A stretch of DNA of 64,000 nt, taken from NCBI RefSeq assembly GCF_025362505.1, contig NZ_JANYGG010000013.1, positions 1-64,000 of the forward strand, written 5' to 3'. This stretch comes from Sphingomonas sp. (GTDB lineage Bacteria > Pseudomonadota > Alphaproteobacteria > Sphingomonadales > Sphingomonadaceae). Positions 1 through 64,000 of the stretch are shown one piece after another. Within the stretch, counting starts at the first letter, position 1. Every line of letters begins with the position of its first letter. Position numbers and translations under genes: made by a program. The notes under the pieces were generated by a model, which worked only from the letters and a program-made list of their open reading frames with translations, searched no databases and had not been told where the DNA came from.

Positions 1-1
1 G

Positions 2-241
2 CTCGCCAGCGGCAATGACCTCGTCTCGCTCAGCGGACGGGTGATCAATCCGACCGACGCGACCCAGGCGGTGCCCGCGCTTCAGGCCGACCTGCGCAAT
101 GGAGCCGGCAAGCTGGTTTACAGCTGGACGATCGCCCCGCCTGCGCCGCGCCTGCCACCGCGCGGCAGCACCAGCTTCAACGCCGCAGAACTCGGTGTGC
201 CGGCCGACGCGACGTCGCTGACCCTCCGCTGGGCTAACTAA
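2..241 (+). CDS. C-terminal fragment of a DUF3426-like protein
   Basis: The open frame runs in from the window edge and ends at TAA; no start is visible, so the gene is 5'-truncated. The visible 79 residues contain GRVINPTDATQAVPALQADL followed by a W-T-I...P-P-R-GSTSF pattern. This resembles the small beta-rich C-terminal domain of DUF3426 proteins, which in alphaproteobacteria usually carry an N-terminal MJ0042-type zinc ribbon and a single membrane segment. Neither of those parts is in the window. The family call rests only on the tail, so a periplasmic fimbrial or other beta-sandwich protein remains possible. It converges on the next small minus-strand gene. Confidence 0.5.
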   Translation, partial: LASGNDLVSLSGRVINPTDATQAVPALQADLRNGAGKLVYSWTIAPPAPRLPPRGSTSFNAAELGVPADATSLTLRWAN

Positions 242-253
242 GCTCCTAGCTTT

Positions 254-490
254 TCAGGGAAATTCGACCAACTGTGCAGACTGCCGCTGGCCGTCGATGC
301 GGACCGATGCCCGATGAAACAAACCGCTCTCCGACGGGCGCGATCGGTCGAAATGCACTCTTGCACCCTCGATGATCCGAACCATTACGCGGGCTTCTCC
401 ATGAACTCGGCCGTTCGGCACGAAGCCAATCGGCCCACGCGCCGGCGCGGTGGCATAAACGCTGGCCGCGGCGAGGAGGAGCGCGATCAT
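254..490 (-). CDS. Small putative secreted protein, unknown function
   Basis: I do not recognise this 78-residue protein. It opens with a short hydrophobic stretch (MIALLLAAASVYATA) that looks like a signal peptide with an AxA-type cleavage site, followed by a basic, mixed region without cysteines or a clear motif. The ATG is preceded by GAGGGGG, close to the start. An overlapping longer frame (246..539) looks like a shadow because it has no signal peptide and is arginine-rich. The gene sits between the convergent DUF3426-like fragment and a non-coding stretch before tRNA-Leu. It could also be a spurious ORF. Confidence 0.4.
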   Translation of the reverse strand: MIALLLAAASVYATAPARGPIGFVPNGRVHGEARVMVRIIEGARVHFDRSRPSESGLFHRASVRIDGQRQSAQLVEFP

Positions 491-686
491 GCCCCCTCAA
501 CGCACGTCCTGGCGCCAAGGTAAACAGCGCGTTTACCACTGTCCCGCGCCGGGACCCGATCGTGCCCGGCCGATTGGCCCACGCCGTGACCCCAGCGGGC
601 GCGGCCGATTGGCGTTGCGCGGCCGGAAACGCTTTGCTAGTGGCCGCGCCTTGCCAGAGGCTCCCGATCGTTGAGCCTGTTCACGT

Positions 687-772
687 GCGGTCGTGGCGGA
701 ATGGTAGACGCGCAGCCTTGAGGTGGCTGTGGCCGAAAGGCCGTGGAAGTTCGAGTCTTCTCGACCGCACCA
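687..772 (+). tRNA. tRNA-Leu (anticodon GAG)
   Basis: The acceptor stem GCGGTCG pairs with CGACCGC, and the sequence ends ACCA, so the CCA tail is encoded. The anticodon loop TTGAGGT between CAGCC and GGCTG gives anticodon GAG (720-722), reading CUC leucine codons. There is a long variable arm (TGGCCGAAAGGCC), as expected of class II tRNA-Leu, and a TTCGAGT T-loop. The antisense ORFs across it are shadows. Confidence 0.96.
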
Positions 773-808
773 GAACCGAGCGACCCGCTCACCGCCCCCC
801 AACGGCGA

Positions 809-825
809 AGTCGTCTCAGACGACT
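809..825. terminator. Short perfect hairpin between tRNA-Leu and usher gene
   Basis: AGTCGTC-tca-GACGACT is a 7-bp perfect stem with a 3-base loop. It lies between the converging tRNA-Leu and usher genes. There is no clear T-run on either side, so a terminator role is only a guess. Confidence 0.35.
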
Positions 826-829
826 ATGG

Positions 830-3541
830 TTAATGCAGGGCCGGTCCCGGCGACGCATTGGACGCGATCTGGGGCAGGGTCGTCGGGCGGATCGGCCCGA
901 GCCGGACGGTCGGCTTGCCGCCAGTGACGACAATCGCCGTTTCCAGCGTGGTTGCCGAATGGATCGCGGCGGCCGAGGTAGCTGCGATGCGCGCGGTGTA
1001 ATGACCGTAAGCAACCGAATCGAAGAGAAAATATCCGTCATAGTCGCTTCGCGTGGTCGCGACGGTCCTGCCGGCAGCGTCGACCAGTTCGATGTCGACA
1101 CCTTCGAAGCCGCCGCCGCCCTCCTTGACCAGCACGCCTTCGACTGTGCCCGCGCCGACCAGACCGATTTCGACCTCGGCGGCGATGCCGGGGCGCGGGG
1201 TGACGACCTGCAGCGCCTTGCGCGGCGTGAGTGTCGGATCTCTGAGGCTCGACTGGTCGATCCCGACCGCAACCGGCTGATAGATGGCGAGGCCACCGAC
1301 CGTCGCCTGGCCGCGCTTGTCGGTCGGCTGGGTCGCGGTCCGGGTTCCGGTGGTGATCAGCGCGCCGGGCTCGTCGGGTTCGCCCGGATCGCGCTGGCCA
1401 TTGTCGTTGGAGTCGCGATAAACTCGCGCGCGGACCATGCCGGCGCTCGCCAGCGGCTGGCGCGACGGGCGGAAGCCGCGCGACGGGTCGAGCGAGAAAT
1501 TGAGGTTGAAGCCGACCGCGACCGAACCGTCGGTCGCCGCCTCGGCGGTCAGCGCGACCGCCATCGAGTCGAACCGGCGGATATGCGACAGGCGGGCGCG
1601 ACCGCGGCGGAACTGGCCATCATAGCCGAGCCCCGCCTCCCAATCGGCCTTTTCCGAGGCCGACCAATAGGCCGAAAACTCGACCTGCTTGATGCGGGTC
1701 GAGGGTTTGACGTCGAACGTGCCGCTGCCGCGCAATCGAACCCGGCCGATATGGCCAGCGCCGATCAACGAGGCTTCGACGGTGTCCGGCGGCGCCGGGC
1801 CGTGCGCGTTGCTGGTGTGACGGTAGCGCAGGTCGGTGCCGAGGTTGAATCGCCCGATGTTCGCCGACAAGCGCCCCGCAGCCTCGAGCTCGCGCGACGA
1901 ATCGGCGCGGTCGACGATCCGCAGCGAGGCGGTCGCGGGGACGACCGCACGGCCGATATGGAGCGGTGCCGACAGCGCGAGTTGCGCCTGGCGAATCGAT
2001 CGCTCGCGGATCCCGTTGAGGCGGAAGTCCCTGGCAACCAACGCTTCTCCGGAAATATTGAGGCCGCCGAGCTTGGCCAGCAGCGCGCCCCGGCCGGCGA
2101 GCCCGCCGTGACTGTCGCGCACCCCGGCGACTTCGATCAGCGCCTTGCCGATCGACCGGCGCACCGTTCCCTCGACGAAGGTGAGCCGCTCGTCGTTGAC
2201 CATCTGCATCGTCGCGGCGAGCCCGATCGAGGTGCGTTCGTCGAGGCCGTGTTCGAGCGCGGCGGTCGCCTGGAGCTTCGGCACCAGCTTATTGTCGCGT
2301 GGTGCGCTGCGAAGTGCGACGAGGTCACGCGCGGGCTGGTTGACCCCGGTCCAGTACCAGGTCTTGCCGGGCGGCGCGGCGGCGTCGGCGACGTTGACCG
2401 TCTCGGTCCGGCTGCGCAGCTGGCCTTGCGGGCCGTAGAGCCGAATTTCGACCTGGTTTTCGCCATAGTGCAACGGCACGTCGTCGAAATGATAGCGCTG
2501 GTCGCTACTTGCCGGCGCGAATCCGAGCAGTTCGCCGTTGCGATAGAGTTCGGCCTCCCATCCGGCGGGCAATTCGCCTTCGAAATGGGTGCGGTCGAAC
2601 GCGGTCGGGGTGAACAAGGGGCGATTGGTGACGACCGCGCCGCGACCGACCGCGCCCGATCCGATCAGCCGGCTGTCGAACCCGGCGACATCGCCAAACC
2701 CGAAGTGGGTCGCCTTGAGCGGGCCGAGCAGGGTGGCGTCGGGATCGGACTTGAAGGCGTGGAAGCGCACGCTGTTGGGCTTGCCGCGCACGTCGGTCGC
2801 CATTTGCGCGTCGTAGGACAGCGTCGCGACTTCTCCGGCGGCGAGCAGCGAGGCGCGGCGATCGACGCGGGTGCCGCTGCGCGCGTCGTAGGTCACCCCG
2901 CCGCTGACGACGAAATCGAGCGCCGGGGCGCGCCACAGTCGGTAGGGTAGGCGGACCTGCGGCAATTCGCCGAGGCTGAGGCTCGCCTTGTGGAGCCTGG
3001 CGGCGCGATCATGGCGTTCCCTGGTCAATTCAACCGGCAATTTTGCTTCGGATTCAAGCAATAACATCGATCCGGCGAGCGACGGCTTGACGCCAATCGC
3101 GAACCAGCGGGCGAGCGCCCCAGTCTCGACGCACCAGCCCTCGGGGGTTTCGCGGACGGTTCCGCTCGACAGCATCTCGTGCTTGCCCGCGCCATAGGCG
3201 ACCTGGCCGGTGCCGAGGTCGATGCTGATCCGGTTCTTTTCGTTGAACGCCCAGCCGCTGGCCTTTTTCGCCGCGAGGTCGATGTGCATCGGCACGTCGA
3301 GCGTGGTCAGGAAATCGCCAAGCAGGACGCACGTCCCTTCGGGGGTGCCATAGGCGCGGACCCCGTCGCCAAGCCGCAACTGGCGGATGTTGACCTCGAG
3401 CATATACTGGTCCTCGGGGTCGGCGGTCCACGACGCGCCCGAAGGGGCCGAGGCCGCACCCGTGGCGACGCTGCCCGCGGCGAGCGCCGGCAGCGTCAGC
3501 GCGGCAACGAGGCCGCGGACCAGGCTGCGGGCAAGCCGCAA
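830..3541 (-). CDS. Fimbrial outer-membrane usher (CS1/alpha-type, TcfC-like)
   Basis: This 903-residue protein is probably the outer-membrane pore that assembles and exports pilin subunits handed over by the periplasmic chaperone. It starts with a signal-peptide-like segment (LVAALTLPALAAGSVA) at a TTG preceded by AGGGGG. Around residues 315-350 it has WEAELYRNGELLGF, typical of the E-set-like domain of alternate (CooC/TcfC) ushers. A long beta-rich middle follows, consistent with a barrel. The C-terminus has ARVYRDSNDNGQRDPGEP, like the small globular domains at usher C-termini, then a carboxypeptidase-regulatory-like fold. It is the last gene of the minus-strand pilin-chaperone-usher cluster, 30 bp after the chaperone stop. 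The frame is intact although two upstream genes are broken. The family call comes from motifs and context. Confidence 0.75.
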   Translation of the reverse strand: MRLARSLVRGLVAALTLPALAAGSVATGAASAPSGASWTADPEDQYMLEVNIRQLRLGDGVRAYGTPEGTCVLLGDFLTTLDVPMHIDLAAKKASGWAFNEKNRISIDLGTGQVAYGAGKHEMLSSGTVRETPEGWCVETGALARWFAIGVKPSLAGSMLLLESEAKLPVELTRERHDRAARLHKASLSLGELPQVRLPYRLWRAPALDFVVSGGVTYDARSGTRVDRRASLLAAGEVATLSYDAQMATDVRGKPNSVRFHAFKSDPDATLLGPLKATHFGFGDVAGFDSRLIGSGAVGRGAVVTNRPLFTPTAFDRTHFEGELPAGWEAELYRNGELLGFAPASSDQRYHFDDVPLHYGENQVEIRLYGPQGQLRSRTETVNVADAAAPPGKTWYWTGVNQPARDLVALRSAPRDNKLVPKLQATAALEHGLDERTSIGLAATMQMVNDERLTFVEGTVRRSIGKALIEVAGVRDSHGGLAGRGALLAKLGGLNISGEALVARDFRLNGIRERSIRQAQLALSAPLHIGRAVVPATASLRIVDRADSSRELEAAGRLSANIGRFNLGTDLRYRHTSNAHGPAPPDTVEASLIGAGHIGRVRLRGSGTFDVKPSTRIKQVEFSAYWSASEKADWEAGLGYDGQFRRGRARLSHIRRFDSMAVALTAEAATDGSVAVGFNLNFSLDPSRGFRPSRQPLASAGMVRARVYRDSNDNGQRDPGEPDEPGALITTGTRTATQPTDKRGQATVGGLAIYQPVAVGIDQSSLRDPTLTPRKALQVVTPRPGIAAEVEIGLVGAGTVEGVLVKEGGGGFEGVDIELVDAAGRTVATTRSDYDGYFLFDSVAYGHYTARIAATSAAAIHSATTLETAIVVTGGKPTVRLGPIRPTTLPQIASNASPGPALH

Positions 3542-3571
3542 GCGTATGTGCCCCCTGGCCTTCCCGTGGTC

Positions 3572-4396
3572 CTAGCGCAGCACCGCGCTGGTCTCGGCGA
3601 TCACTTCGGGTCCCATTTCGGTGGTTTCGACATATTGCACCGTGACCGGGCCGCTGGCCGAGGCGAGCAGCTTTTCATTGACCGGGATGGCGATGCTGCG
3701 CGTGGCCAGTTCGGTATAGATCGCGACGCCACGCTGGATCGCGATCGGATCCTTGATCCCCGCCTTCATCACGCGCACTTCGCCGAACGTCGAGCGGGTG
3801 CCGCTGCGGCTCAAGTCGAGCGCGACCGCCGGCTTGCCGTCTTCCTTGACGAGGTGGACGTTGGCGATGCCGGCCTTCGCCTGGAGATTGCCGAGGCGGA
3901 CGATCACCGGGATGGTCACGCCATAGACCGGGGTGAGCGCAAAGCTGATGCCCTTGGCCTCGGTGGTCGGGGCGGCGACCGGGCGTGGCGCCGGGATCGC
4001 GCGAAACAGCAGGTGGACGCGATACTCGCCATCGGCCAGCCCGGCCGGAGCGCGCGCGGCGATGTTGATCGTCTGCGGCTGGTTGGGCGGTAACGTGACC
4101 TTGCGCGGGGCGTAAAGGATCATGTCGGATGCGGCCTGTTCGGCGCTGTTCGGGGTCGGCACGTCGACCAGCGTCCCGTCAGCGGTCATCCGGCGCATTT
4201 CGACGCTGATGCGTTAGGTGGCGACGTCGTCACCGATGTTGTTGAGGATGATCTGCGTGCCGCGGCTGCCGTTGAGCACGATCCGGGTGGGCGCGACGAG
4301 CAGGTCGCCGATGCCGGCGCTGGCCGGGGTGGCGACGGCGCACAGCGCGAGTGGCGCGATGACGGCGAGGCGGGCGATACGCGAAAAAATGGTCAC
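3572..4396 (-). pseudogene. PapD-like fimbrial chaperone interrupted by an in-frame TAA
   Basis: Two ORFs in the same frame (start near 4396 and 3572..4198) form one 274-codon periplasmic pilus chaperone. The first part has a signal peptide ending ATPASAG and the G1-strand-like LVAPTRIVLNGSRGTQIILNN. The second has YAPRKVTLPPNQPQTINI and the C-terminal immunoglobulin-like domain. Codon 61 (plus-strand 4214-4216, tta) reads TAA between GDDVAT and RISVEMRRM, where chaperones of this type normally have a tyrosine (AT-Y-RI). A single C-to-A change in TAC explains it. GTG at 4396 is chosen because GGAG lies 8 bases upstream. Either the gene is inactivated or this is a base-calling error. Restart at the downstream ATG (4198) would give a product without the first strands. 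Confidence 0.82.
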
Positions 4397-4498
4397 GAGC
4401 AGGTCTCCATCCAATGTGGAGCTTTTCTGCGTCCGAACTGGTTACTTTATCGCTAACCATCGCGAAACGAATTGCCGGCGCGCCATGGTCGGGTCACG

Positions 4499-4527
4499 AA
4501 AAAGGGGCCGCCGTTGCCGGCGACCCC
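4499..4527 (-). terminator. Rho-independent terminator after DUF4402 pilin gene 1
   Basis: Read on the minus strand, GGGGTCGCCGG-CAA-CGGCGGCCCC is followed directly by TTTTT. It sits 29 bp after the stop of the first DUF4402 gene and before the chaperone gene. It is nearly identical to the terminator after the second DUF4402 gene. Confidence 0.85.
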
Positions 4528-4555
4528 TGCTGGTCTTCGATCGAACGCGTCGAAC

Positions 4556-5062
4556 TTAATAGTCGACCGTCACGATCAGGTTGCCGGTGTAAACGCCATC
4601 GGTCGTCGCGGGGTCGATGGCGAACGCCCCGCCGACGTTGAAATTACTGCCCGGTGCTCCCGAGTTGGTCAGCAGCACGGTGGCCGGCGCGCTCGGTGTG
4701 AACAGCAGGTTGGTCGTGCCGTTGGTGATGTTGGCGGCGGTGGTGGCGATCTTGACCGTCTGGTTGTTCGACCCGGCGACATTGAAGATCGCCTGCTTGC
4801 CGGTGGCGGAGCAGGTCAGGCCGGTGCCGCAGGTGATCGCGCCCGCCTGGCTGATCGACACCGCGGTCGAAGCGGTGACGGCGGTCAGCAGGATCGTGCC
4901 GAAATCGATGCTCTGGGTCGCAGTAAGCACGAGCGGCTTGACGATCTGCGCCCTGGCGGTGGCTGGCGTGGTCGCGCTGACCGGGGCGGCGAGCGCCGGC
5001 GTTATGGTTAGCGCAGCGGCGGTAACGACGGCGGTGGCCGCCAGGATACGAGCGAAATTCAT
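4556..5062 (-). CDS. DUF4402 pilin-like secreted protein 1
   Basis: This 168-residue protein starts with a signal peptide (MNFARILAATAVVTAAALTI, cleavage near ALA). The mature part is a DUF4402 domain: AQIVKPLVLTATQSIDFGTI near the N-terminus, a two-cysteine segment (CGTGLTCSATG), AIFNVAGSNNQTVKI, and the C-terminal GVYTGNLIVTVDY strand. Such domains occur as subunits of alternate chaperone/usher fimbriae. It is a close paralogue of the next gene upstream, with the same domain layout, a similar AGTGGGGACT ribosome-binding leader and the same terminator type. It is followed by the chaperone and usher genes. The start at 5062 is preferred over the longer ORF because the signal peptide begins there. 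Confidence 0.85.
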   Translation of the reverse strand: MNFARILAATAVVTAAALTITPALAAPVSATTPATARAQIVKPLVLTATQSIDFGTILLTAVTASTAVSISQAGAITCGTGLTCSATGKQAIFNVAGSNNQTVKIATTAANITNGTTNLLFTPSAPATVLLTNSGAPGSNFNVGGAFAIDPATTDGVYTGNLIVTVDY

Positions 5063-5204
5063 AAGATCAGTCCCCACTGGTCTCGACCCGAACCGACGGG
5101 CCGTGGTGAGGAGGCTGTTAACCAAGGCGGGTTGCGACTTTGCTCAGCGATATGGTTACCGCGCCGTTTACGAAGCCGCCGGATCGGATCAGCTTCTTGC
5201 AACG

Positions 5205-5235
5205 AAAAAGGGGCCGCCGTCGCCGGCAGCCCCCC
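5205..5235 (-). terminator. Rho-independent terminator after DUF4402 pilin gene 2
   Basis: On the minus strand, GGGGGCTGCCGG-CGA-CGGCGGCCCC runs into TTTTTC. It lies just downstream of the second DUF4402 gene. It is a near copy of the terminator at 4499..4527, so the terminator was probably duplicated together with the gene. Confidence 0.83.
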
Positions 5236-5261
5236 AAACTCATACCAACGGGTTATCGAAA

Positions 5262-5774
5262 TCAGTTATAATCGACGGTGACGTCCATGTTGCCGGAATA
5301 AACGCCGGCAGGGGTCGTCGGAGCGACGGCGATGCTGCCACCGACCGCGAAGCTCGCGGCGCCGGTTCAGCTGAGCGTCAGCGGGCTGGCCGATGCCGCG
5401 GCGGGCGTGAAGAGCAGCGTCGCCGCCCCCGGGCCAGTGATCGTGGTCGGGGCGACGTATACCTTGACGACCTGGTTGGCCGAGCCGGCGACATTGAAGT
5501 TGGCCGCGCTGGTGGTTCCGCCGCACAACAGCTGGCTGGTGCACGCGACGACGCCGGCTTCGCTGATGTTGACCGTCTGGGTTACGACCATGCCGTTGCG
5601 GATCAGCGTTCCGAAATTGAGGTCGCTGGTCTTGGTCAGCGTCAGCGGATCGACGATCTGGGCGGTGGCGGTTGCCGGAACCGCGGCCCCGACGGGCGCG
5701 GTCGCGGCATAGGCCGGCGCGGCGAACGCGGCGCTGGCGGCGAGCATGGTCAGCGTACGAGCGAATCTGGTCAT
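5262..5774 (-). pseudogene. DUF4402 pilin-like protein 2 with an in-frame TGA
   Basis: The full frame is 171 codons from ATG 5774 to TGA 5262, but codon 136 (plus-strand 5367-5369, tca) is TGA. Before it: signal peptide MTRFARTLTMLAASAAFAAP, AQIVDPLTLTKTSDLNFGTL, and CTSQLLCGGTTSAANFNVAG. After it, in the same frame: TGAASFAVGGSIAVAP and the terminal GVYSGNMDVTVDYN strand. Aligned with pilin 1, the stop replaces a glycine, so GGA to TGA is the simplest change. Loss of the last 34 residues removes the final strands, which should prevent folding or donor-strand assembly. It is either a genuine pseudogene or a sequencing error. The listed 367-residue ORF 5367..6470 joins this frame to upstream shadow sequence. 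Confidence 0.82.
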
Positions 5775-5941
5775 CTGAAGTCCCCACTTGGTTGCAAAAG
5801 CTGGCGGTTTTCCGGACCGACCGGCCAACCGTGAGGAGCGCATTAACCGTGTCGGCTTTCGCTTTTCCTCCGGGACAGGGTTACCGGCGTGTTCACGTTT
5901 GATCCGTGGTGGATGTATTTGCCCGGCAGGTCCGCGTGACG

Positions 5942-6466
5942 TCAAAGATAGTCGACGTCGACCTGGAAATCGCCGCGGAAGTCGCCGTCCACGGTCCCGG
6001 TGACGTGGAGCTCGCCGCCGAAGCGAAAGCTCAACATCCCGTTCGCCCCGATGCGGGGGAGGGTCGGAAGATCGCTGCGGATCGAATCGATGCGGACCTC
6101 GCCCCCCGAAGTTCCAAACAGGCTGATCGACTGCGGCAGGCCGATGCGCACCGCGCGCCCGGGCTCGCCACGCACCGTGACGGTCCCGGCCATCGCCCGC
6201 CCGCCGATCGACATGACCGCGCCGCTGGTCTGGTGCGATCCGTCGGGGCCGAGCGTCGCCGACCCCGCGCCAACGCCGGCGAGGACCAGCCGGTCGAAAT
6301 CGAGATTGGTCTCGACCTCGAGCTTGACGGGTATCGTGGAGTCGGTTTCGGGCGTGGCGGTCGGCGCGACGCACAACCGGCATTGGGCCGCGACCGGCTG
6401 CGCAAGCGCAAGCGCCGCAAACCCCAGCGCGACCGCTGGCAACAAGGACAAGATGCGCACCACCAT
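5942..6466 (-). CDS. DUF4402 pilin-like secreted protein 3
   Basis: This 174-residue protein has a signal peptide (MVVRILSLLPAVALGFAALA, cleavage around VAAQ). The mature part resembles DUF4402: IPVKLEVETNLDFDRLVLAG, a glycine-rich middle, and the closing GDFRGDFQVDVDYL strand. Two cysteines (CRLC) sit near the mature N-terminus rather than mid-domain as in pilins 1 and 2. It is the most divergent paralogue and the first gene of the minus-strand fimbrial cluster, transcribed away from msrB. It could be a tip or adaptor subunit, but that is a guess. The frame is intact; ATG 6466 is chosen because GAAGG lies just upstream and the signal peptide starts there. Confidence 0.75.
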   Translation of the reverse strand: MVVRILSLLPAVALGFAALALAQPVAAQCRLCVAPTATPETDSTIPVKLEVETNLDFDRLVLAGVGAGSATLGPDGSHQTSGAVMSIGGRAMAGTVTVRGEPGRAVRIGLPQSISLFGTSGGEVRIDSIRSDLPTLPRIGANGMLSFRFGGELHVTGTVDGDFRGDFQVDVDYL

Positions 6467-6549
6467 GCATCCTTCGCTAGCAAGGAGGCGTTGAAAGAGG
6501 GTTAAGCGCACCCTAACTGGATGGGCGCCTTCCAATCGCGGAGTAAAGC

Positions 6550-6990
6550 ATGGCCGACAAGATCGAACGCAGCGAAGCCGAGTGGCGCGAGCATCTCGGC
6601 GAGGAACGGTACCGGATCCTGCGCCAGGCCGGCACCGAGGCCGCCTTCTCCGGCGAGTTGCTGAACAACAAGGGCGACGGCGCCTATGTCTGCGGCGCGT
6701 GCGGCGAGCCATTGTTCGCGAGCAGGACCAAGTTCGAAAGCGGCTCGGGCTGGCCCAGCTTCACCGCTCCGGTCGCGGGCGAGGCGGTCGAGGAAATCAC
6801 CGATCGCAGCCACGGCATGACCCGCACCGAAGTGCGCTGTGCCAAATGCGAAGGCCATCTCGGGCACGTCTTCCCCGATGGCCCCGGACCGACCGGCTTG
6901 CGCTATTGCATCAACTCGGCCTCACTCGATTTCGCGCCAGGGGACGAATCCGCGAAGGGTGAACCGGCGGCCAGCGGGGAGCGGCGTTGA
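6550..6990 (+). CDS. msrB: Peptide-methionine (R)-S-oxide reductase MsrB
   Basis: This enzyme reduces methionine-R-sulfoxide in oxidised proteins back to methionine. The 146-residue frame is a single SelR/MsrB domain. It has two zinc-binding CxxC pairs (CGAC near residue 47 and CAKC near 97), the conserved SGSGWPSF segment, GHVFPDGP, and the catalytic cysteine in RYCINS near residue 119. There is no signal peptide, so a cytoplasmic location is expected. It is transcribed divergently from the fimbrial cluster, with only about 80 bp between the two starts, and precedes the PBP gene by 47 bp. Confidence 0.95.
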
Positions 6991-7037
6991 ACGAGGCGCT
7001 TGGCGAACCGACCGGCCGCCTCTAACCTTCGTCGCCA

Positions 7038-9155
7038 ATGGCTTCCGCATCCTCCGCCCGCTCGCGGTTCAAGAGCATCCTCATCTGGGCCGGCGCGATC
7101 CTCGCTTTCCTGCTGGTCGTGCTCGGCATCGCGGTCGCCGTCGCGACGTCGCAGCTGCCCGACTATGACCAGCTAAGGAAGCGCAGCGACCTTGGCCAGA
7201 TGATCCGCATGCGCGCCGCCGACGGCACCGTGCTGGTGTCGCTCGGGCCCAGTTTCGGGCGCTGGCTGACGTATGACGAGATCCCGCCGACGATGCGCGC
7301 GGCGATGATCGCGATCGAGGACAAGCGCTTTCGGTCGCATCCCGGCGTAGATCCGATCGGCATCGCGCGATCGCTTCAGGTTCGGGTCGCCAGCGGCAAG
7401 TGGAAGCAGGGTGGGTCGACGATCACCCAGCAGCTCGCCCGCAACATCTTCCTCAACAATAATCGCACCCTTTCGCGCAAGCTGCAGGAGGCGGTCCTCG
7501 CGCTCGCGCTCGAGGTGAAGTTCAGCAAGAACCAGATCCTCGAGCTCTATCTCAACCGCGTCTATTTCGGCGGCGGGTCCTATGGCATCGATGCGGCGGC
7601 GCGGACGTTTTACGGACATGGCGCCGACCGGCTCAGCCTCGGCGAAGCGGCGATCATCGCCGGGCTGGTCAAGGCGCCGTCCAATTACTCGCCGACCGCC
7701 GACGCCGAAGCCGCCAAGAGCCGCGCCAAGGTCGTGCTCAACTCGTTGGTCGAAAATGGTTTCATCAGCCGCGCCGCGGCCGACGGCGTCGATCCGGCGA
7801 CGGTCCGCCTGACCGCCGCGCCGCGCCAGAACAGCGTGCGCTATTTCACTGACTGGGCGATGCCGCAGCTCGACACGCTGATCGACGAGACGCGCGAACC
7901 GATCGACGTGTGGACCACGCTCGATCCCGGGATGCAGGTCGCCGCCGATCGGGCGATCAACGCCAATGCGCCGGGTGGAGCGCAGGGCGCGCTGGTCTCG
8001 CTCGATCGCGACGGAGCGGTCCGCGCGATGGTCGGCGGGCGTGATTACGTCAGCTCGATCTACAACCGCGCGACGCAGGCACAGCGCCAGCCGGGGTCGT
8101 CGTTCAAGCTGTTCGTGTACCTCGCCGCGCTCGAAAGCGGGATGAAGCCAACCGATACGATGGTCGACGAGCCGGTCGAAATACAGGGCTGGAAACCGCG
8201 CAACTCGACCCGCGGTTTCGCCGGGACGGTCACCCTGCGCGAGGCGTTCTCGCGCTCGATCAACACGATCAGCGCGCAGATCGGCGCGAAGCTCGGCTTT
8301 TCGACGATCGCCGACATGGCGCGCCGCTTCGGCCTGACCAGCGAGATCTCGACCTACCCGGCGATGGTCCTGGGCACGAGCAATGTCCGGCTGATCGAGA
8401 TGACCAAGGCGTTCGCGTCGGTTGGCAATCACGGCGTCGCGATCGTCCCCTATGCGATTCGCAAGGTGGTCACCGCCGACGGTCGGCTGCTCTACAATCG
8501 CGAAGCGAACGACAGTCGCGTGCTGGTCGCGCCGTGGGTCGCGGCGGAAATGACCGACCTGCTGCAGTCGGCGGTGCTTTCCGGCACCGGCCGCGCGGCG
8601 CAGATCGGCCGGCCGGTGGCGGGCAAGACCGGGACCACCAGTTCGAACAAGGACGGCTGGTTCATCGGCTTCTCGTCGGGGCTGACGACCGGCGTGTGGA
8701 TGGGGCGCGACGACGCCCGGCCGATCCCGGGCCTGCAGGGTGGCACCGCTCCGGCGCGCGCCTTCCACGACTTCATGACCGTCGCCACCGCCAACCGCCC
8801 GATCGAGCAATTCGAGACGCAGGTGCCGATTCCCGACTGGCAGCTCGAGCCCGACGAGGAAGCAATGGGGCTCGGCCTCGACGGCAATCTCGTCGCACCC
8901 GAAGCGCCGCTGGTCGATGCCGACGGCAACCCGATCCCGCCGACCGATCGCCAGCTGCCGATGCCGAATGGTACGCCAGGACAACCGGCGGTCCGCCCCG
9001 ATGGCACCGGGCCCGACCAGAACTGGCTCGACGACGTGCTCAATCGCGGGGCGCAGCGCAGGCCCGCCGCACCGGCGCCCGTGCGTCGCCCGCCGCCGGT
9101 GCCGTCAGACCCGGCGACCGACCCGGCGCAGGACGGGGCTCAGCCGCCGCAGTAA
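7038..9155 (+). CDS. Class A penicillin-binding protein (PBP1A family)
   Basis: This bifunctional peptidoglycan synthase polymerises glycan strands and cross-links the peptides. A membrane anchor (residues about 12-35) is followed by the glycosyltransferase domain with EDKRFRSHPGVD (about 94), QGGSTITQQLARN (about 124) and ELYLNRVYFGGGSYG. The transpeptidase domain has its catalytic serine in GSSFK (about 353), the SIN triad (about 407) and KTGTTSSNKDGWF (about 530). The C-terminus is a long proline- and aspartate-rich tail (PVRRPPPVPSDPATDPAQ), probably disordered. At 705 residues it is compact for the family. The 3' end overlaps the convergent metallopeptidase gene by about 50 bp. Confidence 0.93.
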   Translation: MASASSARSRFKSILIWAGAILAFLLVVLGIAVAVATSQLPDYDQLRKRSDLGQMIRMRAADGTVLVSLGPSFGRWLTYDEIPPTMRAAMIAIEDKRFRSHPGVDPIGIARSLQVRVASGKWKQGGSTITQQLARNIFLNNNRTLSRKLQEAVLALALEVKFSKNQILELYLNRVYFGGGSYGIDAAARTFYGHGADRLSLGEAAIIAGLVKAPSNYSPTADAEAAKSRAKVVLNSLVENGFISRAAADGVDPATVRLTAAPRQNSVRYFTDWAMPQLDTLIDETREPIDVWTTLDPGMQVAADRAINANAPGGAQGALVSLDRDGAVRAMVGGRDYVSSIYNRATQAQRQPGSSFKLFVYLAALESGMKPTDTMVDEPVEIQGWKPRNSTRGFAGTVTLREAFSRSINTISAQIGAKLGFSTIADMARRFGLTSEISTYPAMVLGTSNVRLIEMTKAFASVGNHGVAIVPYAIRKVVTADGRLLYNREANDSRVLVAPWVAAEMTDLLQSAVLSGTGRAAQIGRPVAGKTGTTSSNKDGWFIGFSSGLTTGVWMGRDDARPIPGLQGGTAPARAFHDFMTVATANRPIEQFETQVPIPDWQLEPDEEAMGLGLDGNLVAPEAPLVDADGNPIPPTDRQLPMPNGTPGQPAVRPDGTGPDQNWLDDVLNRGAQRRPAAPAPVRRPPPVPSDPATDPAQDGAQPPQ

Positions 9156-9809
9156 TAATCGCGCCGGAGCGACCGGGCCGCCGTAGAGTGCCGCTTCCGC
9201 CGCCTTGAAGCGCGGGCCGTGGTCCATGTGGAGACGGTGTGCGACTTCATGCGACACGACGAAGCGGCGGACATGCGGCGGCGCGAGGATCAGCCGCCAG
9301 CTGAAGCGGATCGCGCCCGTCGCCGAGCAGCTGCCCCAGCGCGAATCGGCGTCCCCGACCGAGACCGCGCTAACCGTCACGCCGGCTGCTTCGGCGACTG
9401 CCCTGGTTTCAGCCGACAGCGTGTCGCGGGCGCGGCGCCTGAGCCACGCCTCGATCCTGGTCGCGAACGATTCGCGCGGCCCGCCGCAGCTGAGTGCGCC
9501 GGGGGCGTGGACTATCGTGCGGGTCGCGCCTTCGATCCAGCTCAGGAGCACCTCCTCTCCGTCGAGCGGGATCGTCACGCCGGGTTCGAACGGCAGCGGG
9601 TGCGGCTGGCGAGCGAGCTGTGCTTCGACCCACCGCTGCTGCTCGGCCGCCCAGGCGAGCGCGGCGCGGCGCGGGGTGCGCGGCGGGACGGTCAGCATCA
9701 GTCCGCCGCTCTTCTCGTCGAAGCGCAGTTTGAGCCGCCGCGCGCGCGGATGGACCCGCAGCGTGAGCGGCACCCCGGCGACGAAATCCTTAGAGAGGGC
9801 GGTCGACAA
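9105..9809 (-). CDS. YgjP/SprT-like zinc metallopeptidase (DUF45)
   Basis: This is a predicted zinc-dependent metalloprotease of the YgjP family (PF01863) with unknown substrate. Visible motifs are the HExxH site in VVSHEVAHRLHMDHGPRF (about residue 185) and the family signature SRWGSCSATGAIRFSWRLIL just before it. The listed ORF begins too far upstream inside the neighbouring gene. The likely start is TTG at 9809, overlapping the ycgN-like stop, or GTG at 9773, giving 234 or 222 residues. It follows the cysteine-cluster gene in an apparent two-gene operon and overlaps the convergent PBP gene at its 3' end. Confidence 0.85.
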   Translation of the reverse strand: MSTALSKDFVAGVPLTLRVHPRARRLKLRFDEKSGGLMLTVPPRTPRRAALAWAAEQQRWVEAQLARQPHPLPFEPGVTIPLDGEEVLLSWIEGATRTIVHAPGALSCGGPRESFATRIEAWLRRRARDTLSAETRAVAEAAGVTVSAVSVGDADSRWGSCSATGAIRFSWRLILAPPHVRRFVVSHEVAHRLHMDHGPRFKAAEAALYGGPVAPARLLLRRLSPVLRRVGRRV

Positions 9810-10227
9810 TATGATGCTCGAGCTCGCCGGCGTCGACTTCGCTGACCGTCCAGCCACGGGTCGACTGGCCCGCCGCGTGGACGCTCTCGCGGTCGCCCGA
9901 GATGAGGTAATGCCATTCGAACAACGGCTGGTCGTCGCCGCGCAGGCGATAGGCGCAGGTCGACGGCAGCCATTCGAGTTCGTCGAGCCGGTCGCGGTGA
10001 AGCACGACGCAGTCGGACACATATTTGCGCCGATGCGTGTAGTCGGTGCATTGCGACGTCTTGCGGTCGAGCAGTTTGCACGCGACGTTGGTCGGGTGAA
10101 GCTCGCCGCTGTCCTCGTCCTCGAGCTTGTGCAGGCAGCAGCGGCCGCACCCGTCGCACAGCGCCTCCCACTGTCCGCGATCGAGTTCGCGCAGGGGTTT
10201 TTCCCAGAACGGCATTGGCTTATTCAT
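9790..10227 (-). CDS. YcgN family cysteine-cluster protein (UPF0260)
   Basis: This 145-residue protein matches UPF0260/YcgN. The CDGCGRCCLHKLEDEDSGE cluster near residue 24 is typical of the CxxCxxCC family, and further cysteines follow in VACKLLDRKTSQCTDY and SDCVVLH. The pattern suggests zinc or iron-sulfur binding, but the biochemical role is not known. The ATG at 10227 is followed by a lysine-proline-rich start usual for the family. Its 3' end overlaps the start of the metallopeptidase gene. Its upstream region is the palindromic repeat at 10229. Confidence 0.9.
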   Translation of the reverse strand: MNKPMPFWEKPLRELDRGQWEALCDGCGRCCLHKLEDEDSGELHPTNVACKLLDRKTSQCTDYTHRRKYVSDCVVLHRDRLDELEWLPSTCAYRLRGDDQPLFEWHYLISGDRESVHAAGQSTRGWTVSEVDAGELEHHIVDRPL

Positions 10228-10228
10228 T

Positions 10229-10356
10229 TAGAGCCTGATCGGTTGAGGTGGAAGCGCTTCGCGCTTCCACCGAGAGCGTGAATCAGGCTCTAATCATATG
10301 CTTAGACCATGATTCACGTTTTAGACTGGTTCAGTCTAAAACGATCATGGTCTAAA
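10229..10356. repeat. Intergenic palindromic repeat, copy 1 (two hairpins)
   Basis: The outer arms GAGCCTGAT and AATCAGGCTC enclose a strong inner hairpin GGTGGAAGCGC-TTC-GCGCTTCCACC. A second hairpin follows, built from AGACCATGAT / ATCATGGTCT and TTTTAGACTG / CAGTCTAAAA. Related copies occur at 13314 and 34399, with short remnants at 26401 and 50678. It separates ycgN (minus) from the ankyrin gene (plus) and abuts the ycgN start codon. Confidence 0.85.
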
Positions 10357-10406
10357 GGCCAGCAATGGGCTGGCACGGCGACGGGTTCAAGGTGAGGCGG
10401 AGAAAT

Positions 10407-11003
10407 ATGCGCGGCAGGACAGGCTTGGCGATCATCGCGCTGGCGCTCGCGTCCGCTCCGGCGGCGGCGCAGTTGGGCGGGGCCAAGGGCGAATCATTCC
10501 TGAGCGCGGTGCGCGACGTCGACGGCAACAAGGCGACCGAGCTGCTCGACGCCAATGGCTCGACCGTGCTGTCCTATCGCGGCGCGAAGGGCGAGACCGC
10601 GCTCAACATCGTCACGCGGCGGCGCGATTCGACCTGGCTCGGCTTTCTCATCAGCCGCGGCGCCGATCCGAATGTCGGCGACGACCGTGGCGAGAACCCG
10701 CTGCTGATCGCGGCGCGGCTTGGGTGGGAAGATGGCGCGACGCTGCTGCTGGGACGCGGAGCGCGGGTCGATTTCACCAATCGCCTCGGCGAGACCGCGC
10801 TGATCGTTGCGGTCCAGCAGCGCCAGACGGGGCTTGCCCGCCAGTTGCTCGAAGCCGGGGCCAATCCCGACAAGAAGGACGCCGCCGCCGGCTTTAGCGC
10901 GCGCGATTATGCCAAGCGCGACAATCGCGCGACCGACCTCGTGCGATTGATGGAGACGGTCAAGCCGACCAAGAAGATCATCGCCGGACCCATCTGGAAG
11001 TAA
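10407..11003 (+). CDS. Secreted ankyrin-repeat protein
   Basis: This 198-residue protein has an N-terminal signal peptide (GLAIIALALASAPAAAQ) and is therefore probably periplasmic. The mature part contains about four ankyrin repeats, recognisable from KGETALNIVTRRRD, RGADPNVGDDRGENPLLIAA, GARVDFTNRLGETALIVA and EAGANPDKKDAAAGFSARDY. Ankyrin repeats bind proteins; the partner cannot be read from the sequence. The start at 10407 is chosen over 10365 because the signal peptide begins there and the upstream codons encode charged residues. It stands alone between a repeat element and convergent mmcB. Confidence 0.85.
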   Translation: MRGRTGLAIIALALASAPAAAQLGGAKGESFLSAVRDVDGNKATELLDANGSTVLSYRGAKGETALNIVTRRRDSTWLGFLISRGADPNVGDDRGENPLLIAARLGWEDGATLLLGRGARVDFTNRLGETALIVAVQQRQTGLARQLLEAGANPDKKDAAAGFSARDYAKRDNRATDLVRLMETVKPTKKIIAGPIWK

Positions 11004-11024
11004 AGCGACGGGCGCGCTGAGACT

Positions 11025-11510
11025 TTAATTCCAGCCGCCGAACGTCGGGTCGATCTGCGCCGACAGGCGCCGCGCCGCGCGGCGGGCGAAGCGGAGCAGT
11101 TCGGCCTTGCGCCGCGCCGGGGCGAGCGGGCGCAGGACGGGTTCACGCAGCACCGCGGCATCATAACGGTCGGCGACGATCAGCCCCGCTGCCTCGGGCA
11201 GGAAATGCTCGGCCTCGGTCAGCTGCGCCAGCGACTGCGGCACCGCCCAATAGAAATGGTCGCAATAATCGAGGTAATCGCGCCACTTGCCGTCACCGAG
11301 CAGGTCGGCCTTGGCGACCTTAATCTCGACGATCGTCAGCTGGCCCCGGGCGTCGATCGCCATCAGGTCGGCGCGGCGTCCGTTAGGCAGCGGCACTTCG
11401 CAGATCGCGAACAGGTCGCGGCGGCAGAACAGCCGCGTGACGCCGCGAGCCACTTCCCCCGCGATCGGCGGGGCGTCGACGAAACAGTCGGGAATCAAGA
11501 CACTCGCCAT
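11025..11510 (-). CDS. MmcB family DNA repair protein
   Basis: This 161-residue protein resembles MmcB, a predicted restriction-endonuclease-fold nuclease of the alphaproteobacterial SOS/mitomycin-C response. Visible features are a PD-(D/E)xK-like core (RRADLMAIDARGQLTIVEIKVAKADLL), in which the D and EIK triad could form the metal site, and WRDYLDYCDHFYWAVP. It converges on the ankyrin gene and lies downstream of the SleB-like hydrolase across a set of small hairpins. I did not identify a clear LexA box upstream of its start. Confidence 0.85.
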   Translation of the reverse strand: MASVLIPDCFVDAPPIAGEVARGVTRLFCRRDLFAICEVPLPNGRRADLMAIDARGQLTIVEIKVAKADLLGDGKWRDYLDYCDHFYWAVPQSLAQLTEAEHFLPEAAGLIVADRYDAAVLREPVLRPLAPARRKAELLRFARRAARRLSAQIDPTFGGWN

Positions 11511-11532
11511 CCGCTACGCCTAGAACAAAGCA

Positions 11533-11559
11533 GGACCGGATGCCAGTGACATCCGGTCC
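11533..11559 (-). terminator. Probable terminator hairpin downstream of the SleB-like hydrolase
   Basis: GGACCGGATG and CATCCGGTCC form a 10-bp perfect stem with a 7-base loop. On the minus strand it is followed by TGCTTTGTTCT, which is T-rich but not a clean run. Two smaller stems (CCCTC/GAGGG and CCGCC/GGCGG) lie between it and the hydrolase stop, so the 3' untranslated region is a row of three hairpins. Confidence 0.55.
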
Positions 11560-11621
11560 GCCAGGCCCTCTCCCAGAGGGTGTTCTCCGCCGTTGTGGCG
11601 GTTGAAGCCTGTCCGACCGCC

Positions 11622-12296
11622 TCAGCGGTAGAAGATGTGGTTGCCGATCGTCGCGACCCGGGTCGCGTGCCACGCCGGCGAGACGCGGGTGGCGTGGAAG
11701 AACAAGGCACGCGGCGCGGCAGAGTTCTTCAGCCGGGCGTCAACGATCGCGGCGATCGCGACGGCGGTCTTCCACTGGTTGCCCGAGCGCGCGATGCCGG
11801 GCATCGCGTGACCGCGCACGAAGCTGAACTGGCCGCGCTGGAACACCACACCGCAATAGGTCGAGGCGAAGCGGCCGGACTTGGCACGGTTGGCGATGAC
11901 TTCGCCGACGGCAAGCTGGCCGGCGAGCGGTTCGCTCTTCGATTCGAAGTAGATCGCGCCGGCGAGGCATTCCTGATCGCGGCTGGCGGGGGTGGCGCTC
12001 TTCAGGCGCGACACCATTGACGCCAGCGATTCGCCGGGAACCGATTTGATGACATTGATGTCTTGCTGATCGGACCCATCGCTTTGGGGGCCCGCGGTCA
12101 CCACGGGATCAGCTTCGGGAAGCGCCTCGACCGGGACCGGCGTGATAATTCTGGGAAGCTCGTTGGAAGCAAGGAGCGGTTCGGGTGCCATGTTCGTCGA
12201 GGTGACGAGCGAAGCAGGAAGAACCTGCGCCGGGGCGACCGAGGAAGAGGCCAAAGCGGCCAGCACCAGGATGGTGGTGCGAAACGACACGGGCAT
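11622..12296 (-). CDS. Cell wall hydrolase, SleB-type (PF07486)
   Basis: This 224-residue exported protein has an N-terminal hydrophobic segment (TTILVLAALASSSVAPAQ), then a linker and a C-terminal SleB-like hydrolase domain. The domain opens with QECLAGAIYFESKSEPL, where the first glutamate (AIYFE) is the presumed catalytic acid, and continues through QLAVGEVIANRAKSGRF and GQFSFVRGHAMPG to ALFFHATRVSPAW. Members cleave peptidoglycan glycan strands. No partner gene is adjacent. The ATG at 12296 is the only start that includes the signal peptide. Confidence 0.88.
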   Translation of the reverse strand: MPVSFRTTILVLAALASSSVAPAQVLPASLVTSTNMAPEPLLASNELPRIITPVPVEALPEADPVVTAGPQSDGSDQQDINVIKSVPGESLASMVSRLKSATPASRDQECLAGAIYFESKSEPLAGQLAVGEVIANRAKSGRFASTYCGVVFQRGQFSFVRGHAMPGIARSGNQWKTAVAIAAIVDARLKNSAAPRALFFHATRVSPAWHATRVATIGNHIFYR

Positions 12297-12463
12297 TCAA
12301 ACCATTCAAGATGCGGTGATCAGGCGCGAGGAGTGAGGCGTATTCGCCTTCTGTTTCCCTCGGACTTGGTCCCCGTCTGCGTGGCATTCCCAGGCCCGAA
12401 TGGCCGCGCGGAATGCCCCCCGCTCTGTGTGAGCGGCGGCTGTTGACCGTCACGGCGGTGTAA

Positions 12464-12817
12464 TCAACCCGCCGCGCTCGTTTCAGCGATGAATCGTTCC
12501 GCCGACGGGATGTCCAGTTCAATCTGCCACTCGTCGGGGTCGTTGCGGCGGCGTTTTTCGAGGAACGAACTCAGGATCGCCGAATCGGCCGGCGGGGGGC
12601 CGACGCGTATCCATTCATAGCCATTGCTGCCGAGCGACCGCGCCAGGCAAGCAACATGCTGGCCGCGCTCGGCGATCGCGAGGAGCAGCGTGCCGCGCTC
12701 GGCATCTCCGCGATGCAGCACCGTCCCAAAGCCTCCCTCGACCTCGGCGCGGCGAACGAAGGCCGAGGCCTCGAACCCCGCCGCCAGCCGCGGTTGATCA
12801 GGCGGCGTCGCGCTCAT
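12464..12817 (-). CDS. DUF1491 family protein
   Basis: This 117-residue protein matches the small alphaproteobacterial family DUF1491. Typical elements are RLAAGFEASAFVRRAEVEGG at the start, GTVLHRGDAERGTLLLAI in the middle, and a C-terminal RRNDPDEWQIELDIPSAERF segment. The family has no established function. It overlaps the 3' end of ptsN by about 20 bp and is transcribed after it, so the two are probably cotranscribed. There is no signal peptide or membrane segment. Confidence 0.85.
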   Translation of the reverse strand: MSATPPDQPRLAAGFEASAFVRRAEVEGGFGTVLHRGDAERGTLLLAIAERGQHVACLARSLGSNGYEWIRVGPPPADSAILSSFLEKRRRNDPDEWQIELDIPSAERFIAETSAAG

Positions 12818-13262
12818 CCGCCCCCATCAGCACCGCTGCGAAGGCATCGCGGCTCCGCGCCCCGCGCAGCTTCTCGATCGTCGCGGCATTGCGTACCACC
12901 CGGCTGATCGCGGCGAGCGCCTTGAGGTGGTCGGCCCCCGCATCCGGCGGCGACAACATCAGGAAGACGATATCGACCGGCGCTCCGTCGACCGCCTTGA
13001 AATCGATCGGGTCCGATAGGCGGACGACCATCGCATAAACGGTTTTCAGGCCCGCGACCTTGCCGTGCGGGATCGCGACTCCGTTGCCGAAACCTGTCGA
13101 TCCGAGCCGTTCGCGCTCAGCGATGCACGACTGTACGGCGTCGGGATCGAGCCCCATCCGCTGAGCCGCGTACAGGCCAAGCTGGTTGAGCAGGGCGCGC
13201 TTGGTCTTGGCCGAAACGCCGGTGCGGATCGAGTCGAAATCGAGCAATTCGGATAGCAGCAT
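12798..13262 (-). CDS. ptsN: PTS IIA-like nitrogen regulatory protein PtsN
   Basis: EIIA-Ntr is the terminal phosphoacceptor of the nitrogen PTS (PtsP-NPr-PtsN), which regulates potassium and nitrogen or stringent responses rather than sugar transport. The 154-residue frame is a single PTS_EIIA_2 domain with the phosphorylated histidine in GVAIPHGKVAGLK (about residue 66). It opens with MLLSELLDFDSI. The listed GTG at 13271 would have its Shine-Dalgarno too close; ATG 13262 has GGTGAG at a suitable distance and gives the usual family length. No ptsO or ptsP is adjacent. Hpf lies upstream on the same strand, an order also common near rpoN in other proteobacteria. Confidence 0.92.
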   Translation of the reverse strand: MLLSELLDFDSIRTGVSAKTKRALLNQLGLYAAQRMGLDPDAVQSCIAERERLGSTGFGNGVAIPHGKVAGLKTVYAMVVRLSDPIDFKAVDGAPVDIVFLMLSPPDAGADHLKALAAISRVVRNAATIEKLRGARSRDAFAAVLMGADERDAA

Positions 13263-13313
13263 TGAAGGCACTCACCCTTGACGACAGGCCCGTCGCCTTC
13301 CCCCGAAGCGCCA

Positions 13314-13420
13314 AAGCCTGATCGTTCGCGCTTTTGCCGGACACGTAAATCAGGCTCTGATCATATATTTAGACGACGATTCACGTCTTGGATTATATCC
13401 AATCCAAAACGATCATGGTC
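13314..13420. repeat. Intergenic palindromic repeat, copy 2 (degenerate)
   Basis: The sequence has the same architecture as the element at 10229: AGCCTGATCG and AAATCAGGCTCTGATCATAT arms, then GACGATTCACGTCTTGGAT and ATCCAATCCAAAACGATCATGG. The inner GAAGCGC hairpin is eroded to CGCGCTTTTGCCGG. It lies between ptsN and hpf, both on the minus strand. Confidence 0.75.
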
Positions 13421-13449
13421 CGCGCCGATAGGCCCAAGCACCATGAATG

Positions 13450-14031
13450 TCAGGCCCCGCCGGGTTCAACCCAGCCGATCGTGCCGTCGTCCCGCCGATA
13501 GATCATGTTGAAGTCGCCGGTTTTGGCATTCTTGAACATCAGCGCGTTGGTGTTGCGCAGGTCGAGCATCATCGCCGCGTCGCCGACGCTCGCCTCGGGG
13601 ATGTCGACCCGCGTTTCGGCGATGATCGCTGGGCTGCCGGGAAGGGGCGCTTCGTCGTCCTTGGGCGCCGCGAACACGGTGTAGCCGGCGTTCGACGGGA
13701 TCTCGATCGCGGTGCCCGTCTCCGCGCCATTGCCGCGCCGCTCGCGCAGCCGCTTCACATAGCGCCGCAACTGCTTCTCGATCTTGTCGGCCGCGCCCTC
13801 GAACGCGATATGCGCATTATTGGCGCGGTTCGACGCCTTCAGCACGACCCCTTGCGCGACCGGCGAAACGATGTCGCAGGTGAAATCGTCATACGGCCCG
13901 CGTCCGAAAGTGACGTTGGCCCCAACCGCGCGCGAGAAATATTTGTCGGTGATCGCGCCCAGCCGATCGCTGACATGCGTGCGAAGTGCTTCACCGGTAT
14001 CGACCTGGTGACCCGAAACCCTGATGTCCAA
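13450..14031 (-). CDS. hpf: Long-form hibernation promoting factor (HPF/RaiA family)
   Basis: HPF binds the 30S decoding region and drives 70S/100S ribosome dimerisation in stationary phase. The protein has the N-terminal S30AE domain (LDIRVSGHQVDTGEAL to HIAFEGAADKIEKQLRRYVKRL) and a C-terminal dimerisation tail (ASVGDAAMMLDLRNTNALMF, DDGTIGWVEP), so it is the long form. The listed ORF start is upstream of the family start. TTG at 14031 is preferred because AGGAG lies 7 bases upstream and the sequence then begins M-DIRVSGHQ as expected. It is 193 residues long. It lies between dnaQ and ptsN on the same strand. Confidence 0.93.
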   Translation of the reverse strand: MDIRVSGHQVDTGEALRTHVSDRLGAITDKYFSRAVGANVTFGRGPYDDFTCDIVSPVAQGVVLKASNRANNAHIAFEGAADKIEKQLRRYVKRLRERRGNGAETGTAIEIPSNAGYTVFAAPKDDEAPLPGSPAIIAETRVDIPEASVGDAAMMLDLRNTNALMFKNAKTGDFNMIYRRDDGTIGWVEPGGA

Positions 14032-14078
14032 TCTTGTTCTCCTGTCGCGAATGTCGACGGCGCGATTTCCGTTCAAAC

Positions 14079-14774
14079 TCAGACCGCCGGCAGGAAACGC
14101 TCCCACAGCGGCTGCTTGAGCCGAGCAATGAACGCACGATGGCGGGCAATTTCTTCGTCGCTCGCAAAATGAGGCCGCGCTTCCCGGACGGGCCGGTCGA
14201 TTGGCGCGGTCGCCGTTGCCTGTTCAACCGCGGCAACCTCGGCGACCAGCCCCAGACCGATCTGGCGCCCGCCGGTCAGCTCGATATAGACCTGGGCCAG
14301 CAATTGCGCGTCGAGCAGCGCGCCATGCTTGACCCGCTGGCTGCGATCGACCCCGAACCGGCTGCACAGCGCGTCGAGGCTGTGCTTCGCCCCCGGGTGC
14401 CGACTGCGCGCCATGACCAGCGTGCACACCATCCGGCTGAGGCTGATCGGGTCGCGCCCGCACAACGCGAGCTCGCGGTTGAGGAAGCCGAAATCGAACC
14501 CGGCGTTGTGCGCGACCAGCGGCGCGTCGCCGAGGAACTCGACCAGTTCGTCCGCCTTGTCGCGGAACAGCGGCTTGTCGCTGAGGAATATGTCCGACAG
14601 CCCGTGGACCGCCTCGGCCTCGCTCGGCATCGATCGTTCGGGGTGGAAATAGGCGTGGTATTCGCGCCCGGTTTCGACCCGGTTGATCATCTCGATACAA
14701 CCGATTTCAACGATGCGGTCGCCCCCGGCCGGATTGACCCCGGTCGTTTCGGTATCGAAAATAATCTCGCGCAT
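14079..14774 (-). CDS. dnaQ: DNA polymerase III epsilon subunit (3'-5' proofreading exonuclease)
   Basis: Epsilon proofreads newly made DNA within the Pol III core. The DEDDh exonuclease motifs are visible: FDTETTGVNP (residues 6-15), HNAGFDFGFLN (about 98) and HGALLDAQLLAQVY. The C-terminal tail ends HRAFIARLKQPLWERF and probably contacts the alpha subunit. ATG 14774 is chosen because the exonuclease fold begins MREIIFDTETTG; the listed ORF runs further upstream into coaE. It is the last gene of maf-aroE-coaE-dnaQ and lies 7 bp after coaE. This order also occurs next to the origin in Caulobacter. Confidence 0.95.
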   Translation of the reverse strand: MREIIFDTETTGVNPAGGDRIVEIGCIEMINRVETGREYHAYFHPERSMPSEAEAVHGLSDIFLSDKPLFRDKADELVEFLGDAPLVAHNAGFDFGFLNRELALCGRDPISLSRMVCTLVMARSRHPGAKHSLDALCSRFGVDRSQRVKHGALLDAQLLAQVYIELTGGRQIGLGLVAEVAAVEQATATAPIDRPVREARPHFASDEEIARHRAFIARLKQPLWERFLPAV

Positions 14775-14781
14775 GGCCTGC

Positions 14782-15378
14782 TTATCGACCCGTTGGCAGC
14801 CCGAGACAAGCGAGGATCCGCGTGACATCGGCGCGGGTTTGATCGAGGCTGCCGCCGGTATCGATGACGAAGTCGGCGCGCGCGCGCTTGGCCTCATCGG
14901 GCAGCTGGCGGGCGATGATGCCGTCGAATTTGGCGCGCGTCATGCCCGACCGGGCAAGCACCCGGTCGCGCTGGAGCTCGGAGCGCGCGGACACGACGAT
15001 CACCTTGTCGAACGCCATCTCGCCGCTGGTCTCGAACAGCAGCGGAATGTCGAACAATAGCGCCGGGGCATCGCAATGCGCCTCGACGAACTCCGCGCGT
15101 GCCCGCTGCACCGCGGGGTGGACGATCACTTCCAGCGCGGCGAGTTCGTCGCGATCGCCCAGCACCCGGGCGCCAAGCAGGTCTCGGTCGACCGAACCGT
15201 TGACCACCGTCCCGGGGAAGCGCGCCGCGATCGCCGCGACCAGCGCCCCGCCGTTCGACTGCAGCCGCCGCACCTCGGCATCGGCATCGAACAGCGCGAT
15301 CCCCGCCTCGACGAACATCGCCGCGACGGTCGACTTGCCCATCCCGATCGACCCGGTCAGCGCGATCTTGAGCGTCAT
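14782..15378 (-). CDS. coaE: Dephospho-CoA kinase
   Basis: CoaE phosphorylates the 3'-hydroxyl of dephospho-CoA in the last step of coenzyme A synthesis. The 198-residue P-loop kinase has the Walker A motif GSIGMGKSTVA (residues 9-19), the DADAEVRRLQ substrate loop, and the CoA domain with DIPLLFETSGEMAFDKVIVV. The lid region is RVLARSGMTRAKFDGIIARQ. Its ATG overlaps the aroE stop (ATGA), pointing to translational coupling. Confidence 0.96.
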   Translation of the reverse strand: MTLKIALTGSIGMGKSTVAAMFVEAGIALFDADAEVRRLQSNGGALVAAIAARFPGTVVNGSVDRDLLGARVLGDRDELAALEVIVHPAVQRARAEFVEAHCDAPALLFDIPLLFETSGEMAFDKVIVVSARSELQRDRVLARSGMTRAKFDGIIARQLPDEAKRARADFVIDTGGSLDQTRADVTRILACLGLPTGR

Positions 15379-16193
15379 GCGACGAGCCTTTCGCGCAGCT
15401 CGGCGTCATGCTGGCGAGGGGCCTGCACACCGAAGAATTTCTCGAACGCCACCGCCGCCTGGCCAACCAACATCTGCAATCCGTCGATCGTTGCCAGGCC
15501 GCGTTGCCGGGCGGCGGCGAGCAGCGGCGTTTCCAGTGGCGAATAGACGATGTCGTAGACGATCGCATCAGGTCCGAGACTGTCGAGCGACACCGGCAAG
15601 TCGGGCTGGCCGGCCATCCCGAGCGAGGTGGTGTTGACCAGGAGTGCGGGGTCTATCAACGGGTCGCCGATCGCGCCGGGGCGGATCTCGAGCGGCGCTC
15701 CGATCGACAGCGCAAAGTCGGCGGCACGTTGTTGGCTGCGGCCCAATACTGTCAGATTGAATTCCGCTTCGAGCAGAGCAATCGCGATCGATCGCGCCGC
15801 GCCGCCGGTGCCCATCAGGCAGGCCGTTCGCCGGCGATCATCGTCGAACCGCCCTTCAAAAGGTTCGAGGAATCCCGCCCCGTCGCTATTGTAACCGGCC
15901 AGCACATCGCCTTCCCGGACCACCGTATTGATCGCGCTGATCTTTGCCGCCGACCGATCGATCCGGTCGATCTCGCCCCCGACGAGCCCCTTGAGCGGCA
16001 TCGTCACGTTGCAGCCCAGCCAATCGGCATCGGCACGCACCTGCGTGAAATAATCCGCGGCGGCCAGTGCCGACACCCGGCGCGAGCGATACTCGGCATC
16101 GATGCCCAGCTTCCCGAGCCAGAAATTGTGGATCAGCGGGGACTTCGACTGCGCGATCGGATCACCGATCACTTCGGCATACGGCCGCGTCAT
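15375..16193 (-). CDS. aroE: Shikimate dehydrogenase
   Basis: AroE reduces 3-dehydroshikimate with NADPH in aromatic amino acid synthesis. The 272-residue protein has the substrate-binding SKSPLIHNFWL (about residue 16), the catalytic-lysine segment CNVTMPLKGLVGGEIDRID and GYNSDGAGFLEPFE. The NADP-binding loop is MGTGGAARSIAIALLE, and a C-terminal DGLQMLVGQAAVAFEKFFG helix follows. The start is ATG 16193, which overlaps the maf stop by 4 bp; the listed ORF start is internal to maf. Confidence 0.95.
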   Translation of the reverse strand: MTRPYAEVIGDPIAQSKSPLIHNFWLGKLGIDAEYRSRRVSALAAADYFTQVRADADWLGCNVTMPLKGLVGGEIDRIDRSAAKISAINTVVREGDVLAGYNSDGAGFLEPFEGRFDDDRRRTACLMGTGGAARSIAIALLEAEFNLTVLGRSQQRAADFALSIGAPLEIRPGAIGDPLIDPALLVNTTSLGMAGQPDLPVSLDSLGPDAIVYDIVYSPLETPLLAAARQRGLATIDGLQMLVGQAAVAFEKFFGVQAPRQHDAELRERLVA

Positions 16194-16774
16194 GACGTCA
16201 TTTCGCCGCGCTCCCGAAGCGCTCCCAGCAACGGCAGCAACGGCAAGCCGAGCACCGTGAAATGGCTCCCGTCGACCGCCTCGAACAGCGTCGCACCGCG
16301 TCCTTCCATGCGAAACACCCCCACGCAGCCCGCGACTTCGGGCCACTCCGCCACCAGATAGCGGTCAATAAACGCTTCCGACAGGTCGCGCACTGTGAGG
16401 ATCGACCGTTCGGCGTGAGACCAGTCGATTTCGCCACCGCGGGCCAATGCTACCGCGCTCACCAAAGACAGCGATTTGCCCGAGAAGAACCGCAGATGCT
16501 CGGCGGCCTCGCTCCGGTCGCGCGGCTTGTCGAACCGGCGCCCGGCACATTCGGCGATCGAATCGCTGCCGATCACCCACGCTGCGGGCGCCCGTTCGCT
16601 CACCTCGACCGCCTTCGCTTGCGCCAGCCGTGCGGCAAGCGCCTCGGTCGATCCATCGAAGCCGATTTTCAGCGCCTCCTCGTCGACGGCAGGCCGCTCG
16701 GCCGCGAATTCGAGCCCGACCCCGTCGAGCAGCGACCGGCGGATTATGCTCCCCGACGCGAGGATGACCGTCAT
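16190..16774 (-). CDS. maf: Maf family nucleotide pyrophosphatase
   Basis: Maf proteins hydrolyse nucleoside triphosphates, often modified ones, to monophosphates. The 194-residue frame begins MTVILASGSIIRRSLLDGVG, the family's nucleotide-binding start, and includes WVIGSDSIAECAGRRFDKPRD with conserved acidic residues. The C-terminal part has AGCVGVFRMEGRGATLFEAV. ATG 16774 is chosen because the family begins within a few residues of ILAS. It is the first gene of the leftward maf-aroE-coaE-dnaQ operon and faces the putative origin. It is a Maf-like protein rather than clearly the dTTP- or m7GTP-specific subgroup. Confidence 0.9.
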   Translation of the reverse strand: MTVILASGSIIRRSLLDGVGLEFAAERPAVDEEALKIGFDGSTEALAARLAQAKAVEVSERAPAAWVIGSDSIAECAGRRFDKPRDRSEAAEHLRFFSGKSLSLVSAVALARGGEIDWSHAERSILTVRDLSEAFIDRYLVAEWPEVAGCVGVFRMEGRGATLFEAVDGSHFTVLGLPLLPLLGALRERGEMTS

Positions 16775-16800
16775 CGCCTTAATCGCCGGATGGACAGACC

Positions 16801-16934
16801 TGTGGAAAAACTCATGATGTTCCGTAGCCCGACAGCGGGGACGGTCCAATGGGCCAACCGCGTCCCGAACCGCTCATTCACCATTCCCATGCTCATCCAC
16901 AACCCGTGTTGGCCATGCGGGACGCTGTGAATCA
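16801..16934. promoter_or_regulatory. Cluster of DnaA-box-like sequences
   Basis: Within 134 bp there are TTTTCCACA (reverse strand at 16801), TCATCCACA (16893) and TGATTCACA (reverse strand at 16926), each one base from TTATCCACA or TTATTCACA. TCATTCACC (16874) is a weaker match. The TGAT-type boxes resemble the moderate-affinity DnaA sites described for Caulobacter. The promoters for maf and hemE should also lie in this region. Confidence 0.6.
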
Positions 16935-16949
16935 TGGGGAGGACGCGAT

Positions 16950-16976
16950 GCGACTCGCCCATTCGCGGCGAGTCGC
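16950..16976. repeat. 10-bp inverted repeat in the origin region
   Basis: GCGACTCGCC and GGCGAGTCGC are perfect inverted arms around a 7-base spacer (cattcgc). It lies between the DnaA-box cluster and the AT-rich segment. It could be a protein-binding palindrome or a hairpin in the hemE leader. Confidence 0.7.
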
Positions 16977-17087
16977 GTCTCCACCCTGCCTGTTGGCAAA
17001 TGCGGGACGCCCCACTAAACCCCGCGACCCAGCGACCATCTACACCTTCATCTCTATCTTTAAGAATCTATAAGAATAGGAAGATAA

Positions 17088-18158
17088 GTGGCGTCCTCGC
17101 CTGAACTCTCCTCACTCGTTGCCGCGGCGCCCGCCGACAAGCCGCTGCTTGCCGTCCTGCGCGGCGAACGGCGCGACCCACCGCCGTTGTGGATGATGCG
17201 CCAGGCCGGCCGCTACCTCCCCGAATATCGCGCGCTCCGGGCGACCAGAGATGGCTTCCTCGGGCTGGCCTATGATCCCGAAGCCGCCGCCGAGGTCACC
17301 CTCCAGCCGCTGCGCCGCTTTGCGTTCGACGGGGCAATCCTGTTCTCCGACATCCTCATCGTGCCCCATGCGATCGGCCAGCATCTCGAGTTCGTCGCCG
17401 GCGAAGGCCCGCGACTTTCCCCTCCGCTTGCCAATGCTTCGCTGGACGACCTCCAGCCGGTGCTGGAGCGCCTCGATCCAATCTACGGCACCGTGCGCAG
17501 GGTGAAGGCTGCTTTGTCGCCTCAGACGACATTTCTGGGGTTTGCGGGAAGCCCGTGGACCGTCGCCACCTACATGGTCGCGGGCCAAGGCAGCCGTGAA
17601 CAATCCGAGGCCCGCCGGTTTGCCTATGCCGACCCGGTCCGCTTCCAGGCGATCATCGAACGGATCGAGGAGGTCACGCTGACCTATCTCTCGGGCCAGA
17701 TCGAAGCGGGCGTCGATGCGCTCCAGCTGTTCGACAGCTGGTCGGGCAGCCTTGCGCCGGCCGAGTTCGAACGCTGGGTCATCGCTCCGACCGCGCGGCT
17801 CGTTTCCGCGCTCAAGCAGCGCTACCCGCACATCCCGATCATCGGCTTCCCCAAGGGCGCCGGTGGCAAGCTTGCCGCTTACGCGCGGCTGACCGGAGTC
17901 GACGCGATTGGCCTCGACGAGACGGTCGACCCGGTATGGGCCAACGCCGAATTGCCCGCGGGGCTGCCGATCCAGGGTAATCTCGACCCGCTCGCGCTCA
18001 TCGCCGGCGGAGAGATGCTGCGCAACGCGGTCGAGCGTATCCTCGATGCTTTTGCCGGCCGTCCGCACGTCTTCAACCTCGGACACGGCATCCAGCAGGA
18101 CACGCCGATTGATCATGTCGACCAGCTCGTCGCGCTGGTGAAGGGGACGCCTCGATGA
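17088..18158 (+). CDS. hemE: Uroporphyrinogen decarboxylase
   Basis: HemE removes four carboxyl groups from uroporphyrinogen III to give coproporphyrinogen III in heme synthesis. The 356-residue TIM-barrel enzyme shows the signature PPLWMMRQAGRYLPEYR (about residues 31-47), AILFSDILIVPHAIG, GFAGSPWTVATYMVAGQGS, and DALQLFDSWSGSL. The start is GTG 17088 with AGGAAG 6 bases upstream. Its stop overlaps the hemJ ATG by 4 bp. Its position beside the putative origin matches Caulobacter. Confidence 0.96.
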   Translation: MASSPELSSLVAAAPADKPLLAVLRGERRDPPPLWMMRQAGRYLPEYRALRATRDGFLGLAYDPEAAAEVTLQPLRRFAFDGAILFSDILIVPHAIGQHLEFVAGEGPRLSPPLANASLDDLQPVLERLDPIYGTVRRVKAALSPQTTFLGFAGSPWTVATYMVAGQGSREQSEARRFAYADPVRFQAIIERIEEVTLTYLSGQIEAGVDALQLFDSWSGSLAPAEFERWVIAPTARLVSALKQRYPHIPIIGFPKGAGGKLAAYARLTGVDAIGLDETVDPVWANAELPAGLPIQGNLDPLALIAGGEMLRNAVERILDAFAGRPHVFNLGHGIQQDTPIDHVDQLVALVKGTPR

Positions 18159-18607
18159 ACAACTGGGTTGGCTTTCTCGGTAACGCCTATCCGTGGGTCA
18201 CCGCCGCCCATGTGACCTTCGTCATCTTCTGGATGGCGGGGCTGTTCCTCCTCCCCCGTTTCTACATTTATCACCACGCCACCGCCGCCGGATCGGTCGA
18301 GGACCGCGCCTGGATCGAGCGCAACAGCCGCGTGCGGTCGATTATCCTCACTCCGGCGATGCTGATCGTGTGGGCGCTCGGGCTGCTGCTCGCGTTCCAC
18401 ATTGGCGCGTTCGGGCAGCACTGGTTCGATGCCAAGCTGCTGCTCGTGATCGGGCTGACCGGTTATCAGGGCTGGCTCGGCGCCTATGGCCGCAAGCTCG
18501 CTGCGGGCAAGCGACCGCTCGCGAACAGGACGCTGCGCATCATGAACGAGATCCCCGGCATCGCCACCGCGCTGATCGTCGTGCTGGTAATCGTAAAACC
18601 CTTCTAG
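18155..18607 (+). CDS. hemJ: Protoporphyrinogen IX oxidase HemJ (CopD-like membrane protein)
   Basis: HemJ oxidises protoporphyrinogen IX to protoporphyrin IX in many alphaproteobacteria and cyanobacteria that lack HemG/HemY. The 150-residue protein has four membrane helices. The conserved histidine and arginine residues lie in AAHVTFVIFWMAGLFLLPRF and YIYHHATA, and the family segment KLLLVIGLTGYQGWLGAYGRK is present. It is translationally coupled to hemE, which supports the heme role. Its TAG stop lies inside the first of two palindromic repeats. Confidence 0.93.
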   Translation: MNNWVGFLGNAYPWVTAAHVTFVIFWMAGLFLLPRFYIYHHATAAGSVEDRAWIERNSRVRSIILTPAMLIVWALGLLLAFHIGAFGQHWFDAKLLLVIGLTGYQGWLGAYGRKLAAGKRPLANRTLRIMNEIPGIATALIVVLVIVKPF

Positions 18608-18652
18608 GGTTTGCGACATCGAGAACGTCAAACCCTTCCAGGGTTTGCGACA
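18596..18652. repeat. Two copies of a 23-bp palindrome-containing repeat at the hemJ 3' end
   Basis: AAACCCTTCYAGGGTTTGCG followed by ACA occurs at 18596 and again at 18630, a 34-bp period. The two copies differ only at the Y (T or C). The core AAACCCT-tc-AGGGTTT is a near-perfect palindrome. The first copy contains the TAG stop of hemJ. There is no T-run, so these are not clear intrinsic terminators. Confidence 0.85.
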
Positions 18653-18803
18653 CTCCATATTGACTCGAGCAGGACCGAGACCTAACGCCCGTCGCCAGAC
18701 GGCCGCACCGGCCAGTTTCCCCCTTCGTCGGTGCGCACCCCCTTTCCGAGCGGCGTCCTGTCGCGCGACGAATTTCCCTTTCGCTCCACCATAAGAGCCA
18801 GAT

Positions 18804-20060
<1,257 letters not shown>

Positions 20061-20161
20061 ATTTTCGGTTCGCAATCGGCGCTTAACGAGGGCCGGTTTG
20101 CTGGCTTGAATATACGCAAGCGCGGCGCCATTGTGCCGCGTATGAACCGCAAGGCCGACCA

Positions 20162-20881
20162 ATGACCGATCTCCTGCTGGCCCTTCCTCTGGTCGAAGCT
20201 TCGGCAGGTCTCGGCGGACCCGGTGCGATGTGGGCGGCAATCGTCAACGACTTTTCGAATATCGGAGAACCGGCTGCCTTTGCCGTTTTCCTCCAGGTAT
20301 TGATGATCGATCTCGTCCTGGCCGCCGACAATGCGATCGTCGTCGGCGCGCTTGCCGCGGGGCTCCCGGCGGCTCAGCGCAAGAAGGTCATTCTCATCGG
20401 CGTCATTGCCGCGCTCGTCCTGCGCGTCGCTTTTGCGCTCGTGGTGACGCAGCTGATGGCGATCGTCGGTCTCGTCCTGGCCGGTGGTTTCCTTCTGCTG
20501 TGGGTGTCGTGGAAGATGTGGCGCGAACTGCACCACGGCGCCGGGGAATCGGCCGGCTCGCCAGAAATCGCTGGCGACGAGGATAGCGGCCTGCGCCCCG
20601 CGAAAAGCTTTGCTGGCGCCGTCTGGGCGGTCGCCGTCGCCGATGTGAGCATGAGTCTCGATAACGTCCTGGCGGTCGCTGGCGCAGCGCGCGAGCATCC
20701 CGGCATATTGATCGTCGGGCTGATTTTCGCGGTCGCGTTGATGGGCCTCGCCGCCAACATCATTGCAAAATATATCGAGCGATTTCGCTGGATCGGATAT
20801 ATCGGCCTCGCGGTGATCGTCTATGTCGCGGGCAAGATGATCTACCAGGGGTGGCATGAGGTCGCCCCGCTCTTTGCCTAG
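20162..20881 (+). CDS. TerC family integral membrane protein
   Basis: This 239-residue protein has about seven hydrophobic helices. TerC-family acidic membrane motifs are present: FLQVLMIDLVLAADNAIVV and AVAVADVSMSLDNVLAVAGA, each with an aspartate-asparagine pair likely to bind metal. The family includes tellurite-resistance TerC and manganese exporters such as Alx/YceF-like proteins; metal export is plausible but unproven here. Its TAG stop is immediately followed by the mnmE ATG, so the two are likely cotranscribed. Confidence 0.88.
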   Translation: MTDLLLALPLVEASAGLGGPGAMWAAIVNDFSNIGEPAAFAVFLQVLMIDLVLAADNAIVVGALAAGLPAAQRKKVILIGVIAALVLRVAFALVVTQLMAIVGLVLAGGFLLLWVSWKMWRELHHGAGESAGSPEIAGDEDSGLRPAKSFAGAVWAVAVADVSMSLDNVLAVAGAAREHPGILIVGLIFAVALMGLAANIIAKYIERFRWIGYIGLAVIVYVAGKMIYQGWHEVAPLFA

Positions 20882-22159
20882 ATGAACTTCGGGGACACCA
20901 TCGCTGCGCTGAGCAGCGGTCGCCCCCCCGCCGCCGTCGCGATCATTCGCACCAGCGGTCCCCGGGCAAACGCCGCCGCCCAGGCTCTCGCCGGCCCACT
21001 CCCTGCCCCACGCCAAGCCTCCCTGCGCACTCTTCGCCACCCGCAAACCGGCGCCGAACTCGATTCAGTCCTGCTCCTCCGGTTCGACGCCCCCCTCACC
21101 GCCACCGGCGAAGATATCGTGGAATATCAATGTCATGGCGGACGCGCGGTGGTCGCTGCCATTCTCGACGCCTTGACGTCACTTGGCCTCCGCCAAGCCG
21201 TGCCCGGCGAATTCACCCGCCGCGCGCTGGCCAATGGCCGCATCGACCTGACCGAAGCCGAGGGTCTCGCCGACCTGCTCGAGTCAGAGACCGAATCGCA
21301 GCGTCGCGCCGCGCTCGCGCTCGCCGGCGGCGCCCTCTCGCGCCAAATCGACGTCTGGCAGTTGCGCGTCGTCGACCTTTCCGCTCGCGCGGAAGCCGCG
21401 ATCGACTATGTCGGGGACGAGGACGAGACCGCGACCGATACGAGCGACCTGCGCGCCGAAGCGCTCGCCCTCGCCGCCGATCTCGACCACTGGCTCGCCC
21501 GCCCCCGCGCCGAGCGCTTGAAAGACGGCATCCGCGTCGTCGTCGCCGGCCCGCCCAACGCCGGCAAATCGAGCCTCGTCAACGCGCTCGCCGGAAGCGA
21601 CCGCGCCATCGTCACCGACGTCGCCGGGACCACGCGCGATTCGATCGAAGTCCCGCTCGCCATCGACGGCGTCCCGCTTGTCCTGATCGACACTGCGGGC
21701 TTGCGTGAGACGAACGATGCGGTCGAATCGCTCGGCATCGCGCGCGCCCGCTCCGAAGCCGCCCGCGCCGAGATCCTGCTGTGGCTGGGCAACCCGGCAA
21801 AGGCGCCCGCGCATCCCCACCTTCTCCTGATCGCTCCGAAATCTGACCTCGGCGCCCGGGGCGGCGATGGCGCGTCATCCGTGTCCGCACTCACCGGGGC
21901 GGGTATCCCGCAATTGCTTGGCAGGCTTGGGGTCGCGGCGACGTCGCTTCTCCCGGCGGAAGGCGACGTCGCGCTCAACCAGCGTCAAGCGACCGCCGTT
22001 GCGGAAGCGGCCGACCGGCTCAGAACCGTGCCAACCGACTTGCTTCTCCTCGCAGAAACGCTTCGTTCTACCCGTGTCGCCTTCGATCGATTGACCGGAC
22101 GCGCCGGGGTCGAGGACGCCATTGATGCCCTCTTCACCCGCTTCTGCCTCGGCAAATGA
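20882..22159 (+). CDS. mnmE: tRNA uridine-5-carboxymethylaminomethyl GTPase MnmE
   Basis: MnmE, with MnmG, makes the cmnm5 modification at wobble U34 of several tRNAs. The 425-residue protein has the N-terminal folate-binding domain (MNFGDTIAALSSGRPPAAVA, EYQCHGGRAVVAAIL, PGEFTRRALANGRIDLTEAE). The inserted G domain has GPPNAGKSSLVNALAGSDRA (about residue 222), DVAGTTRD and DTAGLRE. The family's terminal cysteine motif is present as FCLGK. The start codon follows the terC stop with no gap. A parS site begins at the base after its stop codon, and mnmG follows about 110 bp downstream. Confidence 0.96.
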   Translation: MNFGDTIAALSSGRPPAAVAIIRTSGPRANAAAQALAGPLPAPRQASLRTLRHPQTGAELDSVLLLRFDAPLTATGEDIVEYQCHGGRAVVAAILDALTSLGLRQAVPGEFTRRALANGRIDLTEAEGLADLLESETESQRRAALALAGGALSRQIDVWQLRVVDLSARAEAAIDYVGDEDETATDTSDLRAEALALAADLDHWLARPRAERLKDGIRVVVAGPPNAGKSSLVNALAGSDRAIVTDVAGTTRDSIEVPLAIDGVPLVLIDTAGLRETNDAVESLGIARARSEAARAEILLWLGNPAKAPAHPHLLLIAPKSDLGARGGDGASSVSALTGAGIPQLLGRLGVAATSLLPAEGDVALNQRQATAVAEAADRLRTVPTDLLLLAETLRSTRVAFDRLTGRAGVEDAIDALFTRFCLGK

Positions 22160-22175
22160 TGTTCCACGTGAAACA
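22160..22175. promoter_or_regulatory. parS centromere site 1
   Basis: TGTTCCACGTGAAACA is an exact match to the classical bacterial parS 16-mer bound by ParB. It lies in the mnmE-mnmG spacer, beginning the base after the mnmE stop. It is about 5 kb from the putative oriC and 3.4 kb from parB. Confidence 0.95.
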
Positions 22176-22222
22176 CCCCTCCCTGTAGAAGGAGGGGCGA
22201 GGGGCGACTCAGCGCAGCTGAG
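22176..22222. other. Two small hairpins between parS and mnmG
   Basis: CCCCTCC-ctgtagaa-GGAGGGG and CTCAGC-gca-GCTGAG form two consecutive stems between mnmE and mnmG. No T-run follows, so their function is unclear. Confidence 0.6.
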
Positions 22223-22270
22223 CGGGAGTGGGTTCTTGCCGCAAGCGCCACCTCCCCGTAAACGCTCCCC

Positions 22271-24076
22271 ATGTACGACGTCCTGATCCTCGGCGGCGGC
22301 CACGCCGGCTGCGAGGCTGCAGCTGCAGCTGCGCGGCGAGGCGCGCGCGTCGGACTGATCACTTTCTCGACCACGAACCTCGGCCAGCTGTCGTGCAATC
22401 CGTCGATCGGTGGCGTCGGCAAGGGCCATCTGGTGCGCGAGTTGGACGTTTTCGATGGCCTGATGGCCCGCGCCGCCGATGCTTCCACGATCCACCGCCG
22501 GATGCTCAATCGCAGCAAGGGCAGCGCCGTCCACGGCCCGCGCATCCAGGCCGACCGCCCCGCCTACCGCGCGGCGATTGCCTCGCTGATTGCCGACGCT
22601 GGAGTCACCCTGATCGAAGGCGAAGTTGCCCGACTCCGGCTGGAAGGCAGCGCGCTCATCGGAGTCCATTTGGCCAGCGGCCAGTCGATTGATTGCCGCG
22701 CCCTGGTCATCGCCACTGGCACCTTCCTCGGGGCCAAACTATTCTGCGGGCTGGACGAGAGTACCGGTGGCCGCGTCGGCGAGCGCTCCGCATTGGGTCT
22801 CGCCGACCAGATCGAGGAACTGGGACTGGCCGATGGCCGACTCAAAACCGGAACCCCGCCGCGCCTCGACGGTCGGACGATCGACTGGGCTCGCCTCCAA
22901 AGCCAGCCTTCCGAGCCGGCCAACTGGTCGATGTCCGCCTTCCCGCCCGGACGCCGCCTCCCTCAGGTCGATTGCGCGATCACCCGCACCACTCCCGAAA
23001 CGCACGCCATCATCGAGACCAATATCGACCGATCGCCGCTCTTTGCTGGCGCGATCAAAGGCCGCGGTCCACGCTATTGCCCGTCGATCGAAGACAAGGT
23101 GAAGCGCTTCGGCGATCGCGACGGCCACCAGATCTTCCTCGAGCCCGAAGGCCTCGAAACCGCCCTCGTCTACCCCAACGGCATTTCCACCTCGCTTCCA
23201 AAAGACGTGCAGCACGACTTCGTCCGCTCGATCCCGGGGCTTGAGCGCACCGAGATTGTTCAGCCCGGATACGCCGTCGAATATGCATTTCTCGACCCCC
23301 GGCGGTTAAATTCGCGCCTCGAGCACCGCGATCTTGCCGGGCTGTTCCTGGCTGGGCAGGTCAATGGCACCACCGGTTATGAAGAGGCGGCGGCGCAGGG
23401 TCTCGTCGCCGGCCTCAACGCAGCCGCCCATGCGATCGACCTTGCGCCGGTCACCTTCGATCGCGCGGCAAGCTACATTGGTGTGATGATCGACGACCTC
23501 ACGCTTCACGGCGTCACCGAGCCCTATCGGATGATGACTGCGCGCGCTGAATTCCGCCTTCACCTCCGCGCCGACAACGCCGCAACCCGTCTCGGCCAGC
23601 TGGCGATCGACGTTGGCTGTGTGGGCGATGACCGACGCAGGGCGATCGAGGAACGCCGAGTCGGTCTGGTCGGCGCCACCTGCCGCCTCGACGAACGCGC
23701 GCGCGAGTCCGAGCTGAGCGCCGAGGGCGGCCCTGTCGTGCGCTCGTTGCGCGAATGGATCGTCCGCCCCGAGTTTCGAGACGCCGCCATCGCGCGCCTG
23801 GGTGATGGCGTTGGGATCGAAGAGGTGATCGCGGATGCGCAATACGCCCCCTATTTGCAGCGGCAGAGAAGCGAATGGGTTGCGTTGCGTGAAGATCGAA
23901 ACGCCCACATCCCATCGAACTTCACGTTCAGCGCCGTCTCCGGCTTGTCTAAGGAGATGGTCGATCGCTTGTCGGTAGCCCGCCCCGAAAGCTTGGCTCA
24001 GGCTGGTCGCGTGCGGGGCATCACCCCCGCTGCATTGTCCGCGCTTCACTTCGCGCTGGTTCGCGCCGCCGTATGA
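22271..24076 (+). CDS. mnmG: tRNA uridine-5-carboxymethylaminomethyl modification enzyme MnmG (GidA)
   Basis: MnmG is the FAD-dependent partner of MnmE in wobble-uridine modification. The 601-residue protein begins MYDVLILGGGHAGCEAAAAA, the FAD-binding dinucleotide fold. It has GQLSCNPSIGGVGKGHLVRE, a GidA signature, GPRYCPSIEDKVKRF, a second signature, and LAGQVNGTTGYEEAAAQGL. The C-terminal helical domain ends in AALSALHFALVRAAV. Its stop overlaps the rsmG ATG (ATGA). The order mnmE-mnmG-rsmG-parA-parB is the classical origin-proximal cluster. Confidence 0.97.
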   Translation: MYDVLILGGGHAGCEAAAAAARRGARVGLITFSTTNLGQLSCNPSIGGVGKGHLVRELDVFDGLMARAADASTIHRRMLNRSKGSAVHGPRIQADRPAYRAAIASLIADAGVTLIEGEVARLRLEGSALIGVHLASGQSIDCRALVIATGTFLGAKLFCGLDESTGGRVGERSALGLADQIEELGLADGRLKTGTPPRLDGRTIDWARLQSQPSEPANWSMSAFPPGRRLPQVDCAITRTTPETHAIIETNIDRSPLFAGAIKGRGPRYCPSIEDKVKRFGDRDGHQIFLEPEGLETALVYPNGISTSLPKDVQHDFVRSIPGLERTEIVQPGYAVEYAFLDPRRLNSRLEHRDLAGLFLAGQVNGTTGYEEAAAQGLVAGLNAAAHAIDLAPVTFDRAASYIGVMIDDLTLHGVTEPYRMMTARAEFRLHLRADNAATRLGQLAIDVGCVGDDRRRAIEERRVGLVGATCRLDERARESELSAEGGPVVRSLREWIVRPEFRDAAIARLGDGVGIEEVIADAQYAPYLQRQRSEWVALREDRNAHIPSNFTFSAVSGLSKEMVDRLSVARPESLAQAGRVRGITPAALSALHFALVRAAV

Positions 24077-24684
24077 TTGATCGCTTGAAGCAGGTTTCGG
24101 GCCGCGATGTTCCACGTGAAACATATGAGCGGCTCGAGGCCTACGCCGCCCTGCTGGTCGAAGAATCCAGCAATCAGAACCTCATAGCCGCTTCGACCCT
24201 CGATCAGATGTGGGAGCGGCACCTCGTCGATTCGGCTCAATTGCTCCGCTATGCCCCGGCGGGCAGCTGGGTCGATATTGGATCGGGGGCTGGCCTTCCC
24301 GGTGTCGTCATCGCCATCCTCAGCGGCGATCCAGTCACGCTGGTCGAGCCCCGCCGCTTGCGCACCGAGTTCCTGACCCGCGTCAAAGTTCGTCTGGACT
24401 TGTCCAACATCACAATCATTCACGGCAAGGGAAGTGCCATGTGCGCGAAGTTCGAGAAGATCACCGCCCGCGCTGTTGCGCCCGCGACCGAACTCCTCGC
24501 CATGACGCACCATCTGTCCCGTCCCGACACCGTCTGGTTGCTCCCCAAGGGCCGAAGCGCGCAGAAGGAACTGGATGAAGTGCGGCGGTCGTGGCAGGGT
24601 GCGTTTCAGCTGGAGCCGAGCCTGACCGACCCCGATGCGTCGATCCTGCTCGCTACCGGCGTCGTGTCGAGGGGAAAGCGATGA
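24073..24684 (+). CDS. rsmG: 16S rRNA (guanine-527-N7)-methyltransferase RsmG (GidB)
   Basis: RsmG methylates G527 of 16S rRNA; its loss gives low-level streptomycin resistance in many bacteria. The 203-residue protein has the SAM-binding motif WVDIGSGAGLPGVVIAIL (about residues 73-90). It also has LVEPRRLRTEFLTRVK, a family motif, and ITARAVAPATELLAMT. The gene overlaps mnmG and parA by 4 bp each. A perfect parS site is embedded in its codons 12-17 (D-V-P-R-E-T), so both coding and centromere constraints act on this segment. Confidence 0.95.
   Translation: MIDRLKQVSGRDVPRETYERLEAYAALLVEESSNQNLIAASTLDQMWERHLVDSAQLLRYAPAGSWVDIGSGAGLPGVVIAILSGDPVTLVEPRRLRTEFLTRVKVRLDLSNITIIHGKGSAMCAKFEKITARAVAPATELLAMTHHLSRPDTVWLLPKGRSAQKELDEVRRSWQGAFQLEPSLTDPDASILLATGVVSRGKR
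24108..24123. promoter_or_regulatory. parS centromere site 2 (inside rsmG)
   Basis: A second exact TGTTCCACGTGAAACA lies inside the 5' part of rsmG, 1.95 kb from parS site 1. The palindrome is read in frame as part of DVPRET. Confidence 0.95.
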
Positions 24685-25466
24685 TCCGGATAGCAGTCGC
24701 CAACCAGAAGGGCGGGGTTGGCAAGACCACGACAGCGATCAATCTCGCCACCGCGCTCGCCGCGATCGGCTGGAAGGTGCTACTCGCCGATCTCGATCCG
24801 CAGGGCAACGCCTCGACCGGGCTCGGCATCGCCCAATCCGCCCGCGTGCGCTCAAGCTATGACGTGCTGATGGGTGAAGCGAATCTCGTCGAATCGGTCA
24901 TCCCGACCAAAGTACCTCGCCTCGACTTGCTTCCCGCGACGGTCGACCTGTCGGGCGCCGAGGTCGAACTCGTCGGACTTGAGGGCCGCACCCACCGCCT
25001 GGCGCGAGCGTTCGACGCGGCTCCCCCGGGTCGTTGGGACATCTGCCTGATGGACTGCCCGCCTTCGCTCGGGCTGCTCACCGTCAACGCGCTGGTCTCG
25101 GCGCAGCATCTCGTCGTGCCGCTCCAATGCGAGTTCTTCGCGCTGGAGGGCCTTAGTCAACTGCTGCAAACAGTGGAGCGGATCCGCGTTGCCTATAACC
25201 CGTCCCTGTCGATCCTCGGCGTCGCACTGACCATGTTCGATCGCCGTAATAATTTGAGCCAGGCCGTTGCCGAGGACGTCCGTGCCTGCCTCGGCGCGAC
25301 GGTGTTCGAGACCGTCGTGCCGCGCAACGTCCGCCTGTCCGAGGCCCCGAGCCACGGCCTGCCAGCCCTGATTTACGACCTGCGCTGCCCCGGGTCGGAA
25401 GCCTACGTCCGCCTCGCGCGGGAAATGATCCAGCGCCTCAACCTCGTCGACGCGAAGGCCGCATGA
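24681..25466 (+). CDS. parA: Chromosome partitioning ATPase ParA (Soj)
   Basis: ParA is the Walker-type ATPase that moves ParB-parS complexes during origin segregation. The 261-residue protein begins MIRIAVANQKGGVGKTTTAI, carrying the deviant Walker A with the signature lysine. DLDPQGNASTGLGI (A') and CLMDCPPSLGLLTVNAL (Walker B) follow. It lacks the N-terminal DNA-binding extension of plasmid type Ia ParAs, as expected for a chromosomal Soj type. ATG 24681 overlaps the rsmG stop; the listed ORF begins further upstream within rsmG. Its stop overlaps the ATG of a mini-ORF leading into parB. Confidence 0.97.
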   Translation: MIRIAVANQKGGVGKTTTAINLATALAAIGWKVLLADLDPQGNASTGLGIAQSARVRSSYDVLMGEANLVESVIPTKVPRLDLLPATVDLSGAEVELVGLEGRTHRLARAFDAAPPGRWDICLMDCPPSLGLLTVNALVSAQHLVVPLQCEFFALEGLSQLLQTVERIRVAYNPSLSILGVALTMFDRRNNLSQAVAEDVRACLGATVFETVVPRNVRLSEAPSHGLPALIYDLRCPGSEAYVRLAREMIQRLNLVDAKAA

Positions 25467-25531
25467 GCGGCCTGCGCCAACAAGCGTCCGGCCGCATGAG
25501 CGGTCTGCGCCAACAAGGGTCGGCCGCATGA
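25463..25531 (+). CDS. 22-codon tandem-duplicated mini-ORF bridging parA and parB
   Basis: An ATG overlapping the parA stop (ATGA) opens a 22-codon frame made of two near-identical 11-codon units, MSGLRQQASGR and MSGLRQQGSAA. It closes with a TGA that overlaps the parB ATG (ATGAG). Each repeat unit is GGCCGCATGAGCGGYCTGCG plus 12-13 further bases. The arrangement allows ribosomes to pass from parA to parB through two ATGA junctions. The peptide itself may have no function, and no Shine-Dalgarno is obvious. Confidence 0.5.
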   Translation: MSGLRQQASGRMSGLRQQGSAA

Positions 25532-26403
25532 GCAGGAGACCGGGCTTGGGTCGCGGACTCTCCGCACTGATCGGCGAGGCCACGCGTCCGCACGATGAGG
25601 ATACTACCCCGCCGGCCGGAGCGGTCCGCGAGATCGAGGTCGCGCGCATCTATCCCAACCCCAACCAGCCGCGGACCCGGTTCGATGAGGCAGCGATCGA
25701 CGAGCTAGCCGACTCGATTCGAGAGCGCGGCGTCATTTCCCCGATCCTGGTCCGCGAGATTGACGGCGGCTACCAGCTTGTCGCCGGCGAACGCAGGTGG
25801 CGCGCGGCGCAGAAGGTGCAGCTCCATCTGATCCCGGCGCTGGTCAAGACGCTCGATGATGCGTCATCGGCCGAGATCGCGCTGATCGAGAATATCCAGC
25901 GCGAGGATCTCAATGCGATCGAAGAGGCCGAGGGTTACCGCAAGCTGATCGATCGTCACGGTCATACCCAGGAGCAGCTCGGCAAGCTCGTCGCCAAGTC
26001 GCGCAGCCACATCGCCAACCTGCTGCGCTTGCTGGACCTCCCCGCCGACGTGCGCGAGATGCTGGTGATGGGTGAAATCAGCATGGGCCACGCACGAGCC
26101 ATCATCGGTGCGCCAGATCCATCTGGAATCGCTCGAGAAATTGTCAAAGGCGGGCTTACAGTCCGCCAGGCCGAGGACCGTGCACGCGCCGCCAAGCCAG
26201 CGGGTACGCGCAGCACGTCGTCCTCGGGCAAGCCGCGCGCGGTCGATGCCGACCTCGCCGCGCTCGAACGCCAGCTCGGCGATCTGCTCGGGCTCAAGGT
26301 CAAGGTCGCGCATTCGGGCGCCGGCGGCACAGTAAGCCTGTCTTATTCGAGTCTCGACCAGCTCGACATGATCTGCCAGCGCCTCTCCGGCGAACCGATC
26401 TAG
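25528..26403 (+). CDS. parB: Chromosome partitioning protein ParB (Spo0J)
   Basis: ParB binds parS, spreads as a CTP-dependent sliding clamp and recruits segregation factors. The 291-residue protein begins with the ParA-activating basic peptide RRPGLGRGLSALIGE. The CTP-binding/N-terminal domain follows with IYPNPNQPRTRFD and GERRWRAAQKV (about residue 87), then EIALIENIQREDLNAIEEAE. The helix-turn-helix is TQEQLGKLVAKSRSHIANLLRLL, and the C-terminal dimerisation domain ends LSYSSLDQLDMICQRL. Two cognate parS sites lie upstream. The TAG stop begins a short remnant (TAGAGCCTGA) of the dispersed palindromic repeat. Confidence 0.97.
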   Translation: MSRRPGLGRGLSALIGEATRPHDEDTTPPAGAVREIEVARIYPNPNQPRTRFDEAAIDELADSIRERGVISPILVREIDGGYQLVAGERRWRAAQKVQLHLIPALVKTLDDASSAEIALIENIQREDLNAIEEAEGYRKLIDRHGHTQEQLGKLVAKSRSHIANLLRLLDLPADVREMLVMGEISMGHARAIIGAPDPSGIAREIVKGGLTVRQAEDRARAAKPAGTRSTSSSGKPRAVDADLAALERQLGDLLGLKVKVAHSGAGGTVSLSYSSLDQLDMICQRLSGEPI

Positions 26404-26416
26404 AGCCTGAAGCCTG

Positions 26417-27430
26417 CTAGCGACGCGCCGCGCGGGCGATTGCGAGCAGCTCTTGCCCCAGCGCAGCATCGCCCGGCACCGGCGACAGCATCAGCCGTCG
26501 TTCGAGCGCGCTCACCCGCTTCGCCAGCTGCGCCAGGCGCGCCGCGCTCCACTGCGACAATAGCCGCTGCATCAGCGCTTTATCTTTCCAGAACAGAGCT
26601 TTGCCCATTGACGTCATGACAGCATCGAGCCGTTCACCGCTCTCGATGCGCGCGCGCAGCGGGGCCAGCTGGAGCACCCTGCGCTGCAGCGACCGGACGA
26701 TCGGCACGACCTCCGATCCGCCCGGCGTCAGGCGCTGAAGCTCGTCGGCGAGCGCGCCGAGTTGGCCATCGAGAGCGAGATCGCCGATCCGCAGCGCATC
26801 GCCCTCGCCGGTATCGGCGCCGAGTTTGTCGATCGTCTCCTGGTCCAGTTCGCGCGGAGTTTCGGGGCTGGCCCCGAGATAAAGCGCGAACTTCGCCAAT
26901 TCCGACGCAATCACCGCCGAATTGTTGGCCGCCTGCCCGGCAACCCGCGTCGCGACGCCGTTGGAAATGCGCAGCCCTTCCGCCCGGCCGAGATCGGTTA
27001 TCAGCCGCTCGGCGTCGCGTCCCTCGAGCGGATAGGACACGTGCGACAGCGCACCGCCGTGCGTCTCGGCTAGCTTGAGCAGTCCCGACGTCTTTTTGAG
27101 CGCGCCAGCGAGCGCGATGACCGGACTTTCGATCGCTGCGGCCCCGAGCAGCGCCTCGACGCCGGCGACGATCTCGTCCTCCGCCGGCTCGACCCAGATC
27201 GCGCGGCGGTCGCCGAACAGCCCCATCGCGCCTGCCTCGTCGGCGAGCAATGCGGGATCGCTTTTGACCGCTCCGCCAGCGACCACGAATTTCTCCGCTC
27301 CGAGCCCCTTGAGCAAGCGATCGGCGAGCACCCGTGAGCCGGCTTCATCGGCCCCGTGGAACAGGTAAAAACGGAGCGCCGCGTCGGGCTGGTCGAGCGA
27401 CCGGCCAAGCGTCGCCTTGTTGGCCTTCAT
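26417..27430 (-). CDS. holA: DNA polymerase III delta subunit
   Basis: Delta opens the beta clamp as part of the clamp loader. The 337-residue protein begins MKANKATLGRSLDQPDAALR and continues YLFHGADEAGSRVLADRLL, typical of alphaproteobacterial HolA. It has GLFGDRRAIWVEPAEDEIVA, HVSYPLEGRDAERLITDL, and a C-terminal helical collar with LLSQWSAARLAQLAKRVSAL. It converges with parB and follows lptE and leuS on the minus strand, a common order in this lineage. ATG 27430 is the first good start, 25 bp after the lptE stop. Confidence 0.92.
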   Translation of the reverse strand: MKANKATLGRSLDQPDAALRFYLFHGADEAGSRVLADRLLKGLGAEKFVVAGGAVKSDPALLADEAGAMGLFGDRRAIWVEPAEDEIVAGVEALLGAAAIESPVIALAGALKKTSGLLKLAETHGGALSHVSYPLEGRDAERLITDLGRAEGLRISNGVATRVAGQAANNSAVIASELAKFALYLGASPETPRELDQETIDKLGADTGEGDALRIGDLALDGQLGALADELQRLTPGGSEVVPIVRSLQRRVLQLAPLRARIESGERLDAVMTSMGKALFWKDKALMQRLLSQWSAARLAQLAKRVSALERRLMLSPVPGDAALGQELLAIARAARR

Positions 27431-27455
27431 CGCCGCCGCGCGGAGGACGCCCGGC

Positions 27456-27950
27456 TCATCGCCGTCCCGCTGTCGCGGTCATGTAGCGCGCCAGACGGGC
27501 GACAATCTGATCGGCGACCAGCGCGCTCAGTCGCTCGGTCGCGGTCTGCTCGGCCGCGATCGTGGCATATTCGGAGCTGACGACGTCGATCCCGGCGTCC
27601 GACCCCGCGGTCGCGTCGAGCACCACGGCACCGCTGGCTCGCTCGACCAGCCGATAGCGTGCGCGCAGGGTCCGACGTTCGCGCGTGGTCGCGCTGTCAC
27701 CGCGAATGCCGAAGCCGGTGATGCTATCGTTGAGTTCGACCTCGAGCCGGTACAGCCCCGCCGGATGCTCGCCGCCCAACCGATCGACCAGCGCGTTGCG
27801 CGTCAGCCATCCACTACGTTGCGGGATCGGGCCGACCTCGATCGAGCGAAAACCAATCGCCGCCGCGCCGCGCGAGCCGCCGTCGTAGAGCGGGTGGAGG
27901 CCACAGCCCGTCACCGCCAACGCCGCAATCAGGGGCAGGAGTTTGCGCAT
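27456..27950 (-). CDS. lptE: LPS-assembly lipoprotein LptE
   Basis: LptE is the outer-membrane lipoprotein that plugs and stabilises the LptD lipopolysaccharide translocon. The 164-residue protein has a lipoprotein signal (RKLLPLIAALAVTGC, cysteine 16), then GLHPLYDGGSRG, a pattern common to alphaproteobacterial LptE. A beta-alpha fold with RLEVELNDSITGFGIRGDSA follows. The start overlaps the leuS stop by one base (TGATG). The leuS-lptE-holA order supports the call; LptD is not in the window. Confidence 0.9.
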   Translation of the reverse strand: MRKLLPLIAALAVTGCGLHPLYDGGSRGAAAIGFRSIEVGPIPQRSGWLTRNALVDRLGGEHPAGLYRLEVELNDSITGFGIRGDSATTRERRTLRARYRLVERASGAVVLDATAGSDAGIDVVSSEYATIAAEQTATERLSALVADQIVARLARYMTATAGRR

Positions 27951-30469
27951 CAGGCGACGATATTGACCAGCCGGTCGGGGACTACAATCACCTTTCGCGG
28001 TGCAGCTCCATCCAGCTGCCGGACGACCTTGTCGCAGGCCAGCGCGAGCGCCTCGATCGCGCCGCGATCGAGCCCGCGCGCGACCGTGATCGTGTCACGC
28101 AGCTTGCCGTTGACCTGCACCGCGATGGTGACCTCGTCGTCGATCAGCATTGCCGGGTCGAAGCTCGGCCAAGCGGCGTTGGCGACCATTCCCGATTCGC
28201 CAAGCCGCGCCCAGGTTTCCTCGGCGAGATGCGGGGCCATCGGGGCAATCAGGCGGACCAGCGTGCGAATCGCGGCCTCCCGGCTCGCCGACGGCGCTGC
28301 TTTCTCTACCGCGCCGGCCAGCTCGTAGAGCGCGGCAACCGCCTTGTTGAACGCCAGTCCGTCGATCGCCGCTCCGACCGCGGCCGTCGCGCGGTGCGCG
28401 CGCTTGTCGATCGCCAGCTCCTCACCGGCAGCTCCGGCGACGCTGCCGACCAGTCGCCATACGCGCTGGACGAACCGCGCCGCGCCCTCGATGCTCGCTT
28501 CGGACCATTCGAGGTCGCGCTCGGGCGGCGAGTCCGACAGCATGAACCACCGCACCGCGTCGGCGCCATAGCGGTCGACAATCGGCTCGGGATCGACCGT
28601 ATTCTTCTTCGACTTCGACATCTTCTCGATCCGGCCACGGACCACTCCGCTACCGGTCGCGCGCTCAATCACTGAAGCACTGGTGCCATATTCGATCTCG
28701 TCGGGCGAAAGCCAGCGACCGTCGAGCGACTTGTAGGTCTCGTGGGTCACCATCCCTTGCGTGAACAGCCCCTTGAACGGCTCGGCGAACCCGATCCGGC
28801 CGATATGCTGCAACGCCCGCGTCCAGAAGCGCGCGTAGAGCAGGTGAAGGATCGCATGCTCGACCCCGCCGATATATTGCGCGACCGGAAGCCATTGCTC
28901 GGCCTCGGCGCGGTCGAACGGCTGGTCGTCCGGCTGGCTGGCGAAGCGGATGAAATACCACGAGGAATTGACGAACGTGTCGAGTGTGTCGGTCTCCCGC
29001 CGGGCTTCCGCGCCGCATTTCGGACAGGTCGCCGCACGCCATGTCGGGTGGCGGTCGAGGGGGTTACCCGGCACGTCGAACGTCACGTCCTCGGGCAGGA
29101 TGATCGGCAGTTGCTCGCGCGGCACGCCGACCGGGCCGCACGATCCACAATGGATCACCGGGATCGGCGTTCCCCAATATCGTTGCCGCGACACGCCCCA
29201 GTCGCGCAGGCGATACTGGACCGTCCCCTCGCCCCAGCCGCCAGCCTCGGCGCGGCGGATCACTTCCATCGTTGCCTCTTCGGTCGACAGGCCATCGAGG
29301 AAGCGCGAATGGACCGTAACGCCATACCCGGTTTCGGCCTCGTCTACCGCCGCATCGGGATCGCCGCCCTGGGGAATGACCACGCGTCGGATTGGCAGGT
29401 CATATTTGGTCGCGAACTCGAAATCGCGCGCGTCGTGCGCAGGGACGCCGAACAGCGCGCCGGTGCCATAATCCATCAACACGAAATTCGCGATCCAAAC
29501 CGGCAGGCGGATGTCGGGGTCGAACGGGTGAACCGTCTCGAGCCCGGTGTCGTAACCGCGTTTTTCGGCGGTTTCGATCTCGGCGGCGGTCGTCCCGCCG
29601 GTGCGGCACCTGTCGATGAACGCTTGCGCGGCACCGTCCCGCTCGGCCACGGCGAGCGCCAGCGGATGCCCCGCCGAGATCGCGACAAAGCTTGCCCCGA
29701 AAATCGTGTTCGGCCGCGTCGTGAACACCTCGACCCGGTCGATTCCTACTTCCGGTGCGGCCAGGACGAACGCAAATTTCAGCCCCTGGCTCCGACCGAT
29801 CCAGTTCTCCTGCATCAGCCGGACCTTGTCGGGCCACTGGTCGAGCGTTCCCAGCCCGTCGAGCAGATCCTCCGCGAAATCGGTGATCTTCAGGAACCAC
29901 TGCGACAGCTTGCGTCGCTCGACCAGCGCGCCCGATCGCCAGCCGCGCCCGTCGATCACCTGCTCATTGGCAAGCACGGTCGCGTCGACCGGGTCCCAAT
30001 TGACCTCGCTCTCCTTGCGATACACGAGGCCGGCATCGAGCAGGTCGAGGAACAGCGCCTGCTCATGACCGTAATAATCGGGCTCGCAGGTCGCCAGCTC
30101 GCGGCTCCAGTCGAGCGCGAACCCCAGCCGTTTCAACTGCACGCGCATCGTCGCGATGTTGGCGCGCGTCCACGTCCCCGGGTGAACCCCCTGCTCCATC
30201 GCTGCATTTTCGGCGGGCATGCCGAACGCGTCCCAACCCATCGGGTGAAGCACTTCGAAGCCCTGCATCCGCCGGTAACGCGCGAGCACGTCGCCCATCG
30301 TGTAATTGCGGACATGGCCCATATGGATGCGTCCCGACGGATAGGGGAACATCTCAAGGACGAAGGTCTTGGGCTTGGGCGAAGCCGAATCGGCCGTGAA
30401 GGTGCCCGCCTCGGCCCAGCGCGCCTGCCAGCGCGCATCGGCCGACGCGGGCTCGAAGCGATCGGTCAT
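27950..30469 (-). CDS. leuS: Leucyl-tRNA synthetase
   Basis: LeuS charges tRNA-Leu with leucine. The 839-residue class I synthetase has the HIGH-type motif [19 protein letters not shown] (about residue 45), a CP1 editing domain ([16 protein letters not shown]), and the KMSKS loop ([14 protein letters not shown], about residue 613). The anticodon-binding domain and a C-terminal extension follow, ending with [11 protein letters not shown]. There is a zinc-ribbon-like CPKCGAEA insertion. Length is typical. It lies between a DUF3576 lipoprotein and lptE on the same strand. Confidence 0.97.
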
Positions 30470-30481
30470 CCTCGGTGTCGC

Positions 30482-30913
30482 TTAACCGCGGACGGCGGAG
30501 CGGCGCAGATCGCGGGCACGGGTCAGGATGATGTCTTCCAGCTTCTGCACGGTCGCCGCGGCGACCGGCACGTCGACCCACGCGCCATTCCGGTTGACCT
30601 GGCGCGCCGCGGCGACGCGCAGCGCATCGGCGCGCAGATCCTGGTCGAGGATCGAAGCGGTGATCTTGACCCGCTCCCCGGGGGTCGCCGGAGTCGTATA
30701 CCAGTCGGTGACGATCACCCCGCCGTTCGAATCGGCCTGGGTCAGCGGCGCGAACGACAGCGTGTCGATCGCCGCGCGCCACAGATAGGCGTTGACCCCG
30801 ATCGTCGTCATCCGCGACGGAGCGAGCGTGGTGGGCAGGCGCCGGTCGCGCGCGCAACCGCCGAGCGCGAGCCCGGTGAGCAGGAGGATGGTGAGCGGGG
30901 TCGAACGGCGCAT
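30482..30913 (-). CDS. DUF3576 lipoprotein
   Basis: This 143-residue protein has a lipoprotein signal peptide (STPLTILLLTGLALGGCARD, cysteine 20) and a DUF3576 domain: TIGVNAYLWRAAIDTLSFAPL, SNGGVIVTDWYTTPATPGER and KITASILDQDLRADALRV. The family is conserved in alphaproteobacteria next to leuS-lptE-holA. It is therefore a candidate envelope or LPS-related factor, but its function is not established. It lies 12 bp upstream of leuS on the same strand and probably leads the operon. Confidence 0.9.
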   Translation of the reverse strand: MRRSTPLTILLLTGLALGGCARDRRLPTTLAPSRMTTIGVNAYLWRAAIDTLSFAPLTQADSNGGVIVTDWYTTPATPGERVKITASILDQDLRADALRVAAARQVNRNGAWVDVPVAAATVQKLEDIILTRARDLRRSAVRG

Positions 30914-31073
30914 GGGGATTCCTCGATGAAAAACGAGGCGGCGCGAAGCCGCGGACGGTCAGGCATTCTGTGTAAGCAGAGGGCGAGGCAGGAGCAAGCG
31001 CAGTCGTGAAATGGTGGACGGGATCCAATTTGTGGTCATTGTGCCACAGCGGGAACTGATTCCGAATCCAACG

Positions 31074-31103
31074 TTGGAACATTCGCCCCCCGCCAGCTAT
31101 ATC
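31074..31103 (+). promoter_or_regulatory. Candidate sigma-70-type promoter for the outer-membrane protein gene
   Basis: TTGGAA (31074-31079) and TATATC (31098-31103) are separated by 18 bp, about 20 bp before the GTG start. The match to consensus is moderate. No other promoter-like pair stands out in this spacer. Confidence 0.35.
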
Positions 31104-31123
31104 AGGAAGTTGGAGGAACAGTC

Positions 31124-31855
31124 GTGACTAGGTGGGTCGAGTCGAAACGGGTGAAGCGCGCTGCGATTGCGGCGGCGCTGTTGCTTGCCGGTTCGCCTGC
31201 CGCTCTGCTCGCGCGCGGCGAGGATGCCAAGCGCCCGTCCGCTATCTCCCTCAGTTTCGACCATATTTCCAGTTTCACGCCAGCATCTGCTGATGCTCGG
31301 CTGGCTGCGGCATTCGCCAATCGCGCGCCCTCGGCGAGCGATTTCCGCTTCACCCCGGCGGCCGCCAAGGATCGCCCGTCGCAGCTGCGAGTCGCGATTC
31401 GCGCCCGCGCGACCACGGCTGGTCAGATTCGTCCGGGTGATGCCCTTGTTCATACCGAGAGCAATTCGCTGACAGCCTTGACGCCGGCGACTTACAATCT
31501 CGGCGTCGCGCTCGGCTGGCGCCGGTTTGCGGTATCGGGTGATCTCGCCAAGGTTACCGGTTCAGGCTCGCCGCTCGGTGGACGCGAAAGCGCCGCAGTG
31601 GCTCTGTCGTATAATCTCAAGCGGTTCACCGGGCGGGTCGCGCTCGGTGCCGATCGCGGCGACGGAACGCAGGTTCCGGCGCTTGTTCAGAAAGACAATA
31701 TGGCGGTCGACGTTGGCGGTGCCTACTCGTTGACGCGCAACCTCGCGGTCACCGGCGGCGTCCGCTACAAGGTCGAGCATGACCGGCTTTCGACCCTCGC
31801 CGACCAGCGCCGCGACAGCCAGGCCGTCTACGTCGGAACTGCGTTCAAGTTCTGA
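31124..31855 (+). CDS. Small outer-membrane beta-barrel (porin-like) protein
   Basis: This 243-residue protein begins at GTG with GGAGG upstream and has a signal peptide (AAIAAALLLAGSPAALLA). After a low-complexity linker, the mature part is made of alternating beta-strand segments such as YNLGVALGWRRFAVSGDLAKV, AAVALSYNLKRFTGRVALGA and LAVTGGVRYKVEHDRL. It ends AVYVGTAFKF with a C-terminal phenylalanine, the usual beta-barrel recognition signal. It resembles porin-family proteins of sphingomonads, but transport specificity cannot be read. It is followed 20 bp later by yggS. Confidence 0.78.
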   Translation: MTRWVESKRVKRAAIAAALLLAGSPAALLARGEDAKRPSAISLSFDHISSFTPASADARLAAAFANRAPSASDFRFTPAAAKDRPSQLRVAIRARATTAGQIRPGDALVHTESNSLTALTPATYNLGVALGWRRFAVSGDLAKVTGSGSPLGGRESAAVALSYNLKRFTGRVALGADRGDGTQVPALVQKDNMAVDVGGAYSLTRNLAVTGGVRYKVEHDRLSTLADQRRDSQAVYVGTAFKF

Positions 31856-31876
31856 TCGTCCGTCGCGCCTGATCCC

Positions 31877-32557
31877 ATGACTGATGTAATGTTGAGGGAG
31901 GCCGCCGAGCGTCGCGCGCGCATTCTCGCCGCGATCGCATCCGCCGCGCGATCGGCGCGGCGAGATCCGTCCGATGTGACGCTTATCGCTATCAGCAAGA
32001 CCCGCAGCGTTGAGCAGATCGAACCGCTGATTGTCGCCGGCCAGCGCGACTTCGGCGAGAGCCGGGTGCAGGAAACACAGGCTAAATGGCCGGCCCTTCG
32101 CGATCGCTATCCCGACCTTCGCCTCCATCTTATCGGTCGGCTGCAATCGAACAAGGCGACGGAGGCAGTCGATCTGTTCGACACGATCCACTCGGTCGAC
32201 CGCCTGTCGCTGCTCGACGCGCTGGCCAATGCCGCGATCAAGGCGAACCGCTTCCCAAGTGTCTACGTCCAGGTCAACATCGGCGACGAGAGGCAGAAGG
32301 GCGGCATCGGGCTCGCCGACCTCCCCGCCTTCATCGACCAGGTCCGCGCCACGCCGCTCGCGCTCGCCGGCCTGATGGCGATCCCCCCGCTCGGCCCGGA
32401 ACCCGGCCCTTACTTTGCGCTCCTCGCCAAGCTCGCGCGCCGTCATGGCGCCACCGGCCTCAGCATGGGCATGTCGAGCGACTATTCGGCCGCAGTGATG
32501 CTCGGCGCGACCGCAGTAAGGGTCGGAACGGCGATGTTCGAGGACGCAAACGCTTAA
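31877..32557 (+). CDS. YggS family pyridoxal phosphate-binding protein
   Basis: This 226-residue PLP-homeostasis protein (YggS/PLPBP) folds as a TIM barrel like the alanine racemase N-domain. The PLP lysine lies in TLIAISKTRSVEQIEPLI (about residue 39). Other motifs are QRDFGESRVQE, LHLIGRLQSNKA, and the phosphate-binding SMGMSSDYSAAV with GATAVRVGTAMF. It has no known catalytic activity and balances free PLP. It converges with ribA, overlapping by a few bases at the stop codons. Confidence 0.93.
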   Translation: MTDVMLREAAERRARILAAIASAARSARRDPSDVTLIAISKTRSVEQIEPLIVAGQRDFGESRVQETQAKWPALRDRYPDLRLHLIGRLQSNKATEAVDLFDTIHSVDRLSLLDALANAAIKANRFPSVYVQVNIGDERQKGGIGLADLPAFIDQVRATPLALAGLMAIPPLGPEPGPYFALLAKLARRHGATGLSMGMSSDYSAAVMLGATAVRVGTAMFEDANA

Positions 32558-33600
32558 GCGAAGTGACCGCTGCGCCCGTGTTTGGTGGCGATATAGTCGG
32601 CATTGTGCGGATTGACCGGCATGTGGTGCGCGACCCGCTCGACAACGGCGATCCCCGCCGACTCGAGTCCCGCCAGCTTGGCCGGATTATTCGTCAGCAA
32701 CCGCACCGCATCGATACCCAACGCGCGCAGCATCGCCGCCGCCAGCCCATAATCGCGCGCATCGTCGGCGAACCCGAGCCGACGATTGGCATCGACCGTA
32801 TCGAGCCCGCGATCCTGCAGCTGATAAGCGCGGATCTTGTTGGCCAACCCGATCCCGCGTCCCTCCTGGCGAAGGTAGAGCAGCACTCCGCCACCCGCAT
32901 CCTTCAGCAACCGCAGCGCCTCGTGCAATTGCGGCCCGCAGTCGCATTTGAGGCTGCCGAACACATCGCCGGTCAGGCATTCGCTGTGCAAGCGTACGAG
33001 CGGCGGCTTGCCCCCGAACGCGCCGATCACCAGCGCAACATGCTCCTCCCCCGTCGCCCCATCGCGAAAGGCGACGATCTGCGCCTCGCCAATCCTATCG
33101 ATTGGGAGCTTCGCGCGGGCGACGATGATCGCCTCGGGCGCCGCCGCCAGCACCGCATCGACCGGAATCGTTGGGATAACTTTAATGACATTTTCCAGCA
33201 ACCACAGCGCCGGAAGCAGCCCTGCCCGCCGCGCCAGCACCAGTGCCGCAATCGCCGACTCCTCATCCTCAACCCGAACTGGGTGAAGCGGCCCGATTGG
33301 TCCTCGCGCCATATCTTGCGCCGGATCGACCAGCGCCAACGCGGTCACCGCGTCAAGCCACTCGGCCCGCGCGACCACGGCGGGCCTCACCGGGTCCGCG
33401 GCATTTCCCTCATTGGCGAGCCCCAAGGCGGTCGCGCGCTCGCCACTGATCAGCAATTGCGCCGTCGCGTCCGGATCGAGCAGCGCCAGCATGTCGGCGC
33501 CACCGGTCTCGACCGACAAGACTGTCGCGCCTCCAATCCTAACAGCCCGGCCGGCGCGCAGCGAGGCGATGACCGGCCCGAGCGATCCGCTTGCGCTCAA
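32554..33600 (-). CDS. ribA: GTP cyclohydrolase II with a degenerate N-terminal domain
   Basis: RibA opens GTP to start riboflavin synthesis. The C-terminal half carries the zinc and catalytic motifs: LHSECLTGDVFGSLKCDCG (three cysteines), LYLRQEGRGIGLANKI and a terminal YIATKHGRSGHF. The N-terminal about 150 residues resemble a remodelled DHBP-synthase-like domain without the usual RibB active-site motifs, a form seen in alphaproteobacterial RibA. TTG 33600 is preferred; it overlaps the xth stop as TTGA, giving 348 residues. The listed ORF start lies inside xth. Confidence 0.9.
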   Translation of the reverse strand: MSASGSLGPVIASLRAGRAVRIGGATVLSVETGGADMLALLDPDATAQLLISGERATALGLANEGNAADPVRPAVVARAEWLDAVTALALVDPAQDMARGPIGPLHPVRVEDEESAIAALVLARRAGLLPALWLLENVIKVIPTIPVDAVLAAAPEAIIVARAKLPIDRIGEAQIVAFRDGATGEEHVALVIGAFGGKPPLVRLHSECLTGDVFGSLKCDCGPQLHEALRLLKDAGGGVLLYLRQEGRGIGLANKIRAYQLQDRGLDTVDANRRLGFADDARDYGLAAAMLRALGIDAVRLLTNNPAKLAGLESAGIAVVERVAHHMPVNPHNADYIATKHGRSGHFA

Positions 33601-34388
33601 AGGACGAGCTCGACGACCAGCGGCACATGATCCGATGGCCGCTCCCACCCGCGCACGGGTTCGAGCACGACATGTTTGGTCGCCTGCCCGGCGAGCGCCG
33701 GGCTCGCCCACATATGATCGAGCCGCCGCCCGCGGTCGCTCGCTGCCCAGTCAGCCGCGCGGTAGCTCCACCAGGTGAAGTTGCGCGCCGGAGCCGGGAT
33801 GAACCTCCGCCCCAAATCGACCCAGTCATGCGCCGCCTGCAGCCGGCCAAGCGCCTCGACCTCGATCGGCGTATGGCTGACGACATCGACCAGCGCCTTG
33901 TGCGACCAGACATCGCATTCGAGCGGGGCGATGTTGAAATCGCCGACGATCAAAGTCGGCTCAGCCAACTTTTCGCTCCACCGCGTCATTCGTTCGACGA
34001 AATCAAGTTTTTGGCCAAACTTGGGATTGAGGGTGCGGTCGGGCACGTCGCCGCCAGCCGGGATGTAGACATTCTCTATCCTGAGCCCGCAGTCGAGCCG
34101 AGCGCCGACGTGCCGTGCCTCGCCATTGTCTTGCCAGTCGTGGCGCAGATCGTCGTGCAGCGGCAGCTTGCTAACGATCGCCACGCCGTGGTGCATCTTC
34201 TGCCCGTTGAGCAGCTGGTGGCGATAGCCCAACCGGTGGAACAGGTCGGCCGGGAAGACCGAGTCCATCGCCTTTGTCTCTTGCAGGCAGAGGATGTCGG
34301 GCGCTTCCTCGACGAGGAGCCGCTCGACGATCCCGGCACGCGCGCGCACCGAGTTGATGTTCCACGAAGCGATCTTGAGACTGGTCAC
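33597..34388 (-). CDS. xth: Exodeoxyribonuclease III
   Basis: This Mg-dependent AP endonuclease and 3'-5' exonuclease of the EEP fold acts in base excision repair. Motifs are KIASWNINSVRAR at the start, LCLQETKAMDSVFP (catalytic glutamate), VGDFNIAPLECDVW and the final PSDHVPLVVEL. It is 263 residues long. The start is GTG 34388; a weak GAGG precedes it. A palindromic repeat lies immediately upstream, and ribA is coupled downstream through a TTGA overlap. Confidence 0.95.
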   Translation of the reverse strand: MTSLKIASWNINSVRARAGIVERLLVEEAPDILCLQETKAMDSVFPADLFHRLGYRHQLLNGQKMHHGVAIVSKLPLHDDLRHDWQDNGEARHVGARLDCGLRIENVYIPAGGDVPDRTLNPKFGQKLDFVERMTRWSEKLAEPTLIVGDFNIAPLECDVWSHKALVDVVSHTPIEVEALGRLQAAHDWVDLGRRFIPAPARNFTWWSYRAADWAASDRGRRLDHMWASPALAGQATKHVVLEPVRGWERPSDHVPLVVELVL

Positions 34389-34398
34389 CGGCCTCGCT

Positions 34399-34461
34399 TA
34401 GAGCCTGATCGGTCGAGGTGGAAGCGCCTCGCGCTTCGACCGGGAGCGTGAATCAGGCTCT
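34399..34461. repeat. Intergenic palindromic repeat, copy 3
   Basis: TAGAGCCTGATCGGTCGAGG, then GAAGCGC-ctc-GCGCTTC, then GAGCGTGAATCAGGCTCT. It matches the first hairpin of the element at 10229 almost base for base but lacks the second hairpin. It lies 10 bp upstream of the xth start. Confidence 0.85.
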
Positions 34462-34508
34462 CAACCAGTACCATCAAAGCTCCGCTCCTTTGCGAGCAGG
34501 CGGAAAGG

Positions 34509-34544
34509 AAAAGGCCCCCGCTCCGGGGGCATGGAGCGAGGGCC
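34509..34544 (-). terminator. Rho-independent terminator, minus strand
   Basis: On the minus strand, GGCCCTCGCTCC-atgccccc-GGAGCGGGGGCC (12-bp stem with one wobble) is followed by TTTTCC. It lies about 170 bp beyond the lolA stop and therefore ends either a long lolA 3' UTR or a separate small RNA. Confidence 0.78.
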
Positions 34545-34715
34545 AACCAAGCGTATTCGTCACGCAAGGCGATTGCCGAGGCCGGGGGTAACAGGGGGAA
34601 ACCCCTTGGCGCTGCAGCGATCTTACTTGTTCTACTGCGTCGTCCCTGTCGCGGGGATGAACAAGTTGCTGAAGGCTACGCTTTTTGCGCAAGTCGGCCC
34701 GTCAGCCACACAATA
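34545..34715 (-). other. Structured 170-bp spacer between lolA and its terminator
   Basis: No convincing ORF is present. The spacer holds nested inverted repeats: CTTGTTC/GAACAAG (34627-34670 region) enclosing TCCC/GGGA, and CAGGGGG-aaa-CCCCTTG. On the minus strand it runs straight into a strong terminator. It may be a small RNA or a structured 3' UTR. I cannot assign an RNA family. Confidence 0.45.
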
Positions 34716-35333
34716 TTATCCGCGGCGCTTCTTTTGAGGCTCGGCGAACTGGAAGGCGGAATCCGGCACGCCGACATTATACCGCTGCTGGTCGAGCTTG
34801 ATCGTCGTCTTCTTGTTTTGCGCATCGGTCGCGGTCCAGCCTTCGAGCTGCAGCCCGCCCGGCGCATCTGGCGCCTTGATGAAGGCCAATACCATCGTCC
34901 CGAATTCCGGGCGCCGCGGATCGCGGACGCGCAACAGCACGACGCGCGGGTCCTGGGTCGGCAGGGTCCGCGAAATCCGCTTGAGGTCGGGGCTGCTCGA
35001 CAGCAACGGCGCCAGCGGCGACTTGGCGATCGGCCAGCGGTTCTTCTGCCCGACCTCATAGTCGAGAAAATAAAGGTTAGCGCCGTCCGCAACCATCAGC
35101 ATGTTCGCCTGCGCACCGTAATCGAAGCGCGCGCGGCCAGGCCGCTTGAGCGTCAGCTTGCCGCTCAGCTGCTGGCCCTTGCCGTTGGTCTGGACGAAGT
35201 CGGCAGTCATCGACTGGGTCGCCGCGAAGCTCTGCTCGACCTGGGTTACCACCGGATCGATCGCCGCTGCGGCAGGGGCCGCCATCGCGACGATTGCGAC
35301 CGGCGCGAGCAGGCGCGCGAAACTATTGGCCAT
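34716..35333 (-). CDS. lolA: Outer-membrane lipoprotein carrier protein LolA
   Basis: LolA ferries lipoproteins from LolCDE across the periplasm. The 205-residue protein has a signal peptide (MANSFARLLAPVAIVAMAAP, cleavage after AAA). The half-barrel fold is visible in FAATQSMTADFVQTNGKGQQ, LTLKRPGRARFDYGAQANML and DGANLYFLDYEVGQKNRWPI. ATG 35333 is chosen over 35381 because the signal begins there and GGAG is 9 bases upstream. It follows ftsK on the same strand, a frequent alphaproteobacterial arrangement. Confidence 0.93.
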   Translation of the reverse strand: MANSFARLLAPVAIVAMAAPAAAAIDPVVTQVEQSFAATQSMTADFVQTNGKGQQLSGKLTLKRPGRARFDYGAQANMLMVADGANLYFLDYEVGQKNRWPIAKSPLAPLLSSSPDLKRISRTLPTQDPRVVLLRVRDPRRPEFGTMVLAFIKAPDAPGGLQLEGWTATDAQNKKTTIKLDQQRYNVGVPDSAFQFAEPQKKRRG

Positions 35334-35435
35334 GTCTTGTCTCCAGAAATAGTAATCGGCCAAGTTTTGGCTTCGCGCCATTGAATGCGTCCTGAACCCT
35401 GTTGTTCCCCGGCGTTCAGGTCGAAGCCGCGTATC

Positions 35436-37772
35436 TCACAGCGGATGACCGTCGGTGTCCATCAGCACTTCGCGCCGCCCGACATGGTCCGGCTGGCCGA
35501 CCCGGCCGTCCTTTTCCATTCGCTCAATCAGGCGGGCGGCGCTGTTATAGCCGATGCGCAGCTGGCGCTGGATATAGCTGGTCGAAGCTTTCTGGCTTTC
35601 GGCCACCACCTGGATCGCCTTCTTGTACATCGCGGTTTCGGCGTCGTCTTCGCCCGTCGGCTGGCCGTCGAACAGGTAGCCGCCATCCTCCGGCTCCTCG
35701 GTCACCGCCTGGATGTAATCCGGCACGCCCTGCTTGCGCCAATGCTCGGCAACCGCGCGGACTTCCTCGTCGCTGACGAACGGGCCGTGGACGCGGACGA
35801 TCTGCTTGCCGCCTGGCATGTAAAGCATGTCGCCCTTGCCGAGCAGCTGCTCGGCCCCCTGCTCGCCGAGGATCGTGCGCGAATCGATCTTGCTCGTCAC
35901 CTGAAAGCTGATCCGGGTCGGCAAATTGGCCTTGATGACGCCTGTGATGACGTCGACCGACGGCCGCTGGGTTGCCATGATCAGGTGGATGCCCGCAGCG
36001 CGCGCCTTCTGTGCCAAGCGCTGGATGAGGAATTCGACCTCCTTGCCGGCGGTCATCATCAGGTCGGCGAGCTCGTCGACGATCACCACGATCTGCGGCA
36101 GAACCTCGTAATCCAGCTCTTCGGTCTCATAGATCGGCTGGCCGGTCTCGGCGTTGTAGCCGGTCTGTACCCGTCGCCCGAGCTGCGCGCCCTTGGCCTT
36201 TGCATCGCGCACCTTGGCGTTGAAGCTGGCCAGCGCGCGCACGCCGAGGCTGGCCATCATGCGATAGCGTTCCTCCATCTGCTCGACGGTCCATTTCAGC
36301 GCGCGGATCGCCTTGCCCGGCTCGGTTACCACAGGCGCGAGCAGGTGCGGGATGTCCTCGTACATCGACAGCTCGAGCATCTTGGGATCAATCATGATCA
36401 TTTTGCATTCGTCCGGCCCGAGCCGATAGAGCAGCGACAGGATCATGCAGTTGAGCCCGACCGACTTGCCCGACCCGGTCGTGCCGGCGACGAGCAGATG
36501 CGGCATCGGCGCCAGGTCGGCGATGACCGGGTCGCCGGCGATATTCTTACCGAGAATCAGCGGCAGCGACATATTCTGGTCTTCGAATGCCTGGCTGCCG
36601 ATCAATTCGCGCAGCGCTACAGCCTCGCGCTTCACGTTGGGCAGTTCGATCCCGATCACGCTCCGCCCGGGGATAGTCGCGACGCGCGCCGACAGCGCCG
36701 ACATGTTGCGCGCGATGTCGTCGGCGAGCTGGATCACCCGGCTCGCCTTGATGCCCGACGCCGGCTCCAGCTCGTACATCGTCACCACCGGACCGGGACG
36801 CACTTCGACGATGTCGCCGCGGACGTGAAAATCCTCGAGCACGCTCTCGAGCAGGCGGGCGTTGCGCTCGAGACCGGCGCGATCGATTTGAGGTTTGCCC
36901 GTTTCGGGCGGCGGAGCGAGAAGGTCGATCGCCGGCATTGCGTAGCTGTCGCCGAGCGCGAGGCTGGCCTGGCCCGCCGCGCGACCCTTGCGCACCGCGT
37001 CCCAACGTTGGGACGGCGCGATGCCGCTGGTCGACTCGGTCACCGCGACGGCTGGGCGCGAGCGCGGCGGGGCCGGTGCGGCATCGTTCATCGCCTCGCG
37101 GGGCTTGCGCCGTGGCTTCGGCTCGCGCGGCAGGGCAGCAGGATCGCGGCGGAAAAAGCCGGCAAGCCAAGCGCGTTCATCGGCGCCGATCGCGCAGGCG
37201 ACCCACAGCACGGCCAGTCCGCCGATCGCCAGCAGCGCCAGTAATGTCAGACGTAGCGGGCCGGCGATTGACGGGTTACCGATCAGCCCGAGTCCCGCGT
37301 CGATCCCGTGCGCGCCGGCAAGACCCAGCGCACCGCCCCACGCCGCGGGCAATCCCGACACCGTCGACCCGCGCATCAGCCCCAGCGCGACCCCGACCAG
37401 CAGCACGCCGATCGTCGCCACGAACAGCGCGCGCCCGAAGTGGCCGCGAGCTCCCTCGCGCATCAAGCGCAGCCCGAACAGCGCGATCACCGGCAGGAAC
37501 AGCGCGGCACCGGGCCCGAACAGCAACAGCAGCAAGTCGCTCGAAAAGGCGCCGAAGCCGCCGAGCCAGTTGACCGGCGGCCCGCCCGCCGCAGTGGTGA
37601 AGCTCGGGTCGGTGCTGCTGTGCGTCGCCATCGCCAGCCCGAGCGCCAGGCTCAGCGCAACCAGCACCGCGCCCATGGTCCGTCGGGCAAAGCGCCGCAC
37701 CGAGGCGGCGAGCGTGTCGCGCCAATCCGGACCCAGGTCCCGTTTCTGTGCGCGTTGCGCGACGGTCGCCAT
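35436..37772 (-). CDS. ftsK: DNA translocase FtsK
   Basis: FtsK is the divisome-anchored motor that pumps terminus DNA and activates XerCD recombination. The 778-residue protein has an N-terminal membrane domain with about four helices (residues 25-210) and a shortened proline/arginine-rich linker. The motor has Walker [16 protein letters not shown] (about residue 435) and Walker [16 protein letters not shown]. The C-terminal gamma winged helix ([28 protein letters not shown]) reads KOPS. The short linker is typical of this lineage. The long ORFs antisense to it are shadows. Confidence 0.96.
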
Positions 37773-37884
37773 TAATCTTCCCCCGCCTTCGTGGCGTCAC
37801 CCAAATCGATGCGCCACAATGCCTTGAGGCGGACTCCCGGCGCAAGGCTTTCCTGTTGCGCCCGGAAAGCCTAGAGAAAGCGCC

Positions 37885-39102
37885 ATGCAAAGCAGCGACG
37901 TGATCATCCTTGGTGGCGGCCTTGTCGGCCTTGCTCTCGCCGCCGGGCTCGACGCCAGCGGCCTGACTTCGGTCGTGGTCGATCCGGCCGACCCCGACCT
38001 CCGTCTCGACGCGGTGTTCGACGGGCGGACCAGCGCGGTATCTTCCTCGTCGGCTCGAATGCTCGACGCTGTCGGTGTCAGCGGGCATTTCCTCGTCCCC
38101 GGCGGCCCGATCCGCCAGATCCGCACGTCCGATGGCCTCGCGCCCGGAAGCCTGACGTTCGATGCCGGCGAGGAGGGTGAGGCGCTCGGCTGGATGCACG
38201 AGAATCGTAACCTGCGTGCCGCACTCCGCGCCAGGGCGGAGGCAGGGAAGAGCATCGACCTGCGTTACAAGACGCGCGCCACGGCGATCGAGCGTGGCGA
38301 GCATGGTGTCAGGATGACGCTAGACAACGGCGAATCGCTTAGCGCACCGCTGCTGGTCGTCGCCGAGGGGCGCAACTCGCCAAGCCGCGACGCCGCCGGT
38401 ATTCGAATCGCCAGATGGTCTTACAACGATAGGGCGATCGTCTCGGTGCTGCGCCACGAAAAGCCGCACGACGGCATCGCCTACGAAATCTTCTACCCGA
38501 CTGGACCGTTTGCGCTGCTGCCCATGACCGACGACGAGCATGGCCATCGCTCGGCAATCGTCTGGTCGGTTCGTGAAGCCGACGCCGACGGCTTCCTCGC
38601 GCTGTCGGACGAGCAGTTCGCAGCCGAAGTGAAAGCGGCGATGGGCGGCTTCCTCGGTGCGGTTTCGACCCTCGCCGCGCGCTCGTCCTACCCGCTCGGC
38701 TTCCACCACGCCGCGCGGATCACCGACAATCGCCTCGCGATGGTCGGGGATGCCGCCCACGGGATTCATCCGATTGCCGGGCAGGGCCTCAACCTTGGCT
38801 TCCGCGACGCTGCCGCCCTCGCCCAGGTGCTGGTCGAAGGCGCGCGTCTCGGCCTCGACCTTGGCGACCGCCAATTGCTCGATCGCTACGAGCGGTGGCG
38901 CAGCCTCGACACGCTGATGGTCGCGATGTCGACCGATGGTTTCAGCCGGCTCTACTCGGTCCCCGGCAAGACGGCGTCGGCGGTGAGGCGATTCGGCATG
39001 GGTCTGGTCGACCGCATCGGGCCATTGAAGGACCGGCTGATGTCCGAGGCGCGCGGAACCAGCGGCGACTTGCCCTTGCTCCTGCGGGGCCTTCCGATCT
39101 GA
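37885..39102 (+). CDS. UbiH/UbiF family FAD-dependent hydroxylase
   Basis: This 405-residue flavoprotein monooxygenase of ubiquinone synthesis hydroxylates the aromatic ring of the prenylated precursor. The FAD fold begins DVIILGGGLVGLALAAGL. RTSAVSSSSARMLDAVGV is the UbiH-type arginine segment, and the second FAD motif is AMVGDAAHGIHPIAGQGLNLG. The C-terminus has RRFGMGLVDRIGPLKDRLM. The exact ring position (C1, C5 or C6) cannot be read from sequence alone. It is transcribed divergently from ftsK across about 110 bp. Confidence 0.92.
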   Translation: MQSSDVIILGGGLVGLALAAGLDASGLTSVVVDPADPDLRLDAVFDGRTSAVSSSSARMLDAVGVSGHFLVPGGPIRQIRTSDGLAPGSLTFDAGEEGEALGWMHENRNLRAALRARAEAGKSIDLRYKTRATAIERGEHGVRMTLDNGESLSAPLLVVAEGRNSPSRDAAGIRIARWSYNDRAIVSVLRHEKPHDGIAYEIFYPTGPFALLPMTDDEHGHRSAIVWSVREADADGFLALSDEQFAAEVKAAMGGFLGAVSTLAARSSYPLGFHHAARITDNRLAMVGDAAHGIHPIAGQGLNLGFRDAAALAQVLVEGARLGLDLGDRQLLDRYERWRSLDTLMVAMSTDGFSRLYSVPGKTASAVRRFGMGLVDRIGPLKDRLMSEARGTSGDLPLLLRGLPI

Positions 39103-39212
39103 TCGACTGCGGCCAAGTGACGCCACGCAGCAACAGGCCGGCGCAAAAACGGTGCGCTCCCCTTCACAAGCGGCCTCTGAAGGCTTAGCTGGCGACCACC
39201 ACAACCATATTC

Positions 39213-39227
39213 GGAGACCTCGCTATA
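39213..39227 (+). promoter_or_regulatory. Shine-Dalgarno and candidate AUA start for infC
   Basis: GGAG at 39213-39216 is 8 bases from an in-frame ATA (39225), giving I-P-P-P-Y-P-R-R-S before the first ATG at 39252. The ATG itself has no Shine-Dalgarno (TATCCGCGCCGTTCG precedes it). Non-AUG starts for infC are the basis of IF3 autoregulation in other bacteria. Confidence 0.6.
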
Positions 39228-39251
39228 CCACCGCCCTATCCGCGCCGTTCG

Positions 39252-39770
39252 ATGGCGCCGCCGGTCATGACCGGCCCCCGCTACAACGAGTTCATTCAGG
39301 CGCAGAAAGTCCGGGTGATCGACGAAAATGGCGAGAACCTGGGCGTGATGTATACGCGCGAGGCTTATGAGCAGGCAGTCAGCGTCGGCCTCGACCTGGT
39401 CGAGATCAGCCCGAACGCCGATCCGCCAGTCGCCAAGTTCCTCGACATCGGCCGCTTCAAATATGAAGCGCAGAAAAAGGCCAATGAGCAGCGCAAGCGG
39501 CAGAAGACGCAGGAGATCAAGGAGATCAAGATGCGTCCGAACATCGACGACCATGACTATGATACCAAGATGAAGAAGGTCGTCGAGTTCCTCGGCGACG
39601 GTGACAAGGTCAAGGTGACGATGCGCTTCCGCGGCCGCGAGATGGCGCACGGCCAGCTCGGCATGGCGGTGCTCCAGCGCGTCCAGGCAGAGACCGGCGA
39701 GATCGCCAAGGTCGAAGCGCACCCGCGCATGGAAGGCCGTCAGATGCTGATGGTACTCGCGCCAAAGTAA
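39252..39770 (+). CDS. infC: Translation initiation factor IF-3
   Basis: IF-3 prevents premature subunit joining and rejects non-canonical start codons. The N-domain is visible as [20 protein letters not shown] and [21 protein letters not shown] lysine-rich linker helix follows ([20 protein letters not shown]). The C-domain has [37 protein letters not shown] and ends MLMVLAPK. The 172-residue frame is given from the first ATG, but a ribosome-binding site points to an ATA start at 39225, which would add nine residues. A terminator follows directly, so rpmI and rplT are not cotranscribed here, unlike in many bacteria. Confidence 0.96.
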
Positions 39771-39804
39771 CGCACTTTAATTTGTTGGTCTCAAATTGGC
39801 TCGT

Positions 39805-39836
39805 CTTGCCCTTACGGCAGGCGGGCCTTTTTATCG
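39805..39836 (+). terminator. Rho-independent terminator after infC
   Basis: GGCTCGTCTTGCC-cttac-GGCAGGCGGGCC forms a stem with wobble pairs and is followed by TTTTTA. It lies about 30 bp after the infC stop and separates infC from the TonB receptor gene. Confidence 0.78.
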
Positions 39837-39968
39837 TGACGACCGCTGGCTGTTGCATCTGTGCCGCAACTTGCGATGAAATCGGAGGAAACGCAGGCGG
39901 CGTGTTCACTTCGCCACCTTAGGCGACTAGCTTCGGCGACAATTAGAAGACTGCCCGTGGAGAGGAAC

Positions 39969-42923
<2,955 letters not shown>

Positions 42924-42948
42924 GGTCGAAACGCTGATCGAAGGGAGA

Positions 42949-42982
42949 GGGCCTCGCGGGTGACCGCGGGGCCCTTTTCTTC
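42949..42982. terminator. Rho-independent terminator after the TonB receptor
   Basis: GGGCCTCGCGG-gtga-CCGCGGGGCCC, with one wobble pair, is followed by TTTTCTT on the plus strand. It ends at the stop codon of convergent glnD. Confidence 0.82.
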
Positions 42983-45701
42983 AGGCGGCGCAAGTGGGCT
43001 GGGTTTCGGTGAGCGTGCCGAGCAGCGCTTCGCGCAACGCCTGGACCTCGCCGGCGTCGAGCTTTCGGCCGCCCGCCGTGGTGACGTAGAAGACGTCCAC
43101 CGCGCGCTCGCCATAAGTGGCGATATGTGCCGAATGAAGCTGGTGCCCGGCCTTGTAGATCGAGCGCGCGAGGCGGGCGAGGAGCGCCGGGCGATCCGGC
43201 GCATTGACCTCGATAACGGTCGTCCGGCTCGACGCCTGTTCGGCGATCAGCACGCGCGGGGCGACATTGAACACATTACCACGGCTATCGCGCCCGCCTT
43301 GTGGCAGCGCGGGTGCGTCGCCTTTAATCGCGTCGATGACGGAAGTCACGAGCCGCGCTCGCAGTCGTTTCTCGGCATAGGCGCGGCCCTGGCGATCGTG
43401 GACGAGTAGGTTGTCGAGCGCCATGCCGTCGCGTGTGGTGTGAATTCTCGCGTCGACGATGCTCGCGCCCGCCGCCGCCAGTCCCGCCGAGATGCGATAG
43501 AATAGACCCGGCGAGTCGGGAGCGAACACGCTGACCCGCGTCGCACCAGACTCGGTATCGTCCTCGGCGACGACGCTGGGCTCGTCCTTGTCGGCGGCCT
43601 CGATCTGCAGCGCATTGGCGAATTGCCATGTGGGAGGCTCGGCCACCCAGTAACTGTCGTGAAGCCTGCTGGCATGCTTCTCGGCGCGCGTTGGCTCCCA
43701 GCCTAGCTTCGCCGCCAGTTCCGCCTGGCGATAGATGACCTGTTCGCTCCTGCCGTGCTCCTTGTGACCCAACCGGAGGCGCTCCTCGGCGGCCTCGAAA
43801 ATCGTTCGCAGCAGGCTGCGCTTCCAGTCGTTCCACGTCCCCGGCCCGACCGCGCGGATATCGACCACGGTGAGGATGAGCAGCAACCGCAGCCGCTCGG
43901 GACTTTGCACGGCCCGCACGAAGTCCTCGACCGTCTGCGGATCCGCGAGGTCGCGGCGGAAGGCGGTGTTGGACATCAGCAGGTGGTGGCGGACGAGCCA
44001 TGCGACGGTCTCGGTCTCGCCCGGGTCGAGCCCGAAGCGCGGCCCGAGTTGAAGCGCAATCGCGGCGCCGAGCTCGCTGTGATCGCCGCCGCGGCCCTTT
44101 GCGATGTCGTGGAGCAGCACCGCGACATAGAGCGTCCGCCTCGACGAGATCTGCTTGAACAGCGCGGTCGACAGCGGGTGATCCTTCGCCAGTTCACCAC
44201 GCTCGATGGCCGCAAGCAGGCCGATCGCGCGGATCGAATGTTCGTCGACGGTATAGTGATGATACATGTCGAACTGCATCTGGGCGACGACGCGGCCAAA
44301 GTCAGGGACGAAGCGGCCGAATACACCGGCCTCGTTCATCCAGCGCAGCACGAGGTCAGGCGCGTTGCGGTCGGTCAGCACCTCGAGGAAGCAGGTGTTG
44401 GCGCGGGGATCGTCGCGAACCGTGTCGGCGAGCCGGGCATCGCGCGCCGCCGCGCGCATCGCCGCGGGGTGAATCTCCAGCCGGTTCGAGGCGGCGAGCG
44501 CGAACAGATGGAGCAGCCGCACCGGGTCCTGGGCAAAGAAATCGTCCGACGGAATCGAGAGCCGCCCGCGATCGAGGACGAAGCCGTCGAGTCGGGCTGG
44601 GCGGCGGCGAAGAGACGGAAGGCCGAACCGCCGTCCGCTTCGCGCGAGCTGTTCGTCGAGCTGAGCGAGGAACAGTCCGGTGAGGTCGCCGACCGTCTTG
44701 GCGTTGAGGAAATAGAATTGCATGAAGCGCTCGACGGCACTTTTGCCGGGCCGGTCCGAATAGCGCATTGCCGCCGCGATCTCGCGTTGGCGGTCGAACC
44801 CGAGCCGCTCTTCCGCTCGTCCCGCCGCGAGGTGCAGGTGGCAGCGTACCGACCAGAAGAAACGCTCGGCTCGCTCGAACCGGCGATATTCCTCGGCGGT
44901 CAACAGCCCTGCGCCGACAAGTTCGGCGGGCTGGCGCACGCCGTGGACATATTTGCCGATCCAGTAGAGCGTGTGGAGGTCGCGCAGGCCGCCCTTGCCG
45001 TCCTTGACGTTGGGCTCGACGACATAGCGGCTGTCGCCCATCCGTCTGTGGCGCTCATCGCGCTCGGCAAGCTTGGCGGCGACGAACTCGCGATTGGTAC
45101 CCGCCACCACGTCGCGGCGGAAACGAAGCGCGGTTTCGTCGGACAGTGCCTCGTCCCCCCACAAAAAGCGTGCCTCGAGGATCGACGTACGGATGGTCAT
45201 GTCGGACTTGGCGAGGGCAATCGCTTCCGTTGGCGTGCGGACCGACTGGCCGACCTTCAACTTGAGGTCCCACAGCAAGTATAACAGCCCCTCGACGACC
45301 TGCTCGCACCACGGCGCGCCGCCGGGGGGAACGAGCATCATCAGGTCGAGATCGCTGAACGGCGCCATCTCGCCGCGGCCGGTACCGCCGAGCCCGACCA
45401 GCGCGACGCGCTCAGCGAGGGTGGGATTCGGGTTCGGGAACAGCTTGTGCGTGACAAAGTCGAATGCGAGGCGGACGACTTGGTCGGCGAGGAACGCATA
45501 GGCGGCGGCGTGGGAGCGGCCGCGATTCGGCTCGGCAACGATTCGGCTGGAAATTTCGGTGCGGCCTGCGGCCAGGGCGTCACGCAGGATCGAGGTCGCG
45601 CTCGGCGTGAGGTCACCTCCCCTGGGCAGCGCGGCAATCATATCCGCGAGGGCGCGACGGTCGATGATCGCGCGGCGACGCTCGGCGGCAAGCTCGGTCA
45701 C
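42981..45701 (-). CDS. glnD: Bifunctional uridylyltransferase/uridylyl-removing enzyme GlnD
   Basis: GlnD senses glutamine and adds UMP to PII proteins when nitrogen is short, or removes it. The 906-residue protein has the nucleotidyltransferase motif [20 protein letters not shown] (about residue 105) and [20 protein letters not shown]. The HD domain has [20 protein letters not shown] (about residue 530). Two C-terminal ACT domains follow ([20 protein letters not shown] and [20 protein letters not shown]). GTG 45701 overlaps the mutS stop (GTGA); the listed ORF start is far inside mutS. The glnD-mutS pairing is common in alphaproteobacteria. Confidence 0.96.
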
Positions 45702-48325
45702 GAAGCTCGCTCGTTTATGAGCCGCTTTAGGGCATAAAGCGCGTCGAGCGCTTCCCGCGGTGTCAAGGCGTCCGGGTCGAGCGCATCGAGCGCGGCATCG
45801 ACCGGGTCGGGCTCGGCGGCTGCGGGCGCGGCGGCGGCAAACAGCGGCAAATCGTCGAGGCCCGCGGCAATCCCGCCGGTCGCGTCGCGGCCGGCCTCGA
45901 GTTTGGCGAGGACCGACTTGGCGCGGGCAAGGACGGTCGGTGGCACGCCCGCGAGCCGGGCGACGGCGATGCCATAGCTGCGGTCGGCCGGCCCGGATGC
46001 GACTTCGTGGAGCAGGACGAGGTCGCCCTTCCACTCGCGCGCGCGTACATGGTGGAGCGACAGCGCATCGAGCTGGTCGGCGAGCCGCGTCAGCTCGTGA
46101 TAATGGGTTGCGAACAGCGTGCGGGCGCGGACCTGATCGTGCATCGACTCGACCACCGCCCAGGCGATCGCCAGCCCGTCGTAGGTCGAGGTGCCGCGCC
46201 CGATCTCGTCGAGAATGACGAGGCTGTTGGGGGTCGCCTGCGCGAGGATCGCGGCGGTCTCGACCATTTCGACCATGAAGGTCGATCGGCCGCGCGCGAG
46301 GTTGTCGGCCGCGCCGACCCGGCTGAACAACCGGTCGACGATGCCGATCTTGGCTCGCGCGGCGGGAACGAAGCTTCCGGCCTGGGCGAGGAGCGCGGCC
46401 AGCGCGACCTGGCGGAGGAAGGTCGATTTGCCGCCCATGTTGGGCCCGGTGATCAGCCACAGCCGGTCGTGCGGCCCGAGCGCGACGTCGTTGGCGATGA
46501 AGCGGTCGCCGTTCGCAGCGAGCGCGGCTTCGACCACCGGATGCCGACCGGCTTCGATCTCGAGGCACGGCTGGTCGACCAGGCTCGGCGCGCACCATTG
46601 CCCCTCGGTAGCGCGCGCGGCGTGACTGGCGGCGACATCGAGCCGCGCGATGGCGTCGGCGGTGGCGGCGATGGCTGGCGCGGCGGCAACGGCGCGGGCG
46701 GTCAGTCCCTCGAAATGGGCGGCCTCGGCGGCGAGCGCATGGGCGCCGGCCTCGACCACCCGGCTGGCTTCGGAATGAAGGTCGGGCGAGTTGAAGCGGA
46801 CCACCCCGGCAAGCGTCTGGCGGTGGGTGAAGCCGCTGTCTGGCGCCATCAGCGCATCACCATGCCGCGCGCCGACCTCGACATGGTAGCCGAGCACCGC
46901 GTTGTGGCGGATCTTGAGCGAAGCCACCCCGGTCGAATCACGATACCGCGCTTCAAGCCCGGCGATCGCGCGGCGGCCGTCCGACGCGGCGAGGCGTAGC
47001 GAATCGAGCGCCGCATCATATCCTTCGGCGATGTAGCCGCCCCTGGCGCTGTCGAGCGGCGGCGACGGGACCAGCGCGCTCGCCAGCCGATCGACCAGCG
47101 CGGCGTGACCGCCAAGGTTGGGCATGGTGCGGTCGAGCAGGGCAGGGCGCTCGACTTCGCCCTCGAGCTCACGGCGCAGGGCAGCGGCGGCTGCGAGCCC
47201 GTCGCGCAGCGACGCAAGGTCGCGCGGCGAGCCCCGGCCGGCGACCAGTCGTCCCAGCGCCCGGGCAAGGTCGGGCATCGCTTTCAGCGACTCGCGCACC
47301 CGGTCGCGGCGCAGCGCATCCTGATGGAACCAGGCGACCAGCGCGAGGCGGGCTTCGATTGCCGCGCGGTCGGTCAGCGGGGCCGACAGGTCGGCGGCGA
47401 GCAGCCGCTTCCCACACGCGGTGACGCAGCGGTCGAGCGTCGCGAACAGGCTCGTGCCGCCTCCTGAGCCGCCGCCCGCGCTGCGCAGTATCTCGAGCGA
47501 TTCGCGGGTCGCCGGGTCGATCGCCATGTGCGCCGACCGCGCTACCCGCCGGGGCGCCGCAAGGAACGACACCGCGTCCTTCTGGGTCGCGTCGAGGTAG
47601 GCGAGCAAGCCGCCCGCCGCCGCCAGTTCAGCCCTCCCGGGTGAGCCGAAGCCATCGAGCGTGGCGACGCCGAAACGCGCAGCCAGCGCGCGCTCCCCCG
47701 ACAGGCTGTCGAAGCCGCCCTTGCCGCGAGTCGACTTGAGACCGGGAATGCTTTCGTCGGCAATCGTCTCGGCGGGGGCCAGCCGCGCGAGTTCCGCCGC
47801 AAGCTCGCTTGGTCCGCACGCGATAAGCTCGAACCGGCCGGTCGAAATATCGGCTGCGGCAATGCCCCATTCGTCGCCCGCCCGCGCCACCGCCGCGAGC
47901 CAGTTCGCGGCCGCCGAATCGAGCAGCACATCCTCGGTCAGCGTGCCCGGCGTGACGAGGCGGACGATCGCGCGGTCGACCAGCGCCTTGGGCCCGCGCG
48001 CCTTTCGCGCCTCGGCCGGGCTCTCGACCTGTTCGGCGATGGCGACGCGGAAACCGCCGCGGATCAGCCGGGCGAGATAGGCGTCAGCCGAGTGGACCGG
48101 CACGCCGCACATCGGCACCGGCTCGCCCGCCGACTCCCCGCGCTTGGTCAGGGCAATGTCGAGGCATCCCGCCGCCGCCTTGGCGTCATCGAAGAACAGC
48201 TCGAAAAAGTCGCCCATGCGATAGAACAGTAGCGCGTCGCCGGCCTCGGCCTTGAGGCGATGATATTGCGTCATCATCGGGGTTTGCGCCGGTGCGGTCG
48301 GGGGAGGGGCGTCGGCGCGGGCCAT
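45698..48325 (-). CDS. mutS: DNA mismatch repair protein MutS
   Basis: MutS recognises mismatches and recruits MutL. The 875-residue protein has the mismatch-binding domain I ([20 protein letters not shown], then [20 protein letters not shown] with the Phe-x-Glu-type reading head). The connector, lever and clamp domains follow. The ATPase has Walker [21 protein letters not shown] (about residue 627), the Walker [21 protein letters not shown] and [17 protein letters not shown] 48325 is chosen from the domain boundary. The 1541-residue listed ORF is an antisense extension over the malic enzyme. It is the first gene of mutS-glnD. Confidence 0.97.
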
Positions 48326-48400
48326 TGGCGACAGGGTAGCAGCCCGGCCTCGCAAAGGGGAGGGGTGACTTGTGCCGCCGCCCGCGCCTAAGGCTCGTTC

Positions 48401-50680
48401 ATGTCGACCAGCAACATCACCTTCTCCGAAGCCGAGGCGCTCGATTTCCACTCGCGCGGGCGACCGGGCAAGATCGAGATCGTCGCCACGAAACCAATGG
48501 CCACCCAGCGCGACCTGGCGCTGGCCTATTCGCCCGGTGTCGCCGTCCCGGTACTCGCGATCGCCGAGGATCCGGGCAAGGCCTATGACTTCACCGCCAA
48601 AGGCAATCTCGTCGCGGTCATCTCCAACGGCACCGCGATCCTCGGGCTGGGCAATCTCGGCGCGCTGGCGTCGAAACCGGTGATGGAAGGCAAGGCGGTG
48701 CTGTTCAAGCGCTTCGCCGACGTCGACGCGATCGATCTCGAGCTCGACACCGAGGACGTCGACGCGTTCGTCAACGCGGTCGCGCTGATGGAGCCGAGCT
48801 TCGGCGGGATCAACCTGGAAGACATTGCCGCGCCCGACTGCTTCATCATCGAACAGCGGTTGAAGGAGCGGATGAACATCCCGGTGTTTCATGACGACCA
48901 GCATGGCACAGCGATCATCACTGCCGCTGGCCTCATCAACGCCTGCCTGCTGACGGGTCGCGAACTTAGGGACATCCGTGTCGTCGTCAACGGTGCCGGC
49001 GCGGCGGCGATCGCGTGCACCGAACTGATCAAGGCGCTGGGGGTGCGCGGCGACCATGTCATCATGTGCGATCGCAAGGGCACGATCCGCAAGGATCGGA
49101 CCGATCTTGACCAGTTCAAGTCGGCCCACGCGGTTGATACCGACGCACAAAACCTCCACGAGGCGCTGGTCGGGGCCGATGTGTTCCTTGGTCTGTCGGC
49201 GGCGGGGGCGCTCAAGCCCGAGATGATGATGAAGATGGCGCCGAGCCCGATCATCTTCGCGATGGCCAATCCCGACCCCGAGATCAGCCCGCCCGACGCC
49301 AAGGCGGCGCGGCCCGACGCGATCGTCGCCACCGGGCGTTCGGATTATCCCAACCAGGTCAACAACGTGCTCGGTTTCCCGTTCATCTTTCGCGGCGCGC
49401 TCGATGTGCGCGCGAGCGCGATCAACGACGCGATGAAGATCGCCGCTGCCAATGCCCTCGCCGAACTCGCGCGCGAGCCGGTGCCAGAAGAAGTCGCCAT
49501 CGCCTATGGCGGCGCCGAGCAGCATTTCGGACCGGAATATATCATCCCGGCGCCGTTCGATCCGCGCTTGATCGAGGTCATCCCGGCGGCGGTCGCGCAG
49601 GCGGCGATGGACAGCGGAGTGGCGCGCAAGCCGATCGCCGACATGGTTGCCTATCGCAGCCAGCTTCGCGCGCGCCTCAACCCGACCGCGTCGGTACTCA
49701 GCCTCGCCTTCCAGGCCGCCCAGTCGAACCCCAAGCGGGTGCTGTTCGCGGAGGGCGAGGAACCCAACGTGCTGCGCGCCGCGATCGCGTTCAAGGAAGG
49801 CGGCTATGGCACACCGGTGCTGGTCGGGCGCGAGAAGGTGCGCGACATGCTTGCCGAGCTTGGCGTCGATCCGGCCGGTTACGAGGTGCTCAACAGCCGC
49901 AATTCGCCGTTGGTCGGGCGCGCGGTCGACTACATCTACGCCAAGCATCAGCGCAACGGCATGCTCCGCCGAGAGATTGAGCGGATGGTCAACCAGGACC
50001 GCAACACCTTCACCGCGGCGATGCTCGCGCTCGGCGAGGGCGATGCGATGATCACCGGCACCACCCGCCCGTTCAGCCAGAGCCTGGCGCAGGTCCGCAC
50101 CGTGATCGACGAGGAACAGGGTACGACCCCGTTCGGAATCACGATCATCGCCGGCAAGCGCCGCACGCTGCTGATCGCCGATACCGCGGTCAACGAACGC
50201 CCGACCGAGCAGCAGCTGGCGGCGATGGCGATCCGTTCGGCGGCGTTCGCGCGGCGGATGGGGCAGGAACCGCGCGTCGCGTTCATCAGCTACACGACCT
50301 TCGGCAACCCGCCAGGCCGCCACATCGCCGAGTTGCGCGACGCGGTGAAATTACTCGACACCCTCGCCACCGACTTCGAATATGAAGGCGAGATGGGGCC
50401 CGACCTCGCGCTCGATTATGAGGCGCAGCGCAAATATTACCCGTTCAGTCGGCTCACCGGACCGGCCAACATCCTCATCATGCCCGGGCTGCAGTCGGCC
50501 AACATCTCGTCGAAGCTGCTGCGTGCACTGGGCGGCGAGAATATGCTCGGGCCCTACCTGATGGGCATGGCGCTCCCGGTCCAGATCGCGCCGATGACCG
50601 CAAGTTCGTCGGACCTGGTGACACTGGCGGTGCTGGCGTCGGGCTTGGCCGACACCGCAGTTCGGCCTCGACCAGCCTAG
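48401..50680 (+). CDS. maeB: NADP-dependent malic enzyme with phosphotransacetylase-like domain
   Basis: MaeB decarboxylates malate to pyruvate, making NADPH. The 759-residue hybrid has the malic enzyme domains (residues about 20-410: [60 protein letters not shown]). A C-terminal Pta-like domain follows (residues about 430-755: [40 protein letters not shown]). In this enzyme class the Pta-like part is regulatory, probably an acetyl-CoA sensor, not a working transacetylase. Its TAG stop lies in a 20-bp remnant of the dispersed repeat, shared with convergent rsh. Confidence 0.95.
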
Positions 50681-50697
50681 AGCCTGATCATGGTCTA
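50678..50697. repeat. 20-bp remnant of the palindromic repeat between two stop codons
   Basis: TAGAGCCTGATCATGGTCTA joins the left end (TAGAGCCTGAT) and right end (ATCATGGTCTA) found in the full element at 10229. Its first three bases are the maeB stop and its last three, read in reverse, are the rsh stop. Confidence 0.6.
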
Positions 50698-52785
50698 CAG
50701 CCGCTCCGCCGAGCTGACCGCATCGGCGTCGCGAAGGGCGGCGAGGATGGCGTGGAGGTGGGCCAGGTCGTGGACCTCCAGGTCGATGTGGAAGGTGTGG
50801 AAGCTGCCGTCGCGGTGAACCAGCGCCAGGTTGACGATGTTCGCCCCCTTCGCCCCGAAAACCCCGGCCATCGTCCCCAACGCCCCGGCGACGTCGCGCA
50901 GGATGACCGACAACCGCGCGGTTCCGCCGTCCGATCCGTCGCCCCAGGCGAGGTCGAGCCAGTCGGCGTCGGTGCCGTTGGCGAGCGTGTCGCAGCCGAT
51001 CGCGTGGACCTCGATGCTTTCATCCTCGCGGCGCAGGCCGACGATGCGATCGCCGGGCACCGGGTGGCAGCACGGGGCGAGCGTGTAGGCTACTCCCGCC
51101 GTGAGCCCCTTGATCGAGATGGCGGTGCGCTGTGACGGCGGGCGCGGGGCGATGTCGCCGCCGGCCGCGCCGGGCATCAGCGCTTCGATCAGCGCATCGT
51201 CGTCGACCCGCCGCTTGGCGATCGCGATCATCAACGCGTCTGCGTCTTCGACTTTGAGCTTCTTGATGGCGCGGGCCAGTGCTTCCTTCGCCAGCGGCGC
51301 GGGCAGCCGCTCGACGATCTCCTCGTAAATCTTGCGACCGAGCAGGACGGTTTCGTCGCGCTCTTTGTGGCGGACGAAGCGACGGATGCCGGCGCGTGCC
51401 TTGCCGGTCGCGACGAAGCGCAGCCATGATGGCTGGGGGTGCTGACCCTTGGAGACGAGGATTTCGACCTGGTCGCCATTGTCGAGCAGGGTGCGCAGCG
51501 GCACCACCCGACTGTTGACCTTGGCGCCTACTGTCTGGTCGCCAAGGTCGGTGTGGACCGCGTAGGCGAAATCGACCGGGGTCGCGCCCTTGGGCAGCTG
51601 GATCAGCTCACCCTTGGGGGTAAAGGCGAAGATGCGATCCTGGTACATCGCCATACGGGTATGTTCGAGCAGCTCCTCGGGGCTCTCGGCATGGTCGAGG
51701 ATTTCGACGAGATCGGAAATCCACGGCACCTTGACCTCGGTGGCGGGCTTGCCCTCCTTGTAGGCCCAGTGGGCGGCAAGGCCGCGCTCGGCCTGGAGGT
51801 GCATCTCGCGGGTACGCAGCTGGATCTCGATGCGCATCTTCGAATCGTGGATGACCGAGGTGTGCAGCGAGCTGTAGCCGTTGCGCTTGGGGGTCGAGAT
51901 AAAGTCCTTGAACCGCCCCGGGACCATCGGCCAGCGCTGGTGGATCAGGCCTAGCGCGCGATATACATCCTCGGCCTGCTCGACGATCACGCGGAAGGCC
52001 ATGACGTCGGACAATTGCTCGAAGCTGATGTGCCGCTCGGCCATCTTCTTCCAGATCGAATAGGGGTGTTTTTCGCGCCCCATGACGTCGGCCTCGAGCC
52101 CATGGTCGGCGAGGTGCAGCTGTAACCCCAGGCCGATGCGGCTGACGAGGTCGCCGCCGACTGCGTGGAGTTGGCTGAGACGCCGCATGATCGAGGCATA
52201 GGCGTCGGGTTCAAGCTGCCTGAACGCGAGCGTCTGCATCTCGTTCATGATCTCGTACATGCCGATCCGCTCGGCCAGCGGGGCATAGATATCCATCGTC
52301 TCGCGGGCGATGCGGCGTCGCTTGTCCTCCGACGGGACGTGGTGGAGCGTGCGCATGTTGTGTAGCCGGTCGGCGAGCTTGACCAGCAGCACGCGAATGT
52401 CGTCGCTCAGCGCGAGAAGGAACTTGCGCAAATTCTCGGCGGCGCGCTCATTCTCCGACTGCGCCTCGATCTTGCTGAGCTTGGTCACGCCGTCGACCAA
52501 TCGCGCGACCGAGGGGCCGAATAGTTTTTCGATCTGCTCGTGGGTCGCGACGGTGTCCTCGATCGTGTCGTGGAGGATCGCTGTAACAATCGTCTCGTCG
52601 TCGAGTTTGAGGTCGGTGAGGATGCCCGCGACTTCGATCGGGTGACTGAAATAGGGGTCGCCCGAGGCGCGCATCTGGCTGCCATGCGCCTTCATCGAGA
52701 AGACATAGGCGCGGTTCAGCAACGCCTCGTCGGCGTCCGGGTCATAAGCTTTGACCTTCTCGACAAGTTCATACTGGCGGAGCAC
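50695..52785 (-). CDS. rsh: Bifunctional (p)ppGpp synthetase/hydrolase (RelA/SpoT homologue)
   Basis: This is the single long RSH of alphaproteobacteria, controlling the stringent response. The 696-residue protein has the HD hydrolase domain (FSHPIEVAGILTDLKLDDET, ILHDTIEDTVATHEQIEKLF), which looks intact. The synthetase domain has FKDFISTPKRNGYSSLHTSV, then a TGS domain (FAFTPKGELIQLPKGATPVD), a zinc-finger-like TLAPCCHPVPGDRIVG, and a C-terminal ACT domain. GTG 52785 is chosen because homologues begin LRQYELVEKV. The next gene upstream, across the HxlR gene, is rpoZ; rpoZ and rsh genes are neighbours in many proteobacteria. Confidence 0.95.
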   Translation of the reverse strand: MLRQYELVEKVKAYDPDADEALLNRAYVFSMKAHGSQMRASGDPYFSHPIEVAGILTDLKLDDETIVTAILHDTIEDTVATHEQIEKLFGPSVARLVDGVTKLSKIEAQSENERAAENLRKFLLALSDDIRVLLVKLADRLHNMRTLHHVPSEDKRRRIARETMDIYAPLAERIGMYEIMNEMQTLAFRQLEPDAYASIMRRLSQLHAVGGDLVSRIGLGLQLHLADHGLEADVMGREKHPYSIWKKMAERHISFEQLSDVMAFRVIVEQAEDVYRALGLIHQRWPMVPGRFKDFISTPKRNGYSSLHTSVIHDSKMRIEIQLRTREMHLQAERGLAAHWAYKEGKPATEVKVPWISDLVEILDHAESPEELLEHTRMAMYQDRIFAFTPKGELIQLPKGATPVDFAYAVHTDLGDQTVGAKVNSRVVPLRTLLDNGDQVEILVSKGQHPQPSWLRFVATGKARAGIRRFVRHKERDETVLLGRKIYEEIVERLPAPLAKEALARAIKKLKVEDADALMIAIAKRRVDDDALIEALMPGAAGGDIAPRPPSQRTAISIKGLTAGVAYTLAPCCHPVPGDRIVGLRREDESIEVHAIGCDTLANGTDADWLDLAWGDGSDGGTARLSVILRDVAGALGTMAGVFGAKGANIVNLALVHRDGSFHTFHIDLEVHDLAHLHAILAALRDADAVSSAERL

Positions 52786-52900
52786 CGCGCCAGTGTGGCG
52801 GTTTGCCCCCCCATGTTGCAAGCGCGAAAGAGCCGGTTACGGAGCTGATGTGCCCGCAACTTCATTCCGCAACTGTTATTGTGCCAAATTCTGTGATCTA

Positions 52901-52918
52901 CTCCTCTTTCGAGAGGAG
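52901..52918 (+). promoter_or_regulatory. UUCG-tetraloop hairpin covering the Shine-Dalgarno of the HxlR gene
   Basis: CTCCTCT-TTCG-AGAGGAG is a perfect 7-bp stem closed by an exceptionally stable UUCG-type loop. The 3' arm AGAGGAG is the best Shine-Dalgarno for the GTG at 52931, 12 bases away. Folding would hide the ribosome-binding site. Confidence 0.6.
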
Positions 52919-52930
52919 CTTGTACCGCGC

Positions 52931-53434
52931 GTGACTCACCGTATTGCCGATATCGATGCGTTCAAGGCCGCTGCGTTGAGCTGCCCGTTGCCACCGGCGG
53001 TGGAACTCATCGGCGAAAAATGGGCTTTCCTTATCTTGCGCGGTTCACTCAACGGGCTCGTCCACTTCGAGGAATTCCAGGCGGGTCTCGGCATCGCGCG
53101 GAACATCCTGTCCGACCGACTGGGCAAGCTCGTCGGCGGCGGGATTCTTGCCCGGACTCCCGACCCCGATGACCGCCGCAAGGTTAACTATTCGTTGACC
53201 GCGAAGGGGGAGGCCCTGCTGCCAGTCGTCCTGGCGCTCAGGCAGTGGGGCGAGGATTGGGGGCATGGGCGGCAGGAGCGTTTGCTGGTCGACCAACTCA
53301 GCGGTCAGCCGATCCAGCGGATCTGCGTACTAGGACGAGACGGCCGCGAATTGTCGGTCCGTGATCTGAAATGGGTCAGCCGCGCCGAAGCGGATGCGGC
53401 GCGCGGGGTGGCCAGCTTAGCGGCCAACGCTTGA
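52931..53434 (+). CDS. HxlR/winged-helix transcriptional regulator
   Basis: This 167-residue regulator has the HxlR-type winged helix-turn-helix: CPLPPAVELIGEKWAFLILR, GLVHFEEFQAGLGIARNILS, DRLGKLVGGGILARTPDPDD, and RRKVNYSLTAKGEALLPVVL. HxlR proteins respond to aldehydes, disulfide stress and other signals, usually as dimers. A conserved cysteine (residue about 18) precedes the helix, as in redox- or quinone-sensing members, but the signal is unknown. Its target is probably its own promoter, because no metabolic gene is adjacent. GTG 52931 is chosen because the family starts about 10-15 residues before the cysteine. Confidence 0.88.
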   Translation: MTHRIADIDAFKAAALSCPLPPAVELIGEKWAFLILRGSLNGLVHFEEFQAGLGIARNILSDRLGKLVGGGILARTPDPDDRRKVNYSLTAKGEALLPVVLALRQWGEDWGHGRQERLLVDQLSGQPIQRICVLGRDGRELSVRDLKWVSRAEADAARGVASLAANA

Positions 53435-53527
53435 CGCAACTAGGTCGGCCGTGACCGGCACCGCCCTTCACTACTTCATTCATATAACGCTGTGGTAGAC
53501 TATCGCTGAATGACCGGCATTCGGCGA

Positions 53528-53869
53528 TTACTCGTAGTCGCCGCCCGATGGGCTCGGACGCGGCGGGGCGGCGGCGGTGAGGCGGAGCGCCTCGGCCGAG
53601 TCGGCCAGGCTCGCCAGCTCGTCGGTCTCGTCTTCGTCGTCGACGCGCAAGCGCTGCAGGCTAGACACGATCGCTTCCTCGAGATGCTTCGGCTTGACCG
53701 TCGCTTCGGCGATTTCGCGTAGCGCCACGACCGGGTTCTTGTCGCGATCGCGATCGATGGTCAGGTCGGCCCCGCCCGAGATCTGACGCGCGCGCTGCGC
53801 GGCCATCAGCACCAGGTCGAACCGGTTGGGAATCTTGTCGACGCAATCTTCGACGGTAACGCGCGCCAT
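53528..53869 (-). CDS. rpoZ: DNA-directed RNA polymerase omega subunit
   Basis: Omega helps assemble beta-prime into RNA polymerase and forms part of a ppGpp site in proteobacteria. The 113-residue protein begins [20 protein letters not shown], followed by [40 protein letters not shown] and an acidic tail. ATG 53869 is the family start; the listed ORF extends upstream without reason. The nearest minus-strand gene downstream is rsh, although the HxlR gene lies between them on the opposite strand. Confidence 0.95.
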
Positions 53870-53997
53870 GGGTCGCCTCGCGGGTGAAGTGGATTCGGCA
53901 ATGCCGGAAAGCGAAGGCAACTAGGGAGGGGGCGCCGCAAAGTCAACGAAAAGGGTCCGCTTGCCTTGGCGGGCGAGCCGCCCCACACAACGACGCC

Positions 53998-55170
53998 ATG
54001 GCCGGCCCGACCGCAAGCGACCGCACCGTCACGATCGACGGCAACCAGCTGACCCTGCTGACCGAAGGGCCGCAGCGGCTGGCTGCGCTGCTCGGGCTTA
54101 TCGATGGCGCGAAGAAAAGCCTGCGCTTGCTATACTATATCTACACCGCCGACCGTTCGGGCGAGCAGGTCCGCGATGCGCTGATTCGCGCGGTCGATCG
54201 CGGAGTTGGTGTCGCACTACTGATCGACGGCTTCGGCAGCGGCAAGACGCCCGAAAACTATTTCCAGGATCTGCATGCCAAGGGCGCGCGCTTCTGCCGC
54301 TTCAATCCAGCCTATGGTCGCCGCTACCTTTTGCGCAATCACCAGAAACTGGCGCTTGCCGATTGCGAGACCGACAATTGCCGCGTCCTGATCGGCGGGT
54401 TCAATGTCGAGGACAGCTATTTCGGCACCGTCGAAGAAGGCGCGTGGCGTGACATCGGCTTAATCGTCGAAGGACCCGTCGCGCGACGCCTTGGACCATA
54501 TTACGACGCGCTGATGGGTTGGGCGCAGCACAAAGGCGCGCGGTTAAAAGCGTTGAGGGGTGTCGTGCGCCATTTCTCCGAAGGCGATGGTAAGTTGCAA
54601 TGGCAGTTTGGAGGACCGATGCAGCGCAAGTCACCGTGGACGCTCGCCACGGTCCATGACCTCGCCCAGGCCAAAAACCTCGACATGATCGCGGCCTATT
54701 TCGCGCCGATGGCAAGTATGCTCAGCCGCATCGCGAGGGTTGCAAGCACCGGCGGCCGAGTGCGGGTGGTCACCGCGAGCAAGTCCGACAATCGCGCGAC
54801 GATCGACGCGGCGCGCTTCACCTATTCAAGGCTGCTGCGCCGGCGGGTCGAGATGTTTGAATATCTGCCGACCAAGCTTCATTCAAAGCTTCTGATCATG
54901 GACAACGTGGTTCACATCGGCTCTTCGAACTTCGATATTCGCAGCCTCTATCTCAACATGGAAATGATGCTGCGCGTCGACGATCCCGACTTTGCGATGA
55001 TGATGCGCGGCTATTTCGAGCACGAGATCGGCGATTCGATCGCGGTCACGGCGAAGGTCCACAAGGACCGCGGCAACTGGTTCGAGCGGATCCGCTGGTG
55101 GATCGGGTTTTTCCTCGTGAACTCGCTCGATTTCACCGTGACGCGCCGGCTCGTGCGCCGCGAGAGCTGA
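53998..55170 (+). CDS. Cardiolipin synthase-like phospholipase D family protein
   Basis: This 390-residue enzyme has two PLD catalytic motifs: HQKLALADCETDNCRVLIGG (HxKx4D, about residue 117) and HSKLLIMDNVVHIGSSNFDI (about residue 300). Spacing fits bacterial cardiolipin synthases of the ClsB/ClsC group, which lack the two N-terminal membrane helices of ClsA. A hydrophobic C-terminal segment (IRWWIGFFLVNSLDFTVTRR) could attach it to the membrane. It converges with a phospholipid-methyltransferase-like gene, so lipid metabolism is plausible. A phosphatidyl transfer with a different acceptor is possible. Confidence 0.85.
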   Translation: MAGPTASDRTVTIDGNQLTLLTEGPQRLAALLGLIDGAKKSLRLLYYIYTADRSGEQVRDALIRAVDRGVGVALLIDGFGSGKTPENYFQDLHAKGARFCRFNPAYGRRYLLRNHQKLALADCETDNCRVLIGGFNVEDSYFGTVEEGAWRDIGLIVEGPVARRLGPYYDALMGWAQHKGARLKALRGVVRHFSEGDGKLQWQFGGPMQRKSPWTLATVHDLAQAKNLDMIAAYFAPMASMLSRIARVASTGGRVRVVTASKSDNRATIDAARFTYSRLLRRRVEMFEYLPTKLHSKLLIMDNVVHIGSSNFDIRSLYLNMEMMLRVDDPDFAMMMRGYFEHEIGDSIAVTAKVHKDRGNWFERIRWWIGFFLVNSLDFTVTRRLVRRES

Positions 55171-55173
55171 TCC

Positions 55174-55800
55174 CTATTTCTCGTCGCGCCACGCCCAGAA
55201 AAGCGTTGCCGGGGGGATATTGCGCCATTCGAACCCGCGCTCGATGCGTTCGAAGAAGGGCACGATGAAATCGCGCGCCTTGGCGGTGATCTGGTAAACC
55301 AGGAATGCGCCGCCGGGGCGGACGACGCGCGACGTCGCCGCACCGATCGCTTCGCCGACACCCGCCGGCAGCGTCGAGAAGGGCAATCCTGACAAGATAT
55401 AATCGGCTTTCTCGAAGCCATGAGCTGCAATGATTTTTTCGACATCGGCCGCCGATCCGGTGACCGCGATCAGCCGATCGTCGTCGATCTCGCCCTTCAG
55501 ATAAGCGGTGAAGTCCGGGTTCGTATCGATCGTGATCAGCGTCGCGTCGGCGCTGAGGCGATCGAGCACGGGGCGGGTGAACGTGCCGACGCCCGGTCCA
55601 TATTCGACGAACAGCTTCGTCGCCGTCCAATCGACCCGACCGAGCATCTTGTCGATGAGCCAGCCGCTCGACGGAATGATCGACCCGACCATCCGCGGAT
55701 GCTTGAGGAAGCCCTTGAGGAACTGGAGCTTCGGCGACCTCCGGTGCTTCCCGGCGATACGGCGCTGACCCTTAAGCGTGCGAGCGGTCGACAGGTTCAT
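55174..55800 (-). CDS. PmtA-like phospholipid N-methyltransferase
   Basis: This 208-residue class I methyltransferase has the SAM motif LFVEYGPGVGTFTRPVLDRL, ITIDTNPDFTAYLKGEIDDD and the post-I segment ILSGLPFSTLPAGVGEAIGA. The N-terminal basic helix region (RTLKGQRRIAGKHRRSPKLQ) and the KGFLKHPRMVGSIIPSSGWL segment are typical of Rhodobacter/sphingomonad PmtA and KsgA-like relatives. PmtA converts phosphatidylethanolamine toward phosphatidylcholine. Ribosomal RNA dimethyltransferase is an alternative, but the size and the SGLPFSTLP motif favour PmtA. ATG 55800 is the family start. Confidence 0.78.
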   Translation of the reverse strand: MNLSTARTLKGQRRIAGKHRRSPKLQFLKGFLKHPRMVGSIIPSSGWLIDKMLGRVDWTATKLFVEYGPGVGTFTRPVLDRLSADATLITIDTNPDFTAYLKGEIDDDRLIAVTGSAADVEKIIAAHGFEKADYILSGLPFSTLPAGVGEAIGAATSRVVRPGGAFLVYQITAKARDFIVPFFERIERGFEWRNIPPATLFWAWRDEK

Positions 55801-55907
55801 GGTAGCTCCGAGATGGCGGGAAGTTAGGTGCGTTCGCAAATGCGGCGCCGGTTGGCAAGGTCCCACGCCGCTTTGCGCTTCGGTCCGTCGCGGCTTAGGG
55901 GCAGGTC

Positions 55908-57230
55908 ATGCGCAGCGCTCGCTCATCACCGGTTCCGCCGACCCCGGTCGGCACGACGGCATTGCGCAATGTCCAGTTCCTGCTGCTGTTCGCGGCGATG
56001 CTGGTCGCGGCTGCGGGCAATACCGCGCTGCAATCAGTCATGCCGGCGATGGGGCGCGAGATCGGACTGGCCGATTTCTGGGTAGCGGTGGCTTATACCT
56101 GGTCGGCGATATTGTGGGTGCTGTTCGCCGGATACTGGGCGGAGAAAAGCGACCGCCATGGGCGCAAGCGCCTGATGCTGATGGGGGTCGGGGGATTCAT
56201 TGTCTCGATGACGCTGTGCGGCTTCGTCCTGCTAGCGGGACTGTCGCGGATGCTGTCGCCGGTGACGACATTCGTGCTTTTTGGTCTCGCGAGGGCGATC
56301 TATGGTTCTCTCGGCTGCGCGACGCCGAGCGCAACGCAGGCTTATCTCGCCGCCCGTACCCGCCGCTCGGGCCGCGTCGCCGCGCTGTCGTCGCTGTCCT
56401 CGTCGTTCGGGCTGGGCACCATAATGGGGCCGGCGCTGGCGCCATTGTTCGTGCTGCCGTTCGTCGGCCTGCCCGGCCCGCTGTTCGCCTTCGCGCTGAT
56501 TGCGGCGCTGGTGTACGTCGCGATCTGGCGCTGGCTGCCCGACGACAGTGGCGACCTTCGCATCAAGGGGCTTCGCGAGGGGCGCGGAGCGGCGATGAGC
56601 TATCCATCGATGGCCTCCGCGACGACCGGGGCGAGTGTCGTTGCCGCCACCGCGCCGCGCTCGGCCCGCGTCCGCTGGCGCGACCCGCGCATCAAGCAGT
56701 GGATGATCGCCGGGATCGTCTCCGGGCACGCCCAGGCGGCGACGCTCATCGCGCTGGGTTTTTTCGTCATCGACCGGCTGGGCCTCCCGCCGAGCGGATC
56801 GGAAATGCCGATCTCGATCGTGATGATGGCCGGCGCCTCGGCGACGCTGGCGGCGCAGTGGGGCCTGATCCCGCGGCTTTCACTCAGCCCGCGCACCCTG
56901 ATCATTGCCGGCTCGATCATCGCCGCGCTCGGCTGCGTCGCGACGATCGCCGCGGACAATCTCTACGGCCTGGTCATCGGCTTCGCGCTGTCGAGTCTCG
57001 GCTTCGGTTTCACTCGGCCCGGGTTCACGGCGGGCGCCAGTCTCGCCGTCCCGACCGCCGAGCAGGGCGGCGTCGCGGGCGCGATCACCGCCGCCAATGG
57101 CATCAGCTACGTCGCCGCGCCGTCGATCGGCATGGCACTTTACGGGATCAACCCCGCACTGCCATTCGCCGCCGCGGCGATGCTACTCGCCGGTCTTGCC
57201 TTTTGGGGTCACGCCCGGCTCGCTCGCTGA
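55908..57230 (+). CDS. MFS transporter
   Basis: This 440-residue integral membrane protein has 12 predicted helices and the MFS loop motif between helices 2 and 3 (GYWAEKSDRHGRKRLMLMGV). It resembles drug/metabolite exporters of the DHA1 type, with N-terminal LLLFAAMLVAAAGNTALQSV and LSSLSSSFGLGTIMGPALAP in helix 5 (motif C-like). The substrate cannot be read. It lies divergent from the PmtA-like gene and overlaps the 3' end of convergent cdc48 by about 48 bp. Confidence 0.88.
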   Translation: MRSARSSPVPPTPVGTTALRNVQFLLLFAAMLVAAAGNTALQSVMPAMGREIGLADFWVAVAYTWSAILWVLFAGYWAEKSDRHGRKRLMLMGVGGFIVSMTLCGFVLLAGLSRMLSPVTTFVLFGLARAIYGSLGCATPSATQAYLAARTRRSGRVAALSSLSSSFGLGTIMGPALAPLFVLPFVGLPGPLFAFALIAALVYVAIWRWLPDDSGDLRIKGLREGRGAAMSYPSMASATTGASVVAATAPRSARVRWRDPRIKQWMIAGIVSGHAQAATLIALGFFVIDRLGLPPSGSEMPISIVMMAGASATLAAQWGLIPRLSLSPRTLIIAGSIIAALGCVATIAADNLYGLVIGFALSSLGFGFTRPGFTAGASLAVPTAEQGGVAGAITAANGISYVAAPSIGMALYGINPALPFAAAAMLLAGLAFWGHARLAR

Positions 57231-59534
57231 ACCCGGCGGCGGTCCCTTGCCGCCGCGAGATCGCAGCATCCCGGGAAGCACGAACCCGATCCCGCCGAGC
57301 GGCTTCACCGCGTCCGATTTGAGTGTGTTCTGGATCTGCTCATAGTCAGCGAGCATTTCGTCGGTCACCGACGCGCGCGTCTCGGTCAGCGCCGCTTCGA
57401 AATCGGCCATCGTCACTTCGCTCGAATCGAGCCCGCGGCGAAGCGCGGCAAGACCCGCGCGGCGGGTCAGATCCTCGAGGTCGGCGCCAGTAAAGCGCTC
57501 GGACCGTTCGGCCAGCGATTCGAGGTCGACGTCCTTCGCGATCGGCATTCCCGCGGTGTGAATCGCCAGGATCCGGCGGCGACCGGCGACGTCCGGAACG
57601 CCGACATAAATCAGCTCGTCGAACCGCCCCGGACGAAGCAGCGCGGGATCGATCAGGTTCGGCCGATTGGTCGCGCCGATCACGACGACATTGTTGAGCT
57701 CCTCCAGACCGTCCATCTCGGCCAGGATCGTATTGACCACCCGCTCGGTGACCTGTGGTTCACCCATCCCGGCACCCCGCGCGGGGACCAGCGAATCGAG
57801 CTCGTCGATGAAGATTACCGTCGGCGCGACCTGCCGCGCACGGGCGAACAGGCGGGCGATCTGCTGCTCGCTCTCGCCATACCATTTCGACAGCAGGTCG
57901 GACGATTTGACCGAGATGAAATTCGCCTGGCTCTCGCGCGCCGTCGCCTTGGCGAGCAACGTCTTGCCCGTGCCCGGCGGACCGTAAAGCAGGAACCCCT
58001 TGGCTGGCCTGATCCCGAGCCGCTTGAACGCCTCGGGATGCTTCAACGGCAGTTCGATTCCCTCGCGCAACTTGTCGCGCGACGCGTCGAGCCCGCCGAC
58101 ATCTTCCCAGCGCAGCGTCGGCACCTGGACCATCACTTCACGCATCGCCGAAGGCGACACCCGCTTCAGCGCATTCTCGAAATCGGCGGCGTCAACCGAT
58201 AGCGAATCGAGGATTTCGGGTGGAATGCTCGCTTCCTCGAGGTTGATTCGCGGCAGGATGCGGCGAACCGCTTCGAGCGCGGCTTCGCGGGTCAGCGCGG
58301 CGAGGTCGGCGCCGACGAAGCCGTAGGTGCGCTTCGCCAGTTCATCGAGGTCGATGTCCGGCGCGAGCGGCATGCCGCGCGTGTGGATGCCAAGGATCTC
58401 GCGGCGGCCGGGTTCGTCGGGAACGCCGACGACGATCTCGCGATCGAACCGGCCGGGGCGGCGAAGCGCCTCGTCGATTGCCTCGGGTCGATTGGTGGCG
58501 GCGATCACGACCAGGTTCTGGCGCGGCTCGATGCCATCCATCAGCGCCAGCAATTGCGCGACAAGCCTCTTTTCGGCCTCGCCCGACACCTGCCCGCGCT
58601 TGGGCGCGATCGAGTCGATTTCGTCGATGAAAATGATCGACGGCGCCGATTGCGCGGCCTGCTCGAACAGATCGCGCAATTTCTTCTCGCTCTCGCCATA
58701 GGCCGAGCCCATGATTTCGGGGCCGGCGATATGGAAGAACTGCGCCTCGCTCTCGTTGGCGACGGCGCGCGCCAGCCGCGTCTTGCCGGTGCCGGGCGGG
58801 CCGTGGAGGAGCACCCCCTTGGGCGGATCGACGCCGAGCCGCTGGAACAGCTCGGGATGGCGCAACGGCAACTCGATCATTTCGCGCAACGCGTCGATCG
58901 TCCCCTTCATTCCGCCCAGATCGTCATAGGTGACGTCGGCGCGGCGCTCACCGTCCTTCTTCGTGAATTCGGGCAGCAGTTCGACCACTGTCGAAGCTTC
59001 GATATGGACGATCCCGCGCGGAACCGTCGTGACGACGCGCAGCCGCACTTCCTGCAACGCGAAGGCCGGGGCGTTGAGCAGCTGGCGCACATGTTCGGGC
59101 ATGTCGGCATTCACCCGCTGGTGGCCCGCGGTCGCGACAGTATCGCCCTCGGTCAGCGGCCGCCCTTCGAAGCTGCGCTTCAACGCCTCGGCCGATCCGG
59201 TGAGCCGAACCTGCTCGGCGGCGGGAGCGAACACGACGCGCGTCGCAGCTTTCGACTCGACCTTGCGAACCTCGACATAGTCGCCTGAGCCAACTCCCGC
59301 ATTGGCGCGCTGGAGCCCGTCCAGGCGGATGATCTCGAGCCCCTCGTCATCGCCATAAGGCCCGATCGCCCGGGCGGCGGTCGAGCGCTTGCCGACGATC
59401 TCGATCACGTCACCCTCGGCCAGCCCTAGCTGCTGCATCCATTTCGCGGGCAGCCGCGCGACCCCGCGGCCGCTGTCGACCGGGGGCAGGTTGGCCACCT
59501 GCAGGCGGCGGGCCTGCGTGTCGACATCGGCCAT
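57183..59534 (-). CDS. CDC48/VAT-type AAA+ ATPase with two ATPase domains
   Basis: This 783-residue protein matches archaeal VAT and eukaryotic p97/CDC48 across its full length, not the FtsH or ClpX groups. It has an N-domain (VANLPPVDSGRGVARLPAKW, then a second beta subdomain around 105-185). D1 has GPPGTGKTRLARAVA (about residue 247) and IIFIDEIDSIAPKRG; D2 has GPPGTGKTLLAKATA (about 520) and VIFIDELDSLVPARG. Both domains have Sensor and arginine-finger regions (RRPGRFDREI, LRPGRFDELIY). It unfolds proteins using ATP. The C-terminus is a glycine/proline-rich tail rather than the p97 tail. ATG 59534 is chosen; the listed ORF runs on into antisense nhaA. Confidence 0.94.
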   Translation of the reverse strand: MADVDTQARRLQVANLPPVDSGRGVARLPAKWMQQLGLAEGDVIEIVGKRSTAARAIGPYGDDEGLEIIRLDGLQRANAGVGSGDYVEVRKVESKAATRVVFAPAAEQVRLTGSAEALKRSFEGRPLTEGDTVATAGHQRVNADMPEHVRQLLNAPAFALQEVRLRVVTTVPRGIVHIEASTVVELLPEFTKKDGERRADVTYDDLGGMKGTIDALREMIELPLRHPELFQRLGVDPPKGVLLHGPPGTGKTRLARAVANESEAQFFHIAGPEIMGSAYGESEKKLRDLFEQAAQSAPSIIFIDEIDSIAPKRGQVSGEAEKRLVAQLLALMDGIEPRQNLVVIAATNRPEAIDEALRRPGRFDREIVVGVPDEPGRREILGIHTRGMPLAPDIDLDELAKRTYGFVGADLAALTREAALEAVRRILPRINLEEASIPPEILDSLSVDAADFENALKRVSPSAMREVMVQVPTLRWEDVGGLDASRDKLREGIELPLKHPEAFKRLGIRPAKGFLLYGPPGTGKTLLAKATARESQANFISVKSSDLLSKWYGESEQQIARLFARARQVAPTVIFIDELDSLVPARGAGMGEPQVTERVVNTILAEMDGLEELNNVVVIGATNRPNLIDPALLRPGRFDELIYVGVPDVAGRRRILAIHTAGMPIAKDVDLESLAERSERFTGADLEDLTRRAGLAALRRGLDSSEVTMADFEAALTETRASVTDEMLADYEQIQNTLKSDAVKPLGGIGFVLPGMLRSRGGKGPPPGSASEPGVTPKGKTGE

Positions 59535-59681
59535 GGTCTTCTCCAGCTCTTCAGATTGAAAACAGTTCGCGGGTGAGGAACGACGCCAGCTCCGTAAGGG
59601 TCCAATGTAGGCCAAGCTCGCCGGGGATAAAGGGGCGGCGGTTTTCCTGTTCCGCGCGGCCTGCGCTGCTATGCTACCGCG

Positions 59682-60887
59682 ATGACCGACATGTCGATCC
59701 GGGACCGCCGCGCTGGCCAACTGCTGATCGCCAGCGCCGGGCTGGCGCTCCTGATCGCCAACTCGCCGTGGGCGGGCGGGTGGGACGCGCTGCTCCACGC
59801 GCATGTCGGACCGGTGGTACCGCGCCTTGGCCAACTCTCGCTGCATGGCGCGGTGGCCGATGGTGCGATGGCGCTGTTCTTCCTGCTCGTCGGGCTCGAG
59901 GTGAAGCGCGAGTGGTTCGAGGGTCGTCTTGCGACCCCCGCCGCGCGACGGCTGCCGATCGTCGCGGCGGTCGCGGGAATGGGGGTGCCCGCGCTGGTCT
60001 ATCTCGCCGTGACAGGCGGCGCGGCGACCATGCGCAGCGGCTGGGCGATCCCGGCGGCGACCGACATCGCGTTCGCAGTCGGCATCCTTGCCTTGCTGGG
60101 CCCGCGCGCTCCGCCATCGCTCAAGCTCTTGCTCGTCACCATCGCGATCGTCGACGACATCGGTGCGGTCATCATCATCGCAGCGGCCTATACGCGCGGG
60201 CTCGACGTGCTGGCGCTCGGAGGGGCACTGGGCATCGTCGGCGTCATGGTGGGAATGAACCGCTTCGGCGTGCGTCGGCTCGCCCCTTATCTCATCGGCT
60301 TCGCATTGCTCTGGCTGGCGATGCTGGCCAGCGGAGTGCACCCAACCGTCGCTGGCGTGGTTGCCGCGCTGACCATCCCGCTGCGCGCGCCCGACGGCAC
60401 TTCGCCGCTGCGCCGGCTGGAGCATGCGATCCACCCGTGGGTGATGTTCGGCGTCGTCCCGCTGTTCGGCCTCGTCAGCGCGGGCGTGTCGCTGTCCGGC
60501 GGGCTGACGGCGCTCGCTCAGCCGCTCTCGCTCGGGGTCGCGCTTGGCCTGTTCGTGGGCAAGCAGGTCGGGGTCGGAGGCGCCCTCTGGCTGGCGATCC
60601 GCTCGGGCCTCGCGCCGCGGCCCGCCGGGACCACCTCCGCGCAACTCTACGGCGCGGCGCTGCTGTGCGGGATCGGCTTCACCATGAGCCTGTTCATCGG
60701 CGCGCTGGCCTTTCCCGACAACTCGCAAGCGATCGACGCCGCCAAGCTCGGCACGCTCGCCGGCTCGCTCCTGTCGGGCCTCGCCGGCTACCTCGTCCTG
60801 CGCCGGGCAACCGCCGAAGAATGTCCGCCCGACGACGCACTCGAAGCCCGCAAGATCTTCGCCTGCGACGAACCGCCAGAGCGCTAG
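59682..60887 (+). CDS. nhaA: Na+/H+ antiporter NhaA
   Basis: NhaA exchanges external protons for cytoplasmic sodium and protects against salt and alkali. The 401-residue protein has 12 helices, with the twin-aspartate transport site in TIAIVDDIGAVIIIAAAYTR. MALFFLLVGLEVKREWFEGR precedes it, and WAIPAATDIAFAVGILALLG and CGIGFTMSLFIGALAFPD are typical. It is divergent from cdc48, with about 150 bp between the starts. An alternative start at the next ATG (59691) would shorten it by three residues. Confidence 0.95.
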   Translation: MTDMSIRDRRAGQLLIASAGLALLIANSPWAGGWDALLHAHVGPVVPRLGQLSLHGAVADGAMALFFLLVGLEVKREWFEGRLATPAARRLPIVAAVAGMGVPALVYLAVTGGAATMRSGWAIPAATDIAFAVGILALLGPRAPPSLKLLLVTIAIVDDIGAVIIIAAAYTRGLDVLALGGALGIVGVMVGMNRFGVRRLAPYLIGFALLWLAMLASGVHPTVAGVVAALTIPLRAPDGTSPLRRLEHAIHPWVMFGVVPLFGLVSAGVSLSGGLTALAQPLSLGVALGLFVGKQVGVGGALWLAIRSGLAPRPAGTTSAQLYGAALLCGIGFTMSLFIGALAFPDNSQAIDAAKLGTLAGSLLSGLAGYLVLRRATAEECPPDDALEARKIFACDEPPER

Positions 60888-61819
60888 CCCGGAAGCTTCT
60901 CGGTCAGCTCCGGAACGATCTTGAACAGGTCACCGACCAGGCCGACGTCTGCCACCTGGAAGATCGGGGCGTCCTCGTCCTTGTTGATGGCGACGATGAT
61001 CTTGCTGTCCTTCATTCCCGCAAGGTGCTGGATCGCGCCCGAGATGCCGATCGCCAGATAGACTTCGGGCGCGACGATCTTGCCCGTCTGGCCGACCTGG
61101 TAATCGTTGGGCGCATAGCCTGCGTCGACCGCGGCGCGCGAGGCGCCGACGCCGGCGCCAAGCTTGTCGGCAAGCGGGTCGATCAGCGCGTGGAACTGCT
61201 CCGACGAACCCAAAGCACGGCCGCCCGAGACGATGATCTTGGCGCTGGTCAACTCGGGCCGCTCGGATTTCGCCAGTTCGGCCGAGACGAACCTCGCCTT
61301 ACCGCTGTTGCCCGACGCGTCGACGGTCTCGATCGTCCCCGATCCGCCTTCGGTCGCGGCCTTCTCGAAGGCGGTGCCGCGTACCGTGACGACAATCTTC
61401 GCATCCCTCGACCTGACCGTAGCAATCGCGTTGCCGGCATAGATCGGGCGGGTGAAGGTGTTATCGCCCTCGACCGAGGTGATATCCGACAGTTGCATCA
61501 CGTCGAGCAGCGCGGCGACGCGCGGGGCAATGTTGCGCCCGGCAGTGGTCGACGGGACGACGAACGCGTCGTGATCGGCCATCAGCCGCACCGCGACCGG
61601 CGCGACCGCTTCCGCGAGTTGATGCTCGAGCGCCGGGGACTCGGCGACATGGACCTTGCCGACGCCGGCGATCTTCGCCGCCGCCTCGGCTACCGCGCCG
61701 ACATTGGCGCCGGTCACGAGCAGGTGCACTTCGCCCATCTGCGCCGCGGCGGTCACCGCGGGCAGGGTGGCATCCTTGACCACCGCGCCATCATGTTCGA
61801 CGAATACCAGCGTCTTCAT
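60884..61819 (-). CDS. etfA: Electron transfer flavoprotein alpha subunit
   Basis: With EtfB it carries electrons from acyl-CoA and other dehydrogenases to the membrane ETF:quinone oxidoreductase. The 311-residue protein begins [20 protein letters not shown]. It has [20 protein letters not shown] and the FAD-binding [20 protein letters not shown] and [20 protein letters not shown]. Its ATG overlaps the etfB stop by 4 bp, and its own stop overlaps the convergent nhaA stop. ETF-QO is not in the window. Confidence 0.96.
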
Positions 61820-62565
61820 GCGATCACTCCCAGAGCCTTGAGTTTTGCGACCAGTTCATCGACCGATCCCACCTTGACGCCGGCGGTGCGTTTCGCCGGC
61901 TCGATCACCTTGAGCGTCTCGAGCCGGGGCGTGACATCGACGCCGTAATCGGCCGGGGTCTTGTGCACGAACGGCTTCGACTTGGCCTTCATGATGTTCG
62001 GCAGGCTGGCGTAGCGCGGCTCGTTGAGGCGAAGATCGGTGGTCACGATCGCCGGCACGGTCAGCGCGACCGTCTCGAGCCCGCCGTCGACTTCACGGAT
62101 GACGTTGACCGTGTCGCCGACGACCTCGACCTTGCTGGCGAATGTCCCCTGCGGCCAGTCGAGCAGTGCGCCGAGCATTTGCCCGACCTGGTTCGAATCA
62201 TCGTCGATCGCCTGCTTGCCGAGGATGAACAGGTCGGGCTGTTCTTCCTGCGCGACCTTGGCGAGCAGCTTGGCGACGCCGAGCGGTTCGACATCTTCTT
62301 CGGACATGATCAGGATCGCGCGATCCGCGCCCATCGCGAGCGCGGTGCGGAGCGTTTCCTGTGCCTTGGCCGGCCCGATCGAGACCGCGACGACTTCGGT
62401 CGCGACCCCCTTTTCGCGCAGACGAAGCGCTTCCTCTACGGCGATTTCGTCGAACGGGTTCATCGACATCTTGACGTTGGCGAGGTCGACCCCGCTGCCG
62501 TCCATCTTGATGCGCGGCTTGACATTGTAATCGATCACTCGCTTGACCGCGACCAGCACCTTCAT
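61816..62565 (-). CDS. etfB: Electron transfer flavoprotein beta subunit
   Basis: EtfB holds AMP and forms the scaffold facing the partner dehydrogenases. The 249-residue protein has the family start [20 protein letters not shown] and [20 protein letters not shown]. It has [40 protein letters not shown] and [20 protein letters not shown], the ETF beta signature region. It is upstream of etfA and coupled to it. sucC lies upstream on the same strand after 60 bp. Confidence 0.96.
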
Positions 62566-62625
62566 TCGTGTGTCCTCTCGTGTCCGTCACCCGGGCTGTG
62601 CCCACGGGGCGACGATGTTGTTATT

Positions 62626-63825
62626 TCAGGCAGCCTTTTTAACCTCGGCGACAATCTTTCGCGCCGCATCGCCAAGATCATTGGCGGCGACAATCGGGAG
62701 TCCCGAGTGGGCGAGGATGTCCTTGCCCTCCTGCACGTTGGTACCTTCCAGCCGAACGACCAGCGGCACCGACAGATTCACTTCCTTTGCCGCCGCGACA
62801 ATGCCGTCGGCGATGATGTCGCACTTCATGATTCCGCCGAAGATGTTGACGAGGATGCCCTTCACCGCCGGATCGCTCAGGATGATCTTGAACGCGGCGG
62901 TGACCTTTTCCTTGGTCGCGCCGCCGCCGACATCGAGGAAGTTGGCCGGGAAGGCGCCGTTCAGCTTGATGATGTCCATCGTCGCCATCGCCAGCCCCGC
63001 GCCGTTGACCATGCAGCCGATGTCGCCGTCCAGCTTGATATAGGCGAGGTCGTACTTCGATGCCTCGATCTCGGCCGGGTCCTCCTCGGCGAGGTCGCGC
63101 AACTCGGCGAGGTCCTTGTGGCGGAACATCGCGTTGGAATCGAAGCTCACTTTCGCATCGAGCACGGTCAACTTGCCGTCTTCGGTCACCGCCAGCGGGT
63201 TGATCTCGATTTGCTCGGCGTCGGTGCCGAGAAAGGCGTCGTACAACTTGGACGCGACCGACGCGGCCTGCTTCGCCAGATTGTTGGTCAAGCCCAGCGC
63301 GGCCGCTACCGACCGTCCGTGATGCGGCATGAAGCCGGTCGCCGGGTCAATCGTGATGGTGTGGATCTTATCGGGCGTTTCATGGGCGACATGCTCGATG
63401 TCCATCCCGCCCTCGGTCGAGACGACCATCGCCACCCGTCCTGAATCGCGATCGACCAGCAGCGCGAGGTAGAACTCCTTGGCGATGTCCACCCCGTCGG
63501 TAATGTACAGCCGCTGGACCTGCTTGCCATGCTCCCCGGTCTGGATCGTGACCAGCGCCTTGCCGAGCATCTCCTCCGCATGCGCGCGCACTTCCTCGAT
63601 CGATTTGGCCAGCCGCACCCCGCCCTTGGCATCGGGACCGAGTTCCTTGAACTTGCCTTTGCCGCGCCCGCCGGCGTGGATTTGCGCCTTGACCACCCAC
63701 AACGGTCCGGGAAGCTTGCTCGCCGCTGCGACGGCTTCATCGGCGGTCATCGCGGCATAGCCAGCAGGAACCGGCACGCCATATTTCGCGAGCAATTCCT
63801 TGGCCTGATATTCGTGGATATTCAT
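62626..63825 (-). CDS. sucC: Succinyl-CoA synthetase (ADP-forming) beta subunit
   Basis: SucC binds nucleotide and the phosphohistidine-bearing alpha subunit to make ATP from succinyl-CoA in the TCA cycle. The 399-residue protein begins [20 protein letters not shown]. The ATP-grasp domain has [20 protein letters not shown], and the ligase domain has [20 protein letters not shown] and [20 protein letters not shown]. Length is typical. ATG 63825 is the family start. sucD is not seen in the window; it would normally follow, but etfB follows instead. Confidence 0.96.
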
Positions 63826-63877
63826 CGATGATTCCCGGGTGGCGAGGATATCGGCCCTTAAGCATGACTTGCGCCAC

Positions 63878-63892
63878 GATGCAAAATGCATC
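63878..63892. promoter_or_regulatory. 15-bp inverted repeat between sucC and dinB
   Basis: GATGCA-aaa-TGCATC is a perfect inverted repeat about 50 bp upstream of sucC and 40 bp upstream of the dinB-like start, in the divergent promoter region. It could be an operator. I cannot name the regulator. Confidence 0.5.
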
Positions 63893-63929
63893 CTCCCTTC
63901 GATCAGCGTGAGCTGCTAAAGAACGAGCC

Positions 63930-64000
63930 GTGAACACCGACTGCCCTCCGCGCAAGATCATCCATGTCGACATGGACGCCTTCTATGCCTCGGTCGAACA
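63930..64000 (+). CDS. dinB: DNA polymerase IV (DinB), 5' end only
   Basis: The frame starts at GTG and is cut by the window edge after 23 full codons. The visible part, MNTDCPPRKIIHVDMDAFYASVEQ-type sequence, carries the Y-family polymerase N-terminal motif HVDMDAFYASVE with the metal-binding aspartate. This motif and spacing match Pol IV, the error-prone translesion polymerase. Regulation cannot be judged from this fragment. It is divergent from sucC. Confidence 0.9.
   Translation, partial: MNTDCPPRKIIHVDMDAFYASVE

Follow-up and report, generated by a model that had tools for sequence, protein, structure and literature searches.

The maf-hemE spacer and its neighbours

The window, by which we mean the whole 64-kb stretch of DNA that was analysed, contains an intergenic spacer between maf and hemE that is a candidate oriC (Table 1). 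The two genes diverge from the spacer, and the order dnaQ-coaE-aroE-maf is followed, across the spacer, by hemE. Both the divergence and the Caulobacter-like gene order had been pointed out in the original prediction, in which this spacer was put forward as the likely oriC, and both are borne out. The spacer therefore has the position upstream of hemE, and the maf-aroE-coaE-dnaQ neighbourhood, of a hemE-side oriC. Two exact parS sites, TGTTCCACGTGAAACA, are present ahead of parA and parB, where 0.05 would be expected by chance; these sites and parAB are within about 9 kb of the spacer, in agreement with the proximity first noted for them. Elsewhere in the window, at 4556-6712, a group of short minus-strand ORFs that look secreted lies next to an msrB-like gene at 6550. 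By eye, these ORFs have a likeness to pilus proteins of the spore-coat-U/DUF4402 type.

Table 1. Features of the maf-hemE spacer and its surroundings (positions in the window)
Feature	Position	Strand	Remarks
maf	16190..16774	-	PF02545
oriC candidate, maf-hemE intergenic spacer	16775..17087	.	313 bp
DnaA box 1, TTTTCCACA	16801..16809	-	exact TTWTNCACA; position conserved across family
DnaA box 2, TCATCCACA	16893..16901	+	1 mismatch
DnaA box 3 (weak), TGATTCACA	16926..16934	-	kept as CTGTGAATCA in genus
GANTC (CcrM-type methylation site)	16929..16933	.	within box 3
W-box-like TCCCCA	16935..16940	-	adjoins box 3; Caulobacter weak DnaA site consensus
Inverted repeat	16947..16979	.	arms 16947-16959 and 16967-16979
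GANTC	16952..16956	.	within conserved GCGACTCGC
GANTC	16970..16974	.	
-35 element TTGGCA, predicted hemE promoter	16993..16998	+	17-bp spacing in 31/31 congeners
-10 element TAAACC, predicted hemE promoter	17016..17021	+	
AT-rich block, candidate duplex-unwinding element	17047..17086	.	75% AT
GANTC	17064..17068	.	within AT-rich block
hemE	17088..18158	+	PF01208; GTG start; ribosome-binding site AGGAAG 17078-17083
parS, TGTTCCACGTGAAACA	22160..22175	+	exact match
parS, TGTTCCACGTGAAACA	24108..24123	+	exact match
parA	24681..25466	+	PF13614/PF01656
parB	25528..26403	+	PF02195/PF17762

Sites within the spacer

Box 1 is the sole match to TTWTNCACA in the window. Measured against this consensus, the spacer has one exact site and two with one mismatch, and against TTATCCACA it has two sites with one mismatch and one with two. 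Of the three one-mismatch boxes that had been described before, two are therefore upheld against TTATCCACA and the third is not. Three box-like sites at one mismatch or fewer from TTWTNCACA were not reached in any of 1000 shuffles of the spacer, and at least three such sites are found in 2 of 406 window tiles, a count in which tiles may overlap the spacer itself. The presence of only a single consensus DnaA box in the spacer was counted against an origin.

GANTC sites are enriched in the spacer, as is characteristic of a Caulobacter-type Cori. There are four in the 313 bp, rather than the two originally reported, versus 2.3 per kb in the window, and at least four are found in 0.6% of windows of 313 bp. 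The Cori of Caulobacter crescentus has GANTC sites and a hemE promoter inside it, as does the spacer here, its promoter being a predicted one. The inverted repeat that had been recognized is present (13 nt, 92%), is GC-rich, and has a left arm that is better conserved than the right in the alignment of relatives. The AT-rich block likewise lies before hemE as described, and it is the most AT-rich 40-mer of the window. The AT peak adjoins hemE in most relatives, consistent with a putative role in unwinding. Interpretation of this block as a series of DnaA-trios was set aside, its sequence being poorly conserved.

Conservation in relatives

The region containing hemE and its upstream sequence was aligned for 58 relatives, 30 of them congeners and 28 from elsewhere in the family. 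In the genus, the hemE start is preceded at 242-296 bp by the box TGTGGAWAA (TTWTCCACA on the minus strand); box 1 is exact in 25 of the 31 genus loci and has one mismatch in the remainder. Also conserved in the alignment are ATCCACAG, CTGTGAATCA, GCGACTCGC, CTGTTGGCAAA, and TAAACCCCG. Overall, the DnaA boxes that are retained in the relatives comprise one consensus box and two weaker ones.

Apart from the boxes, conservation is strongest in the block TTGGCA-N17-TAAACC, in which most of the bases in between vary and just downstream of which the AT-rich block sits. The spacing is 17 bp in 21 of the 28 other family members and 18 bp in 3. Among the 44 named records in which a -35 was recognisable, it is 17 bp in 37. 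Two of the records with a sphingomonad-like hemE locus, L232 and L255, are titled Bacillus sp. 2B10 and Microvirga sp. SRT01 and may be mislabelled or contaminated. The simplest reading of the block is a predicted σ70-type promoter inside the origin and facing hemE. We had considered CTGTTGGCAAA (16990-17000) as an unknown origin-specific element, but this was dropped in favour of the promoter because the distance from CTGTTGGCAAA to TAAACCCCG, that is from TTGGCA to TAAACC, is fixed in 31 of 31 congeners. In 28 further alphaproteobacterial genomes, one per family, the corresponding position had no close match to CTGTTGGCAAA, and CTGTTGGCAAA was not recognisable in 35 of 79 named records, including Erythrobacter- and Novosphingobium-like genomes. 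A literature search for CTGTTGGCAAA together with oriC returned nothing relevant.

Is the spacer, then, only a regulatory region of hemE (and maf), made up of conserved promoter elements, with replication starting elsewhere? The hemE-facing pair is among its best conserved parts, as this would predict, yet a promoter leaves the conserved DnaA boxes and the AT peak unexplained.

The maf side of the locus differs within the family. In every one of the 31 loci from the genus, about 298-344 bp separate the start of maf from the hemE match. This distance is about 1100-1250 bp in the remainder of the family, for which maf was located in 26 loci. The genus lacks a gene that separates maf from the origin elsewhere in the family. 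This gene is apparently ppsR: the intervening ORF in one family locus (L006) was judged by eye to be ppsR-like, and PF03618 (ppsR) has no match anywhere in this genome. Without this maf-side gene, the origin in the genus still keeps its length and sites.

Chromosome-scale evidence

The source genome is a 138-contig assembly, and chromosome-wide skew was instead read in two single-contig congeners, G171 and G145. Skew and KOPS were sampled at 20 places per congener with a step of 110-130 kb, which localises the origin to about 100 kb. The cumulative GC-skew minimum, suggested with the original prediction as a check, falls in both congeners in the interval that includes the hemE spacer, with the maximum opposite. 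The polarity of KOPS (GGGNAGGG) flips in the same interval in both, the arms of G171 having 34:7 and 6:24. The distance from dnaA to hemE is about 0.95 Mb in G171 and about 0.83 Mb in G145, and coordinates also show the two genes far apart in the ten remaining single-contig congeners. Restriction of the spacer to hemE regulation is also at odds with the skew minimum and KOPS flip at the spacer in congeners, with dnaA being elsewhere, and with the parS sites beside the spacer; we consider it very unlikely.

A single DnaA C-terminal-domain hit is present in each of 12 congeners, versus three separate DnaA-domain hits in this assembly (L001, L002, and L003, on contigs C32, C2, and C61), two of which are of near-equal full strength. 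Together with 5.89% contamination, the three hits point to a mixed bin.

Within the window, the GC skew over the 20 kb to the right of hemE (16951-36950) is -0.056, opposite to the expectation for an origin. It is also negative (-0.075) to the right of hemE in the nearest relative, G123; most other congeners are not reversed. The reversed local skew was set aside as evidence against an origin and its sign is treated as weak evidence, because contigs of this assembly swing as widely at that scale (+0.09 to -0.19 over 10-20 kb). Contig skew and KOPS polarity in this assembly had no significant link (rho 0.44, p 0.13).

Could the origin be nearby and outside the spacer, for example near parS or in a different intergenic region no more than about 100 kb away? 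The sampling step would accommodate this, as would the window's local skew, which is not centred on the spacer. However, the only TTWTNCACA box of the window and its AT maximum are both in the spacer, with family-wide conservation, and we consider a displaced origin very unlikely as well. It is the boxes, the AT-rich block, and their conservation that single out the spacer itself, for which the sampling step alone would be insufficient.

The spacer as a probable replication origin

On sequence evidence, the maf-hemE spacer is very probably the origin of chromosome replication in a bacterium of the Sphingomonadaceae, as originally predicted. This is supported because the boxes and AT-rich block are kept in 58 relatives, because the GC-skew minimum and the KOPS flip are observed at the spacer interval in two single-contig congeners, because dnaA is distant in the congeners checked, because parS and parAB adjoin the spacer, and because the locus has already been predicted as an origin in Sphingomonadaceae and mapped as one in Hyphomonas, of the same class. 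The hemE-side spacer is the standard origin site for Sphingomonadaceae, and the find is sound but ordinary. It places a likely origin for a genus of small-genome sphingomonads, with a multi-species alignment of its parts.

From these parts we infer DnaA binding, unwinding, promoter activity, and methylation. Nucleating on box 1, DnaA would extend to boxes 2 and 3 and the W-box-like site beside box 3, and would then melt the AT-rich block that immediately precedes hemE. The helicase would be loaded at this block, from which two forks would depart, one through hemE and one through maf. The predicted hemE promoter (16993-17021) would read through the AT-rich block and may help opening. The hemE promoter of Caulobacter, a strong promoter inside the origin that is needed for its replication, has been described as helping origin opening. 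Methylation of the GANTC sites by CcrM may serve as a mark of origins that have been replicated, and the new copies would be segregated by ParB bound at the parS sites, which are 5 and 7 kb from the spacer. The find also suggests an origin in sphingomonads of which the hemE promoter is an integral and conserved component. A more speculative proposal, of which we are doubtful, is that this origin is built around the fixed hemE promoter, with transcription through the unwinding block being part of initiation and control being by CcrM, not CtrA.

Comparison with known origins

Like the Cori of Caulobacter crescentus, the spacer flanks hemE and has weak DnaA sites, including a W-box-like TCCCCA. 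The W-box TCCCCA, the G-box TGATCCACA, and the CtrA consensus have been described for Caulobacter (PMC4285127). Unlike Cori, the spacer has no TTAA-N7-TTAA CtrA site with fewer than two mismatches, the nearest having two, and its strongest box is TTTTCCACA rather than the G-box TGATCCACA.

In Hyphomonas neptunium, the coverage maximum in marker-frequency analysis is near hemE, and parAB, which has two parS sites upstream, lies at about 7 kb from that gene (PMC6650430). The hemE-side location and the close parAB and two parS sites are alike here; that origin was mapped by experiment, whereas this one is predicted from sequence.

A hemE-side origin is predicted in DoriC for most Sphingomonadaceae, and Sphingopyxis genomes have conserved putative DnaA boxes and a putative unwinding element in the hemE-side intergenic region (PMC4741004). 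The hemE-side location, conserved gene cluster, several boxes, and putative unwinding element are shared with that origin; the difference is that here maf and the origin have no gene between them. To the picture of the hemE-side origin given there, the predicted TTGGCA-N17-TAAACC promoter pair pointed out here is an addition, and the absence of the maf-side gene from the genus, with the origin intact, is a second.
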